From Taxillus chinensis (taxonomy: Eukaryota > Streptophyta > Magnoliopsida > Santalales > Loranthaceae): DNA of 64,000 nt. Below are positions 1 through 64,000 of the stretch, one piece after another (positions within the stretch are counted from its first letter, which is position 1; each line of letters opens with the position of its first letter). The stretch lies in assembly GCA_023512835.1 (NCBI GenBank), contig CM042092.1:41000258-41064257 (forward strand), read 5' to 3'. The position numbers and the translations under genes were made by a program. Under the pieces are notes generated by a model. The model worked only from the letters and a program-made list of their open reading frames with translations, was not told the DNA's origin and did no database searches.

Positions 1-443
1 AGTCAACCAGAGTATGCTTTAGATTTGACCAGTCCTCTGGTTTGTAGCCTAGTCTCTGGTTTGAAGTAGCGTGACGATCCCACTGCGACCGTCTGCTTGG
101 GGAGTTTCAAGGGTTGTACTCCACTTTGGTTCTGTCAGAAGATCATGGATCCTGATGTCACTGTACTTGTTTCTGTTGGCTTTGTATTTTACCCTTGGCG
201 TCCTTTCGGGTTTTCACCAAGTCCGCCTTTCTTTTTCTTTTTATTGAGCTTTGTGTTTTACCCTTGGCGCCTTTTCAGGTTTTCACCAAGTCCGCTTCTC
301 GGTCACAAACTTCGTTTGTCAGGTCACACCCAAACTTGATTGCCATATGCCTATGGTGAGGACAAGGTTTGGCCCATTTATGTGAAGGTCTAAAACATCA
401 GATTTTGATTCAGCTGGGGATAAAGGGTTTTGAAATGGGGAAG
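1..443 (-). other. 3' non-coding region of the Tat/Ogre-like element
   Basis: This stretch lies downstream of the pol stop on the minus strand. No protein domain is recognisable, and the apparent plus-strand reading frame is only the translation of a short direct repeat. A long repeat-bearing spacer between integrase and the 3' LTR is usual in Ogre-type elements. Confidence 0.6.
181..294. repeat. Two-copy 45-bp direct repeat
   Basis: A 45-bp unit at 181-225 recurs at 250-294 with a few substitutions. Both copies contain TTTTACCCTTGGCG and TTTTCACCAAGTCCG. The units are separated by a pyrimidine-rich 24-bp spacer. Confidence 0.85.
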
Positions 444-3400
444 TTAAGCATAAAACTTCTTTACCGCATCGCTGTTTATAGGATTTCGTAGCTCAATAAC
501 GTCCATTTCTGCAAGGATTAGGGCACCTCCTGAGAATGCTCTTTTTACAACGTATGGACCTTCATAGTTTGGAGTCCACTTGCCTCTGTGGTCATGCTAT
601 ATTGGCAGTATCTTCTTCAGGACCAAGTCCCCTTCTTTGAAAGTTTGGGGTTTTACTTTTTTGTTGAAGCTGGCCATCATCCTTTGTTGGTACAACTGGC
701 CTCGACCGACTGCGGCGAGACGTTTTCCTTCGATTAGATTCAGCTGCTCAAAACGGTCTTTGACCCACTCTGCTTCGTCCAGCTGAGTATCTCTAAGAAC
801 TCTGAGGGACGGGATTTCCACTTCGATGGGTAGGACTGCTTCCATACCATAGACTAGGGAAAAAGGAGTTGCCCCAGTTGATGTTCGCATAGAAGTCCGG
901 TAAGCATGTAGTGCATATGGAAGTTTCTCATGCCAATCTTTGTATGTCTCAGTCATTTTTCGAATGATGTTCTTGATGTTTTTATTTGCTACCTCAACTG
1001 CTCCATTCATGTTGGGACGATATGGTGTAGAATTGCGGTGTCGGATTTTGAATCCTTCGCATAAATTGCCCATTATTCGATTGTTCAAATTGATGGCATT
1101 GTTAGTTATAAGTTGCTCAGGGAGCCCATAACGACAAATAATGTTGCTTCGAAGAAACCTACTGATTGAGTGACTTGGGCATAGGGAGCTGCTTCCACCC
1201 ATTTGGTGAAGTAATCAATCGCCACTAGGATGAATCTATGACCGTTGGAAGCTTTAGGCGAAATGGTTCCAATGACGTCCATTCCCCACATGGCGAAAGG
1301 CCATGGAGATGTTATTGTATGTAAGTAGGACAGGGGTGCTTGGATTCGATCCCCATAAACTTGGCATTTAAGGTAGGAACGCACATGATTGATGCTATCC
1401 TTTTCCATGGTGACCCAATAGTAGCCTATCCTCATAATCTGTCGAGATAGAGCATGTCCATTCACATATGCTCCACAATTACCATTGTGGACCTCGTTGA
1501 GGATCTGAGCTGCTTTGTCTTTTTCAACGCACCGTAGTAGCACCATGTTGTAACTGCGCTTATAAAGGACTGGCCCATCTAAGAAGTAGTTAGCACTTGT
1601 TCGTCGGATATTTCTTTTTTCTGCTTCCGAGACTTCTGCTGGATACTCTCTTGTGAGTAGATATTGCTTGATATCATGATACCATGACTTTGTGTTAGCA
1701 TCCATACTAGCCATCATACAGTATATTGGCACCTCTTGTACACAGATATCAAAAGAGGGCACTTCAAAGCTTGTATCCAACCGAAGGAGGGCTGCCAAGG
1801 TAGCCAAGGCATTAGGAATCCGATTATGCTCCTGGGACGCATGTTCAAATGAGATTTCATCAAATAGTCTAGCCATATCACATATCATCTCTTGGTAGGG
1901 AATGAGTTTGGGATTTCGGGTTTCCCACTCTTTATGGACTTGATAGATTACTAAGGTTGAATCTCCAAAGACTTAAAGCTTTGTGATTCCCTTGATTAAG
2001 GCTTCTTGGAGACCCATGACACAAGCTTCATATTCTGCTATGTTGTTTGTGCAAGGAAAGGTCAACTTGGCAGCCATGGGATAATGTCGACCGGTTGGGG
2101 AGATTAATACTGCCCCAATGCCATGACCGGATAAGTTTGAGGCTCCATCAAACCACAGGATCCATGTCTTTGATCCATGATCCTCCTGAACAATATTGAT
2201 GTATTCGTCTGGAAAATCAGAGCTTATAGGCTCATAATTCTCCAAGGCCCTGTCTGCCAAGTAATCTGCTATGGCACTTCCCTTGATGGCCTTTTGTGGG
2301 ACATAGATGATGTCATATTCGGATAAAAGTAGTTGCCACTTTGCAATGCTTCCTGTCATTGCCGGTTATTCTATCAGATATTTGAGTGGGTCATGTCTTG
2401 AGATTAGCCATGTAGTATGGTAGAGGGTGTACTGTCTCAATCTTTGTGTTGTCTAAACGAGGGCGCAACAAGCTTTCTCTAAGGGGGTGTACTTCTCTTC
2501 ACACGATGTAAATTTCTTGCTCAAGTAATAAATGACTTGCTCCTTTTTCTTCGCCTCATCAACTGCCCCAATACACAACCCATGGATGTATCCCGGACCG
2601 TCAAATACAAGATCAAAGGTTCGTTAGGTGTCGGAGGAGCCAAAATTGGTGGATTCATAAGGTATTCCTTGATTTTGTCAAAGGCTTCCTGACATTCGTC
2701 ATTCCAAACTTCGGGGTTATTCTTGCGAAACACTTTGAAGATAGGTTTGCAAGTTGCAGTAAGCTGTGAGATAAAGCGGGCAACATAGTTGAGCCGCCCG
2801 AGGAAGCTTCTGACTTCTTTGATAGTATTTGGTGTAGTCATATCTTGGATGGCCTGGACCTTGTCGGGGTCGATTTCTATTCCATTTTGACTGACAACAA
2901 ATCCAGTAGTTTGCCAAAAGTAGCTCCGAAAGGACACTTGGCTGGATTTAGCTCTAGCTGGTATTTGCGCAATCTGTTGAATAGTTTACGCAATACCTCC
3001 ATGTGGTCTTCCTCCTTTCTTGACTTGGCAATCATATCATCAACGTAAACCTCCACTTCTTTGTGCATCATGTCATGGAAGAGTGTCACCATGGCCCTCT
3101 GATATGTTGTCCCAGCATTTTTGAGTCCAAAAGGCATGACATTGTAGTAGAAGGTGCCCCAGATAGTTGTGAAGGTGGTCCTTTCTTTGTAATCGGGGTC
3201 CATCCGAATTTGGTTTTAGCCGAAGAATCCATCCATGAAAGAAAACATGGCATGCTTCGCGGTGTTATCTACCAAGGTGTCGATGTGAGGTAGTGGGAAG
3301 TTGTCTTTAGGGCTAGCCTTGTTGAGGTCACGGTAGTCTACGCACATACGGACCTTCCCACCTTTATTTCGGACGGGCACAATGTTAGCAACCCATTTTG

Positions 3401-3857
3401 GGTATCGAGCTACACTAAGGAATCCAGCATCCCATTGTTTCCGAACCTCTTCTCTAATCTTCAGTATCATTGCTGGTCTCATTCGTCGTAACTTCTATTG
3501 TACGGGCGTATATCCTGGATTCAGTGGCAGCTGGTGCTGCACTATGTCGGTATTTAATCCCGGCATATCTTTGTAAGACCACGCAAAAACATCAATATAG
3601 GCTTTTAGGAGGTTGATCAATCGGCTCTTGACATCCTCAGGGATTAGAGATCCTAGTCGCAATTCTTTTGGCTCAGTAGGTGTACCAGAGTTAACAGTCT
3701 CGATTGGAACCTCGCTAGGAACAATGAGTTGATCCTCCTTTTTCAACACGTGTATAATGTCCTCCGGAGGCTCAAAGTCTTCTTCGACGTCAGCTTCCTC
3801 CGCCCCAAATACTGGTTGTTCCCAATCTGAATTATGGTCAAACCTTAAGCAACTCAT
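444..3857 (-). pseudogene. Tat/Ogre pol: reverse transcriptase, RNase H, integrase (decayed)
   Basis: The reading starts at 3857 with a short linker, then RT with VRMCVDYRDLNKASPKDNFP (near 3340) and the catalytic box YVDDMIAKS (near 3040). The RT-linked RNase H follows at about 2937-2521. A second RNase H-like segment with LWFDGASNLSGHGIGAVL and NNIAEYEAC (2359-1973) matches the extra RNase H typical of Tat elements. Integrase runs from about 1700 to 600, with a zinc-binding region, a MDVIG Asp and GAVEVANKNIKN holding the Glu. Where the family has ITDN, this copy reads ITNN (near 1105), so one catalytic Asp is lost. The frame breaks near 2900, 2560 and 1200. In-frame stops occur at about 3495, 3216 and 597, but recognisable pol sequence continues to a stop at 444-446. 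Confidence 0.85.
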
Positions 3858-4206
3858 TTCTTCTTTACTTAATAGATCCTTTTTACCTTGATCGCACCTG
3901 TTGGTAAAAGTTTGACTAGTTTAACAAAATATGATGATGCACATGTCATGCAATGCAAGAAGATGCGTTTTTGGCAAAAAGTCTTATTCATAAATATTCT
4001 GAAAAGGTTACAACCATTGTTTGGAATTTGAAAACATAATAAAAACAAAACATTTCCCAGCAAAGCTTCTCTGATCATTACTTGGCCGGGAGGTCCACAG
4101 TGTTCCAATTGTTCAACTGGTGCCCCGGATGTCCTTGGCATACCTGACCTATTTGTTCTTGCTCTCCACGACTGGCTTTCAGCATGGCTATGGTGCATTC
4201 TTTCCT
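3858..4206 (-). other. Non-coding gap between protease and RT, probable Ogre-type intron
   Basis: The gap separates the protease/G-patch frame, which ends at 4207, from the RT frame, which starts at 3857. No retroviral motif is visible in any minus frame. Ogre elements are known to carry a spliced intron here. Exact splice sites cannot be fixed by eye. Confidence 0.45.
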
Positions 4207-6131
4207 CTAATGGATAAAACCGGTGCTCTGGAATATAGACCCGAGAGGTGGGAACGTCATCCTTTGCTCTTGGAGAGGCCTCTTTTCTAGTCTGGCTAAG
4301 CAGGACTCCCTTCTTCTCGCAACTTCCCTTGATTTGTTAGCTTTGGTAGGCTTGTAGCCCAATCCATATCTTTCTCTAGTGCTTCGTATGACTAAGGGTT
4401 CCTTAATCCCTTGTGCTTGTGCACCCAGACCTTGACCTTCCTTATGCCCCAGTTTAAGCATGACTGCAGCAACCATCTTTGTAGCCTTTGGGAACCAGAC
4501 TTCCGTATCCAGTGACTTTCTAGTGTTTGGGACATAGGCTGCATTAACCACTTCTAACGAACAGTAGGAGCATTCTGGTATGTCCTCATTACTTTTAATG
4601 TAAGGAACAGACATAGGCTTGGTGACCAGAATCTCTGCTTCTCCGTATACACAGATGAGTTGGCCGTTTACCACAAATTTGACCTTCTGATGTAGTGTCG
4701 ATGGTATTGCCCCTGCCGAGTGAATGCATGGTCTTCCAAGCAAACAACTGTGTCCATCACCTGGAACTTAACCATAAAGTCACTTGGGCCAATTTGCAAG
4801 GGGACATCTAGCGTACCCACTACTTCTCCCTTTTCACCGTCAAAAGCTCTTACATCCATATTAGTGGGATGCATGTAAGAGGAGTCTATTGGAAGTTGCT
4901 TCAGGATTTGGGTTGGCATGATGTTTAGAGACGACCCATTGTCGATCAGCACACGGGAGATGATGTGATCCTTACATTTAACAGATATATGTAAGGCTTT
5001 GACGTGTCCACTACCTTCCGAAGGTAACTCATCTTCGCCAAAACTAAGGAAATTATCCACCACGATGTTGTTAACAAGATTATTCAGATTTTCTAAGGAT
5101 ATGGTCGAGGGGACATAGGCCTTGCTCAAAACCTTCATGAGGGCTTCTCTATGTGGAGTTGAATCCATAAGCAAAGACAACAAAGAGATACGATCCGGCT
5201 GCCGACTGAGTTGGTCCACAATGTTGTACTCGCTCTGCTTGATTAACTTAAGGAATTCGGTGGGATCCCCATCAATAATAGGAGTGTTCTTGCTACCTGG
5301 TGCAGGCATGGGGAGTGTATCAGACTCTCCTCCTTTGTTTTTGTTGACCTCAGTATCTTCTTCCGTTCCATAGACACGACCACTTTTCGTCTTCTTCTCA
5401 GTTGTGGGGTCTCCTCTAATGACTGATTTGCAATGGTATTTCCAGGGCACTGCATTATCATTCTTGTAAGGGAATGGAGCGGGGGTTTGGATAACAAGAG
5501 ATCGGACCCCTTGTGCTAATATGGCTATCTTCGGTTTCTCCTCATATTCGATAATTAAAGGTTCGGGTGCTCCTAATACCTTGATACGCTCCATCGAAGC
5601 CATGCAAGCCCTATGCTCTTCTGACTTGCATGTGATTTCCAGCCTTTGAGAGTTAATGAGAGCTTGCACAGCTTCTTGGAATTCAATGCATTCCTCAATA
5701 TCGTGCCCACAAGTTGATTCATGATAGACACAAATTTTTTCCAAATCTGTGCCTCTTGTTACGTCAGTCACCTCTTTGGTCACCATGAACCCATTCTCAC
5801 GCAGGATAAAGAACAGTTGGTCTTTGCCCATCTTGATCTCAGAAGCCTTTCTAGGAGGATTTCTATACTTGGTTGTTATATTGGCAACATTGCCCGAGTG
5901 GTCAGGCAAAGGGTTGGTGCCCACATTAGGAGTACTGGTCATTTTGGAGAAATCTAGCCATCCAGCATCTCTTAGGCTTTGGACCTTATTTTTTAAAGCA
6001 AAACAATTCTTGGTATCATGTCCACCTCCGCCTCCATGATATGCACAATGGGCATCGGCTTTGTACCAATCGGGATATGGAGGAGTCCGCTCTTTTAGGG
6101 GTGCGGGACTAATGAGTCCTGCTGCCAACAA
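4207..6131 (-). pseudogene. Tat/Ogre zinc-knuckle, aspartic protease and G-patch region
   Basis: The part from 6131 to 4668 opens with a zinc-knuckle-like CAYHGGGGGHDTKNC and a second CVYHESTCGHDIEEC. It then carries the retropepsin active site VLIDNGSSLNIMP near 4940 (D-N-G-S rather than the commoner D-T-G). The frame shifts near 4740. The next frame (4743-4207) begins with the protease-end motif LGRPCIHSAGAIPS and contains MLKLGHKEGQGLGAQAQGI (near 4450), which reads as a G-patch motif: spaced glycines around GLG followed by a GI turn. G-patch motifs bind RNA or RNA helicases and follow the protease in betaretroviruses. The order knuckle-PR-G-patch-gap-RT supports a Tat/Ogre assignment. Confidence 0.75.
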
Positions 6132-7468
6132 CTGCGTATACGCCTCTGTGTATGTGACAAGAATTGGATCAAATTTTTGTTGCCCAGCTTTTCCAAAATT
6201 CTAATTCTGCCGGAGCTGCTTTGTCTGCTCGGGTTGAGGCTGGGCTGGCTGAGGTTGGCTTGGCTGAGGTATGTAAAAGCTTCCTCCTTGTGGATGGTAC
6301 TGTGGGAATTGTAGTGGTGGGGCTGATGCCACATAAGACGCCACCGGCTGCCCACCATAATATCCTTGCGTGATACACTGTCCAGATTGGGCCCCCGACG
6401 AGGCGAACTCAAGTTTAGGTTGCCAGACTGCTTATGCTTCTTCTTCTTTTTTACGATTCGGTGGCGTAGACCTTCGAGGAGTCTCGCTTTTATTCCCGCC
6501 AAGCCTGCCTTCCCTGATGCCGCCCTCAATTCTTTCTCCCGAGGCAACTAAATCGGCGAAGCCGCTTGATACATTCCCAACCATCTTTTCATAGTAAACA
6601 CTCTTTAAGGTACTGATGAAAAGGGTAGTGAGCTCTTGTTCAATCAATGGGGGCTGAACGTCCATAGTTGCTTCTCTCCATCTTCGAGCATAAGTCTTGA
6701 AACTTTCTTTATCGGCTTTCTCAAATGACTGTAATGCCAATCTGTCGAGTGCCAACTCCGTGACATGTTTGTATTGCGCTAAGAAGGCTGTGGCCAGGTC
6801 ATTCCAAGTGCGGATATGACTGCCTTCTAATTGAATATACCATCGTAAAGGTCCACCGGCTAAGCTTTCTTGGAAGCACTGCATCAGTAGTTTGTCATTG
6901 TTGGTATGTGCGGCCAACTTACGACAATACATCGTCAAATGGGTCCTTGGACACTGGGTACCGTTGAACTTTTCGAAATCCGGCATTTTGAACTTCGGAG
7001 GTAGCACGACCCCACGCACTAAGCATAAATCATAGGCATTGGTTGTCCCATAGCTCTCTGCCCCTTCAACAGCCTTTAGCCTCGCTTCTATTTGCTCCCA
7101 ACTTGGTTGTTGGTGGGTTTCCTTAGGAACAGGTAAGTCCCTTGCTCCCAAGGGGTTTTCTGAGATTGGGGTTCCTACGTTTGGTGGCGTAGTTGGAACT
7201 TGGAACCCGGAACAAGGTTAGGTTGTGCATAGGCTTGGGAATCTGCTTGAACTTGTACAAACCCTTGCGGTAGGTTTTGCGTTTGTCCTTGATTAGTTGC
7301 TCCTTCTACTGGGGTGGGTTCCCTTGCGATTGCCACTTTAGTCAGTAGGTCCATCATAGCTTTCAACTAAAGCTGAACCTCGAGGATACTGCCCCCAATC
7401 TCTTGCTGAGCTTGTTCAAGTCCTGAAAGTCGGTCCTCCGTATGGTCTCCCATACCCTGGTCTGACAT
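6095..7468 (-). pseudogene. Tat/Ogre gag (capsid-like) coding region, frameshifted
   Basis: The Met at 7468 starts a reading with MSDQGMGDHTEDRLSGLEQAQ, a short coiled-coil-like N terminus. An in-frame stop follows at 7367-7369, and a frame change occurs between 7175 and 7151. The 7151-6432 part holds the Retrotrans_gag core: MPDFEKFNGTQCPRTHL, then AGGPLRWYIQLE, then SFKTYARRWREATMDVQP. This domain forms the virus-like particle. Two further frame changes occur before the zinc-knuckle region. An upstream Met at 7609 is possible but gives a lysine-rich low-complexity start. A non-coding gap of about 300 bp (7470-7775) separates gag from the extra ORF upstream. Confidence 0.75.
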
Positions 7469-7775
7469 AGCTTCAGGTGCTTGATTACGGGTTGATCTCA
7501 AGTTGTAGGAATGCCCAATCTTGTTTGATCTGGAAATCGATCCGTTAAGCTTTATGTTGCTCTTTTTTTTTTTTGAACTTTTGTTCTTATCATGAATGTA
7601 TGAATACATGTAATGAGTGCATGTAATGAATGGCTAATGATGGGAATGGCAAAAAACAATTTATTGATTGATGAAACCAAATACATTATTGGTGGAAAGA
7701 AGGCTGAAGTACAACACGGATAGCCTTAATGCATATGCTGCTATATGATTTGGAACAAGCCTTAATCATTTCAAA

Positions 7776-9186
7776 CTAATTTCCAATTCCGGATAATTCT
7801 TCTAACTGGTGGATTCTTTCGCCCAGCTTTCCAATGATCTTTTCTTGTTCTTGAATTTTCTGCCACAGGGACCTAAGTTCATTTTCCCTTTGAAGGAGCA
7901 GTAGTCTTGGATCTTGATAGGTCTCCGCATAAGCTATGTACTGTTGCCGCCATGGAAGGAATGATGGATGAACATCAGGGTAGTAAGAACTACTACTGAT
8001 TTTCCGTGGTGCTTGCCATGCTAGATACCCCCGGAAAGCTTTGCTTCGTGCCTCAAGGCCAATGTATGTGAAATCGAAGGTTTCTATCTCATGTAGTACA
8101 AGAATGATCTGATGACCCCTGAGTTGTCTTCCTACCTGAAGAAGAGCATACGCAGTTGCTCCCCATGGTCCGAGAAATGGGATCCAATTATATGGCCCAC
8201 AACTGTAAATCATGTTGACTTTGGGCATCCATGGAGCATTCCATACAACTTGATCATCAGTTAAGGTTTGTAGCTCACCGATCCAGTCCTCCTCTGTTTC
8301 AGGTAACTCCCATTCCTGTAGAATGAATTCAGGCAGTGCACTATGTGGTAATGCCGCTACCTCTTCGAGTTGTGCGTCCCTACTTGGGAAGTGACTTTTC
8401 AACCATGCACAGAGGAGTGGAAGGCATCCTTTGAAACGACCCCACCCCGAAATCCACACGTGATAATGATCTGATTGTCTCAGCGAGGATTGCAGGAATC
8501 GGATCGGCCCCTCCTAATGTTTGGATCACAAGTTCGCATACAAATCCATCAATATAACCCAAGAACTTGGGAAATACAATTAACCCATAAATGGCTAGTG
8601 TGAACAAAGAGTAGAGTTCTATGCCCGATGCTTGAGATATTTTGTCTCTGATCACGGGCCACGGGATAACCTCAAGTCCACCCCTACGATGCACGATCTG
8701 GGCTACTTCCTCTTCTATTATTCCTAGGAATTGTGATAGGGTCTGTAAGCAGGAAACATGTATGGATGGTAGAAAAACTTCCGAACCTCCATTGATTGGC
8801 CGTCCCAGGAGAGCTTGATACTCTTCCATAGTAGGGGTCAAATCCTGTTCATTGAAGGTGAAACACTTCCGCCTTGGATCCCAAAAATGTACTGCCGCCT
8901 TTTACATAGCCTCGTCGATGGGTACTCGTGTTAGATGTAACAAGTCCCCATACTTCTTAATGTAGGCAGCCTGTATATGGAAAGGCCATTGTGCCCATAT
9001 ATTATCAAGTTCCACCCGGTGGGCCGTTTAGACACGCATTTGGACTTCAGGGGCCAGTATGGTTTGTTCGGTAAAGTCTTCTGAAGAGTCTCAAAAGTAT
9101 TGTTGCATTTCTGAAGCTGCATGTGCGACCTCTATCACGTCTTCTTTGTCTTCACAGTTAGCTAGCAAATGATCAAAGCATGCCAT
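7776..9186 (-). pseudogene. Extra pre-gag ORF, copy 2 (plant retroelement family, DUF7745-like)
   Basis: The start is taken at the Met of MACFDHLLANCEDKEDVIE because copy 1 begins in the same way. Recognisable pieces in order are LTPTMEEYQALLGRPI-like sequence near 8840, LFTLAIYGLIVFPKFLGYIDG (near 8600), GCLPLLCAWLKSHF (near 8420), MIYSCGPYNWIPFLGPWGATAYA (near 8190), and a C-terminal coiled coil of about 40 residues ending at 7776. Stops fall between 9091 and 8841, and the frame shifts near 8450. The resemblance is to proteins encoded upstream of gag in plant Tat/Ogre elements; the function of this family is unknown to me. It shares its architecture with the neighbouring copy. Confidence 0.6.
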
Positions 9187-9370
9187 GCTTCCTATAATGA
9201 ATGTTAAGGTTTGTGCACATGAGATGGGAAAACAAACAAGGACACATTTTATTGATGCAAATAGGACAGAATCGTCCATACGTACAAATATATTAAACAA
9301 GTTGTTCATATGTAAATGCAACTATATGATGGAAAACAAGCTTTGGGTTTCCTTAGAGAGGCGATCCCGC

Positions 9371-10729
9371 TTAATGCCTTCTTTTCCTTGAAGAGCTTGA
9401 TGCATTACTAGATTCTCCTTTCTTCCTGGTCAAAATAATACCAACAAGTTCTTTCTGCTGTAGGAGGTGCCCCGCCTCTAATTTTTCCCGCCAAGAAACA
9501 TAGGATGGAACAACATCGGGATAATAAGAAAGGAAGCTGATTTTCCTAGGTTGTAACGCTGCGTTAAACATCCGAGTGGCGACTGATTCAGCTCTTCTAA
9601 TGCCATGGTTGATATCACACTTTTCCATTCCATAGAGAACCGGGACAATTTGATTGTTTCCCAGCTGCCTCGCTACTTGAAGAGGGGCATAAGCAGTTCC
9701 GCCCCACGGTTCGAGAAGTGGGACCCAGTTATACCTTCCGCAGCTGTATATCATATGTTCCCTCGGCATCCAGGGTGCGACCAAAACAACATTTGCCTCG
9801 CTCAGATGATTCAGCAGCTCTGTCCACCCATTGAGATTCTTGGGTAAGAGTCAGGAGCTTAGAATATCCAACATGACGGTAGGAGGCCATGAGTAAACAG
9901 CCCTGAATCGAGGAACAGCACAGTGGAGATTCCTTTTGAGCCAAGTGCACAAAAGAGGGAGGCACCCCATGAAGCGACCACTTCCCATAGTCCGGATAAA
10001 TGATAGAGATCTGTTGGTCTCATCGAGTATGGCCGGAATGGGGTCAGCGCTGCCAATTACTTGTGCCACCAGCTCGAAAACGGTCCCGTCAATGTAGCCG
10101 GTCACTCGTGGAAAGACCACTAACTCGTAAACAGCAAGGGTGATGAGTGAATGGACCTTATCCTCATTTGCACCTTCTAGCTGGCCTTTGATAAATTCCC
10201 ATGGAAAGACTTCTTTTCCATCCAACCTTATCACGGGGTCAATAATCCTTTTTTCTTTGCCTAACCTTTTGAAACCCATGAAATGTGCTAACCCCCGCTT
10301 GTAAGACTTTTGTGGGTTAGGTTAGAAAACAATGTCATCTTCTTTAAAGGGGATGCAGAGGATTCTTTGATACTCCTCCAAAGTTGGCACCAGGTCGATG
10401 TCATTAAAGGTGAAGCACCTCCGTCTCGGATCCCAGAAATGAATCACTGCTTTGATCATGTCCTCATCAACAGGGAGTGGCAACAGGTGCAAGAGATCAC
10501 CGAATTGTTGGATGTAAGTTACGTGCCTCATGCTGGGCCATTCACTCCACATGGCTCGGAGGTCTTCGAGGAGTTCGAGCCGAGTGTCCATGACGATCTG
10601 ATCAGCCATGGAGTATGGCTTGGGTGAGAAGTCTCCCAGTTGTCGATGGATCTGAATGGAGGCGTGCTCCACTTCTTCCACATCTTCAGGATCTCTGACG
10701 CCCCTCAAAAGGTTCCCAAAACATGCCAT
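9371..10729 (-). pseudogene. Extra pre-gag ORF, copy 1 (plant retroelement family, DUF7745-like)
   Basis: The start is the Met of MACFGNLLRGVRDPEDVEEVE at 10729. Downstream come HFWDPRRRCFTFNDIDLVPTLEEYQ (near 10400), LITLAVYELVVFPRVTGYIDG (near 10130), GCLPLLCTWLKRN (near 9950) and MIYSCGRYNWVPLLEPWGGTAYA (near 9750). It ends in a basic, serine-rich tail SSNASSSSRKRRH. The whole 1.36 kb stays in one frame and is broken only by stops near 10320 and 9850, so it is better preserved than copy 2. The basic tail could be a nuclear targeting signal. The length, about 450 codons, and the motif order match copy 2. Position between primer site and gag marks it as part of the retroelement, not a host gene. 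Confidence 0.6.
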
Positions 10730-11236
10730 GTCTCCTATGTGTATGCATGGGATGACATGATATGCATATGACAAGCAAAATGAGTGTGGGTTAGGGTAAA
10801 TCAAAGCAAAATGTGGTAAAAGCGCGCTAGTTGACAAACATGGTGTAAGCAAGGTCACAATAATGTTAGAGCACACACATGAAGGTCAAGACCCCTGATA
10901 AGCATCTACATCTACACCTATCTTATTCATAGGTTCCCAAACTATCTCATGAGAGAAGCTCCGTACCCCTAGAGGCATTAACGGAGGGCGCCCTCAAAAA
11001 GGACCCCGCTTGGGTGAGGAGTTCAGGCACCTTATGTGAGATAGAACCCACGGGGCATCCTTATTAAGCCTCGATAATCCTAGGTAAACAGTAGAAAACC
11101 TGGGTATAGGGTTAGGGGGAGAGAGAAATGCATGTATGCACAAACAATGCACTCTATACAAGAAATGAAGAGGACAGAAGGGAAAAAAACAAGCTGACAC
11201 TCCACAAACAAAAGACCATGGCTAGACTCTCTCAAA
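10730..11236 (-). other. 5' untranslated leader of the Tat/Ogre-like element
   Basis: This lies between the primer-binding site and the first extra ORF. No domain-bearing frame is visible. Confidence 0.5.
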
Positions 11237-11257
11237 GGTCCCCAGTAGAGTCGCTAG
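11237..11257 (-). promoter_or_regulatory. Primer-binding site of the Tat/Ogre-like element
   Basis: On the minus strand the site reads AGCGACTCTACTGGGGACC immediately after the LTR end. This resembles the (T)GGCGACTCTGCTGGGGA primer sites of Tat/Ogre elements. Adjacent LTR sequence ends GGGTGATGACA, giving the expected CA terminus. Confidence 0.75.
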
Positions 11258-11258
11258 C

Positions 11259-12296
11259 TGTCATCACCCGGTGTCGTCCGGGCTCGTGACTGGCTTGAGA
11301 TTACTCCTTTGGATGGAGATTTGGTCATTGAGCCATTATTGCCATAACTCGCACAGAACCAAAAAGAGAGATAGAAAAACAGAGTCGCCACCAAACAAAG
11401 ATGAATGTGTGTTTGGCCACCTAGGAGGGTCTATGTTGGACCCCATTTTGTCCGGGTTGGACATACTAACCTCATTTGATATATATGCCTTTTTGCCCAT
11501 GCCATATACCTTGTTGAATAGGTCCTTAGAGATTCCCTGCGATTTGCACAAGATGGATGCATTGACATTAACCGGGAAACCCAAAATTGATAACCTCTGT
11601 TGCCAGCCCCTAAAATGCCCCAAGATCAATGTCAGGTGATAGGGGATGAAATTTGGAGAGTAACGCACTTGACCGAGCTCAATTCTAATTTAAAATGAAG
11701 AAGTTATGGCCAAAATAACTTTTGTTGGAAAAAGTCAAACTTGCCAAAAGATGGTCAATGCCCCTGGTCAAACTGCCCGAAAAAGTGATCCTGCGAAATT
11801 CTCCAAAACATCTATTTAAGCAAATATGGGTCTTCCTAAACAATCCCCAAAAGGTCATCCATTTTCGCATTTTGGGTGGGGGTAAAAAGGTAATTAAAAG
11901 TTTTAAAAAAAAAATTGACTCGTAGCCTCGAAGTGTCGGCAAGTCAAAGCTTCGAAGACTCGAAGCCTCAAAGCCTCGAAACCTCGAAGCCTGTAAGCCT
12001 GCCGGCACTCCGACCTGCCGTCACTTCGACCCGTTGACCATTGACCCACGACCTACGAACCTACGACCCACGGATCTTCGACCCACGACCTACGAACCTA
12101 CGACCCACGGATCTTCGACCCTTGACCTTCAACCCTTCGACTCTTGACCTTCGACCCATTGACCGTTGACCTTCGACCCATTGACCATTGACCGTCGACT
12201 TTCGACCCACCGACCCTCGACCTTGCTGACACTTTGACCCGTCGACCGTTGACCTTCGACCTACCGACACTTTGGCCCTATTCACCTTTGACCTTC
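11259..12296 (-). repeat. 5' LTR of the Tat/Ogre-like element (outer edge uncertain)
   Basis: The LTR ends with CA at 11259 next to the primer site. No second LTR copy is in the window, so the outer end is inferred from the start of the Athila-type LTR at 12297. The right third consists of short TTCGACC/CTACGACC-type repeats and may be separate sequence. No coding capacity is evident. Confidence 0.5.
11925..12296. repeat. Degenerate TTCGACC / CCTCGAAG short-repeat tract with a 37-bp tandem pair
   Basis: The region is built from variants of TTCGACCC, TTGACC and CTACGACC, preceded by CTCGAAGCCT-like units. A 37-bp unit beginning ACCCACGACCTACG is exactly repeated at about 12042-12078 and 12079-12115. 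CpG remains frequent here, unlike the AT-rich flanks. Confidence 0.8.
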
Positions 12297-13558
12297 TGAT
12301 AACGTGCATTTATGCCATTATTCTATTGCCTATTTAGGGGTGTTTAAGAGCATGATTAGAGCCTTATTGTATTATATTTCATTTATATTTGCTCTAACCC
12401 CTAGGAAGATGCTATTTGCATATACATGCGCTTTTAGGATGTTTTGTCAGGTTTTGGAGATTAATTTTGACCAAGTAGATGGCCTCAAATTAATTGGCGT
12501 GCAGAACTAAAGTTTCTCAGAATGATGTCCTCTACCTTCCACAGAAGTTTCAGAGCCAAAGACCTTGAACGCCAATTGGACCAATTGGCGTGCAACCATA
12601 TTACTGCATACCAACCTCCTACATGATGCAAGGAAGCTTGGGGAAGAATTTCACCTAATTTGGAGCTGCATGCCAATTGGGAATATAACGTTCAAATTGA
12701 TGTGCAGCCATATTTTTGCACCGATTCAGTCGTTTTGTTATGCTGATCATTCTTTCCTAAAAGACCTTGTTCATATTGTGCTTAGATTGAGAGATTTTAA
12801 TGTTGGAAGTGTCACTTATCAAAACTACATCGTTTTGATAAGTTGTGACAGATGGGCTAGGGCACACTTTATAATACAGTATTCAGGCCCATCCAGCAGA
12901 TATATAAGGGGGATACACAACACGTTAGGGGCTTCACGTTTTTGGAGATTTTTGCAGGGTTTCACGTTTTTGAAGGAAACCTAGGGAGCAGCCATGATTT
13001 TGGAAACTTGGATTGAAGCTCTACTGCATAGGTGATTAGAAGAAGATGTTGAGTTTTTCCTGTTAGTGTTTGCTTGTAATCATGCGTGAGTAGTGTTTTA
13101 ATCTAGGGGAGCAATGTAGCCCCCTTGTTCTTGCTGTGCTGAATTTATGGATATTGGGTTTGGATGATTGAGTTTTACATGTTTTATGAATCTGATCTTA
13201 TTCTTCTATCTCTAGGAAGTATACACCTAGGATTTTTAGCCCTAGTCTGGGGCAAATTGAGATTCATAACTTATTTGTAATTGGTGTGATCATTATCCTT
13301 TTACAAGTATGATTTATCGGCCTTGCATGTTTATGTTTTGATGACCATTCAGGCATATAACACTTTAAAGGACTGACAATGACCATTTTAGTACCTTGGC
13401 TCATGTTTAGCATGTTTTCAATGAAACAATCCCAATAATCATGATTCAGTAGAAATAACATAGGGAGGTGAAATTGTGACCCAAGATGCCTTAATCCTTG
13501 ATTTAAAATTCCAACGTTTTCTAGTTGTTTCCATTACAATTCAGATTTCAGTAGATAT
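12297..13558 (+). repeat. Athila-type gypsy 5' LTR, part 1 (interrupted)
   Basis: It starts TGATAACGTGCATTTATG, as does the solo LTR at 57171. The LTR is cut at 13558 by insertion J and resumes at 29945. Joined, the two parts total 1496 bp, against 1500 bp for the solo LTR. It contains AATTGGCGTGC motifs and a perfect inverted repeat at 12570-12590 (arms CGCCAATTGG and CCAATTGGCG). No coding function is evident. Confidence 0.9.
12570..12590. repeat. 10-bp perfect inverted repeat with 1-nt spacer in the Athila LTR
   Basis: The arms are CGCCAATTGG and CCAATTGGCG with one A between them. A near-identical palindrome lies at 36141-36160 in the 3' non-coding region of the same element. Confidence 0.85.
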
Positions 13559-13844
13559 TGTAAGACCCGCAAAATTTTTAGCTATTTAAGTTCTTAGTTA
13601 AAGAGTAATAATAATAAAATAATAATAATGTTATTGCTAACAATAGTTAGAAAGGATATTTTAGATATTATCACGATAAAAATAAGCACCACATATAGTC
13701 ATTCAAATAGCATGTGATAAGTAGCCGTTATGAATAGTATCCATCCATTATGAATAGTATCCGTTTGGACTTCCATAAATAGGTATGAGCATGAGATTTT
13801 ATTTATAAGAAAGTATAGAAGTAAGAAGAATAATAATAAGAGTT

Positions 13845-14129
13845 ATGGCATCAAGTTCTCAAGTACTGCCATCCGAGAATAGTGTACGCGATGAAGATCG
13901 GCGAGCAATACGACTTGAAGTTACAAAGCTATGCTTTGCTATAGATGAGCTAAATGCTCGTGTCCAATGGCTGCAATATAATGCGATGAGACACAGGGAG
14001 AAGTTTGAGGTTATTCGTGCGACAACCACGACAATGTTAGCCGAAGGGTTGTACAGCTCTCATTGCCAAGCACAACACGTCCTACGCACATACGCTAATA
14101 TAATTCAAGAAATTTTACGAAGGCCATAG
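13845..14129 (+). CDS. Small 94-residue ORF inside insertion J, unknown
   Basis: An uninterrupted reading frame starts ATG after a run of purines. It encodes a hydrophilic, probably helical protein with RLEVTKLCFAIDELNARVQWL in a heptad-like pattern. I do not recognise a family. It lies about 290 bp inside the element's left end and downstream of a TATTTATAAG-like stretch (13800). It could be chance, since the surroundings are non-coding; no second copy exists in the window for testing conservation. Confidence 0.3.
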   Translation: MASSSQVLPSENSVRDEDRRAIRLEVTKLCFAIDELNARVQWLQYNAMRHREKFEVIRATTTTMLAEGLYSSHCQAQHVLRTYANIIQEILRRP

Positions 14130-15180
14130 AATATGATATTAATGTTTATGTTTAGGATTATAATATTTTATGCTATAATGTTATCTTACTTTATTGTTTA
14201 TTGATTATGCAATTATATTATTTTATCCGTGTAAATATTAAATACGTTATAAAAAAAATAAAATAATTTCTTATATGTCATAAAAAGTTTAGATGCTATA
14301 TATTATGTCATTTAGTTTCTTAAGCCAAATTACTATGGGTAAGTACGTATTACAAGCCTTAACTTTACCAAAAGTATAAAACATAGGTAAGGCCCAAAAA
14401 TTTGAATGAGGCAGATTCTGGAGGTCCCATTCAAAAATCCATAACTTGAATTATACAGATCCAATTTACATGAAACCAAAGCCCATTTGTTCATTTATTA
14501 CTTAGCTAAAACTTGTAGAAATTTCAGAATTTAATATGAAGCCAATCAATTCCAGAATTTAAAATACTACACATAGGTTCAGTATGAACGGGTAAACATT
14601 TTAGTATGACTTTAAAATTCAATAACTTTTGTTATACATATTTAAAAATTATAAAATTGATACCCATTTATAGATATTTGAGTTAGTAATGCAATACAAT
14701 TGGCCATTTGTCAAAAACTACAAAATTAAAAACGTTATAATTGAATTAGTAGGGAGTACACCAATGTGGACTTTTGATGCCAAAGGAACCTTCTAGGTTT
14801 AAAAGTCTTAAAACATTTTTTTAATGGTAGGAGGAGATAACCACATTTTTAATAAGGGATAATATGAAGAAAATAAAGTATTATATATATTTTAAATAAT
14901 TTAATTTAATGCCAAAGTCAAATTTGTACACTATTTTTCACACTATTACACCTACCATCCTTACCTATATAAGGAGTGTCTTGCCTCTCCTCTTAATGCA
15001 CAAATCCCTCAAGCCACACCACGAAATTCCCTCTCAAAACACTCCCTTAAGCCCTCTTAACACCCCAAATACTCTACTCAAATCCTCTTTTGCTTTTGGT
15101 ACTTACCAAGCGTCGAAGTTCTACGAAAGGTAATACTTAAGATTTTGAAATTTTGAAGTTACTTCTTATTTATTATGTAG

Positions 15181-15320
15181 ATCTATATGGTTAGTTTTAC
15201 CACCTCATATATACTATATTCATGGTTGGTTTTACCACCTTACATATGTTATTTATATGATTGGTTGTACCACCTCGTATATATACATACATGGTTGGCC
15301 TTGCCACCTCATATATATTT
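15181..15320. repeat. Four imperfect ~35-bp repeats in insertion J
   Basis: Variants of ATGGTTGGTTTTACCACCT followed by CATATAT recur at about 15187, 15221, 15256 and 15290. Confidence 0.8.
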
Positions 15321-15760
15321 ATATATACATGTGTAATGATTTTAAATTATAGTATTTTATCATAGCATATATTGTCATTCTATAATTCAAGTGAAAAGAT
15401 GAGAATATTAACTTATGTTTTTTATTTTTATTTTTAAGGTTCTAGATAGCGGAAGATCGTAAGGAACGACTTCCAAAATGAATTCCCCCGACAATCGCCT
15501 TCTTCTTCTGCAACCCCAATTGTTAATGCTTCAACCTCACAGCTATCCCCATCCTTATCTCCTCCTGATTGTCCCTTTAGACCCGTGTCTAATATCCCCT
15601 CATGGTTAAGCTGGAAGACACGTAGGAAAAATAAGCTTATCGAACGTCTTTTCCGTTCACCCAATACAAGAAGTAAATCTTATTCAAAAACTCTCAAGGC
15701 ATATAACCTAGTTAGTGCACAACTCAAGGCTTATGATGCATGAGATCGAAATAGGATATG

Positions 15761-15765
15761 GAACA
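15761..15765. other. Target-site duplication GAACA, left copy (Sirevirus A)
   Basis: GAACA here is repeated at 28707-28711 directly after the 3' LTR. Confidence 0.93.
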
Positions 15766-15969
15766 TGTTGGATCAAACCCAGAATTTGGATAATGCTGAT
15801 AAAGCCTTATGTAATTTGATCTGAGATCTTTTGTGTTTATTTGATCATTGCAGAAGGTATGTCACTAATCCAAAGATGCACTCGTGAGAGCAAAGCTAAG
15901 GACAGGATACATAATCCTGATCTGGACAAGAGTTAGTGTCGTCAAACACTTGGTAAATAACCAAGTAAC

Positions 15970-16490
15970 AAATACATACGGAATAAGGAACAATCCTACG
16001 GACTAAGAACTTAAAGGATAAGTGCGGAGTAAGGAAAATAAGTGCGGAGTAAGGAAACTAGATGCGGAGTAAGGAAACCAGATGCGGAGTAAGGAATCCG
16101 GATTTATTACTCGCCCGGAGTAAGGAACTTACATACGGAGTAAGGAACTTACATACTGAGTAAGGAACTTACATACGGAGTAAGGAACTTACATACTAAG
16201 TAAGGAACTTACATGCGGAGTAAGGAACTTACATGCGAAGTAAGAAAGCGCTGACACGGAATAAGTCATCAGACTTTTCAAGACTCGCCCGGAGTAAGGA
16301 ACTTACATACTGAGTAAGGAACTTACATGCGGAGTAAGGAACTTACATGCGGAGTAAGGAACTTACATGCGGAGTAAGGAAGCGCTGACACGGACTAAGG
16401 ATTCCAGTACTGAATAGATACGGAGTAAGCAACCACTGACACGGAGTAAGGTTCCGAGCTTCATTAACTACGGAGTAAGGAAAATTACAC
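15970..16490 (+). repeat. CGGAGTAAGGA tandem array in the Sirevirus A 5' LTR
   Basis: I count roughly 25 variants of CGGAGTAAG, many in regular 20-bp units ending AACTTACAT. The 3' LTR (27617-28117) has one unit fewer. The same core recurs, less regularly, in the LTRs of B, C and E. Confidence 0.9.
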
Positions 16491-16784
16491 CGGACCAAGA
16501 AGACATTGCTCCAACTAAACCGCACTTAAAGTTATCAGCTCGTGGTGTCCCGATGTAAGACGAATGTATTGAGAACCTGAAGAATCTTACACGTGGATCA
16601 TCCGGATATGTGGACACAACCTTAATTGTATCTCGGAACTCACAAAGACACTTATACTCTTCAAATCCAAGATCTTGAGCTCCACAATCCGCAGCAGTCA
16701 AGGCAGACAGATTACCGAGGGATAGTTAGTGCGGAACGCATTCCGGAACTTCAAGTTCCAAGGTTGTCTCTTAGGAATGCTTTG

Positions 16785-16792
16785 TATAAATA
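16785..16792 (+). promoter_or_regulatory. Probable LTR TATA box (Sirevirus A)
   Basis: TATAAATA lies downstream of the repeat array and about 290 bp before the LTR end. It would drive the genomic RNA. Confidence 0.6.
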
Positions 16793-17079
16793 TTCATACT
16801 TATACTTCATGTAAATGGGTGCTTAGGTGGGCAAAAATAGAAAAGGAACTTGGCTAGTGTGTGAGTTCATTGTTGTAAACAGAGTGTAAGAGAGTGTTTG
16901 CTTCTATTTTGTTGTAATCACCTTGTGATAATAAAACAAAATACTTCCACTATCTGGTTATCTTCCGCAGTGATTCTATCACTTAAACTAGATAAGTCTT
17001 TGTGTCTTGAGAGAAAAGAAAGAGTTAGAACAAGAGCCTATTCACCCCCCCCCCCTTTAGGCTCCAAGGGACCATCAAG

Positions 17080-17091
17080 TGGTATCAGAGC
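17080..17091 (+). promoter_or_regulatory. Primer-binding site, Sirevirus A
   Basis: TGGTATCAGAGC, complementary to the 3' end of initiator methionine tRNA, starts two bases after the LTR. This is the usual copia primer site. Confidence 0.95.
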
Positions 17092-17139
17092 AAGTTCTAC
17101 TTCGTTCTAAGTAGAGATCCCACTCTTTCAATCTCAGAA

Positions 17140-19434
17140 ATGGCCGAAGAAAGCAGTATGCTATTCAACACTCGCCTTAACTCCGGAGGTGCACAGGAGC
17201 CCATCCCGAATCGAAGCAGCAGTGAAAATGTCGACCCACCACAACCTGCTGCTGCCGCCGCTTCTCAACCACGGAGTTCTGGGTTTACTCTAACGAAACC
17301 GCCCAAATTCACACCTGAGCTTTTCTCCCAGTGGAAAGCTCGCATGAAGATGTTTATGGTTTGCCATGATCATCTTATGTGGCCATGTCTTCATCAGGAG
17401 ATTCCAATTCCGATGACTATCGGAGAACATGGCGTAAGGAGGCCAAAGACTGATGCTGAACTTACCAACGATGAAAGAGCCTGGCAGTGCGCTAGTGAAA
17501 AGGCTCGGCTTATGTTACATCGTCTTTGGATTCCGAGGCTTTCCACGGACGTCCAGGGCTGCACGACAAGAAAAGCCGTTTGGGACAAACCGACAATCCT
17601 CTATGAGGGGAGTCGGTCCCCGATGCAGAATGTGATCTGTACTCTCGGACGTAACTTTGAGAGTTTTAATTATAAACCGGGCGAATCACTTGAAAGCATC
17701 TATCGGAGATTCGGCAAGCTCATACTTGAACTGAAGACTGTCAATGAGCATTACTCTCAATCCCAGATCAATGATAAGTTCTTTCGCTCCTTGCCGGATC
17801 GCTACTACTCCAAACAACTCCAGATGCAATCGACAAAAACGCGCAAGATGTTCCCCTTGAAGAACTATATGGAGAGCTGCGGACTCACGAAGTCAGGTTT
17901 AAGTACTCGACGAGATGAGAAAATAGCTCGGAAAGAAAAGGGGTAGCTCTCAAAGCTACAAATGTCTAAACATACTCGAGGAATGATGATACGGACGTAT
18001 CCGACAATTCCGATTCCGACGAGGAGGAGGAGATAGCCCTTCTTGTCAAATCCTTTGAGCGATTCCTACGGAAAAGCAGAAAAGGGATCAGAAGACGCTC
18101 ATCATCATCGTTCCAACGGAAGGAGCGACCGGAGTCCAGTTCCCAGGAATGTTTCAACTGTGGGAAAACTGGTCACTGGGCCAAGGAATGCAGATCCAAA
18201 GCAAAGGTGGCCGAGAAAAGTGACAAGGTAAATCCTCGCTGCTCCACCTCAGATAATAGCAAGAGCAAGAGAAAGGCGCTCGTGACAAAATACATGAGTG
18301 GCTCGGAAGAAGAGGAGGAATCCTCGGATGATGAGCCGACCATTAAGCCGAACGTCTGCCTCATGGCAAATGCCGAGGTACCTTCTATCTCGAGCTCCTG
18401 AGTAAATTAGAATCTCTTACTATTGCATGTGATCATGAAAAGAATGAGAGACTAATAATTACTCAAATGTACAAAGATATGGAAAGTCAGAATAAACGTC
18501 TCGAATTTACTATTAATAGACTCGAAAAGGACGTCGCTGACTTCAGAGGAAAGGAAGCTTGGTATCATGATCTAAGAGCTAAAAATCATTTGTCAAATAC
18601 CAATTTCTCAGGCCTAAAAGTTATAGTGAAAAGACTCGAAAATGAACTGGAACAGGAAAAGGAAATAAATCGTAAGTGGCTAAAATCCGGGGAAATAGCC
18701 TCTACCTTTAGGACTGACCCTGACGACATTCGAGTCAAACCTGGCCTAGGTTCCAACCATCAACCTCCATAGCTCAAGCTACTGAGTGTCCTCCGGATTT
18801 CACTCCTAAACTAACCAACTTATATCCTGTTAGTACATCTAAACCGTTGGATGGTTTCATTTCAGGTGGCACCATAGTATATGATCAGGAACAGGAGGCC
18901 GTTCTGCACTTCCCGAAGCAGTAGCACCCATAACTAAAGATGAAGGGAAGGCTGCTGCAGTTAAAGCCAAAACTGTAGCACCCAAAAAGAAAGACAAGGC
19001 TAAGTCTGACGCATTTAGGGCCAAGAGCGCGTCACCCAAACGTAATGGATTAGGCCACAGGGAACAGAGTAAAAAACTGTAAAATCTAAGAGACCAGATC
19101 CCCTGTTTGTACTTCACATTATAGTGTCTGTTCCATCCGTAGGGAAATGGGTCATTATCACTATGAATGTTGGAGTCTATCTGATAGCTGGCTTTGTAAT
19201 CAATTTCAATCAAATAAAGATCAGTTTAATAAAAGGGGTTCTTCGAGCAAAACAAGATCTAAATCTAAAAGGAGTGTCTCTCCCAAGAAAACCCAAACAA
19301 AAGAAGCGGCCTAAACTAACAAGTTAATGTCAACGTGGAAAGCTAAGAGTCCTAACAAAATCAAATCCGTAAATGTTGACAATCCTGTTGCTCACTCTAA
19401 CCGCCTGAAACAAGTTTGGGCACCAAAAGTGTAA
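17140..19434 (+). pseudogene. Sirevirus A gag (frameshifted)
   Basis: ATG at 17140 follows the leader and begins MAEESSMLFNTRLNSGG, matching element B. The N-terminal capsid-like region includes KPPKFTPELFSQWKARMKMF and LESIYRRFGKLILELKTVN. A loss of one G in a G run near 17937 breaks the frame relative to B. The CCHC knuckle CFNCGKTGHWAKEC is encoded at 18150-18191 in another frame. A third frame (18467-18772) encodes a coiled coil with KDMESQNKRLEFTINRLEKD. The last part ends KQVWAPKV followed by TAA at 19432-19434, a stop also present in B. Gag packages the RNA and forms the particle. Confidence 0.9.
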
Positions 19435-22400
19435 ACTGTTGTCTTTCAGGAGCATCTCTGGAATGAATTGCCGGATCACTTGAAGTTAAAGATCAATCAA
19501 AGCAAGTGGATCCTTGATAGTGGATGCTCCGGACATATGACGGGTGACCAGCTCGCTTGTAGAAGTTAATGATAAACAAGGTCCATCCGTTTCATATGGC
19601 GACAACAAAGAAAGGTAAGACTGTCGGGTATGGCACTTTAACTAACGGCTGTGTATCAATCACTAAAGTTGCACTAGTCGAAGGTTTAAAGCATAATTTG
19701 CTAAGTGTCGAGAAACTATGTGACAAAGGATTTACTTGTTTCCTTTTTTGTCCAACACCTGTACGAGAAGAGAAAACTTATCCAGGAGATGTTAAGTTAT
19801 CCGGATCAAGAGATGGGGACATATATTCAGTGGTCTTAAGAAATAATTCTTCTGACCCTGTATGCTTCCTCACGAAAGCAACAGATGAAGATAGTTGGTT
19901 ATGGCACAAGCGATGCGCACATTTAAATTTTAAGACTTTGTCTAAATTGGCGTCACTTGATCTTGTCACTAGTCTACCCAAACTCAAGTTCTCCAGACAC
20001 CTCTGTCGAGAATGCCAACTTGGTAAACAGACCAAACACGGCTTTAAGAGCAAATCGGTTAACTCAATAATCGCTCCTCTCGCAACTTCTTCATATGGAC
20101 CTATGTGGTCCTATATCTGTTTCATCACTAGCTGGTGCGAGATATACTCTTGTGGTTATCGATGATTACACCAGATACACATGGGTAATGTTCCTGAAAT
20201 CAAAGGATCAAACTTTTGAACATCTTGTAGATCTCTTCAACTGGATAAGCAACTCACAAGGACTGAGCATTAAATGCATCAGGAGTGATCATGGTACAGA
20301 ATTTGACTTTTCAGAAATGAGATCATATTGTTCGGACAGGGGCATACAAAGATGACTTCTCTGCTCCCAGAACCCCACAACAAAATGGGGTAGCTGAGCG
20401 CAAGAATCGAACTTTAGTTGAAGCTGGTAGATCCATGTTAGCAGGGGCAACGCTTCCTCTCAGTCTATGGGCTGAAGCTGTGTCCACCGCCTGCTATGTT
20501 CAGAACAGAACTCTAATAAATAAATCTACCATGAAAACACCCTATGAGATGTGGAGAGGACGAAAACCTTCAATTTCACATTTCAGAGCTTTTGGGTGTA
20601 CTTGCTATATACTGATAAATGGCAAAGAGACCCGGAATAAATTTGAACCAAAATCTGATGATGGGATCTTTGTCGGGTACTCACTTCATAGCAAAGCTTA
20701 TCGGGTCTTCAATAGAAAACTTTTTAAAGTTGAAGAATCTATCCATGTGACCTTTGATGAAGCTAACCTCGTTTGGTCAAAAGTCGGTCCTTCAAATTCC
20801 AATATGCAGGTCATGGACAGCAACGTCGATTACTCGAAGTTTATGAATATTCCTGTTACACATCCTGAACTGGTATTCCGACCAACCACGTGGCATCAGC
20901 GAAACACAACGAAATTTTATGGATGATGCTACGGATGACTCGACTCCTGGACTACCATTTAGCTCCTGGACAAACTCCTACGGATACACAAAATTCGAGC
21001 ACCTTTAAGTCCGTCCGGACTAGTTAACACCTGGAAGAAACAGGTGTTGAAGAACCAACTAGTTCATCCGTACCTCTAAATACGGAAACATCTACTCCGG
21101 ACGAAGCTCAACCAGTCGATACAACTGAACCACCCAATCTGGAAGAGCTTCAAATTGTTCAAGATCAACCAACACACGCACAGAATTATAGATGGACCCG
21201 AAACCATCCCTCAGATCAAGTGATTGGTGATCCTACTGTTGGTGTAAGAACAAGAGCAGCCACCTCAAACATGAGTCTTTACTCATGCTTTCTATCTCAA
21301 ATAGAACCAAAGGTGGTAGATGAAGCTCTTCAAGATTCAAACTGGATAGAAGCCATGCAAGAAGAGTCAATCAATTTAAGAGAAATAATGTGTGGACCTT
21401 AGTACCAAGGCCTAAGTCTCAGCAAGTCATTGGCGTTAAATGGGTGTTCCGGAACAAGCTTGATACGGATGGAATAGTAATCCGGAACAAAGCCAGACTG
21501 GTAGCCAAAGGATATCGTCAAGAAGAAGGAATAGATTATGATAAAACCTTTGCTCCAGTCGCAAGACTTGAGGCAATCCGAATGTTTCTGGCGTATGCTT
21601 CATATGAAAACTTCATAGTTTATCAAATGGACGTCAAGAGCGCATTCCTGAATGGAGACCTTCAAGAGGAGGTGTATGTTGAACAACCTCCCGGCTTCAT
21701 TGAACCAAAGGCAGGACATCTTGTCTACAAACTTCAGAAAGCTCTATATGGTTTGAAGCAAGCTCCAAGAGCCTGGTACGACACACTGTCAGAATTCCTA
21801 CTTGCTCATAACTTCCAAAAAGGGAAGATAGACACCACCCTATTTCTACGACAAGAGAAAGGACACACTTTGATCGTACAAATATACGTGGACGATATCA
21901 TTTTCGGATCAACGAATCCGAAGCTTTGTGAAGAGTTTGCTAAGTTGATGACAGGCAAGTTTGAAATGAGCATGATGGGAGAACTGTCCTACTTCCTTGG
22001 AATTGAAGTCAAACAATTAAAGGAAGGAATCTTTATTAATCAGGCTAAGTACACTCGCGAACTTATTAAGAAGTTTGGTATGGAAGGTTCATCTCCCGTC
22101 AAAACTCCCATGCCTGTCAGTGCTAAGTTAGATCCGGATGTGGACGGCATATCAGTAAATGTGACTGACTACAGAGGGATGATCGGATCCTTGCTCTATC
22201 TTACAGCAAGTCGCCCAGACATTATGTTTGCAACTTGCATTTGTGCACGATATCAGGCAAATCCCAAGGAGTCACATATGCTTCATGTAAAACGGATATT
22301 AAGGTATCTCAAAGGGACGATGAATTTGGGACTCTGGTACCCAAAGCAGTCCAACTTCACCTTATCCGGGTACTCTGATGCCGACTTCGCTGGATGTCGC

Positions 22401-22831
22401 ATCGACCGGAAAAGCACAAGCGGTACGTGTCAGTTTCTTGGAAATAGATTGATCTCATGGTTCAGTAAGAAGCAGAATTCCGTATCAACTTCTACTGCTG
22501 AGGCGGAATATATAGCTGCTGAAGTTGTTGCGCACAGCTACTTTGGATGCAAAGTCAACTTACTGACTACGGATTCACCATGTCCTCTATTCCACTTTAC
22601 TGTGACAACACTAGTGCAATTGCCATCAGCAACAATCCTGTCATGCATCCTAAGACGAAGCACAGTGAGGTCCGGTATCACTTCATACGCGATCATGTTC
22701 TCAAAAACCATATTTCACTGGAACATGTTGCCACTGAAGATCAATTAGCAGACATATTTACAAAGCCTCTACCTGATGCAAGGTTTTCTGAACTACTCTT
22801 CCGATTAGGTATGCTCGACTTCTCTGCATAG
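19435..22831 (+). pseudogene. Sirevirus A pol: protease, integrase, RT, RNase H (frameshifted)
   Basis: It begins in the gag frame after the conserved TAA. Protease has WILDSGCSGHMTG (19507-). The integrase zinc region follows (WLWHKRCAHLNF ... LCREC), then the core with MDLCGP (20095), RSDHGTEF and QQNGVAERKNR, the D, D and E of the active site. RT (21390-22540) has [11 protein letters not shown] and the catalytic YVDDIIFG (21889-21912). RNase H has [17 protein letters not shown] and ends with [20 protein letters not shown]. At least six frame changes occur: in protease near 19560, at an extra base near 20351, and in RNase H near 22520, among others. Product order protease-integrase-RT-RNase H is diagnostic of Ty1/copia. 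Confidence 0.93.
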
Positions 22832-24125
22832 TTTCTCATTTGAGTTACCCAACAGTATATTTACTCACAGACCATGCATTGTATGTTTACTGAAAGTAGT
22901 AGAAACTCTCTGCCTGGTATTGCTGATCATACTTACGTGTCAACGGTTTCATGCTTCGATATTAATCTCAACCTCATTATGGGAGGATGCTTGCGTTTCC
23001 CGATGAAGTCGTTTAAAGCTAACATAATTACAGTTTATATGATTTACCTCAGTCGGATTCATGATCTTCACATCCATTAATCACCACATGACCAAAGCAT
23101 GTTCATTTAGATTACTCTATTAACGTGCATAGTTGAAGAAGTGAAATGGGCTACCTTGGAATGCCTGGTGGATGCATACACAAACGCATTCTGATCAGCT
23201 TCTGAAGTATAGTTTTCTAATAAGCTAGATAGTGCTGAACTACAAATTGGAACGGTCAACCGAGAGGATTGCACAATCTACGGGGGAGAAAATGCTTTAT
23301 ATTTTATTCAGTAATACCCCCCGTATATGTCTCATGACCTTTTTCCTTGACTGTCTATCTGAGGGGGAGCTTTTCATTGAGAGGATTAAATGATCTACGG
23401 GGGAGCAGCAATGAACCCCTAATATGTCTCGGATTCTCCCTCCTCTACGCTGTTACTTCCGGATCTGACTGGACATGCTGTTTTAAATCGGAAAAGTGGC
23501 ATGTGTGGATGTATTTTCTTTCTTCAACCATGCATTTTAATCGACTAATCATCTGCATTCTTTTGACATGTGTTCACCTTATCATTTCACACTCATGAAT
23601 CCTAATGAAGCCAAATCATATGATCTTTAATTAATCTTAGCTACGCTGTTCAAGAAGACGGTTTCGCTTATGTTGACCTATATGAACCTGTGTATTGCTA
23701 TCTGACATATGCCCTGACTCAGTAATATTGATCACTTTCACATTGCGTACGTCTACTACATTCCTTGCCATGCATGATTTCTGTTTCTCATTAGTTCGGA
23801 TTATGTTGTTTTTCACTGATTATCTTCTCCAATCCATACTAATCCTTGCCTGTTCAGCTTTTGTATTTTCCGTATATCTTTATTTAGCTACAGGTTCAGA
23901 TTTTCTTTGCAACCATATTGATAAATCCAGTCCATAGTCTCGGATTTGAAGTGTTGTGGTACTTCTCTTCTCTTCGACTTATTGACTGCAAAGGGATCTA
24001 CTCTACATTCTCACCAAACTCTGTTTATGACGGACGAGGTCTATTATTCATCCTGGATACTCTTTCACGAATATTATTAACTCCGGATGAGTGTCGGCTC
24101 TTTCCTCCGGACTCCTGACTTTGTT

Positions 24126-24200
24126 CAATTGTGACAATCCACGTATACTCTTATGTCGCATGCTTTTGAGGAGGAATAATGATGATTCATTAAATGCCTA
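24126..24200 (+). promoter_or_regulatory. Conserved non-coding block upstream of ORF3, copy A
   Basis: Shares ATCCA(C/A)GTAT, TTTTGAGGAGGAATAATGAT and TTCATTAAATG with 44703-44782 and, on the minus strand, 53685-53766. It lies about 335 bp before the ORF3 start. Confidence 0.6.
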
Positions 24201-24385
24201 TCTCGGGTTGCACACACACTTCTCTGGATGGCAACCAGTTGTAATCTCTACTTGGTCATGCGGTCTCCACGACATCGTTTTATTCGAAGACGCCTCGATA
24301 TCCAGAAAAATGACATCAGCATGTCGCGCGGGTCCCCACCTCACTCCCACATTCCTAGACCCGCTAACATTTGCGGACTCGGTCT

Positions 24386-24390
24386 TATAT
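24386..24390 (+). promoter_or_regulatory. TATA-like box before ORF3 of Sirevirus A
   Basis: TCTTATATG centred 119-121 bp before the ORF3 ATG at 24507, the same spacing as in B and C. A pyrimidine-rich leader with AAATCCCTAAACC follows. Confidence 0.5.
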
Positions 24391-24506
24391 GTTCTGATCA
24401 TTCCTGCGAAGCACGAGTATTGCTCATTTCAAATCCCTAAACCTCTCGTTGCTCCTTCGACTGTCAAGACCTCACCTTTCCTCTTTTCCTTCCCATCAAA
24501 TCTGCC

Positions 24507-27216
24507 ATGGCACCCAGAATCTTTCTTTCCAGGCGTTACTCCTGGCCATCTAGTTGATTGGAATGCTGTTTCTGATCCTCCAGATTGGTTTCTCCAGCTT
24601 CGCCCTCTTCTTGAAGCCTCGCACATACTCAACCTGGTCTCCAATCCCATCGATCTTCTTATCGATGACATTCTTGAGTATTACCAACGGATTCGCTGCA
24701 CCAAAGATTCCATAACCTCTTATGTCCGCGGTGAATCCATCGTCATCACTCCGGCTGTTCTCCGTGCTGCTCTCCACCTTCCTCTTGGTGAACCACAGCG
24801 TCCGGGATGCCGATCCGATGGCGGCTTCTATGGGGTGCACGAACAAGGGGAAGGAATACAAGGTGAAATCCTTCCAGGGTCGCTATCGATGTATGGCGAC
24901 TATTCTAAGTCGATGCCTACTGGCTCGCACATCAGCCCTGGACTCAGTTCCGTACGATCTTCTACTGGCCATGTACGGCGTCTTTGAAGGTCTTCCAATG
25001 GATTGGGGGATGTTCTTATTTCGTTTGCTACAGAATGGTCATAAAAACCATTCCTTCGGGCGCATCCTCAGCATTGTCTTCCGGCATCTTCGTCCAGACC
25101 ATTTCGCCCGAGTTGATGCTGTCTCGTTTCCCTCGGCTCTTTACCTTCGTCACCTTACGCCGGACGGGAACATGACTGCTCGCCGACCCACTGTAGCTCT
25201 CCGCGCTCTCCCTGCCCCGGAACAACAAGGCAGCTCTGTTGGTGACCCCTCCGACAGCCAAGCCCACGAGGTCAATTCTGCACACCGATCCTCCCGGATT
25301 CGGTCCGTTGCTGCGCCCTCCCACTCACGGGCCTCCCAGCCAAGCATCCGTGCTGAACCGTCCGAGGTTGCGGGGCCCTCTCAGCGCAGTGCGTCTAAAG
25401 CTGTTTCCTCGGCCCCCTCTCGCCGCTGTCCCCACTCCCTCCACATCCGCTATAGCTGCTGCGGTTGATACCGCTGTTGCCGTCGCTACCGCTGATGTCC
25501 CGGTTGCTTCTCCGGAAGCCCCCTTGCCTCCTCTACCTCAACCCCGAGATTACCTTGACCATCTCTCCGCCGTCACCTTAACGGACCTCTGGCTCCATTT
25601 CGGCCTAGCCCACACCTCTTCCATTCCCGACACCGATCTCCGGGTGTTTTACACCCGCAATACCCAATCCCCGGAGACTATGATCATCCGGAATCTGGAC
25701 CACGGCTTTCTTACGCCGGCCGCCATTCCCGATGTGTCGTTCCCTACACCCTCCGGCCCAGTCCCCTGCTACCCGAAGTCCCTCTACTGCTAAGGCTGGA
25801 CCCTCTTCTCCTGCCGCCGCGATTCCCGTGGTTGACTTGTCTGGTCAAAGCGGGTCTCTTGCTCCGGATGCCTCCAATGCTCCGGATGCCTCCGAAGCTC
25901 CGGATGCCTCTAATGCTCCGGATGCTCCTGCTGCTGCTACTACTCCTGCGGACTCCTCTGCCCACCGCACTCCTGCTCCCCGTTCATGCGGGGGAGTCCT
26001 CCAAAGCTCCGAGTTCGCACTTGGGCGTGCCTCTTTTGGCACGGTCCACTCCGATGCTGTGCTTTCCGCTCAGCTGGACCGCCATGCCCACGCTCAAAGC
26101 GCCCAAATTTCCGCCATCGCTGCCAAAGTTGATGCCCTCGGCGCCCAACTACTCTCCGCCCTTACTGACTCCTCCACTTCCATTGAGCAGAAAATGGATC
26201 TTGTTGCCACCTCCGTTCATTCACTATCTACTTCCTTCGCGGATCTGGCGCATACGATGGCTCGTCCTCCCGTTGCTTCCCGGCGATCTGCCAAACCGGG
26301 GGAGAAAGTGTCATCTGATCCGTCTACTCTTTCTGCCCCACAACCATCTTCCCGGACTGAGAAGCGGCCTGCCACTTCAGTGCTTCAGGGAGTTCAAATT
26401 CCCAAACGAAGCCGCTTCTCTCAACCAAGCTCCTCTACTGCACCTCGAGCTCCTCCTCCATCCTCCTCATCCGCAGCTGATACCTTCCTCCCATCCTATG
26501 CGGAGTTTGACCCGTCTGATGCGGATGGAAGCTTGCGCAAGGCAATGAAATCCTATGCTGCGTCTTCTGCTGAGAGAAGATGTCTTTCTGAAATGTATCC
26601 TTTCTCTCCGGCCGACATTCAGACTCTTTGTTCGGAGAAAGGACTCTTTACTACAGAAGACATTGACAACTTCTCGACAGCTGCTAAAATGGAGTTGAGG
26701 CTGTTTCCATCTCTTTACGAAGATGGGCACTTGTTTGAAGTTCTGCCATGTTGGAATGAGGGCTATCTTCCCAGTGTGGAGTTAATTCAGACTTACATCG
26801 ACGGAACTGCTGAGGATAGCAAGCCATGGAAAACTCTCTCAACCATCCTCATTCCGTACCGGATCATGTCGCCACACTTCATGATGGCTGTCTTCATGAT
26901 TCAGTCCAAGCAGATAATTCTCATTGATTCTCATCAGGTTGTGGAGCACTTCATTAGGAAGAATCAATGGGAACCTCTGTGTCTCAGACTAACTGAAGCC
27001 GTGAAGAAAGCCGGACTATATGAAGAGTTGGGTATCACACCCCTGCGTTCGACTGAGAAACTCAAGGCGACATTCCGGGGCAAGAAGGAAGTGCCACAAC
27101 AGCCGGATGGAGATAGCTGCGGAGCCTTTGTTTGTCATTTCATCAAATCGTTCTTAACTGTGGACAAACATTGGAGCCAACACTCCACCTTTACGATGCA
27201 AAGACAATGGAGCTAA
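24507..27216 (+). pseudogene. Sirevirus A ORF3: Ulp1-like (C48) cysteine protease protein, frameshifted
   Basis: The N-terminal part contains PGHLVDW and IRCTKDSITSYVRGESIVITP, then CMATILSRCLLARTSALDSVPYDLLLAMYGVFE. A long Ser/Pro/Ala-rich linker and a basic IPKRSRF motif follow. The C-terminal domain (26480-27216) has the Ulp1 layout: ILIPYRIMSPHFMMAVF (His codon 26875), ILIDSHQ (Asp codon 26926), and VPQQPDGDSCGAFVCHF (Gln, and Cys codon 27118). Such proteases cleave SUMO or related modifiers. Frame changes occur just after the start and near 24830, 25400 and 25790. The C48 part lies in one frame of 494 codons from 25732. The substrate is unknown. It occupies the position of the env-like ORF of Sireviruses, but I see no signal peptide or membrane segment. 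Confidence 0.8.
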
Positions 27217-27400
27217 GAGAGAAGGTAGCAACTATGATCTTCAAGTATAGTAAGCCTTATGTACCTTAGTGAAAAATCTGTATTAAGGCTGATTTGTATT
27301 TAGTTGCTGATTAATGAAATTGGTTGTGTTGCGTATTCTGTATGATATTCTTTTGCATCGCTTACCAGATCAGATTACAAAGGGTTTGGGCATATCCATA
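27217..27400 (+). other. Sirevirus A 3' untranslated stretch
   Basis: Short AT-rich sequence between ORF3 and the polypurine tract. In another frame the codons just after the stop (ELREK..MIFKYSK) match the C-terminal end of the C and B proteins, so the ancestral ORF3 probably ended slightly further downstream. Confidence 0.6.
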
Positions 27401-27412
27401 ATTGGGGGAGAT
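27401..27412 (+). promoter_or_regulatory. Polypurine tract, Sirevirus A
   Basis: ATTGGGGGAGAT directly before the 3' LTR. It primes plus-strand DNA synthesis. The motif is the same in B and, on the minus strand, in C and E. Confidence 0.92.
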
Positions 27413-28706
27413 TGTTGGATCAAACCCAGAATTTGGATAATGCTGATAAAGCCTTATGTAATTTGATCTGAGATCTTTTGTGTTTATTTGATCATTGCAG
27501 AAGGTATGTCACTAATCCAAAGATGCACTCGTGAGAGCAAAGCTAAGGACAGGATACATAATCCTGATCCGGACAAGAGTTAGTGTCGTCAAACACTTGG
27601 TAAATAACCAAGTAACAAATACATACGGAATAAGGAACAATCCTACGGACTAAGAACTTAAAGGATAAGTGCGGAGTAAGGAAAATAAGTGCGGAGTAAG
27701 GAAACTAGATGCGGAGTAAGGAAACCAGATGCGGAGTAAGGAATCCGGATTTATTACTCGCCCGGAGTAAGGAACTTACATACGGAGTAAGGAACTTACA
27801 TACTGAGTAAGGAACTTACATACGGAGTAAGGAACTTACATACTGAGTAAGGAACTTACATGCGGAGTAAGGAACTTACATGCGGAGTAAGAAAGCGCTG
27901 ACACGGAATAAGTCATCAGACTTTTCAAGACTCGCCCGGAGTAAGGAACTTACATACTGAGTAAGGAACTTACATGCGGAGTAAGGAACTTACATGCGGA
28001 GTAAGGAAGCGCTGACACGGATTAAGGATTCCAGTACTGAATAGATACGGAGTAAGCAACCACTGACACGGAGTAAGGTTCCGAGCTTCATTAACTACGG
28101 AGTAAGGAAAATTACACCGGACCAAGAAGACATTGCTCCAACTAAACCGCACTTAAAGTTATCAGCTCGTGGTGTCCCGATGTAAGACGAATGTATTGAG
28201 AACCTGAAGAATCTTACACGTGGATCATCCGGATATGTGGACACAACCTTAATTGTATCTTGGAACTCACAAAGACACTTATACTCTTCAAATCCAAGAT
28301 CTTGAGCTCCACAATCCGCAGCAGTCAAGGCAGACAGATTACCGAGGGATAGTTAGTGCGGAACGCATTCCGGAACTTCAAGTTCCAAGGTTGTCTCTTA
28401 GGAATGTTTTGTATAAATATTCATACTTATACTTCATGTAAATGGGTGCTTAGCTGGGCAAAAATAGAAAAGGAACTTGGCTAGTGTGTGAGTTCATTGT
28501 TGTAAACAGAGTGTAAGAGAGTGTTTGCTTCTATTTTGTTGTAATCACCTTGTGATAATAAAACAAAATACTTCCACTATCTGGTTATCTTCCGCAGTGA
28601 TTCTATCACTTAAACTAGATAAGTCTTTGTGTCTTGAGAGAAAAGAAAGAGTTAGAACAAGAGCCTATTCACCCCCCCCCCCCCTTTAGGCTCCAAGGGA
28701 CCATCA
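27413..28706 (+). repeat. Sirevirus A 3' LTR
   Basis: Nearly identical to 15766-17077, shorter by one 20-bp array unit and with a 13-C run instead of 11 C. Ends GGGACCATCA and is followed by the GAACA target duplication at 28707-28711. Confidence 0.95.
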
Positions 28707-28788
28707 GAACAGCAATAGAAGTGGGAACCCAAATTAATATTCAACCCCACAAGCACGGTATGCCTATTAAAAGATATAAGTTAAAGTA

Positions 28789-28822
<34 letters not shown>
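28789..28822. repeat. (AT)n microsatellite
   Basis: Uninterrupted alternating TA run in insertion J. Confidence 0.95.
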
Positions 28823-28827
<5 letters not shown>

Positions 28828-28920
28828 GAGATATGTGTGATATTGAACTTTTCAAGCATTAATGCTAATTTAGTGTTTTGATATTTTTAAGGTTTAGAAC
28901 GCGGAGAACGACAAGCGATT

Positions 28921-29022
28921 GTAAGGGCTTTTCTCATCCCTCTTTTTCTTTTTCATTATAGTCTATATTTCGTAAGGGTTTTTCTCATCCCCTTTTTCTT
29001 TTTCATTATAGTCTATATTTCA
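28921..29022. repeat. 51-bp tandem pair in insertion J
   Basis: GTAAGGG(C/T)TTTTCTCATCCC and TTCATTATAGTCTATATTTC occur in both copies; a third partial GTAAGGGTTTTTC follows at about 29031. Confidence 0.85.
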
Positions 29023-29944
29023 TTATTATTGTAAGGGTTTTTCTTTTCCTTTTCTCTCTTTTCTCTTCCTCTTTAACTTGTTTTATTTGGAATTATTATC
29101 GTAAGAGTTTTATGTTTCTTATTCTTCTATTTTCAATTTATTGTTGAAAACATTAGTTTCTTTTTAATCTCTCTCTTGGTAATCTATGCTATTGATTGGG
29201 GTAGATAACCATTTTGATATTCATGGTTATCCTTGTTAACTTTGAATGTTTTATTGAAATTCTATGTGATGCCTCGTGTTATGTATGTTAAAGTTGTTAT
29301 AACCTCTTATGTTTGGACAAAGTAAGTTTATGATGGGTGGTTCCAGAAAGACCTCCAATGCATTGGGTAAAGAACATCACTGGAGAGTGTCAATCCAGCT
29401 GATAATGTGTTATGTTATGATACGGTATCTAGGTAGTTAACCTAGATCATGATGTTATGATACGATGTCTAAACATAATCTTCCATGTTATGATTTCCTT
29501 GTGAAATGTTGATCATGTATGATGTGCAAATATTATATGGTATTTCCTATGTTCGATATCTTCATGATTTTCCTTACCCACTTATGTTTACCCTTACTGG
29601 GCTATTTGAGCTCACCCTTTTTTTTTATGATTTCTTTTCCAACCCCAGGTAATTAAGGGATGGAGAAACTAGGATAAAGAGTCGAGAAGTGCTTGGAAAT
29701 AAAGTTGTGTGAAATTTTAAAGATTTATTAAGTTGTTTGCTCGTGTGCTTTGTTATGTAATAATGGGTTATGGATACTTAGTCTCTAAACCCCTAAACCT
29801 TAAAGATCTTGGATTGAAATTTGTAATAATGAATGGTTTGTTTGATTAAATAAGTAATAGTTTGAAATTGATATAAAATTTGTATATTTAATTTCCGCTA
29901 ACGCACCCGGTTTGGAGGTTCAAATTTGGGGGCGTTACAGATAT

Positions 29945-30178
29945 AATTTAAGTCTTTGAAGAGAACACAATTTATTTGCCAAGACTTTATTTGAAGCAAG
30001 AATAATTTGGTGGTTTGAGTTTAAAAGCTAGATAACCTGATAATCTCTGTGGGATCGACCCCTTTCTTACTGCTGTTCTGTTTAGCATTAACTAAGGGAA
30101 TTAATAATTTTTGGAGAAGGGATTTAAACGACATTAGTTTAACTCTTTTAGGGTGACGCTATAAATCCACGTTCGTCA
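29945..30178 (+). repeat. Athila-type gypsy 5' LTR, part 2
   Basis: Continues the LTR interrupted at 13558. It ends GTTCGTCA at 30178, next to the primer site. The 13554-13558 / 29940-29944 GATAT duplication marks the insertion between the parts. Confidence 0.88.
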
Positions 30179-30181
30179 AAT

Positions 30182-30198
30182 TGGCGCCGTTGCTGGGG
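30182..30198 (+). promoter_or_regulatory. Primer-binding site, Athila-type element
   Basis: TGGCGCCGTTGCTGGGG, the typical aspartate-tRNA-like primer site of Athila-lineage gypsy elements, lies three bases after the LTR end. Confidence 0.9.
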
Positions 30199-30369
30199 AT
30201 TCAACGGTTGATTAGCTTTAGAAAATCAACATTGAATGAAATTGTCTGAATTCTGATCTTGGTGCTTATTTTTCTTTAGTTTTTATTTATTTTTGAATTG
30301 TTCGGAGCTGCTGGGTGTGTTCTTGTTTTCTTACAGGAATGTTCACAGCGTATTTGCGAGAATTCCTAG

Positions 30370-31776
30370 TTGTGCATGCCAAGAGGGGAGCTTATACCAT
30401 TTAATCGGGAACCTGAAAGGTTGTTCAGAGCTTGTCGCAGGGCAGCTAGGGAAGCAACACGAGAGGCTAAAGAAGCACTGCAAGGCTTAGAGCATTCAGT
30501 AGGTGAATTGATGGCAGATTTAAGGCCTGATGGTGGTGCACCGCAAGGAGGGGCCAATTACAATGGCCAATATCCAGAAGAAGAGGGTAATAGGTTTATG
30601 CCCAGAACCTTCTTAGACTACGCGAGACCGATGATGTCAGACCATTATTCTGGGATTAGGCAAATAAGAGTTCAAGCAAATAGTTTTGAGCTGAATCCGG
30701 CTTTAATTAATATGGTGAGCAACAACGCTTTTGGAGGAACAGCAGTGGATGATCCACACCAGCATTTGATGAGGTTCTACCAAATGTGTGACACCATAAA
30801 GATAAACAATGTGTCGGAGGAGGCAATAAAGCTAAGGCTTTTCCCTTTCTCCTTAAGAGATAGAGCTCTTGGGTGGTTTAACAGTTTACCAGCAGGTTCA
30901 ATAAATACTTGGGAGGAGATGCAGACTAAATTCATGTCTAAATACTTTCCTCCTTCCAAGGTGATCCAGCTCAGAGGGGAAATTAGCAGATTCAGGCAAG
31001 ATGAGATGGAGACTCTTCATGAGGCTTGGGAGCGCTTTAAAGATTTGAGAAGAAGATGCCCTGACCATGGAAGACTCCAATGGATTCAAATTGAATCTTT
31101 CTACACTGGTCTTCAGTCTCACTCACAAGATAAGGTGAATGCAGCTGCTGGAGGATGTTTAATGAATCTAGAGCCTGATGCTGTAGCTGAACTCTTGGAG
31201 AGACTGTCTTTGGCTGATTGGCAGTGGTCGAATGTACGGACTTCAAGGCCAAGGGAGAAAATAGCTTCAGTTGACAATTCTTCCAACGATATGCAAGACC
31301 AGATCCGGGCTTTAGTGAAAAGCATGGAAGTGTTGGCTCTTAAAGTCGGAGGATCACAACAAGCCTCACCAGTAGTTAAGCAAGGATGGAGTGGAGCTGA
31401 AGAAGCAAATTATGTTGGAGGGAAAGGCTTGTACCAGAAGCAGCAATATTATCCTCAACAACAAGGACAAGGGTACAATCACAACCAACAACAATCTCAG
31501 GCATATCAGAAGAACCAGAACCGAGGGGGAGATACATCAGTTCAGTATAAATATGTGCCCCCAAGGATGAAGCAAAATCCGTATGCTACTGATAATTATT
31601 TACATCCACCTCCAGGATTCGAGCAGCAACAGCCTCAGCCTCAACAACAAAGAGGAAGAACATATCTGAATGAGGATGAGACAGCTAAAAGGAAGATGGG
31701 TGATTTGGAGGAAAGGGTAGGCAGCATGGAATCTGCAATGAAGAATATGGAAAAGCTGCTCGTAAGTATCGCATAG
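30370..31776 (+). CDS. Athila-type gag
   Basis: An open 468-codon frame. It has a charged N terminus (RAAREATREAKEALQ), then the Retrotrans_gag core: AFGGTAVDDPHQHLMRFYQMCDTI, FPFSLRDRALGWFNSLP, INTWEEMQTKFMSKYFP and ETLHEAWERFKDLRRRCP. A Gln-rich region (QQYYPQQQGQGYNHNQQQ) and a C-terminal coiled coil (DLEERVGSMESAMKNMEKL) follow. No CCHC knuckle is seen, as usual for Athila-like gag. The first Met is at 30370; the initiation site could instead be the second Met (30376). The TAG at 31774-31776 may be a mutation, since related sequence (ITLRSGQAL) continues downstream. Confidence 0.88.
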   Translation: MCMPRGELIPFNREPERLFRACRRAAREATREAKEALQGLEHSVGELMADLRPDGGAPQGGANYNGQYPEEEGNRFMPRTFLDYARPMMSDHYSGIRQIRVQANSFELNPALINMVSNNAFGGTAVDDPHQHLMRFYQMCDTIKINNVSEEAIKLRLFPFSLRDRALGWFNSLPAGSINTWEEMQTKFMSKYFPPSKVIQLRGEISRFRQDEMETLHEAWERFKDLRRRCPDHGRLQWIQIESFYTGLQSHSQDKVNAAAGGCLMNLEPDAVAELLERLSLADWQWSNVRTSRPREKIASVDNSSNDMQDQIRALVKSMEVLALKVGGSQQASPVVKQGWSGAEEANYVGGKGLYQKQQYYPQQQGQGYNHNQQQSQAYQKNQNRGGDTSVQYKYVPPRMKQNPYATDNYLHPPPGFEQQQPQPQQQRGRTYLNEDETAKRKMGDLEERVGSMESAMKNMEKLLVSIA

Positions 31777-32737
31777 AATGCAAATCAAGGAGTTTCAGCC
31801 AAATCTTTTCCAAGTGACACTAAAGTGAACCCCAAGGAGAGTTGTAAGGCTATCACTTTAAGGAGTGGGCAAGCATTAAAGGAAACTGAAGAGCCTAAGA
31901 AGAGGGCCATATCAGAAGAACAAAGCAGACCCTGGAAGCTGATGACCAAGGAAAATTCGATAAAGAAGAAGAAAAGGTGCAAGAAAAGAAGGACCAACAG
32001 TTGACTAAAGGCAGACCAGTTAAAGAACAAGGGCTGAAAGAGCTAAGGCCTACCATGCCATTTCCTCAGCGGTTAAGAAATCAAAGGGTTGAGGAAGAGT
32101 ATGAGCGCTTCCTGAGTTTATTCAAGCGGCTTAAAATTAATATCCCATTTGTGGAAGTTTTAGAGCAGATGCCCAGGTATAGAAAATACATTAAAGATGT
32201 TGTGAAGAAGAAGAGAACGTATGGGGACCATAAGACGGTAGCTATCACAAACGAGGTAAGCAGTGTTGTCCAAAGGAATTTGCCCATCAAGTATAAAGAT
32301 CCCGGCAGTTTTAACCTCCCTTGTGTGATTGGAAATGCGCCGCAGCAGCAGGACCTTTGTGATTTAGGGGCTAGTATCAACTTGATCTCCTTTTCTCTAT
32401 ACAAGCAGCTTGGGCTCACAGGAATGAAGCCAACTTCCATCTCATTGCAGTTTGCGGACCGGTCTACTGGAAGACCTGAAGGAATCATTGAAGATGTGCT
32501 AGTTAAGGTGGGCTCCTTAATTTTTCCAGTAGACTTTGTAGTTTTGGAAATGGAAGAAGATAGAGGAGTTCAGCTCCTCCTTGGAAGACCGTTTCTCAGA
32601 ACAGGGTGTGCACTGATAGATATGGCTCAAGGGCAACTGACCTGAGAATTAATGAAGAGACCTTAGTCTTCCATATGGGGAAGGATTTATAAGGTCAAGA
32701 GGAGGAGGATTGCCTATGGGTTGAAGATTTTGAGGAG
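31777..32737 (+). pseudogene. Athila-type gag-pol linker and aspartic protease (frameshifted)
   Basis: After the gag stop, sequence encoding KAITLRSGQAL continues, then the frame changes near 31970. The 31977-32645 frame carries MPFPQRL and FLSLFKRLKINIPFVEVLEQMPRY. A retropepsin-like domain follows with DLGASINLISFSLY as the active site (D-L-G in place of D-T/S-G) and LLLGRPFLRTGCALID. A stop at 32643 and another frame change separate it from RT. Confidence 0.8.
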
Positions 32738-35700
32738 TTGGTGGAAGACTTTTTGGCAGAAGAAATTACCACAGCAAATGATGGAGTGCTCCAGCTTATA
32801 GAAGCTCAACAAGATGAAGAAGTGGACTTGACAGCTGGGGAGGATGAGCAAACATCAAATTCTCTGGAGCAAGCAAAGGAGGAGAAGGAAGAGGACATAC
32901 CTCCAGCTCCAGAACTGAAGGAACTGCCTAGACACCTAAGGTATGAATTTCTAGACTTCACAAATAAATTTCCAGTTATAGTTGCTGCTAATTTAAATGA
33001 TGTAGAGTGCACTCAACTGCTAGAAATCCTTAGGAAACACAAAAAGGCCCTAGGGTGGACCATTAAAGACATTAGGGGTATAAGTCCAGGGATTTGTATG
33101 CACAAAATTCTAATGAATGATGACTTTAAACCCATAGCTGAAAGACAAAGAAGATTAAACCCTACCATGAAAGAAGTAGTAAGAAAAGAAATTCTAAAAT
33201 GGAAAAATGCGGGTATAATTTATGCTATTTCAGATAGTGAGTGGGTGAGTCTGTTGCATGTTGTGCCCAAGAAAGGGGGTATGACAGTGATTAAAAATGA
33301 GAAGAATGAATTGATCCCATCTCGAACTGTGACGGGATGGAGAGTGTGTGTTGACTATAGGAAGCTGAATAAGGCCACCAGGAAGGATCACTTTCCCCTT
33401 CCTTTCATTGACCAGATGTTGGATAGGTTAGGTGGCTATAGTCACTACTGCTTTTTAGATGGATACTCCGGGTATAATCAGATCATGGTTAAACCTGAAG
33501 ACCAAGAAAAGACCACTTTCACGTGCCCCTTTGGCACCTTTGCTTTTAGGAGGATGCCATTTGGGCTATGCAATGCACCTGCCACCTTTCAAAGGTGCAT
33601 GATGGCCATTTTCCAGGGCCTGGTGGAGGAGATCATGGAGGTTTTCATGGATGACTTTTCGGTGTTTGGTTCCTCCTACCAACAGTGTTTGAAAAATTTA
33701 GATTTGGTCTTAGAAAGATGTGAGGAGAAGGAACTAGTCCTAAATTGGGAAAAATGTCATTTTATGGTAACTGAGGGGATAGTTCTAGGGCACAAGGTGT
33801 CTTCACAAGGTTTGGAGGTGGACAAGGCAAAAATCTCCACTATTGAGACTTTGCCACCTCCAACAAATGAAAAAGGGGTGAGAAGTTTCCTTGGCCATGC
33901 TGGCTTTTATAGGAGATTCATTAAGGACTTCTCTAAAATTGCAAAACCCATGAGTAGGCTGTTAGAGAAGGACACAAGCTTTGAGTTCAATGCAGATTGC
34001 TTAGGCACTTTCAACATCCTCAAGGGTAAGTTAGTCACTGCACCAGTTATAGTCACACCAGACTGGGCTCAGCCTTTTGAGCTAATGTGTGACGCAAGTA
34101 ATTATGCTGTGGGGGTAGTCTTAGGGCAAAGACGTGATAAGGTGTTTAGGGTCATTTACTATGCTAGTAAGACCTTAGATGATGCTCAACAGAACTACAC
34201 CACCACTGAAAAAGAGTTGCTGGCCGTGGTTTATGGCTGCAACAAGTTTAGACCCTACCTTTTTGGGTCTAAAGTAATTGTTTATACTGATCATGTAGCT
34301 TTGAAATATTTATTTGCTAAAAAGGAAGCTAAGCCACGCTTGATTAGGTGGGTACTCCTTTTACAGGAATTTGATCTTCAAATTAGAGACACAAAGGGAG
34401 CCCTAAATTCTGTGGCTGACCACCTCTCCCGTGTGGAGAATGCACCTAAGTCTCTACCCATTGTAGATGACTTTCCTGATGAGAAGTTGTTTGAGGTGCA
34501 CCAGCTTCCTTAGTTTGCTGATATAGCAAACTATTTAGCCACTGGGTTTATACCCAAGCAATTAGACTACCATCAGCGAAAGAGGTTGGTAGTGGATGCT
34601 AAGAAATACATTTGGGAAGACCCTATTCTCTATAGGAGGTGTTCAGACCAAATAATTAGAAGGTGTGTCCTTGAGGAGGAGATAGATGACATAATATACC
34701 ATTGTCATTCATCACATTATGGGGGCCACTTTGGGGTGCAGAGAATTGTGGCTAAAATCATGTAGTGTGGCTTCTATTGGCCTCACATGGTGAAAGACAC
34801 CTATGTCTACATCAAAACCTGTGATAGATGTCAAAGGGTAGGTGGTCTGTCTAGGAAGAATGAGATGCCATTAACTGGAATTCTTCCAGTTGAAATTTTT
34901 GATATATGGGGCATTGATTTTATGGGGCCACTCCCCAATTCTGATGGGTATTCATATATCCTTTTGGCTGTGGATTATGTGTCAAAGTGGGTAGAAGCTA
35001 TACCAACTAGAGTGAATGATGCTAGAGTAGTGACTCACTTCCTTACCAGAAACATCTTTAGCCGATTTGGGACACCAAGGGCTATAATTAGTGATGAGGG
35101 TAGTCACTTCTGCAATAAATTGTTTGACAAGTTGTTGAACAAATATGGGGTAACTCATAGTAAGTCTTTAACTTACCACCCACAAGCTAATGGACAAGCA
35201 GAGGTGTCCAACAGAGAGATTAAAGTCATTTTAGAGAAAACTGTTAGAGCAAATAGGAAAGACTGGTCTCAAAGGCTTGATGAAGCCTTATGGGCATATA
35301 GGACAGCCTATAAAACTCCCATTGGGATGTCACGTTACCGTATTCTTTATGGGAAGGCTTGTCACTTACATGTGAAATTAGAGCACAAGGCTCACTAGGC
35401 CTTGAGGAAGTTAAATTTTGATCCACAAGAGGCCAAAGAGCTTAGGATGACTCAATTAATTGAATTAGATGAGTTCAGGATGGATGCCTATGAAAGTGCT
35501 AAAATTTATAAAGAAAGAACCAAGAAATGGCATGATAGGCAATTAACCAATGAACCTTTAACCTTGGGGCAGAAAGTTCTCTTATTTAACATAAGGTTAA
35601 GGCTATTTCCTGGAAAATTAAGGTCCAAGTAGATGGGACCTTTTGTGATAGTTGATAAGAAGCCATATGGGAGCTTTGAGCTCTAAGCTGTAGATGGCAA

Positions 35701-35790
35701 GAAATTTTGGGTGAATGGCAACAAACTGAAACCATACTTTGATCCAACTCAGAGGGAGATTGTTGATTCCCTCTCTTTCACCACCTCATG
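32738..35790 (+). pseudogene. Athila-type pol: RT, RNase H, integrase (stops only)
   Basis: One frame runs throughout. RT has [31 protein letters not shown] and the catalytic [10 protein letters not shown] (33640-). RNase H has [17 protein letters not shown] and [11 protein letters not shown]. Integrase has a zinc region (HSSHYGGHFG ... TCDRCQRVG), [25 protein letters not shown] and [17 protein letters not shown], the D, D and E positions. The frame is broken by TAG at 34511-34513 and by stops near 34763, 35396 and 35630, and TAA near 35684. Several TAG codons stand where Gln or Trp is expected. No frame change occurs across about 3 kb. Confidence 0.9.
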
Positions 35791-36190
35791 ATCTTAATTG
35801 AAAGTCTAGCTACAGACTTTAAATAAAGCATTGGTTGGGAGGCAACCCAATGTTTTGTTTTATTTATTTTTATTCAACAATTTTGTTTGCAAGCTAACCC
35901 TGGTGCGGTAGATTTTGTTTCTTTCTTGACTAACCATTTGCAGGATGAGCCAAAATTATTGGGCCTTGGACTTCTGAATTTATTTTAAGGAACAAGTCCT
36001 GGAGCAAGGAACAAGTGAAGCCCACAAGTACTTGAATTTAAGCCCAATGAATTGGCGTGCAAGCATAGAAGTTGATCCATACTGCAAAAGCAACTAATCG
36101 GAAAAGTTTGGGCTCATTTGGGCCTGCACGCCATATTGAACGCCAATTGACCAATTGGCGTGCACCTCTTTTGCCTCTGTAAATTTCGGG
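35791..36190 (+). other. Athila-type 3' non-coding region, ends abruptly
   Basis: Includes TTGGGAGGCAACCCAA (about 35837), which follows pol in Athila-like elements, and AATTGGCGTGC motifs with the palindrome at 36141-36160. No env-like ORF is present. No 3' LTR follows: sequence switches at about 36190 to a minus-strand copia integrase fragment. Confidence 0.7.
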
Positions 36191-36373
36191 TGAAGTCACC
36201 GATAACCACAAAGGTATATCTCACACCAGCAAGAGAAGCAATAGATGGGATCACAGAGGTCCATATGAAGAAGTTGTAAGGGAGCAGATATAGTATTAAC
36301 ATATTTGCTCTTAAAACTATGGTTGATTTTCTTGCCAAGTTAACATTCTCGACATAGTCTCTGGAGTACTTAT
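36191..36373 (-). pseudogene. Sirevirus D integrase fragment
   Basis: The reverse complement matches the zinc region to start of the integrase core in A (about 19985-20170) and B (about 41170-41355), including the part encoding ARYTFVVIGDFTR. Its downstream side is joined to Athila sequence, and its upstream side ends at the LTR of element C. Confidence 0.85.
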
Positions 36374-36902
36374 TGTTGGTCCCTCTGAGCCTAGACGGGG
36401 GGGGGGGGGGGGGAATAGGCTCTTATGGAAAACTCTTTTTCATCTCTGGCACAACACTTGTCTGGTGAAAAGATAGAATTAGTGCGAAAGATAACCAAAT
36501 AGTGGAAGTATTCTGTTTTATTATCAAAAGATAATTACAACAAAATCTAGCAAATTAAAGCTGATGAAACTTTTCAATCTACTAAAACTCTCTTGTACTC
36601 TGTTTATAATTACTCACACACTAGCCAATTTAATCTCTAAGAGCTCTTGTACATGTACGTGCATATGTGAAAATATACAAGGTTTAATATATATAGACAC
36701 CCCTGGGAGACAATCTTGGAACTAGATTTTCTGAGCACTGTGTAGCATTGAAGTTCTTCTCGAAAAATGCTTCTGCTTAAATTGTTGTGGATGTGGTGCT
36801 CAAAATCTTGGGTCTGTAAACATATTAAATATCTTCGTGTGATCCCAATTGTATTTAAGGCTCTGACCACATCTCCGTGTGATCCACGTGTAAGACGACT
36901 TA
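36374..36902 (-). repeat. Sirevirus C 3' LTR, part 1
   Basis: Starts TGTTGGTCCCTCTGAGCC (reverse of an LTR end), with a 17-G run near 36397. It is cut at 36902 by element B; ACTTA at 36898-36902 is repeated at 49319-49323. Confidence 0.92.
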
Positions 36903-38256
36903 TGTTGGATCAAACCTAGAATTTGGATAATGCGGAACAAACCCTTTGTAATTTGACTCGAGATGTTTCATGTTTACTATTAAGTCTGTGCAGATGAGTT
37001 AACTCTAATCCGGACCTACTCGTGTGAGAACAAAGCTAAGGACAGGATACATAATCCTGATCCGGATCATCATGAGTATCGTCATTCACTTGGTACATAA
37101 CCGAGTCTTCATCCGGAGTAAGGACTTTTCGTGCGGACTAAACACTTGACAAAACGACTTGAGGAACCCGTGTCTAACTCTCAACTTGACTAAGTCAATT
37201 GATACGGAATAAGATTCCAAGTCTATCACTCGCACGGAATAAGAGAGACTTGTTGCGGAGAGAGAATCGAAATTGTCACTCCACTGGACTAAAGAAAAAG
37301 AAGACACGGACTAAGAAATCCGAATCTCATTCAAACGGAGTAAGGACAATTGTTGCGGAGTAAGGACAACAAATGCGGAATAAGGAATCTGACCCATTAC
37401 TCATGTGGAGTAAGGATTCACTGATACGGAGTAAGCATTCAGTACCTACTTTATGCGGAGTAAGAAAGCGCTGATGCGGAATAAGCTCTCCGAGCCTATA
37501 TTTCATGCGGAGTAAGAGGCGCTGACACGAAACAAGGATTCCAAGACTTCATTCACACGGAGTAAGCAACCACTGACACGGAGTAAGGATCCGAGCTTCG
37601 CTAATACGGAGTAAGGAACCTTACGACGAACTAAGAAGACACTGCTTCATCATTTCCAAGCCGCTTTTATTGCAATCAGCTCACTTCGTTCCGATGTAAA
37701 ACAAACCCGTTGAAAACCAAAATTCTTACACGTGGATCATGCAGAGATGTGGACGCGATCTCAAATGCAATTAGAATCAAGCAAGAATTCACCACAACTT
37801 ATGCTTCCACTATTTCGAGCTCCACATCCGCAGCAGTAAAAGCTTCAACATTTTCCGATGAAGAACTTCAATGCTTCACACTACTCGAAAAATGCAGTTC
37901 TAACATAGATTCTTAGGATGTCTATATATACCTGAAGCAATGTAAAATATAAAAATGCACGCGCCTACTAATACTCATATACTTACAAGCGCGTATCGTG
38001 TGAAATAGCTTATATAGAGACTTACAGCCAAGTGTGTGTAACCATAACAGAGTGTTGAGTTGTAATCAGCTAAAGCGCTGTTTTGCTTCATTGTAATTAT
38101 CTTCAGATAATAAAGCAACATACTTCCACTACCTGGTTAATCTTCCGCACTGATTTTATCCGTTTAACCAGAGTGAGTGTCTAGCCATATATAGAGAGAG
38201 AAAGAATTTTCAAAGAGCCTATTCACCCCCCCCTTCTAGGCTCTTTGGGACCAACA
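36903..38256 (+). repeat. Sirevirus B 5' LTR
   Basis: TGTTGGATCAAACC to GGGACCAACA. Carries about fifteen variants of CGGAGTAAGGA, less regular than in A. TATATATA at 37923-37930 is the likely promoter and the C run is 8 long. Confidence 0.95.
37923..37930 (+). promoter_or_regulatory. Probable LTR TATA box (Sirevirus B)
   Basis: TATATATA in the position equivalent to TATAAATA of element A. Confidence 0.55.
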
Positions 38257-38258
38257 AG

Positions 38259-38270
38259 TGGTATCAGAGC
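38259..38270 (+). promoter_or_regulatory. Primer-binding site, Sirevirus B
   Basis: TGGTATCAGAGC, methionine-tRNA type, two bases after the LTR. Confidence 0.95.
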
Positions 38271-38317
38271 AAGTTTTACCTGCTCGTAGAGATCCCTCAC
38301 TCCCTCTCAACTTAACA

Positions 38318-40618
38318 ATGGCCGAAGAAAGCAGCATGCTATTCAACACTCACCTTAACTTCGGGGGAGCTCAAGAGCCCCTTCCCAACCGAAGCAGCAG
38401 TGAAAATGTTGATCCACCTCAACCTGCTGCTGCCGCTGCTCCTCAACCACGGAGTTCAGGCTACACTTTAAGCAAACTGCCAAAGTTCACACCAGAGCTT
38501 TTCTCCTAGTGGAAAGCTCGCATGAAGATGTTCATGACCTGTCATGATCATCTAATGTGGCCTTATCTTCATTAGGAGCTTCCCATTCCGATGACCATCA
38601 GAGAAAATGGGGTCAGGAGGCCAAAGACTGATGCTGAACTCACTCACGATGAAAGAGCCTAGCAATACGCCAGTGAAAAGGCTCTAGCTTATGTGACATC
38701 GTCCTTGGATTCAGAGGCCTTCACAGATGTCTAGGGCTGCACGACAGCAAAAGTTGTGTGGGACAAATTGACTATTCTATATGAAGGAAGTCAGTCCCAG
38801 ATGTAGAACGTCATTTGCGCTCTCAGACAGAACTTTAAGAGCTTCAACCACAAACCTGGCGAATCCCTGGAGAGCATCTATCGGCGATTCGGCAAGCTCA
38901 TCCTGGAATTGAAAGCTGTCAATGAGCACTACACTCAGTTCCAAATAAATGACAAGTTCTTTCGTTCCCTGCCGGATAGCTATTTCTCCAAGTAGCTCCA
39001 GATGCAATCCAATGACAACTGGCAGTATGCTCCCCTTGAAGAGCTATATGGAGAGCTACGGACTCATGAGGTCAGATTCAAATACACTGACCGAGACGAG
39101 AAGATAGCTCGAAAAGAAAAGGGGGTAGCTCTTAAGGCTACGAATGGACCAAGTATGCTGACGGAGGATGATACGGAAGAGTCAGAAAACTCTGAATCGG
39201 ACATGGAAGAAGAAATAGCACTCCTAGTGAAATCCTTCACACGATTTTTGCGGAAAAGCAGAAAAGGATTCAGAAGAGGCTCTTCCTCATCCTCGAGAAG
39301 GAAGGAGCGGTCAGAGTCGACATCCCAAGACTGCTACAATTGCGAGAAACCTGGTCATTGGGCCAAGGACTATAGATCCAAACCCAAGTCGGCCGGCAAG
39401 GATGACAAGGTTAAACCCCGACGCTCCACCTCAGACAACAGCAAAATGAAGAGGAAGGTGTTCGTCTCAAAATACAACAGTGGTTCGGAAGAAGAAGAGG
39501 AATCTTCAGACGACGAACCAACGGAAAAGGCGAACGTCTGCCTCATGGCAAACGTTGAGGTACCTTCTATCTCTGAGCTCTTGAGTAAATTAGAATCTGT
39601 CACTAAGGAACGTGATGATGAAAAGAATGAGAGATTAATAATTACTCAAATGTATCAAAATATGAGTGGTCAGACTAAATGCCTAGAACTTACTGTTTCT
39701 AAACTTGAAAAGGACATAGCTGACTATCGAAGCAGGGAGGTTTGGTATCACGACCTAAGAGCTGAAAATCACTTGTTGAATACCAACCTCACAGGCATGA
39801 ATGTAAATCTTAAAAGACTCGAGATTGAACTTGAGAAGGAAAAGGAAATAAATTGTAAATGGCTAAAATCCGGAGAAATAGCCTCAACATTTAGAACTGA
39901 TTCTGACAATATCCGAGTCAAACCTGGCCTAGGATCCGAATCCACTTCCACTGCTCCAACTACTGAGTGCCCTCCGGACTACACTCCAAAATGAACCAAC
40001 TTATATCCTGTTAGTACATCTAAACCGTTGGATGGTTTTGTTTCAGGTGGCACCATAGTTTATGATTGTGGAAGAGAGGCTGTTACTGTTAATCCCGAAG
40101 TAGTAGCACCCATACCAAACGATGAATGGAAGGTTGCTGTAGTTAAAGCCGAAACTATAGTACCCAGAAACAAAGAAAAGGCAAAGGTTGACGCTTCTAG
40201 GGCCAAGAACGCGTCACCCGTTCGCAAAGGATTAGGCCATTGGGAACAGAGTAGGAAACCTGTTAAGCCAAAGAAACCTATATCCCCAGCTGTAACTCCA
40301 CATCATAGTGTTTGTTCGATATGTCGTGAAATAGGTCACTACTATTATGAATGTTGGAGTCTATCTGATGACTGGTTATGTAATAACTTTTCAATCAATA
40401 AAAATCAGGTTGTCAAAAAGGGTTCTTCTCGGAAATCTAAATCTAAAACTCCTCGGAGCATCTCTCCTAAGAAAACCCAAGTTAAAGAAGCAACTAATAC
40501 GAAAAAAGCTAAGTCAACCTGGAAAGTTAAAGTTTCATGCAACATAAAATCCGGAATAGTTGACACTGTTGTTGCTTCTCCTAACTGCCCGAAACACGTT
40601 TGGGCACCAAAAGTGTAA
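38318..40618 (+). pseudogene. Sirevirus B gag (stops only)
   Basis: ATG at 38318 begins MAEESSMLFNTHLN; an in-frame upstream Met at 38258 overlaps the primer site and is unlikely. A single frame covers the region, broken by stops at 38507, 38573 and several more up to 39000, and by TGA at 39992. The CCHC knuckle reads CYNCEKPGHWAKDY, so the last Cys is replaced by Tyr. A long coiled coil follows (KCLELTVSKLEKDIADY ... LKRLEIELEKEKEINCKW). A Lys-rich region and a second Cys/His cluster (CSICREIGHYYYEC) precede the final HVWAPKV and TAA. Comparison with A shows most stops replace CAG or TGG codons. Confidence 0.9.
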
Positions 40619-40630
40619 TCTGTTGTCTTG
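40616..40630 (+). promoter_or_regulatory. Gag-pol junction: conserved TAA in the pol frame
   Basis: TAA at 40616-40618 is followed in the same frame by pol. In A the equivalent TAA is at 19432-19434. Both are followed by GTTGTCTT(G/T)CAGGAGCATCT, which resembles a 3' splice site. SIRE1-type elements separate gag and pol by one stop codon. Read-through and splicing are both possible. Confidence 0.5.
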
Positions 40631-43600
40631 CAGGAGCATCTATGGAATTCACTGCCATCTCACTTGAGGTCAAAGATCAATCAAAGCAAGTGGATACTCG
40701 ATAGCGGATGCTCCGGACATATGACGGGTGATAAGTCTCTGCTCGTGGATGTTACTGACAAACAAGGCCCATCCGTAACATATGGTGACAACAGTAAAGG
40801 TAAGACTGTGGGGTATGGCACTTTAACCAATGGCTGTGTATCAATTACTAAGGTTGCATTAGTCGAAGGTTTGAAGCATAATCTGCTGAGTGTCAGTAAT
40901 TTATGTGACAAAGGATTCACAGTTTCCTTTTTGTCAAACACATGCACAGTTAGAGATAACTTATCCGGAGATATTAAGTTATTCGGATCAAGAGATGGGG
41001 ACATATATTCCATGGTCTTGAGAAATAATTCTTCTGACCCTGTATGCTTCCTCACTACAGCATCACACAAAGATAGTTGGCTATGGCACAAGCGTTGCGC
41101 ACATTAAATTTTAAGACTTTGTCTAAATTAGCGTCGCTTGATTTGGTCACTAGTTTGCCTAAACACAAATACTCCAGAGACACACTCTGTCGAGAATGCC
41201 AACTTGGCAAACAGACCAAACATAGTTTTAAGAGCAAATCAGTTAATTCAATTACTGCTCCCTTACAGCTACTTCACATGGATCTTTGTGGTCCCATTTC
41301 TATTTCTTCACTAGCTAGTGCGAGATATACCCTTGTGGTTATCGATGACTTCACCAGGTACACATGGGTGTTGTTCCTGAAATCTAAGGATCAAACCTTT
41401 GAACACCTTGTTGATCTCTTCAACTGGATAAACAACTCACAAGGACTAAGCATTAAATGCATCAGGAGTGATCATGGTACAGAATTTGGCTTTTCAGATA
41501 TGAGGTCATATTGTTCTGAACAGGGCATTCAGCATGACTTCTCTACGCCCAGAACTCCACAATAAAATGGGGTAGCTGAGCGCAAGAATCGCACTTTAGT
41601 CGAGGCTGGCAGATCAATGTTAGCAGGGGCAAAGCTTCCTCTCTGTCTATGGGCTGAAGCCGTGTCTACTGCCTGCTATATTCAGAATAGAACTCTTATA
41701 AATAAATCTACCATGAAAACACCCTATGAGATGTGGAAAGGCCGAAAGCCTTCTATTTCACACTTCAGAACTTTTGGGTGTACTTGCTACGTACTGAACA
41801 ATGGAAAAGAATCCCGGAGTAAATTTGAACCAAAATCTGATGATGGGATATTTGTTGGGTATTCATTTCATAGCAAGGCTTATCGGGTTTTCAATAAATA
41901 ACTCTTCAAAGTTGAAGAATCTATCCATGTGACCTTTGATGAAGCTAACCTGGATTGGTCGAAAGTTGGTTCTCCAAGTTCTAATGTGCAGGATCAAGAC
42001 GACAACATTGACTACTCAAAGTTTATGAATGTTCCTGTCGCTCCTACTGACCAACCACGTGGCACCAGTAAAGAACGAAGAAATGAGGTAGATGATGCTA
42101 CGGATGAATCAGACTCGGGATTTCCACTTAACTCCGGACATATTCCTTCGGGTATTCAAAATACCAGAGTACCTTCAAGTCCATCCGGACCAGCTAATAC
42201 AAAAATGAATAGTAATGGAGAACCGCAAAATACTCCAAAACCTATTGATATGGATAATGTTGGCCCGGAAGAAGCTCACATAGCAGACGAACAAGAACCA
42301 CCTAATCTGACAGAGCTTCAAATCATTGAGTATTCACCACCACTTGCACAAAACTATAGGTGGACTCGAAACCACCCTCAAGAATAAGTGATTGGTGATC
42401 CTACTGTTGGTGTTAGAACAAGGGCAGCCACCTCCAACATGTGCCTCTACTCTTGCTTTTTGTCGCAAATAGAGCCAAAGGTGGTGGAAGAAGCACTTTA
42501 AGATTCAAATTGGATAGACGCCATGCAGGAAGAGTTAAATTAGTTCAAGAGGAATGATGTGTGGACTCTAGTACCTAGGCCAAAGTCTCAACAAGTCATT
42601 GGAGTTAAATGGGTGTTCCGGAACAAACATGATACGGACAGAATTGTAATCCGGAACAAAGCCTGGCTGGTAGCCAAGGGTTATCGTCAAAAAGAAGGAA
42701 TCGATTATGACAAAACCTTTGCCCCAGTAGCTAGACTTGAGGCAATCAGAATGTTCTTAGCATACGCTTCATACGAAAACTTTAAAGCTTATCAAATGGA
42801 TGTCAAGAGTGCATTTCTGAATGGAGATCTTCAAGAGGAGGTATATGTTGAACAACCTCCAGGTTTCATTGAACCCAAGGCTGGACATCTGGTTTACAAA
42901 CTAAGGAAAGCATTGTATGGATTGAAGCAAGATCCAAGAGCCTGGTACGACACACTTTTGGAATTCTTACTTGCTCACAACTTCCAAAAAGGGAAGATTA
43001 ACACCACACTATTCTTACGGAAAGAGAAAGGACATACTCTGATCGTACAGATCTACGTGGACGATATCATTTTCGGATCAACTAATCTGAAGCTTTGTGA
43101 TGAGTTCACCAAGTTGATGACTGGCAAGTTTGAGGTGAGTATGATGGGAGAACTATCCTACTTCCTTGGGATCGAAGTCAAACAACTGAAGGAAGGGATC
43201 ATCATCAACCAAGCTAAGTACACTCATGACTTAATCAAGAAGTTTGGTATGGAAGGTTCATCTCTTGTCAAAACTCCAATGCCAGTCAGTGCCAAGTTAG
43301 ACCCAGATGTTGATGGCAAATCAGTGAATGTGACTGAGTACAGAGGGATGATTGGATCCTTGCTGTATTTTATAGCAAGTCGCCCGGACATAATGTTTGC
43401 AACTTGCATCTGCGCATGATATCAGGCGAATCCCAAAGAGTCACATATGCTTCATGTAAAATGGATATTAAGGTATCTCAAAGGGACAATGAATTTGGGA
43501 CTCTGGTACCCAAAAGAGTCCAACTTTGCCTTATTCGGATATTCTGATGTTGATTTTGCCAGGTGTCGCATAGACAGGAAAAGCACCAGTGGTACATGCC

Positions 43601-44001
43601 AATTCCTTGGAAACAGAATGATCTCCTGGTTCAGTAAGAAGCAGAATTCCGTATCAACCTCTACTACTGAAGCGGAATATATAGCTGCTAGGAGTTGCTA
43701 CGCACAGCTTCTCTAGTTGCAAAGTCAACTTACTGACTACGGCTTCAACATGACATCTGTTCCACTCTACTGTGACAATACCAGTGCTATTGCTATCAGC
43801 AATAATCCCGTCATGCATCCAAAGACTAAACATATTGAGGTCAGGTATCATTTCATTCCCAACCATGTTCTTAAAAAGCACATATCCTTGGAACATGTTG
43901 CTACTGAAGATCAACTGGCGGATATACTTACAAAGCCCTTACCTGATGTACGATTTTTTAAACTTCTTCTCAAATTAGGTATGCTTGATTTTTCTGCATA
44001 A
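40619..44001 (+). pseudogene. Sirevirus B pol: protease, integrase, RT, RNase H
   Basis: Protease has WILDSGCSGHMTGD. One T is missing near 41105 compared with A and shifts the frame. After it, one frame holds the integrase (LCRECQLGKQTKH, MDLCGPISISS, RSDHGTEFGF, NGVAERKNRT), the linker, RT ([11 protein letters not shown], catalytic YVDDIIFG at about 43057) and RNase H ([17 protein letters not shown]). It ends EDQLADILTKPLPDVRF ... GMLDFSA. Stops lie near 41563, 41899, 42385, 42499, 42541, 43417 and 43714. Several stand where A has CAA, CAG or CGA. Confidence 0.92.
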
Positions 44002-44702
44002 CTTCTCACCTGTTAACCATCAGTAGTTGTTCTCAGAACATGCATTGCTGTACTTCATGATTAGTGATAGATACTGAATTTCATGTTTAACTATCTTACT
44101 TTAGTCGTGTAAGTGTTCTGATATTTCTCACTAAGTTCATTTGGGAGGATGCTTGCTTATCCAGACTGATAGTGAATCAAACAAACATAATTAAATATAT
44201 ATGAAATAAATCCTCTTTTGATGTCATGAATTCTACTCCATCTTCCATCTCATGTCTTATGATTTCCTGACTGACTGATATATCTAAGATGCATGGTTGA
44301 GGAATGATTTGGGATAGCTCGGATTGAAAGTGGAAATTCACTATGTCTGCCGATCAGCTGCTTGAGTGAAGTAAATCAAGGATAGGTAGTAGTTTCTCAC
44401 GATTCATGTTAAACAAGAAACGTCTTAAAGGCTCTAACGAGACTTGCTTTTCAAAGCATCTATTTGTTAAGTCACAGGTATATATTCTCTTTGCAATTCA
44501 TCGCTCTATCTTGTCTGATGTCTCGGATTTCTGAGGTGTTGTGGTACTTCACACTTTCTCGACATCAAGACAGCAAAGGAATCATCTCTACTCAACACTA
44601 TGTTCATACGGATATAGTTAGTCAGTCTTATCCAGATGTTCTTTATACGGATTATCTTTCTCCGGATGAAAGTCGGTTTAATTCCTCCTGACTCTTTGAA
44701 TT

Positions 44703-44782
44703 CTCAATTCGCGATAAACCAAGTAATTATCTTACATCGCTTATTTTTGAGGAGGGATAATGATGGTTCATTTAATGCATGC
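44703..44782 (+). promoter_or_regulatory. Conserved non-coding block upstream of ORF3, copy B
   Basis: Shares ACATCGC, TTTTTGAGGAGG and ATAATGATGGTTCATTTAAT with element C (53685-53766, minus) and, more weakly, A (24126-24200). Confidence 0.6.
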
Positions 44783-44860
44783 CTCGAGCCCGGTAATTTA
44801 TCTTTTCAAAAATCCGGAAGTATGCCTACAGCTGTCATCTTTGAATGGTTAGCACAGCCG

Positions 44861-44990
44861 CCACGTCATAGGTTTATTCGACGGCGCTAATCCATCACTT
44901 CTAATGACATAAGGAAGTCGGGTGGCTCACTGTTCATTTTTCTTAAACTCGAGACCCACTTACTTCCACGGAGAGGCTCCTATTTATCCC
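44861..44990 (+). promoter_or_regulatory. Candidate ORF3 promoter, Sirevirus B
   Basis: CCACGTCAT (a bZIP-type ACGT element) lies 119 bp before CTATTTATCCC. That TATA-like box is about 120 bp before the ATG at 45104. Element C has the same two motifs at the same spacing. Confidence 0.5.
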
Positions 44991-45103
44991 ACACTATCAG
45001 CGTCGACCGAGGTTATCCCTACCAACTCTCAAAACCCTAAACCCTCACCGCACCTTTTTCCTGCAAAGATTTTCTCTCCTTCTCCATTAATCTTTCACTC
45101 TCA

Positions 45104-47770
45104 ATGGCATCCCAAGCTCTCTATGGTGTTGTTCCTGGCCATCTTGTCGATTGGTCCGGAATCTCTGATCCTCCAGCATGGCTCCACGAGGTTCGCCAGC
45201 TACTCGAGCACAGCAACCTTTTCGCGCTTGTCTCTGCCCCGGCCGATCTTCTAGTGTCGGACGTCCTGGCCTTCTATCAGCACTCTACCTCAACTGAGGA
45301 GTATATCTTTTCGGTGGTTCGAGGGGAACCTATCAAGATCACACCTTAGGTGATCCGGGACGTCTTCAACCTTCCTACCGGCGATGACATCCGGCCAAAC
45401 ACTACTGCCATGGCTGCTTCCATGGGGTGTCCTAATAAGGTGAAGGAGTACAAAATGAAGTCTTTCCATGGTCGTCACCACTGTATGGCCACCATACTCA
45501 GCCGGTGTCTTCTGGCTCGCTCCACGGCTCTCGACACGGTTTCGTACGATCTTCTGCTGGCGATGTACGCGGTTTTTGAGTTACTGCCACTTGACTGGGG
45601 CAACTTTCTCTTCCGGGTGATGCGGAAAGGGAAACGGAACTCGTCCTTCGGATGGATTCTGTCCCAAACTTTCCGGCATCTTCATCCCACGCACTTCCAG
45701 AGTGAACTGGTGATTCCCTTCCCGGTGACCTACTACTTCCGACATCTTACTGCCGATGGGACCCTCACCGTTCGCCGCCCTCCAGTCTCCCGTGCCCTTG
45801 CTGCTGTTTTGGAACAGCAAGCTAGTTCCGTTGGTGAACCTGTTGCCAACTCGGGTCACGAAGTCAGTTCTGCTCTCCGGTCCGTCCACTCCCACATCCG
45901 GTCCGTTGCCGCTCTGGCACGCTCCCGCAGTTCGCTGCACAGCATTCGGGCTGACCCGTCTACTGCTGCAGGACCCTCTCAGCCGCACTTCCTTGAGGTT
46001 ACCACCTCCACCTCACCTGCTGATGTCCCTGCCTCTCTTGCTGCTGCTGCTGCTGATACTCTCGCACCCATCTTTCCGGTCACAGCTGTTGTTGCTACTG
46101 TTCTTCCAGACCTCCCATCTTCTCTTGCGGAATCCTCTCCCGCTCACTCTCCGGACCACCAGGACTACCTCCACCATCTTCCCACCGACCTACTGAATGA
46201 CTGCTGGCTGCGCTTCAGCCTCGCCATTACTGCCGACATCCCAGAACCTACCCTCCGGGTGTTTTACGCTCAACACACCCAAACCCCGGAGGAAATGCTT
46301 ACTTGGAACTGCTACCACGGCTTTGTAACGCCTTCTCTCCTTCAGGCTGCACCCCCTGCTGCTGCCTCCTCCGGCCCTGCCCATAACGCACGAACACCTG
46401 TCCCTACTGAGGCGGGTGCCTCTTATCCTTCGGATATCCCTACCATTGACCTCTCCGGTCAAAGTGGATCTGCCGTACCTCCTGCTGCTGCTGCTGCTGT
46501 ACAACCACCGTCCTCTCCTGCCGCTGCCGACTCTGCCCTGCCCACACCTGCCCCTCTTCATGCGGGTGAGTCCTCAAAAGCTCCCGCCTTTGGTCTTGGG
46601 CGCGCCTCTTTTGCCACGATTTTATCTGAGGTTGCTTTCTCCACCCAACTCGATCGCCTTACTGAGGACAGTCATCTTCAGACCTAGGCCCTTTCCGACC
46701 ATGTCCAGGCCATGGGTGCTGAGCTTCTTTCTGCCTTCTCCTCTTCCTCTCTCTCCATGGATCAGAAGCTTGAGCGGCTCACCACGTCTTTCTCTGCCTT
46801 GTCTACCTCCATTGCGGACTTAACGCAAGTCGCGGCCAGTCCCTCCCGCTTTCGCCAATCTTCCAAACCGGGGGAGAAATCATCTGATCCTTCCCCTCCT
46901 TCCACTACTGGCGTTGCCTCTCGCAAATGGTCTGCACCTGCTCTTCCTCCAGGCCTTCCGCTGCCTAAACGCAGCCGTTTCTCCACTGGCCAGACTAGCT
47001 CTCCCACTCCTGCTGTTCCATCTAGTGTCATCTCATTCCTCCCATCATACGCGGAATTGCATCCAGATAATGCTGATGGGAGCCTTCTTGCTGCGGCCAA
47101 GGCCTATGCCTCCTCTACTGCCGAGCGCCGATGTGTGTCTGCCTCGTCCCCCTTCGAACCTCAAGACATCCGGACCATACTGTCTGAGGAGGGACAATTT
47201 TCCACTGACGACATCGACAACTATGCTCTTGCGGTAAAGATGGAGTTGAGGCTATTCCCCTCTTTACTTGAGGAAGGCCTTGATTTTGATGTTCTTCCTT
47301 GCTGGGTTGAAAACCAATTTCCTGCTGTGGACATTTTTCTATCCTACATCTATGGTACAGCAGAGAACAGCCGACCATGGACCTCTCTGTCCATCATTTT
47401 CATCCCTTTCCGGGTCGACTCCCCACATTTCATGCTGACTGTTTTTCTAATCAAAGAGAAGAAAATCTTGCTTCTGGATTCTCATCAGATTGTTGACCGC
47501 CAGATTAGAAAGAATCAGATGTGGAGTCTCATTCGAACCTTGTCTGATGCAATCAGACAGAGTTCTCTCTACGAAGACTTGGATTTACCGCCTCTTGGTC
47601 AGGATGAAGTACTTATGGGGATGATCCGGAACAAGAAGAATGTGCCCCAACAACCCGATGGAAACAGTTGTGGAGCCTTTGTCTGCTACTTCCTGAAATC
47701 GGTTATCTACTTTGATGATAACTGGAAAAATATCATCGAGTTCACCAAGAAGCAAACAATGGCACTATGA
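45104..47770 (+). pseudogene. Sirevirus B ORF3: Ulp1-like (C48) cysteine protease protein, in one frame
   Basis: From the ATG at 45104 one frame of 888 codons is broken only by TAG at 45347-45349 and at 46684-46686. The N-terminal region has PGHLVDWSGISDPPAWL and CMATILSRCLLARSTALD. A middle block has YLHHLPTDLLNDCWLRFSLA and LRVFYAQHTQTPEEM. Pro/Ser/Ala-rich linkers, a coiled-coil-like stretch (MDQKLERLTTSFSALSTSIADL) and a nuclear-signal-like PLPKRSRF follow. The C48 domain has SIIFIPFRVDSPHFMLTVF (His codon 47426), LLLDSHQ (Asp codon 47477) and VPQQPDGNSCGAFVCYF (Gln, and Cys codon 47669). The TGA at 47768 may itself be a mutated Arg codon, because C continues in frame at this point. No signal peptide or membrane helix is visible. 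Confidence 0.85.
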
Positions 47771-47961
47771 GAGCATGCAGCAAGGATGATCTTCAAATAT
47801 GGTAAGCCGAATGTATCATAATTTATATCTGTACTGAGGTTTAATGTATTCCTGCTGCAACTTAGTGGAATTGTTCTCTTTAATCCTTACCTCTGTGTTA
47901 TTTCTTGCTGCCTTACCGGATCAGATTACAAAGGGTTTGGCATATCCATATTGGGGGAGAT
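47771..47961 (+). promoter_or_regulatory. Sirevirus B 3' untranslated stretch and polypurine tract
   Basis: Short AT-rich segment ending in the polypurine tract ATTGGGGGAGAT (about 47950-47961), preceded by GGCATATCC as in A. Confidence 0.85.
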
Positions 47962-49318
47962 TATTAGATCAAACCTAGAATTTGGATAAAGCAGAACAAA
48001 CCCTATGTAATTTGACTCGAGATGTTTCATGTTTACTATTAAGTCTGTGCAGATGAGTTAACTCTAATCCGGATCTACTCGTGTGAGAACAAAGTTAAGG
48101 ACAGGATACATAATCCTGATCCGGATCATCATAAGTATCATCATTCACTTGGTACATAACCGAGTCTTCATCCAGAGTAAGGACTTTTCGTGCGGACTAA
48201 ACACTTGACAAAACGACTTGAGGAACCCATGTCTCACTCTCAACATGACTAAGTCAATTGATACGGAATAAGATTCCAAGTCTATCACTCGCACGGAATA
48301 AGAGAGACTTGTTGCGGAGAGAAAATCAAAATTGTCACTCCACTAGACTAAAGAAAAAGAAGACACGGACTAAGAAATCCGAATCTCATTCAAACGGAGT
48401 AAGGACAATTGTTGCAAAGTAAGCACAACAAATGCGGAATAAGGAATCCGACCCATTATTCATGTGGAGTAAGGATTCACTGATACGGAGTAAGCATTCA
48501 GTACCTACTTTATGTGGAGTAAGAAAGCGCTGATACGGAATAAGCTCTCCGGGCCTATATTTCATGCGGAGTAAGAGGCGCTGACACAAAACAAGGATTC
48601 TAGGACTTCATTCACACGGAGTAAGCAACCACTGACACGGAGTAAGGATCCGAGCTTTGCTGATACGGAGTAAGGAACCTTACGACGGACTAAGAAGACG
48701 CTACTTCATCATTTCCAAGCCGCTTTTATTGCAATCAGCTCGCTTCATCCCGATGTAAAACAAACCCGTTGAAAACCTAAATTCTTACACGTGGATCATA
48801 CGAAGATGTGGACGCGATCTCAAATGCAATTGGAATCAAGCAAGAATTCACCACAACTTATGCTTCCAATATTTCGAGCTCCACATCCGCAGCAGTAAAA
48901 GCTTCTGCAATTTCCGATGAAGAACTTCAATACTTCACACTGCTCGGAAAATGCAGTTCCAAGATATATTCTTAGGATGTCTATATATACCTGAAGCAAT
49001 GTAAAATATAAAAACGCGCGCGCTTACTAATACTCATATACTTACATGCGCGTATCATGTGAAATAGCTTATACAGAGACTTACAGCCAAGTGTGTGTAA
49101 CCATAACAGAGTGTTGAGTTGTAATCAGCTAAGGCGTTGTTTTGCTTCGTTGTAATTATCTTCAGATAATAAAGCAACATACTTCCACTACCGGGTTAAT
49201 CTTCCACACTGATTTTATCCGTTTAACCAGAGTGAGTGTCTAGCCATATAGAGAGAGAGAAAGAATTTTCAAAGAGCCTATTCACCCCCCCCCCCTTCTA
49301 GGCTCTCCGGGACCAACA
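47962..49318 (+). repeat. Sirevirus B 3' LTR
   Basis: Begins TATTAGATCAAACC, with TG mutated to TA, and ends GGGACCAACA. The C run is 11 long. The ACTTA duplication follows at 49319-49323. Confidence 0.94.
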
Positions 49319-49323
49319 ACTTA

Positions 49324-50174
49324 GATATTCAACGGGTCTTTCTTACATCGGGACACAACGAGCTAATGACTTTAAATGTGAAGTTGATAAAGTGAAGTAG
49401 CGTCTTCTTAATCCATCGTAAGATTCCTTACTCCGTGTTAATGAAGCTCGGATCCTTACTCCGTGTCAATGGTTGCTTACTCCGTATCAGTTTGATACTG
49501 GAATCCTTATTTCGTGTCGACGCTTCCTTACTCCGTATAAATGAAAGGTTCGGAGGGCTTACTCCATATCAGTGCTTCCTTACTCCACTTGAGTTCCTTA
49601 CTCCATATGAGTAAAAGGTCCAAATGGCTTACTTCGTATCAGCACATCGTTACTCCGCTCGAGTAAAAGGTTCAGATTCCTTACTCCGTATCTTCTTGTC
49701 CTTACTCCGTGCGAATAAAGGACTTGGGTCCTTATTCCGCACAAGTCTTTCCTAACTCCGCGTGAATGAGAGACTCGGATTCCTTATTCTGTGTCTTCTT
49801 GTCCTTAGTCTGCTTGAGAGAAAGACTTAGCCTTTTATTTCACAACATTTCTCTCTTACTCCACGCGAGTTCTAGATTAGGATTCGTAGTCTGTCTAAAT
49901 GATAGACTTAGATTCTTTAGTCCATATCCTTAAGTGCTTAGTCTGCACTAGCAATCCTTACTTCGTATGAGGACTTGGTTATTTACCAAGTGCGTGACGA
50001 CACTCATGTTGCTCCGGATCAGGATTATGTATCCTATCCTTAGCTTTGCTCTCACGAGTATAGTTTCCAATTAGAACAAATCTTCTGCAATAACTTAAAA
50101 TAAATAGGAACATTCTCAAATCAAATTACATAGGATTTTATCTGCATCATCCAAATTCTAGGTTCGATCCAACA
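49324..50174 (-). repeat. Sirevirus C 3' LTR, part 2
   Basis: Continues part 1 after element B; together they make about 1380 bp. It contains many CTTACTCCG motifs (reverse of CGGAGTAAG) and ends CGATCCAACA. Confidence 0.93.
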
Positions 50175-50186
50175 ATCTCCCCCAAT
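50175..50186 (-). promoter_or_regulatory. Polypurine tract, Sirevirus C
   Basis: ATCTCCCCCAAT, the reverse complement of ATTGGGGGAGAT, adjoins the LTR and proves the minus orientation of C. Confidence 0.9.
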
Positions 50187-50455
50187 ATGGATATGCCAAA
50201 CCCTTTGTAATCTGATATGGTTAGTTAAAGAAGCAAGACACACATAGAGATAAGGATAACTCATTTCCACTAAGATAACAACAATAGAACATCATAAGCC
50301 TTAGTACAAATACAATACAATTCAGGAATAAAAGGCTTACTATACTTGAAAATAGTTGCTGCTGCTTTCTCCCGAAGTTCCATCGCTTGCTCCTTGGTGC
50401 TGTGATGGTAGTTGCTCCATCTAGAACCTTTCTTCATATAATATTGCATGAAAAA

Positions 50456-53359
50456 TCAGAGAAAGGCTCCACAGCTCTCTCCATCTGCCTGTTGAGGCAC
50501 AGTATTCTTGTCCAATATCACCAAGTTCAGAATAGTGGGAGGAACCAAAGGAGATTCACCAATTGCTTCAAAAAGTTTACTGCTTCATACTGTAGCCAAA
50601 AGTGTTCGTAACAATGGTTCCATTTGACTTCTCCACTTTTGGTATTCTACTACCTAGTAGGAATCAACAAGAATTACCTTCCTTGTGGGGATTGTGAAAA
50701 TTGCAAGCATCAGATGCGGAGTGCTAATCCTATAAGGAATGAGAACAGTTGTAAGATCTTTCCATGGTTTACTATTCTCAGTAGTTCCATTGATGTAGGT
50801 CTCGACAAGATCAATTACAGGAAGATAACTGTCGGACCAACTCGGTAGGATGTTAATCTGATGTGCATCATTAGACAAGGAAGGGAACAACCTCATTTCC
50901 TCCTTGACTGCCAGAGTAAAGTTGTCCCCATCTTTAGTGGTGAACAATCCCTTCTCAAAAATTAACGTACTCAAATCTTTAGGAGAGAAGGGAAACAAAA
51001 CTGTCAAACATCTTCACTCTGCAGTAAAGGAGCTTGCAAAAGCTTTCATTGCTGCTCGAATACTCCCATCTTCATTAGTTGGATCCAGTTCCGCGTATGA
51101 TGGCAGGAAGGTAACAGCAGGAGCCGGTGCCAAGGAAGAAGGAGCTGCAGTGGAGGAGCTTGGAATGCCTGGAGTAGCACCAGAAGGTCCAAAAGAACGG
51201 CTACGTTTGGGAACCGAGATACCCGAAGGAAGCATAGGTGCAAACCGCTTACCGGTAGTGTCAGGAGCAAGAGCAGCAAAAGGATCAAAGGGTACAATCT
51301 CCCCCGGTTTGGCAGATCCACGAGAGGTGCTAGGAGGTTGGGCCACGGCATTAGCCAGATCCTTAAAGGAGGTAGATAAATCGCAGACTTAGGTAGCAAC
51401 CAAACCCATTTTGTGCTCTATGGAAGTGGAAGAGCTGGAGAGGGCAGAGAGAAGCTGTGCGCCAAGTGCATCGACTTTGGAGGCAATGGCAGAGATTTGA
51501 GCGCTGTGAGCTTAGGCATTACAGTCCAGCTGGGCGAAAAGCGCAGCTTCGAATGGAACCATGCCAAAAGAAGCACACCCAAGAGCAAACTCAGGCGCCT
51601 TGGAGGACTCCCCCGCATGTAGAGGTGCAGGTGTGCGCAAGGCAGAAGAGTCCGCAGGAGGAGAGGATAGAGGTACATTAATAGAAGCAGCAAGCACAGC
51701 CGATCCACTTTGACCGAAAAGGTTAACAATGGGAATGTCCGCAGGAGAAGAGGGACTGACTCTAGCAGGGAGAGAAGCTCGTGCGTCATGAGTCGGGACG
51801 GACAAAACAGCAGTGGGAGGAGCGGCCTAAATCATTGATGGCATCAAAAAGTCATGATTAGTGTTCCAACAAATCATATCTTTCGGGGTTTGTGTATGGC
51901 ATGTATAATACACCCAGAGATCATGGTCAGGGATGGTGGCTGTGTGGGCGAGACTGAAGCGAACCCAACAGTCGGAAAGTATGTCGGTGGGAAGATGGTC
52001 GAGGTAGTCTTAATGCTGGAGAGGCAATGCTGGAGTGATGTCTGGAGAAGATACGTGGACATCAGTAACTGCAACAGTAACCGCAACATCAACTAGAGCA
52101 GTAATAACAGGAGAGGCAGCTGCAGTGGGAGGAGCGGCCTGAATCATTGATGGCATCAAAAAGTCGTGATCAGTGTTCCAACAAATCATATCTTTTGGGG
52201 TTTGTGTATGGCATGTATAATACACCCGGAGATCATGGTCAGGGATGGTGGCTGTGTGGGCGAGACTGAAGCAAACCCAACAGTCGGAAAGTATGTCGAT
52301 GGGGAGATGGTCGAGGTAGTCTTAATGCTGGAGAGGCAATGCTAAAGTGATGTCTGGAGAAGATACATGGACATCAGCAACTGCAGCAGTAACCGCAACA
52401 TCAACTAGAGCAGCAATAACAGGAGGGGCAGCTGCAGGTGCATCAACAATAGATGGAGCTGATGAATCATCCTAAAGACAACTAGGCTAAGAAGGCCCTA
52501 CAGCTATAGAAGAATCAGCATGAATGTCATGCTAAGAGCTGTGGGAGAGTGCAGGAGCGACAGTCGACTGAACTCAGGAGGATCGGTGAGCAAAACTAAC
52601 CTTGTGACCCAAACTTGCAACGGGGTCACCAACGGAACTACCTTGCTGTTCCGAAACAATAACACGAGCATGGGGGACAGGAAGCCGGCAGACGTTGAGC
52701 GTTCCCTCAGAAGTGAGATAGCAGAAGTAGAAATTTTGAGGGAAGGGGATGACCAAACGATCATTGAAGTGATCCGGATGTAGATGTCGGAACACCGTAG
52801 GGAGAATCCGCCCAAAAGATGAATTCCTTTGACCATTGCTCAGCAGCTGGAATAGGAAGGAACCCCAATCGAGCGGCGGACACTCAAAGACCGCATACAT
52901 TGCGAGTAGCAAGTCATACGGGACCAAGTCGAGAGCCGTTGTGCGAGCCATTAGGCAGCGGCTTAGTATGGTGGCCATACAGCGGTAATGGCCCTAAAAA
53001 GACTTCAACTTATACTCCTTCACCTTATTGGAGCAACCCATCGATGCAGCCATGGGTTGTGCATTCAGTCGATAGTGAGAACCAACAGGAAATTGAAACA
53101 CATCCCTAAGAATTTGGGGTGTGATAACAATCGGCTGACCTCTTACAGCAGAGATGATGGCATCATCGATGCGGGTAAAGTGCCAGTAAAAGGAGAGGGT
53201 GTCTTCAATAAGAAGATCCACTGGTTCAAACACGAGAGCAAGCAAGTTGCTGGCGGCGAGAAGAGTGCGAAGCTCCAGGAACCATGCTGGAGGGTCAGAA
53301 ACTCCTTCCCAATCCACGAGGTGTCCGGGAGTAACGCCATAGAGTGCCTGGTTTGCCAT
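50456..53359 (-). pseudogene. Sirevirus C ORF3: Ulp1-like (C48) cysteine protease protein, stops only
   Basis: ATG at 53359 begins MANQALYGVTPGHLVDWEGV. All recognisable pieces down to 50456 lie in the same frame over 2.9 kb: CMATILSRCLMARTTALD, VFECPPLDWGSFLF, the linker, SVPKRSRSFG, FLPSYAELDPTNEDGS, LIPYRISTPHLMLAIF (His), VILVDSY (Asp) and VPQQADGESCGAF (Gln, and Cys codon 50471-50473). Breaks are stop codons, many of them TAG (for example 52994 and 50654), with TGA at 52574 and 50456. An in-frame 312-bp tandem duplication lies in the linker. The sequence past 50456 still reads like the C-terminal tail of the protein down to about 50340. Confidence 0.8.
51811..52436 (-). repeat. 312-bp in-frame tandem duplication within ORF3 of Sirevirus C
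   Basis: CAGTGGGAGGAGCGGCCT occurs at 51811 and again at 52123, and GAGGGGCAGCTGCAG-like sequence closes both units. The copies are highly similar along their length. The unit equals 104 codons, so the frame is kept. A and B have one unit. Confidence 0.9.
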
Positions 53360-53476
53360 TATAGTTGAAGATTAAGAGGGGAAGGGAAGCTACGTCTTTA
53401 AAAATGCGAGGGCGACGAGGATTTTGAGTTTAGGGATTGGGAAAATGTAAACTCGTGCTGCGCGTGAGAGTTCAGG

Positions 53477-53603
53477 ATATATAGGACCGGTTCCGTGGTT
53501 GCCAGTGGGTCTTGGGTTTAAGCGAGATGAACAAAGATCCGCCGAGCAACTAATGTCATTAGACTTGATGGTTTAGTGTCGTCGGATAGGATAATGACGT
53601 GGT
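53477..53603 (-). promoter_or_regulatory. Candidate ORF3 promoter, Sirevirus C
   Basis: TATATAT lies 118 bp before the ATG at 53359, and CCACGTCAT about 117 bp further upstream, the same layout as in B. Confidence 0.5.
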
Positions 53604-53684
53604 GCAATGATAATCATGCATTAATAACAGTTGTATGCCAACTTCAAAAATTTGAAAAGACCAATTGTTGAGCTCGAGATGTAC

Positions 53685-53766
53685 ATTAAATGAACTATCA
53701 TTATTCCTCCTCAAAAATATGCGATGTAAGATGATACTTGGATTATCACGATTTGTGAGTTTCAAG
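53685..53766 (-). promoter_or_regulatory. Conserved non-coding block upstream of ORF3, copy C
   Basis: On the minus strand it has GTGATAATCCAAGTAT, TTACATCGCATATTTTTGAG and GAGGAATAATGATAGTTCAT, matching the equivalent blocks of A and B. Confidence 0.6.
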
Positions 53767-55072
53767 AGTCAAGAGGAATTGGACCATCAATCATTCGGGT
53801 TAAGATATATCCGTGCTAAGAACATCTAGATGAATAACAGACTGAGTCCGTATAAACAGGTGCTGAAACGAGAGAAGTAGATTCCTTTGCTGTCTTGAAG
53901 TCAAATAGAAAAGAAGTACCACAACACTTCAAATCTGAGACATCAGACAAGATATATATCGGTGAAATGCAAAGAGAATCTAAACCTGTAGCTTCACAAA
54001 GATAAACTAAAAGAACAGAAGACTTAACAGGTTGGGATTAGTACGGATATAGGATAAATAAAGAAAATTCAGCATAATCCAAACTAATAAAAAACAATCA
54101 AAACTTATGCATTAAAGATGAAGCGAGACACATACATATGAGTTAAGGATCATTTTACTAAAATCAATGCATATGACAGATAAGAAACACATAAGTTCAT
54201 ATTGGTCAACATAGCGAAACCTTCATACTGAGAGACGTAGCTAACATTAATTAAATCTATATGATTTGTCCAACTGAAGATTCATGAGTGATAATGGATT
54301 AAAGAACACATGCCAAGAACAATCAATTGATTAGCATATTAAGATGCACAATTGAAGAAACAAAAATATGCAATCATGCCACAATTCCGATTCAACAATG
54401 CGTGTCCAATCAGATCCAAAAGTGAGAGTTTATAGGGAAAGCATCTGAGACATATCAGAGGGTCATTACGTAAATAATAAATGAAGCTTTTGCTCCCCCT
54501 TAGATCATGCAATCCTCTTGGGAAAGACTCCCCCTCAGATAGATAGCCAGGAAGGAAGTCACGAGACATATAAGGGGGGTATAACTTGGGTAATAGATAA
54601 AACATTTTCTCCTCCTTAGATCATGTGGTCCTCTCGATGGACATTTCTTGCTTAATAGATTTTGAGAAAGTGTTGTCTATCCTTAAGGAAACTCCACTTC
54701 AAAAGCTGATCAGACTGCAACAGTGAATTTATCCACCAAGCATTTCGACCTAACCCATTTCATTTCTTCAACTAGGCATGTTAATAATTCAATCAATATG
54801 AGACATCATTGGACATGTGGTGAGAGATGGAAATAAGAATCACAAAATCCTAAGGAGGTTTTATTCGTATATCTTTAATTATGTTAGGTTAAGCGGTTTC
54901 AGTCTGGAGACGCAAGCATCCTCCCATATATGATAGTATGAGAATATTATCAGAAACATAATGCATGACACAAGTAAAGATGATCAGCAGGAAGAACAGT
55001 AAGTGTCTAATGCTCATGATGAAACATGATGCATGTTCTGAAAAAGATACTATCGGATGAATAAATTAGAAA

Positions 55073-57170
55073 CTATGCAGGAAGGTCAAGCATACCTAAT
55101 TTGAGTAGTTCAGAGAATCTCGCATTAGGTAGGCGCTTGGTGAGTATGCCTGCGAGTTAATCATCCGTAGCAACATTTCGAGAGATATGTGCTTTTTGAG
55201 AACATGATCACGGATGAAATGATACTTGACTTCAATATGCCTTGTCTTTGGGTGCATGACAGGATTGTTACTGATGGCAACCGCACTAGTATTGTCACAG
55301 TAGAGTTAAACAGATGTCATGTTGAAACTGTAGTCAATAAGTTGACTTTGCATCTAGAGAAGTTGAGCGCAGCAACTCCCAGTAGCTATGTATTCCGGCT
55401 CAGCAGTAGAGGTTGATACAGAATTCTGCTTCTTACTGAACTATGAGATTAGTCTGTTTCCAATGAACTGACAAGTACCATTAGTGCTCTTCCTGTCGAT
55501 GCGACACCCGTCAAAATCAGCATCGGAATATCTAGATAAAGAGAAATTGGACTCCTGTGGATACCAAAGTCCAAAATTCATTGTCCCTTTAAGATACCAC
55601 AATATCCGTTTGACATGAAGCACGTGTGGCTCTTTAGGATTCGCCTGATATCTTGCACATATACAGGTTACAAACATGATATTCGGGAGACTTGTTGTAG
55701 GATACAGCAATGATCCTATTATCCCTCTGTATTCAGTCACATTTACTGATTCTCCATTTAAATCAAGATCTAACTTGGCACTGACTGGCATGGGGGTTGA
55801 ATTTTGCGTTCCGAACTTCTTAATTAAGTCCCATGTGTACTTATCTTGGTTGATGAAGATTCCATCCTTTATTTGTTTAACTTCTATTCTAAGGAAGTAC
55901 GATAGTTCTCCCATCATGCTCATTTCAAATTTGCTAGTCATCAACTTCGTAAACTCTTCACATAGCTTCAGAATTGAAGATCCGAAAATGATATCATCCA
56001 CATAGATTTGTACGATCAGAAAATATCCTTTCTCTTTCCGCAGAAACAGAGTGGTATCTATCTTCCCTTTTCTGAAGTTGTGAGCAAGTAAGAATTCTGA
56101 CAGTGTGTTATACCAGGCCCTTGGAGCTTGCTTCAATCCGTACAAGGCTTTTCGTAATTTACACACCATATGTTCGACCTTGTGTTCAACATAAACCTCC
56201 TCTTGAAAATCTCCATTTAGAAAAGCACTCTTGACGTCCATTTGATAAACAGTGAAGTTTTCATATGATGCATATGCCAGAAACATTCTGATCGCCTCAA
56301 GTCTAGCTGCTGGCCTTGGTACGAGTGTCCACACTTCGTTCCTCTTGAACTGATTAAGCTCTTCTTGCATAGCATCTATCTAGTTGGAATTTTGAAAAGC
56401 TTCATCCACTACATTTGGCTCTATTTGAGATAGGAAACAAGAATAGAGGCACAAGTTGGAGGTGGCTGCCCTTGTTCTTACACCAATAGTAGGATCACCA
56501 ATCACTTGATCTGATGGGTGGTTTCGAGTCCACCTATAATTTTGCGCAAGTGGTGGTGAATATTCAATGATTTGAAGCTGTTCCAGATTGAGTGGATCAT
56601 ATACATCGGCTGGTTGAGTTTGTTCCGGGCCAGTTATATCCGTATGATGAACAGTTCTAGAAGTACTTTGAGGTTCTTCGGCACTATGACTTTCAGTATT
56701 AATTGGTCCGAATGGACTAGAAGGTTCTCCAGTGTTCTGGATGTCCGTATCAATTGGTCCAGAGTTGAGTGGAAGTCCTGAGTCCGATTCTTCGAAAGCA
56801 TCATCAATAACATTTCTTCCGGCTCCATTGGTGCTCAGTGATTGATCAATAGTAGTGGCAGGAACATGTTTGAACTATGAGTAGTCAATCTTGTCCGTAT
56901 GATCCTGCACATTTGAATTTGAAGATCTTATACTTGACCAATCAAGGTTAGATTCATCAAAAGCAACATGGATATATTCTTCAACTTTTAAAAGTCTTGT
57001 ATTAAAAATGTGATAAGCCTTGCTGTGTAACGAGTATCCAACAAAGATCCCATCATCGGATTTTGGCTCAAATTTACTCCAGGCTTCTTTGCTGTTGTTT
57101 AACACGTAGCAAGCACACCCAAAAGCTTTGAAATAGGAGATTGATGGCTTCCTGCCTCTCCATATCTCAT
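55073..57170 (-). pseudogene. Sirevirus C pol: integrase end, linker, RT and RNase H
   Basis: Minus-strand order is integrase C-terminal part (MWRGRKPSISYFKAFGCACY, 57150-), linker, then RT at 56370-55441 with [20 protein letters not shown] and the catalytic YVDDIIFGS (about 56000). RNase H ([16 protein letters not shown]) and the tail LPNARFSELLKLGMLD end at the TAG at 55073. The RT has lost its N-terminal segment: WTLVPRP is followed directly by [10 protein letters not shown], so about 50 residues present in A and B are missing. A second small deletion removes the PPGF segment. Both keep the frame. Confidence 0.9.
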
Positions 57171-57904
57171 TGATAACGTGCATTTATGCTGTTATTCTAG
57201 CCTATTTTTTGGGTGTTTTAGAGTGTGATTAAGGCTTATTTGCATACTTATTTGCATACATTTGCCTTAACCCCTAAGAAGATACTACTTGTGATATATT
57301 TGTGTTTTTAAGCTGTTTTGATAGGTTCTTGGGAGATGTTTTCTCATACACATCAGCTAGATCACCCTATCTACTCAAGAGGAAGTTTTGGGTAGAAGAT
57401 GAACTCAAAAGAAGCCTTTGGAGGCTGCACATGACAATGCACGTGACAATACCTTTGTCATGTGCAGAGTTATTTTTACATGGGAGTATTCCAAATGAGG
57501 TTATAAAGCTTGTGGAGAAATTCTAGGCCATTTGGAGGTTGCACGTGACAATGAACTTTGTCACTTACACCCATGTTTTTGCTCAGGGAGCTTTGTTTTG
57601 TTATGATGATGATTTTTCTCTAAAGAACCTGGTCCAAATTTTGCCTGGTTTGAGTTCTATTAAGATTGGAAGGAATAATGGATGTCACTTACCAAAACTA
57701 CGCCGTTTTGGTAAGCGACAACAGCTGGCACTTAGGGCACACTTTATGCATGACCTGCAGCCCTATAAAAGGAGCCAAATATATTTCTTTCTAGGGGATC
57801 TTGGAGAGATAGACCTTGTAACATGTTTTTGGGGGAAGACAAGCATTTGGAACTTAACGGCAAGGGTTTATAGTAGAGAAGGAGGAGTGCTAGAGCTATT
57901 AATC

Positions 57905-57945
<41 letters not shown>

Positions 57946-58675
57946 GGTACTGATATTATGTTTTATTCTAAGTTTATTATGATTGTAAGGATGATTATGG
58001 GATAAAACGCTCTTTCTAGGGGAGCAATGTAGCCCCCTATGACTTGTAATATTTCTGGGTTTACGGATTGTGCTTGTTGATTATGAGAAATTCCTATTTC
58101 ATATTTAGTTCATCATATTTGAATGTAAAATCTAATTGATGCATGATTGGATTATCTCAACCCTTGTCTAGGGTGGATTTTGGTGAACTAGGTTTGATAA
58201 TTGCATGATGGACCAAATCTGTAATTGTTAGATTGGTTGTTTCCTTTGTTATCTTTTATTCTCATGGACCAAATGGAATATAAGGCTTAAACCTCTCTTA
58301 ACATGGATCAAGTGTAAGATTGGTGGGTAATGACTAATGTGAAGATGGAATTAAATTGTTTCAGAACAAGTGCCATAACCAGAATATTATAGGACATTGG
58401 GTGGTGAAGTTGTGACCCTAGAACCTTTTAACTTGTTATTTATCTCCAAACTGTGCTAAAGTTTCAATAGAATCAATTTTATGTTTTTTACTTAGAACTT
58501 AATCCAAAATAAAATCGTTTGTTCAGACATAAATCAAAACTTGTTAGCTTAGTGCTTGCTACTTGATAGCATTAGCTACCTCCATGTGGGTTCGACAACC
58601 GGAGTTTAAATACTTCATTTATTACTTGACCCCTTGCTGCAAAACCTTTCAACATAATATTTTTAAGTCACTCAT
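57166..58675. mobile_element. Athila-family solo LTR with CTCAT target-site duplications
   Basis: The LTR is 57171-58670, exactly 1500 bp, TGATAACGTG to TTTTAAGTCA. CTCAT flanks it at 57166-57170 and 58671-58675. Removing it restores continuous Sirevirus C integrase sequence. It belongs to the family of the LTR at 12297. A (CT)n run lies inside. Solo LTRs arise by recombination between the two LTRs of an element. Confidence 0.95.
57905..57943. repeat. (CT)n microsatellite in the solo LTR
   Basis: About 19 CT units. The apparent Ser/Leu-rich plus-strand reading frame over it is not a gene. Confidence 0.95.
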
Positions 58676-58914
58676 AGGGTGTTTTCATAGTAAACTTATT
58701 GATAAGAGTTTTGTTCTGAATATAGCATGTAGTGGACATAGCTTCGGCCTATAGACTGAGAGGAAGCTTTGCCCCTGCTAACATAGATCTACCAGCTTCG
58801 ACTAAAGTGCGATTCTTACGCTTAACAACTCCATTTTGTTGTGGAGTCTTGGGCGCAGAGAATTCGTGTTGAATGCCCTATTCAGAACAATATGATCTCA
58901 TATCTGAAAAATCA
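58671..58914 (-). pseudogene. Sirevirus C integrase, second part
   Basis: The reverse complement continues the integrase core, matching A at about 20310-20545. It contains the region equivalent to NGVAERKNRTLVEAGRS and ends at the LTR of E. Confidence 0.88.
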
Positions 58915-60325
58915 TGTTGGTCCCTGGGAGCCTAGAGGGGCGTGAATAGGCTCTAATCGAAAACTATTTTCTCGTCTATGGCATAACACTTATCTGGTTA
59001 AGAGATATAATCAACGCGGAAGATAACTAGATAGTGGAAGTATTTTATTTTATTATTAAGAGATAATTACAACAAAATAGAAGCAGATTAAAGCTTGTAA
59101 AGCTTTTCGATCTACTTAACAAATCTCTTACATTCAGTTTACAGTTACTCACACGCTAGCCAAATAACAAATATCTCTAGTTTACAGTTCTCTTGTACAT
59201 TCATGCACGTATCTATATTCTTTTACACCTCGTGAGCTCACTCTAAAATATACAAGTGTTCATATATATAACCATCCATGAAGAACATCTTTGGAACTTG
59301 TTCTCCCGAGCAACGTGCAGCGTTGACTGTTCCTCAGAAATCTCTCTGCCTCAATTGCTGCGGATGTGGAGCTCAAGATCTTGGGTCTTTAAACTTTGAA
59401 TTACTTTGCGAGTTCCCAAGTACAGTTAAAGTTATGTCCACATACCCGCGTGATCCACGTGTAAGATGCTTTAGGTTATCAATGAGTTTGTCGTATATCG
59501 GGACGCAGCGAGCTGACTCCTTTGAATGCGAAGATGATAAGTTGAATTAGCGTTTTCTTAATCCATCTTAAATTTCCTTACTCCGTGTTAATGAAGCTCA
59601 GATCCTTACTACGTATCATTGGTTGCTTACTCTGTGTCAGTTTGTATAGGAATCCTTATTCTGTGTCAGCGCTTCCTTACTCCGTATCACCGTATGAACG
59701 GGAAGTCTGGAGAGCTTACTCCGTATCAGCGCTTCCTTACTCCGCATGAGTTCCTTACTCCACATGAGTTCAAAGGCTGGATGGCTTACTCCGTATCAGT
59801 GCATCCTTACTCCGCATGAGTAAAAGGATCGGATTCTTTACTCTGCATCTATTTTCCTTACTCCATGTGAATAAAGGACTTGGCATGTATGGAAGACTCG
59901 GATTCCTTACTTCGTGTCTTCTTGTCCTTAGTCCGCTTGAGTGGAAGACTTAGCTTTTTATTCCGTGATGACTTTCTCTTACTCCATGCGAGTTGTAGAC
60001 TAGGATTCTTATTCCGCATCTATTTGATTTAGTCTGTTTAAACTCTAAGACGCGAAATCCTTAGTCTGTAGCTTTAAGAGTTTAGTCCGCATGAATGATC
60101 CTTACTCCATATGACGTGTAGACTTGGTTATTTGCCAAGTGTTTAACGACACTCACTGTTGTCCGGATCAAGATTAGGTATCATGTCCTCAACTTTGCTC
60201 TCACGAGTGAAGGTCCGGATTAAGATCATATCTTCTGCAACAACTTAAGATAAAACATACAATGTCTCAAATCAAATTACATGGGGTTTTATCCGCATCA
60301 TCCAAATTCTGGGCTTGATCCAACA
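58915..60325 (-). repeat. Sirevirus E 3' LTR
   Basis: TGTTGGTCCCTGGGAGCC to TTGATCCAACA, 1411 bp, with many CTTACTCCG motifs. A polypurine tract (ATCTCCCCCAA, 60326-60336) and GGATATGCC follow on the right, so this is a 3' LTR and the element body extended rightwards. It is inserted in the integrase of C. Confidence 0.92.
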
Positions 60326-60388
60326 ATCTCCCCCAATTATGGATATGCCAAAACCCTTTGTATTCTGATCTGGTAAGTGAAGCAAAAA
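60326..60388 (-). pseudogene. Remnant of Sirevirus E internal 3' end
   Basis: Polypurine tract plus about 50 bp matching the sequence upstream of the 3' LTR in A (CTTACCAGATCAGATTACAAAGG). It is cut by element G; no ORF3 or pol of E is present in the window. Confidence 0.8.
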
Positions 60389-60919
60389 TGTTAGAGCCTG
60401 TGTGGCTGTAGTTGTGGAAGCCTATGTGGATGTGGTAATGGTTATACGTGCCTTTGTGGTTTATTTTTGTGTTGACATATTTATAAATGTTGATTATAAC
60501 CTGTTTATATATTATTGCCACAACACTGCACTTATGCATGTTGACATGTAGATGCTAGGAACATGGGATGGGTTGGGGAGATATGATCCCTACTGAGCTG
60601 TGGCTGCTCACCCCTCCTATTGTGATTTGTTTTCCTTTCAGGAACCTATAGGCGTTAGGTGGGACACCAAGGTGGAGGACTGAGTTATCTGCTTTATTGC
60701 TCTGTTTTATATTATTTTGTGGAACCATTGTAACCCCAACAGGGAAATGTTGTAAAAGACATTTGAGTTTAATAAAGATATATGATTCTGTTTTTGTGAA
60801 TATCTACTATGGATGTGTGTGATGTCTTGTGTGGAATTGTATCTTAATCCCTTATCCACCGCGTGGGTAAAGGGGAGTCACGAACTGGTTTCCTCGGGTT
60901 GGAAATCTGGGGCGTGACA
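60389..60919 (+). repeat. LTR-like piece G, about 530 bp
   Basis: Starts TGTTAGAGCC and ends GGGGCGTGACA. It has GATCCCTACTGAGCTGTGGCTG (about 60585) and GTTTAATAAAGATATATG (a likely poly(A) signal). No clear target-site duplication flanks it. The same family occurs inverted at 61505 onwards. These motifs resemble LTR ends of chromovirus-type gypsy elements. Confidence 0.55.
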
Positions 60920-61504
60920 TCATAAAACATCATATTTTCACAGTCTAATTGTCTCCCACAATGATATTATCTTTATAATCAATTACTAGTTGCCTTGCGT
61001 ATTTAAAAGAAGAATTTTCATAATCTTATTCATCCCTCTCTAGGCTCTCAAGGACCAATTGTTTTGTATGACATCTATAAATAGAGTTGAGGACAACCTT
61101 TGAAGGGGTTAGACATTAGGGACTTATAGATACACACAAGGTAGGGTTTTATGTGATTTTGTAAAGCTAGAAAGCATAGGAAAACTTTGGGATGACTCTC
61201 GCTTGATAGCTCATCCCTCCATGCAGTATTTTGCTTTTATGATATAAATGTTTTATTATTTATTTAGCTTTGTTATTTCTTCTATTCTATTGAATATCTT
61301 GCATTCTTCTTGCTTTAGGGTAGATTGGCCACCTTTCCCTTAGTCTTAGGTCACTTTGGGATGGATCGAGAGATCCAGAAAACAAGATAATCAAACTAAT
61401 AATTGTGTAAGTTATGAAAGCCTATAAATATTAGGACACCTAGTTAGAGTTGTCAAGACCAACTTGAAACTTAACAACTTGTGCACTTAATGGGTTACCC
61501 CCAT
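60920..61504. other. Unassigned non-coding sequence
   Basis: AT-rich with no convincing reading frame. A short stretch at about 61027-61058 (TTATTCATCCCTCTCTAGGCTCTCAAGGACCAA) resembles the end of a Sirevirus LTR, suggesting an old remnant. I cannot assign the rest. Confidence 0.4.
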
Positions 61505-63398
61505 CATGCCCCTGATTTCCAATAATTCATGAAAACCGATTAGTCAATCCTCATACCCGCACCCGAAGGGATAAGGGGTTAGTGAAAACACCTATAAAGG
61601 GACCTTAGTATAGGCGTCGTCCTTATCATACACATCATACAAACACACATACGCATATGGCAAACAGAAATTGAAATCTCATGTCAAATCATAACAAGAC
61701 ATATATCCAATCCCCTCAGGGGTCACAACATGTTATTACAACCATAAGGTTCAAACAATAAAACAAGAACATACATAAGGTCTCCACCTCGGGTGAACCT
61801 CCTAGCTCCTGTAGGCACTTGAAACAATAAAAACAAATACAATTGGAGGAGTGAGCAACCACAGCTCAGTAGGGATCAAGTCTCTCCAACCCATCCACTC
61901 ATACCCTATATGCAAGACGTAGGCATGTGCTCGTGTAATGTCATATGTATGCCAAACAAATCACCCCATAGCCTCCCATGCTCCAACAAAGTCTCCCAAG
62001 CTATTAAGCCACTCCTCTCAAGCTCCACAATCTTAGCCTCACAGGCTTGTACCACAACTAGCCTCACAAGCGTATATCAATCCTATATAATTAAGTGTAA
62101 TAAGCCTTGCATGGAACAATGATCATGGTATCACATTCTCATGCATTAATCAAGGCATCAAAGAAATCATGACATCTCATGCATATCCCAAACATGATCA
62201 AGGCATTTTATGCATAATCAAATTCATACTCATGTAATACAAGGCATAAAATCAAACTGAAGTCACCTCAACCCAACTCGTAGACTTTTAGTCCCAAAAC
62301 ATGCACTCAAGGCCACAGAGGTGCATCAAGGATCCATCGGGACAGAACACAAACTGAACAGAGCTCAAAACATAGCAAACGGGTGAAAAACACAGGACCA
62401 GCCATGGCAGATCAACACAATAACACAAACCTAGGCTCCCCATTGACCGCAATCGAGAACCAACTGATCGCGGTGGATACCAAACCAGCCGCTATCAATG
62501 TTAGCAGATGGTATTTTTAGCTCTCTATTGGCTGCGACTGACCCCAAACTAGCCGCAACCGATCTACCCATATTACACACACTCCCTATTGACCACGATT
62601 GACTAACCACCAATCGCGACCGATTGCGTCAATGTCACCTATATTACTCTATCGGTCGCGATCGACTGAAAACCAACTGCAATGAACCCAAAATTTGGCT
62701 ACTATAACTCAACTTTTCCGACATCTCATGCCCCAAAATTATCAAAATCGATCCCTAAACAACTCATAAGAGGTTCTAAGTGTTGGAATACTAGAATAGA
62801 ATTAATAATTAACCGTAGAGGAAATAAATTTAAAAACTTTTTATCCATCAAATAAATACCAAGATCTAAACATGAATCAATTAATTTAATTCTACAAAGA
62901 ACGAAAAAAAGAAACCAAGTTGAAGAATGGTAAAGCAAGAACCCTCTTCTTTCCTCTACAAGAACGAACTCACGATTAACTTGTGATTGTCCTCATAGCC
63001 TCTTGGATACAATCACCACTTAGCCTTCTTTGTTATTCACCTTGTCAAGGATTACACGGCTGTGGCACCCTTGGATCAAAAAACAAGAACACTACCTCTA
63101 CTAGGGTTGGCCATCACCTGTCTCTCTTTCTCTCTCTCGGCTGTCAACGATTTCACACACACACTGTAACTTAGAGGCTATGCATCTATTTATAGACCTA
63201 TGGTTACCCATGTGCTATTACGCATATGCCCCTTTAATAAATAATAATATTACACAATATTCATAATTATTTAACCTCTTTCAATAATATTATTACGCAT
63301 TAACACTAATTAAGTAAATATTCAACATTATTTATTTATCAAATAAATAAATAATATAATTATTCATTTAATCACATTAAATGTATAAAAATTATTTG
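61505..63398 (-). repeat. LTR-like element H, minus strand, same family as G
   Basis: The reverse complement of 61500-61910 aligns by eye with G, including GGATGGGTTGG.GAGA, TGATCCCTACTGAGCTGTGG and TTGGAAATC.GGGGC. A TATA-like CTATAAATAG on the minus strand at about 63187-63196, followed by a purine-rich leader, fits an LTR promoter. Four imperfect repeats lie at 62420-62700. No coding capacity is visible. The right edge is set by the start of LTR F. Confidence 0.5.
62420..62700. repeat. Four imperfect ~70-bp repeats rich in CGACCG/CGATCG
   Basis: Variants of CTCCCTATTGACC(A/G)C(G/A)AT followed by ACC.ACCAAC/CGC.ACCGAT recur about four times. Confidence 0.65.
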
Positions 63399-64000
63399 TG
63401 TTGGTCCCTGGGAGCCTAGAGGGGGGTGAATAGGCTCTTATTAAAATTCTTTTCTCACTCAGGCATAATACTAAATCTGGTTAATAGAAATATTCAGTGC
63501 GGAAGATAACCAGATAGTGGAAGTATTTTGTTTTATTATCTAAAGATAATTGCAACAAAAAGCACAGTAATTACAGTTGATTGCAACAGTACTCTCTTTT
63601 ACAAGTTACACACACACTGGCTAGATTATGTCTATTTTGCACATGTACTCGTGCGTATCAGTTCTTACAATGTATTGTGCACACACTTTAGATATACAAC
63701 ACTTTATATATATATATATAGACATCCTAGGAATCTATCTTGGAAATGTATTTTCCGAGCACTGTGTAAACATTAACTTCTTCTCGGAAAATGCTTCTGC
63801 TATAACTGCTACGGATGTGGAGCTCGAAATATTGGAAGTGTAAGTGTAATGAATTACTTCGCTTGATTCCAATTGCCGTTTCCGAGTGTTACGTTTGGGA
63901 CTTAGGCTCAATGAGTTTGTCTTACATCGGGACACAGCGAGCTGATAACATAAATGCGGTATGGATAAGTTGAAGTAGCGTCTTCTTAGTCCGGTGTAAA
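63399..64000 (-). repeat. Sirevirus F LTR, truncated by the window end
   Basis: Starts TGTTGGTCCCTGGGAGCC and matches the other minus-strand Sirevirus LTRs. No complement of the methionine primer site lies on its left, so it is a 3' or solo LTR and not the 5' LTR of E. Confidence 0.9.

What the first reader, a model, noticed from the sequence alone, without database searches (positions are those of the whole stretch)
45104..47770. Ulp1-like C48 cysteine protease encoded as the third ORF of a Sirevirus copia element
ORF3 lies inside a TSD-bounded LTR element, between pol and the polypurine tract. Its C terminus carries the C48 layout PHF, LDSHQ and VPQQPDGNSCGAF with His, Asp, Gln and Cys in order. 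Sireviruses are known for an env-like ORF here. Ulp1-like domains are known as cargo of plant Mutator-like elements, but I know of none described as a regular Sirevirus ORF. The idea that the element manipulates SUMO or a related modifier is inference.
Basis: partly seen in the sequence, partly recalled or inferred. Interest (0 to 1): 0.88.

Follow-up and report, generated by a model that had tools for sequence, protein, structure and literature searches.

The report
SUMO-protease-like gene in plant retrotransposons
In this plant genome, many copies of two kinds of retrovirus-like jumping element carry, in the slot where an 'envelope-like' gene of unknown role is usually reported, a gene for a protease resembling the enzymes that remove SUMO tags from proteins, which makes the role of that gene testable.

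Summary
The stretch 45104-47770 lies between RNase H and the polypurine tract of a TSD-bounded, Sirevirus-type Copia element (36903-49318) and ends in a Peptidase_C48 domain (PF02902, E 2.2e-10) with His, Asp, Gln and Cys in order. In this copy two in-frame TAGs break the frame.

It is no isolated capture. Two more elements in the window carry the ORF. Of 12 RNase H loci sampled without regard to C48, 9 have C48 downstream on the same strand. A divergent Sirevirus-type lineage has the same layout. So does the Ty3/Gypsy family that also lies in this window: 18 of 150 integrase hits have C48 downstream, 0 upstream, 1 on the other strand. Between lineages 19-28% identical, the four catalytic columns are among the 7 of 244 that are invariant; dN/dS of the domain is 0.09-0.39.

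Best reading: the 'envelope-like' ORF here is a Transposase_32-like plus C48 protein that probably removes SUMO or a related modifier, perhaps to blunt silencing; that function is inference. Ten library searches showed me no report of C48 in a plant LTR retrotransposon.

The parts
36898..36902 (.). target-site duplication ACTTA, left of element B
36903..38256 (+). 5' LTR of element B
   Evidence: K2P to the 3' LTR 0.049
38259..38270 (+). primer binding site TGGTATCAGAGC (initiator-Met type)
41077..41562 (+). integrase core fragment (PF00665) of B
42559..43416 (+). Copia reverse transcriptase (PF07727) of B
   Evidence: E 3.8e-75
43717..43998 (+). RNase H region of B (named by position and sequence, recalled; no Pfam scan of this piece)
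   Evidence: query
45104..45346 (+). ORF3 of B, piece 1: N-terminal part of the Transposase_32-like region, starting ATGGC; ends at an in-frame TAG (45347)
45350..46684 (+). ORF3 of B, piece 2, same frame: rest of the N-terminal region and Pro/Ser/Ala-rich linker; ends at an in-frame TAG (46685)
46712..47767 (+). ORF3 of B, piece 3, same frame: linker with PKRSR and the C48 domain (Pfam match 47366-47710)
47426..47428 (+). catalytic His codon
47477..47479 (+). catalytic Asp codon
47651..47653 (+). oxyanion Gln codon
47669..47671 (+). catalytic Cys codon
47953..47961 (+). polypurine tract GGGGGAG and AT before the 3' LTR
47962..49318 (+). 3' LTR of element B
49319..49323 (.). target-site duplication ACTTA, right of element B
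15766..28706 (+). second TSD-bounded element (A): LTRs 15766-17077 and 27413-28706, TSD GAACA, PBS 17080, polypurine tract 27404
25732..27213 (+). C-terminal part of ORF3 of element A, open for 494 aa, with C48 (PF02902 E 3.2e-5, 24.3 bits)
50375..53359 (-). ORF3 of the rearranged third copy C, broken by stops
30370..35398 (+). Ty3/Gypsy gag-protease-RT-RNase H-integrase; its family carries the same 3' ORF elsewhere (L031); here Sirevirus-type sequence begins at about 36186, before the place where that ORF would be expected

Best explanation
Shown: the third, 'envelope-like' ORF of these Sirevirus-type Copia elements encodes one long protein with an N-terminal Transposase_32-like (PF20167-like) region, a Pro/Ser/Ala-rich linker with a basic PKRSR motif (in A, B and C), and a C-terminal Peptidase_C48 domain that keeps His, Asp, Gln and Cys under purifying selection. 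It is a regular part of the elements, in at least two Sirevirus-type lineages and in a Ty3/Gypsy family of the same genome. Inferred: the protein is made from its own start codon, enters the nucleus, is targeted by its N-terminal region to chromatin or to the element's own particles, and removes SUMO or a related modifier from host or element proteins. I think the main benefit is to weaken silencing or restriction of the element, a retrotransposon parallel to the Ulp1-bearing VANC (KIU) genes of VANDAL transposons. My odds: C48 fold and selection for catalysis 0.95; SUMO-type rather than ubiquitin-type substrate 0.6; anti-silencing or anti-restriction as the main role 0.45.
For: PF02902 over cut-off in B and A. 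Two low-confidence models, from B and from A, both find SENP/Ulp1/NEDP1 proteases first in Foldseek's PDB search (best E 6.5e-5 and 1.1e-5). Catalytic residues: H in 40, D in 40, Q in 35 and C in 38 of 41 rows, all four in 35 of 41; all four among 7 of 244 invariant columns in 10 representatives. dN/dS of the C48 domain 0.14-0.30 among A, B and C and 0.09-0.39 in six further pairs. Linkage: 32 of 150 RNase H hits have one of the 150 C48 hits downstream, 20 of them at 3.9-4.0 kb, 0 upstream, 1 on the opposite strand; 9 of 12 blind RNase H loci. Gypsy: 18 of 150 integrase hits, 14 of them at about 3.0 kb, 0 upstream, 1 opposite. An ATGG within 15 nt of the expected ORF3 start in 15 of 15 loci that have the N-terminal match. 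Background for the mechanism: in yeast, lower SUMOylation raises RNA of the Copia element Ty1 (PMC8585004, abstract and one results section); KIU-bearing VANDAL elements counter silencing (PMC13317346, passages).
Confidence: 0.55

Rival explanations
1. The C48 domain is a maturation protease of the element, like the CE-clan core proteases of adenoviruses and poxviruses: it cleaves ORF3 itself or the gag-pol products rather than host modifier conjugates.
For: Adenovirus and poxvirus core proteases appear among the structural matches, below the SENPs in Foldseek. The domain sits at the end of a long multi-domain protein with a Pro/Ser/Ala-rich linker.
Against: Such elements have an aspartic-protease region of their own (recalled for Copia; weak Pfam matches in the Gypsy family). 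SENP and Ulp1 rank above viral proteases in Foldseek. The SENP/Ulp1-type HW (recalled) stands at the catalytic His in the two other Sirevirus-type groups; in A, B and C it is HF.
Confidence: 0.17
2. The enzyme acts on ubiquitin or NEDD8 rather than SUMO, for instance to stabilise the element's own Gag or integrase.
For: C48 relatives with ubiquitin or NEDD8 specificity lie close in the structural lists (NEDP1/Den1; Chlamydia DUBs near the top of VIA-align) and lead the profile search. Sequence alone does not fix the substrate.
Against: Foldseek's best rows are SUMO proteases in both models, although the models are poor.
Confidence: 0.22
3. ORF3 works as an envelope-like or movement protein through its N-terminal half, and C48 is an accessory.
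For: It occupies the env-like slot. MASiVEdb (PMC3414828, passages) describes env-like genes by transmembrane and coiled-coil segments. Borderline hydrophobic stretches exist (largest 19-residue mean 1.80 in B and 1.83 in C).
Against: Those stretches lie inside the Transposase_32-like region and are weak. That region resembles PF20167, which PMC11728184 (passages) calls related to Athila ORF1, with a nuclear-localisation prediction for that sunflower protein.
Confidence: 0.13
4. A passively carried host ULP fragment with no function, as in many transduplications.
For: Gene capture is common in plant transposons; many copies hold stops.
Against: Fixed position in two superfamilies, conserved catalytic residues, dN/dS well under 1.
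Confidence: 0.03

Closest known systems
Sirevirus (SIRE) env-like / eORF-3'F genes
   Same: Forward ORF between pol and the 3' LTR. [quoted passage not shown]
   Different: The words Ulp1, C48 and SUMO do not occur in the main text of that paper. Here the ORF is a Transposase_32-like plus C48 protein. Its Additional file 4, which lists domain matches of eORFs, could not be read.
ULP-bearing MULEs (Kaonashi/KIU) and CACTA-ULP elements
   Same: Plant transposon-borne Ulp1/C48 domains in many copies (PMC2528002 section 10; PMC13317346 passages).
   Different: Those are DNA transposons; here the domain sits in LTR retrotransposons, behind a Transposase_32-like region.
Nematode non-LTR retrotransposons NeSL and Utopia-1_TSP
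   Same: Retrotransposons with an Ulp1-like cysteine protease domain (PMC4640811 passages).
   Different: Non-LTR elements of animals; the domain is at the N terminus of the RT-bearing protein, not in a separate 3' ORF.
Ginger1 DNA transposons
   Same: A C-terminal Ulp1 (or OTU) domain in a mobile-element protein (PMC2836005 passages).
   Different: There it is fused to a DDE transposase of animal DNA transposons.
Athila-type 3' aORF with Transposase_32
   Same: A sunflower Athila 3' aORF has a PF20167 match (PMC11728184 passages), like the Gypsy locus L032 here.
   Different: The words Ulp1, C48 and SUMO do not occur in that main text. That the Gypsy family here is Athila is recalled, not tested.
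SENP/Ulp1 SUMO proteases and NEDP1
   Same: H-D-Q-C order, PF02902, best Foldseek matches.
   Different: The element lineages are only 19-28% identical among themselves; HF instead of HW at the catalytic His in the A/B/C group.

Membership tests
Peptidase C48 (Ulp1/SENP, CE clan) | PF02902 match over the curated cut-off | tested here: met
   B 41.2 bits, A 24.3 bits, cut-off 20.7
Peptidase C48 (Ulp1/SENP, CE clan) | His, Asp, Gln, Cys in order | tested here: met
   A, B and 8 further representatives; 40/40/35/38 of 41 rows, all four in 35 of 41
Peptidase C48 (Ulp1/SENP, CE clan) | CE-clan fold | tested here: inconclusive
Peptidase C48 (Ulp1/SENP, CE clan) | Cleavage of SUMO or another Ubl | not testable with these tools
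   needs protein
Sirevirus (SIRE) Copia elements | Copia order, integrase before RT, Pfam rve and RVT_2 | tested here: met
Sirevirus (SIRE) Copia elements | Met-type PBS directly after the 5' LTR | tested here: met
   TGGTATCAGAGC at 17080 and 38259
Sirevirus (SIRE) Copia elements | PPT octamer AGGGGGAG followed by AT/TG (PMC2829016 passages) | tested here: inconclusive
   A: TGGGGGAG-AT/TG; B: TGGGGGAG-AT/TA, one and two bases off. Most loci of the second lineage have the exact AGGGGGAG-AT/TG
Sirevirus (SIRE) Copia elements | RT falls in the SIRE clade | not tested
   no reference Copia set at hand
Sirevirus (SIRE) Copia elements | Forward ORF between pol and 3' LTR (often, not always) | tested here: met
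Env-like protein | Transmembrane segment | tested here: inconclusive
   largest 19-residue hydropathy mean 1.80 in B, 1.83 in C, 1.64 in L032; 2.24 in L010, upstream of its ATGGC start
Env-like protein | Coiled coil | not tested
   no coiled-coil predictor was run
Transposase_32 (PF20167) | Match over the curated cut-off of 45 bits | tested here: inconclusive
   ORF scans reach 33.0 (L032, E 7.1e-8), 19.6 (L010) and 12 (A) bits. In the genome, 5 of 147 PF20167 hits precede one of the 150 PF02902 hits at 1.5-1.8 kb, 0 in the controls; one of these 5 is over the cut-off at 45.6 bits
MULE/CACTA-borne ULP | Transposase gene and terminal inverted repeats instead of LTRs and pol | tested here: not met
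   The ORF of A and B lies inside TSD-bounded LTR elements with Copia pol; that of L031 and L032 lies behind Gypsy pol

The most novel reading that the evidence does not exclude
The long-puzzling 'envelope-like' 3' ORF shared by plant Copia (Sirevirus) and Gypsy elements is not an envelope gene. It is an old, exchangeable Transposase_32-C48 module: a SUMO-type protease that LTR retrotransposons use against host silencing or restriction, a counterpart of the Ulp1-bearing VANC genes of VANDAL transposons. The 19 'unrelated' SIRE eORF groups would then largely be one fast-evolving protein family.
Probability: 0.33. Interest if true: 0.9.

Novelty: new variant of a known kind. Interest (0 to 1): 0.73.

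Why it matters
MASiVEdb states that the origin of the env-like gene of Sireviruses and some Gypsy elements is unknown and its function unproven (PMC3414828, passages). A conserved protease domain with its catalytic residues turns that open question into an enzyme assay. It also extends Ulp1-type domains, known from MULE, CACTA and Ginger1 DNA transposons and from nematode non-LTR retrotransposons, to LTR retrotransposons of two superfamilies in one plant genome, which suggests that removing SUMO or a related tag is a recurrent need of mobile elements.

Tried and rejected
Protein database: three searches found no relative (7995, 831 and 3786 candidates). A scan of prokaryotic genome contigs gave 66 pattern matches and no relative. 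I take this to say nothing about plants. NCBIfam (3 proteins) and PHROGs (1 protein): no match. PDB by sequence: nothing below E 0.001.

Considered and rejected: an isolated capture; pseudogene drift only. Internal promoter: a TATA-like motif lies 121-124 nt before the ORF3 ATG in A, B and C and at 90-102 nt in L010, but in none of 11 loci of the second lineage (4 of 15, control rate 0.09), so I do not claim one.

Trees: each lineage is one group (A/B/C 100/100, second Sirevirus-type lineage 100/100, L010 type 97/95), but their joining order is open. In the 15-row tree the two Sirevirus-type groups are apart in all 200 bootstrap trees, while holding them together is not rejected (p-AU 0.128). 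The two Gypsy rows are not one clade. Long branches are present.

Rows dropped: duplicates L003, L005, L007 and the short L040 before (41 of 45 rows kept); ten further rows (out of frame, frame-broken or strongly decayed) before (31 kept); four, whose ten representatives I chose myself; 26 of 41. Of one search's 120 rows, 113 were used; the other 7 are short leading pieces of copies already listed.

PF02902 sample: 24 of the 150 scored hits were fetched, 20 by rank step and 4 picked. 11 have Sirevirus-type pol upstream on the same strand; 7 have only the PPT-LTR motif downstream (one of these, L012, also has weak Gypsy pol pieces); 2 have Gypsy pol; 1 (L027) is unclear; 3 have no such context (L009, L011, L022).

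Papers: the listings were capped (20 of 51; 15 of 560; 25 of 83; 25 of 71; 20 of 1633; 12 of 26). PMC5821449 and PMC4535906, which hold both 'Athila' and 'Ulp1', were not opened.

Full report
What is there. The window is a nest of retrotransposons in a 521-Mb assembly, by its elements a plant. Element B (36903-49318, + strand) has LTRs of 1354 and 1357 bp, TSD ACTTA, a Met-type PBS at 38259 and the tract GGGGGAG-AT before its 3' LTR. Element A (15766-28706, + strand) has the same anatomy with TSD GAACA. A third, rearranged copy C lies on the - strand; the two halves of one - strand LTR lie on either side of B (50174-49315 and 36895-36374), so B was inserted in C's 3' LTR. LTR divergence is K 0.0054 for A and 0.0492 for B, about 0.2 and 1.9 million years at 1.3e-8 per site and year (the rate is recalled).

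The ORF. In B, 45104-47770 starts with ATG and ends with TGA but holds TAG at 45347 and 46685, so three same-frame pieces remain. The last piece matches PF02902 at E 2.2e-10, and the homologous piece of A, open for 494 codons, at E 3.2e-5. The pieces of B find counterparts in A and C over nearly the whole length of ORF3. In the genome, copies of B's C48 domain sit in open frames of up to 974 codons, as expected for one long protein. An ATGG lies within 15 nt of the expected start in 15 of 15 loci that have the N-terminal match, ATGGC in 14. A, B and C share the basic motif PKRSR in an otherwise divergent linker; a motif of that kind turns up in 4-5% of shuffled linkers.

It is regular in the genome. 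The C48 protein of B gave 9105 first-look candidates; the best 150, which alone were scored, are all at least 80% identical, the window's own copy included. RNase H of B gave 9328 candidates and 150 scored. Of the 150 RNase H hits, 32 have one of the 150 C48 hits 1.5-7 kb downstream on the same strand, 20 of them at 3.9-4.0 kb; none has one upstream and one has one on the opposite strand. As the lists are capped, this is a lower bound. In a blind sample of every twelfth RNase H hit (12 of 150), ORF3 sequence lies downstream on the same strand in 11 and C48 in 9, two of them partial in the stretch fetched (L040, L041). L034 has C48 only from an oppositely oriented copy, L039 only the middle of ORF3, L037 nothing.

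Other lineages. Of the PF02902 hits, 24 of 150 were fetched with 10 kb each. Eleven have Sirevirus-type pol upstream on the same strand (RNase H 62-74% identical to B; one, L024, has integrase instead), N-terminal ORF3 homology and, in 8 of the 11, GGGGGAG-ATT downstream; their C48 is only 23-32% identical to B. Seven have only the tract, two have Ty3/Gypsy pol, one is unclear and three have no such context. In L032 a single 674-codon frame behind Gypsy RT, RNase H and integrase holds PF20167-like sequence (E 7.1e-8, below that family's cut-off) and PF02902 (E 5.6e-14). L031's Gypsy pol is 95% identical to the Gypsy pol of this window. Of 150 integrase hits of that family, 18 have an L031-type C48 downstream, 14 of them at about 3.0 kb, and 6 a PF20167 hit at about 2.0 kb; upstream controls 0 and 0, opposite strand 1 and 0. 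Against the PF02902 best-150 list only 1 of the 150 has a neighbour, because that list is filled by other lineages. PF20167 precedes L031-type C48, mostly at about 1.0 kb, in 9 of 147 hits, controls 0.

Selection. Between lineages the domain is 19-28% identical (L011-L031, 36%, and the odd row L009, 15-19%, apart), yet His, Asp, Gln and Cys are all among the 7 of 244 columns that are invariant in 10 chosen representatives. Seven of those ten came from the PF02902 search, which favours such rows, and an eighth (L009) too. In one search all four residues stand in 35 of 41 rows. Of the nine rows there from the blind RNase H sample, five keep all four (L034, from an oppositely oriented copy, L036, L038, L042, L044) and four do not (L033 decayed; L035, L041 and L043 out of frame or partial). 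dN/dS by Nei-Gojobori is 0.14-0.15 for A-B, 0.17 for A-C and 0.30 for B-C in the C48 domain, 0.16-0.42 over other parts and longer pieces of ORF3, and 0.09-0.39 in six further C48 pairs (widest upper bound 0.75). RT of A-B gives 0.06. dS is near saturation in several pairs, so the ratios are rough. ORF3 is far more divergent than pol (A-B: gag-pol 82.5%, linker 52%, ORF3 60%, 3' LTR 66% at the DNA level; dS 0.7 in RT against 1.3-2.7 in ORF3 parts), which points to exchange of the 3' part, to very fast evolution, or to both.

How it may work. Sequence supports a cysteine protease of the Ulp1/SENP kind that is selected for catalysis and is made as the C-terminal domain of an element-specific protein with a possible nuclear signal. 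The rest is inference. In yeast, lower SUMOylation raises Ty1 RNA (PMC8585004). In Arabidopsis, VANDAL elements with VANC-Ulp1 (KIU) genes counter silencing of their kin, and the role of Ulp1 there is unknown (PMC13317346). Against an easy link, the SUMO-binding motif of MOM1 is dispensable for silencing (PMC6084981). I therefore give anti-silencing 0.45, with self-processing, ubiquitin/NEDD8 specificity and an env-like role as rivals. In checking I lowered SUMO specificity from 0.65 to 0.6 because VIA-align and the profile search put deubiquitinases first, and interest from 0.74 to 0.73 because nematode non-LTR retrotransposons already carry an Ulp1-like domain.

What is known. [quoted passage not shown] MASiVEdb calls its origin unknown (passages). 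ULP domains are reported for MULE, CACTA and Ginger1 elements and for nematode NeSL and Utopia-1_TSP (passages or sections). Ten searches of the held library (six of the listings capped, the last on SUMO and silencing) listed no paper that I saw to report C48/Ulp1 in a plant LTR retrotransposon; I saw mostly titles and abstract openings. Only PMC13317346 holds both 'Sirevirus' and 'Ulp1', in passages that do not connect them. Subscription papers, supplements (including Additional file 4 of PMC6317226) and sequence-database annotations were not searched, so an earlier mention is possible.

Limits. One genome only, with no relatives at hand. The SIRE clade was not tested by a tree against reference elements. 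Host ULPs and DNA-transposon ULPs of this plant were not identified, so the source of the domain is open. Activity was not testable.

Noticed in passing
15766-28706: Element A has nearly identical LTRs (6 transitions and 1 transversion in 1292 sites) but frame breaks in gag, pol and the first half of ORF3: either a recent copy moved in trans, or assembly indels.
   Followed up: partly
17140-28706 against 38320-49319: Between A and B, DNA identity falls from 82.5% (gag-pol) to 52% (linker), 60% (ORF3) and 66% (3' LTR) at the end of pol, as if the 3' part had been exchanged.
   Followed up: partly
58671-63999 and 36186-36895: Further LTR and integrase fragments of the same Sirevirus-type group in an order that simple nesting does not explain.
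   Followed up: no
L009 (scaffold C191): The best PF02902 hit of the assembly (84 bits, 1092-codon frame) lies beside an Arb2-like gene on a small scaffold and looks foreign to the transposon set, possibly a contaminant.
   Followed up: partly
7779-10876, - strand: ORFs with PF24924 (DUF7745) upstream of ORFs at 597-7151 that look like Gypsy gag-pol by eye (not scanned).
   Followed up: partly
30967-31073, - strand: Rfam snoR71 match (48.1 bits) inside the gag ORF of the Gypsy element, on the opposite strand.
   Followed up: no
L027: C48 of the second Sirevirus type with Gypsy RT and integrase on the same strand upstream and no Sirevirus context: nested insertion or a further carrier.
   Followed up: no
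genome-wide PF20167 hits: 45 of 147 PF20167 hits are over the cut-off, and 44 of these have no neighbour in the PF02902 best-150 list: another set of elements seems to carry Transposase_32 without a near C48, or with one below the cap.
   Followed up: no
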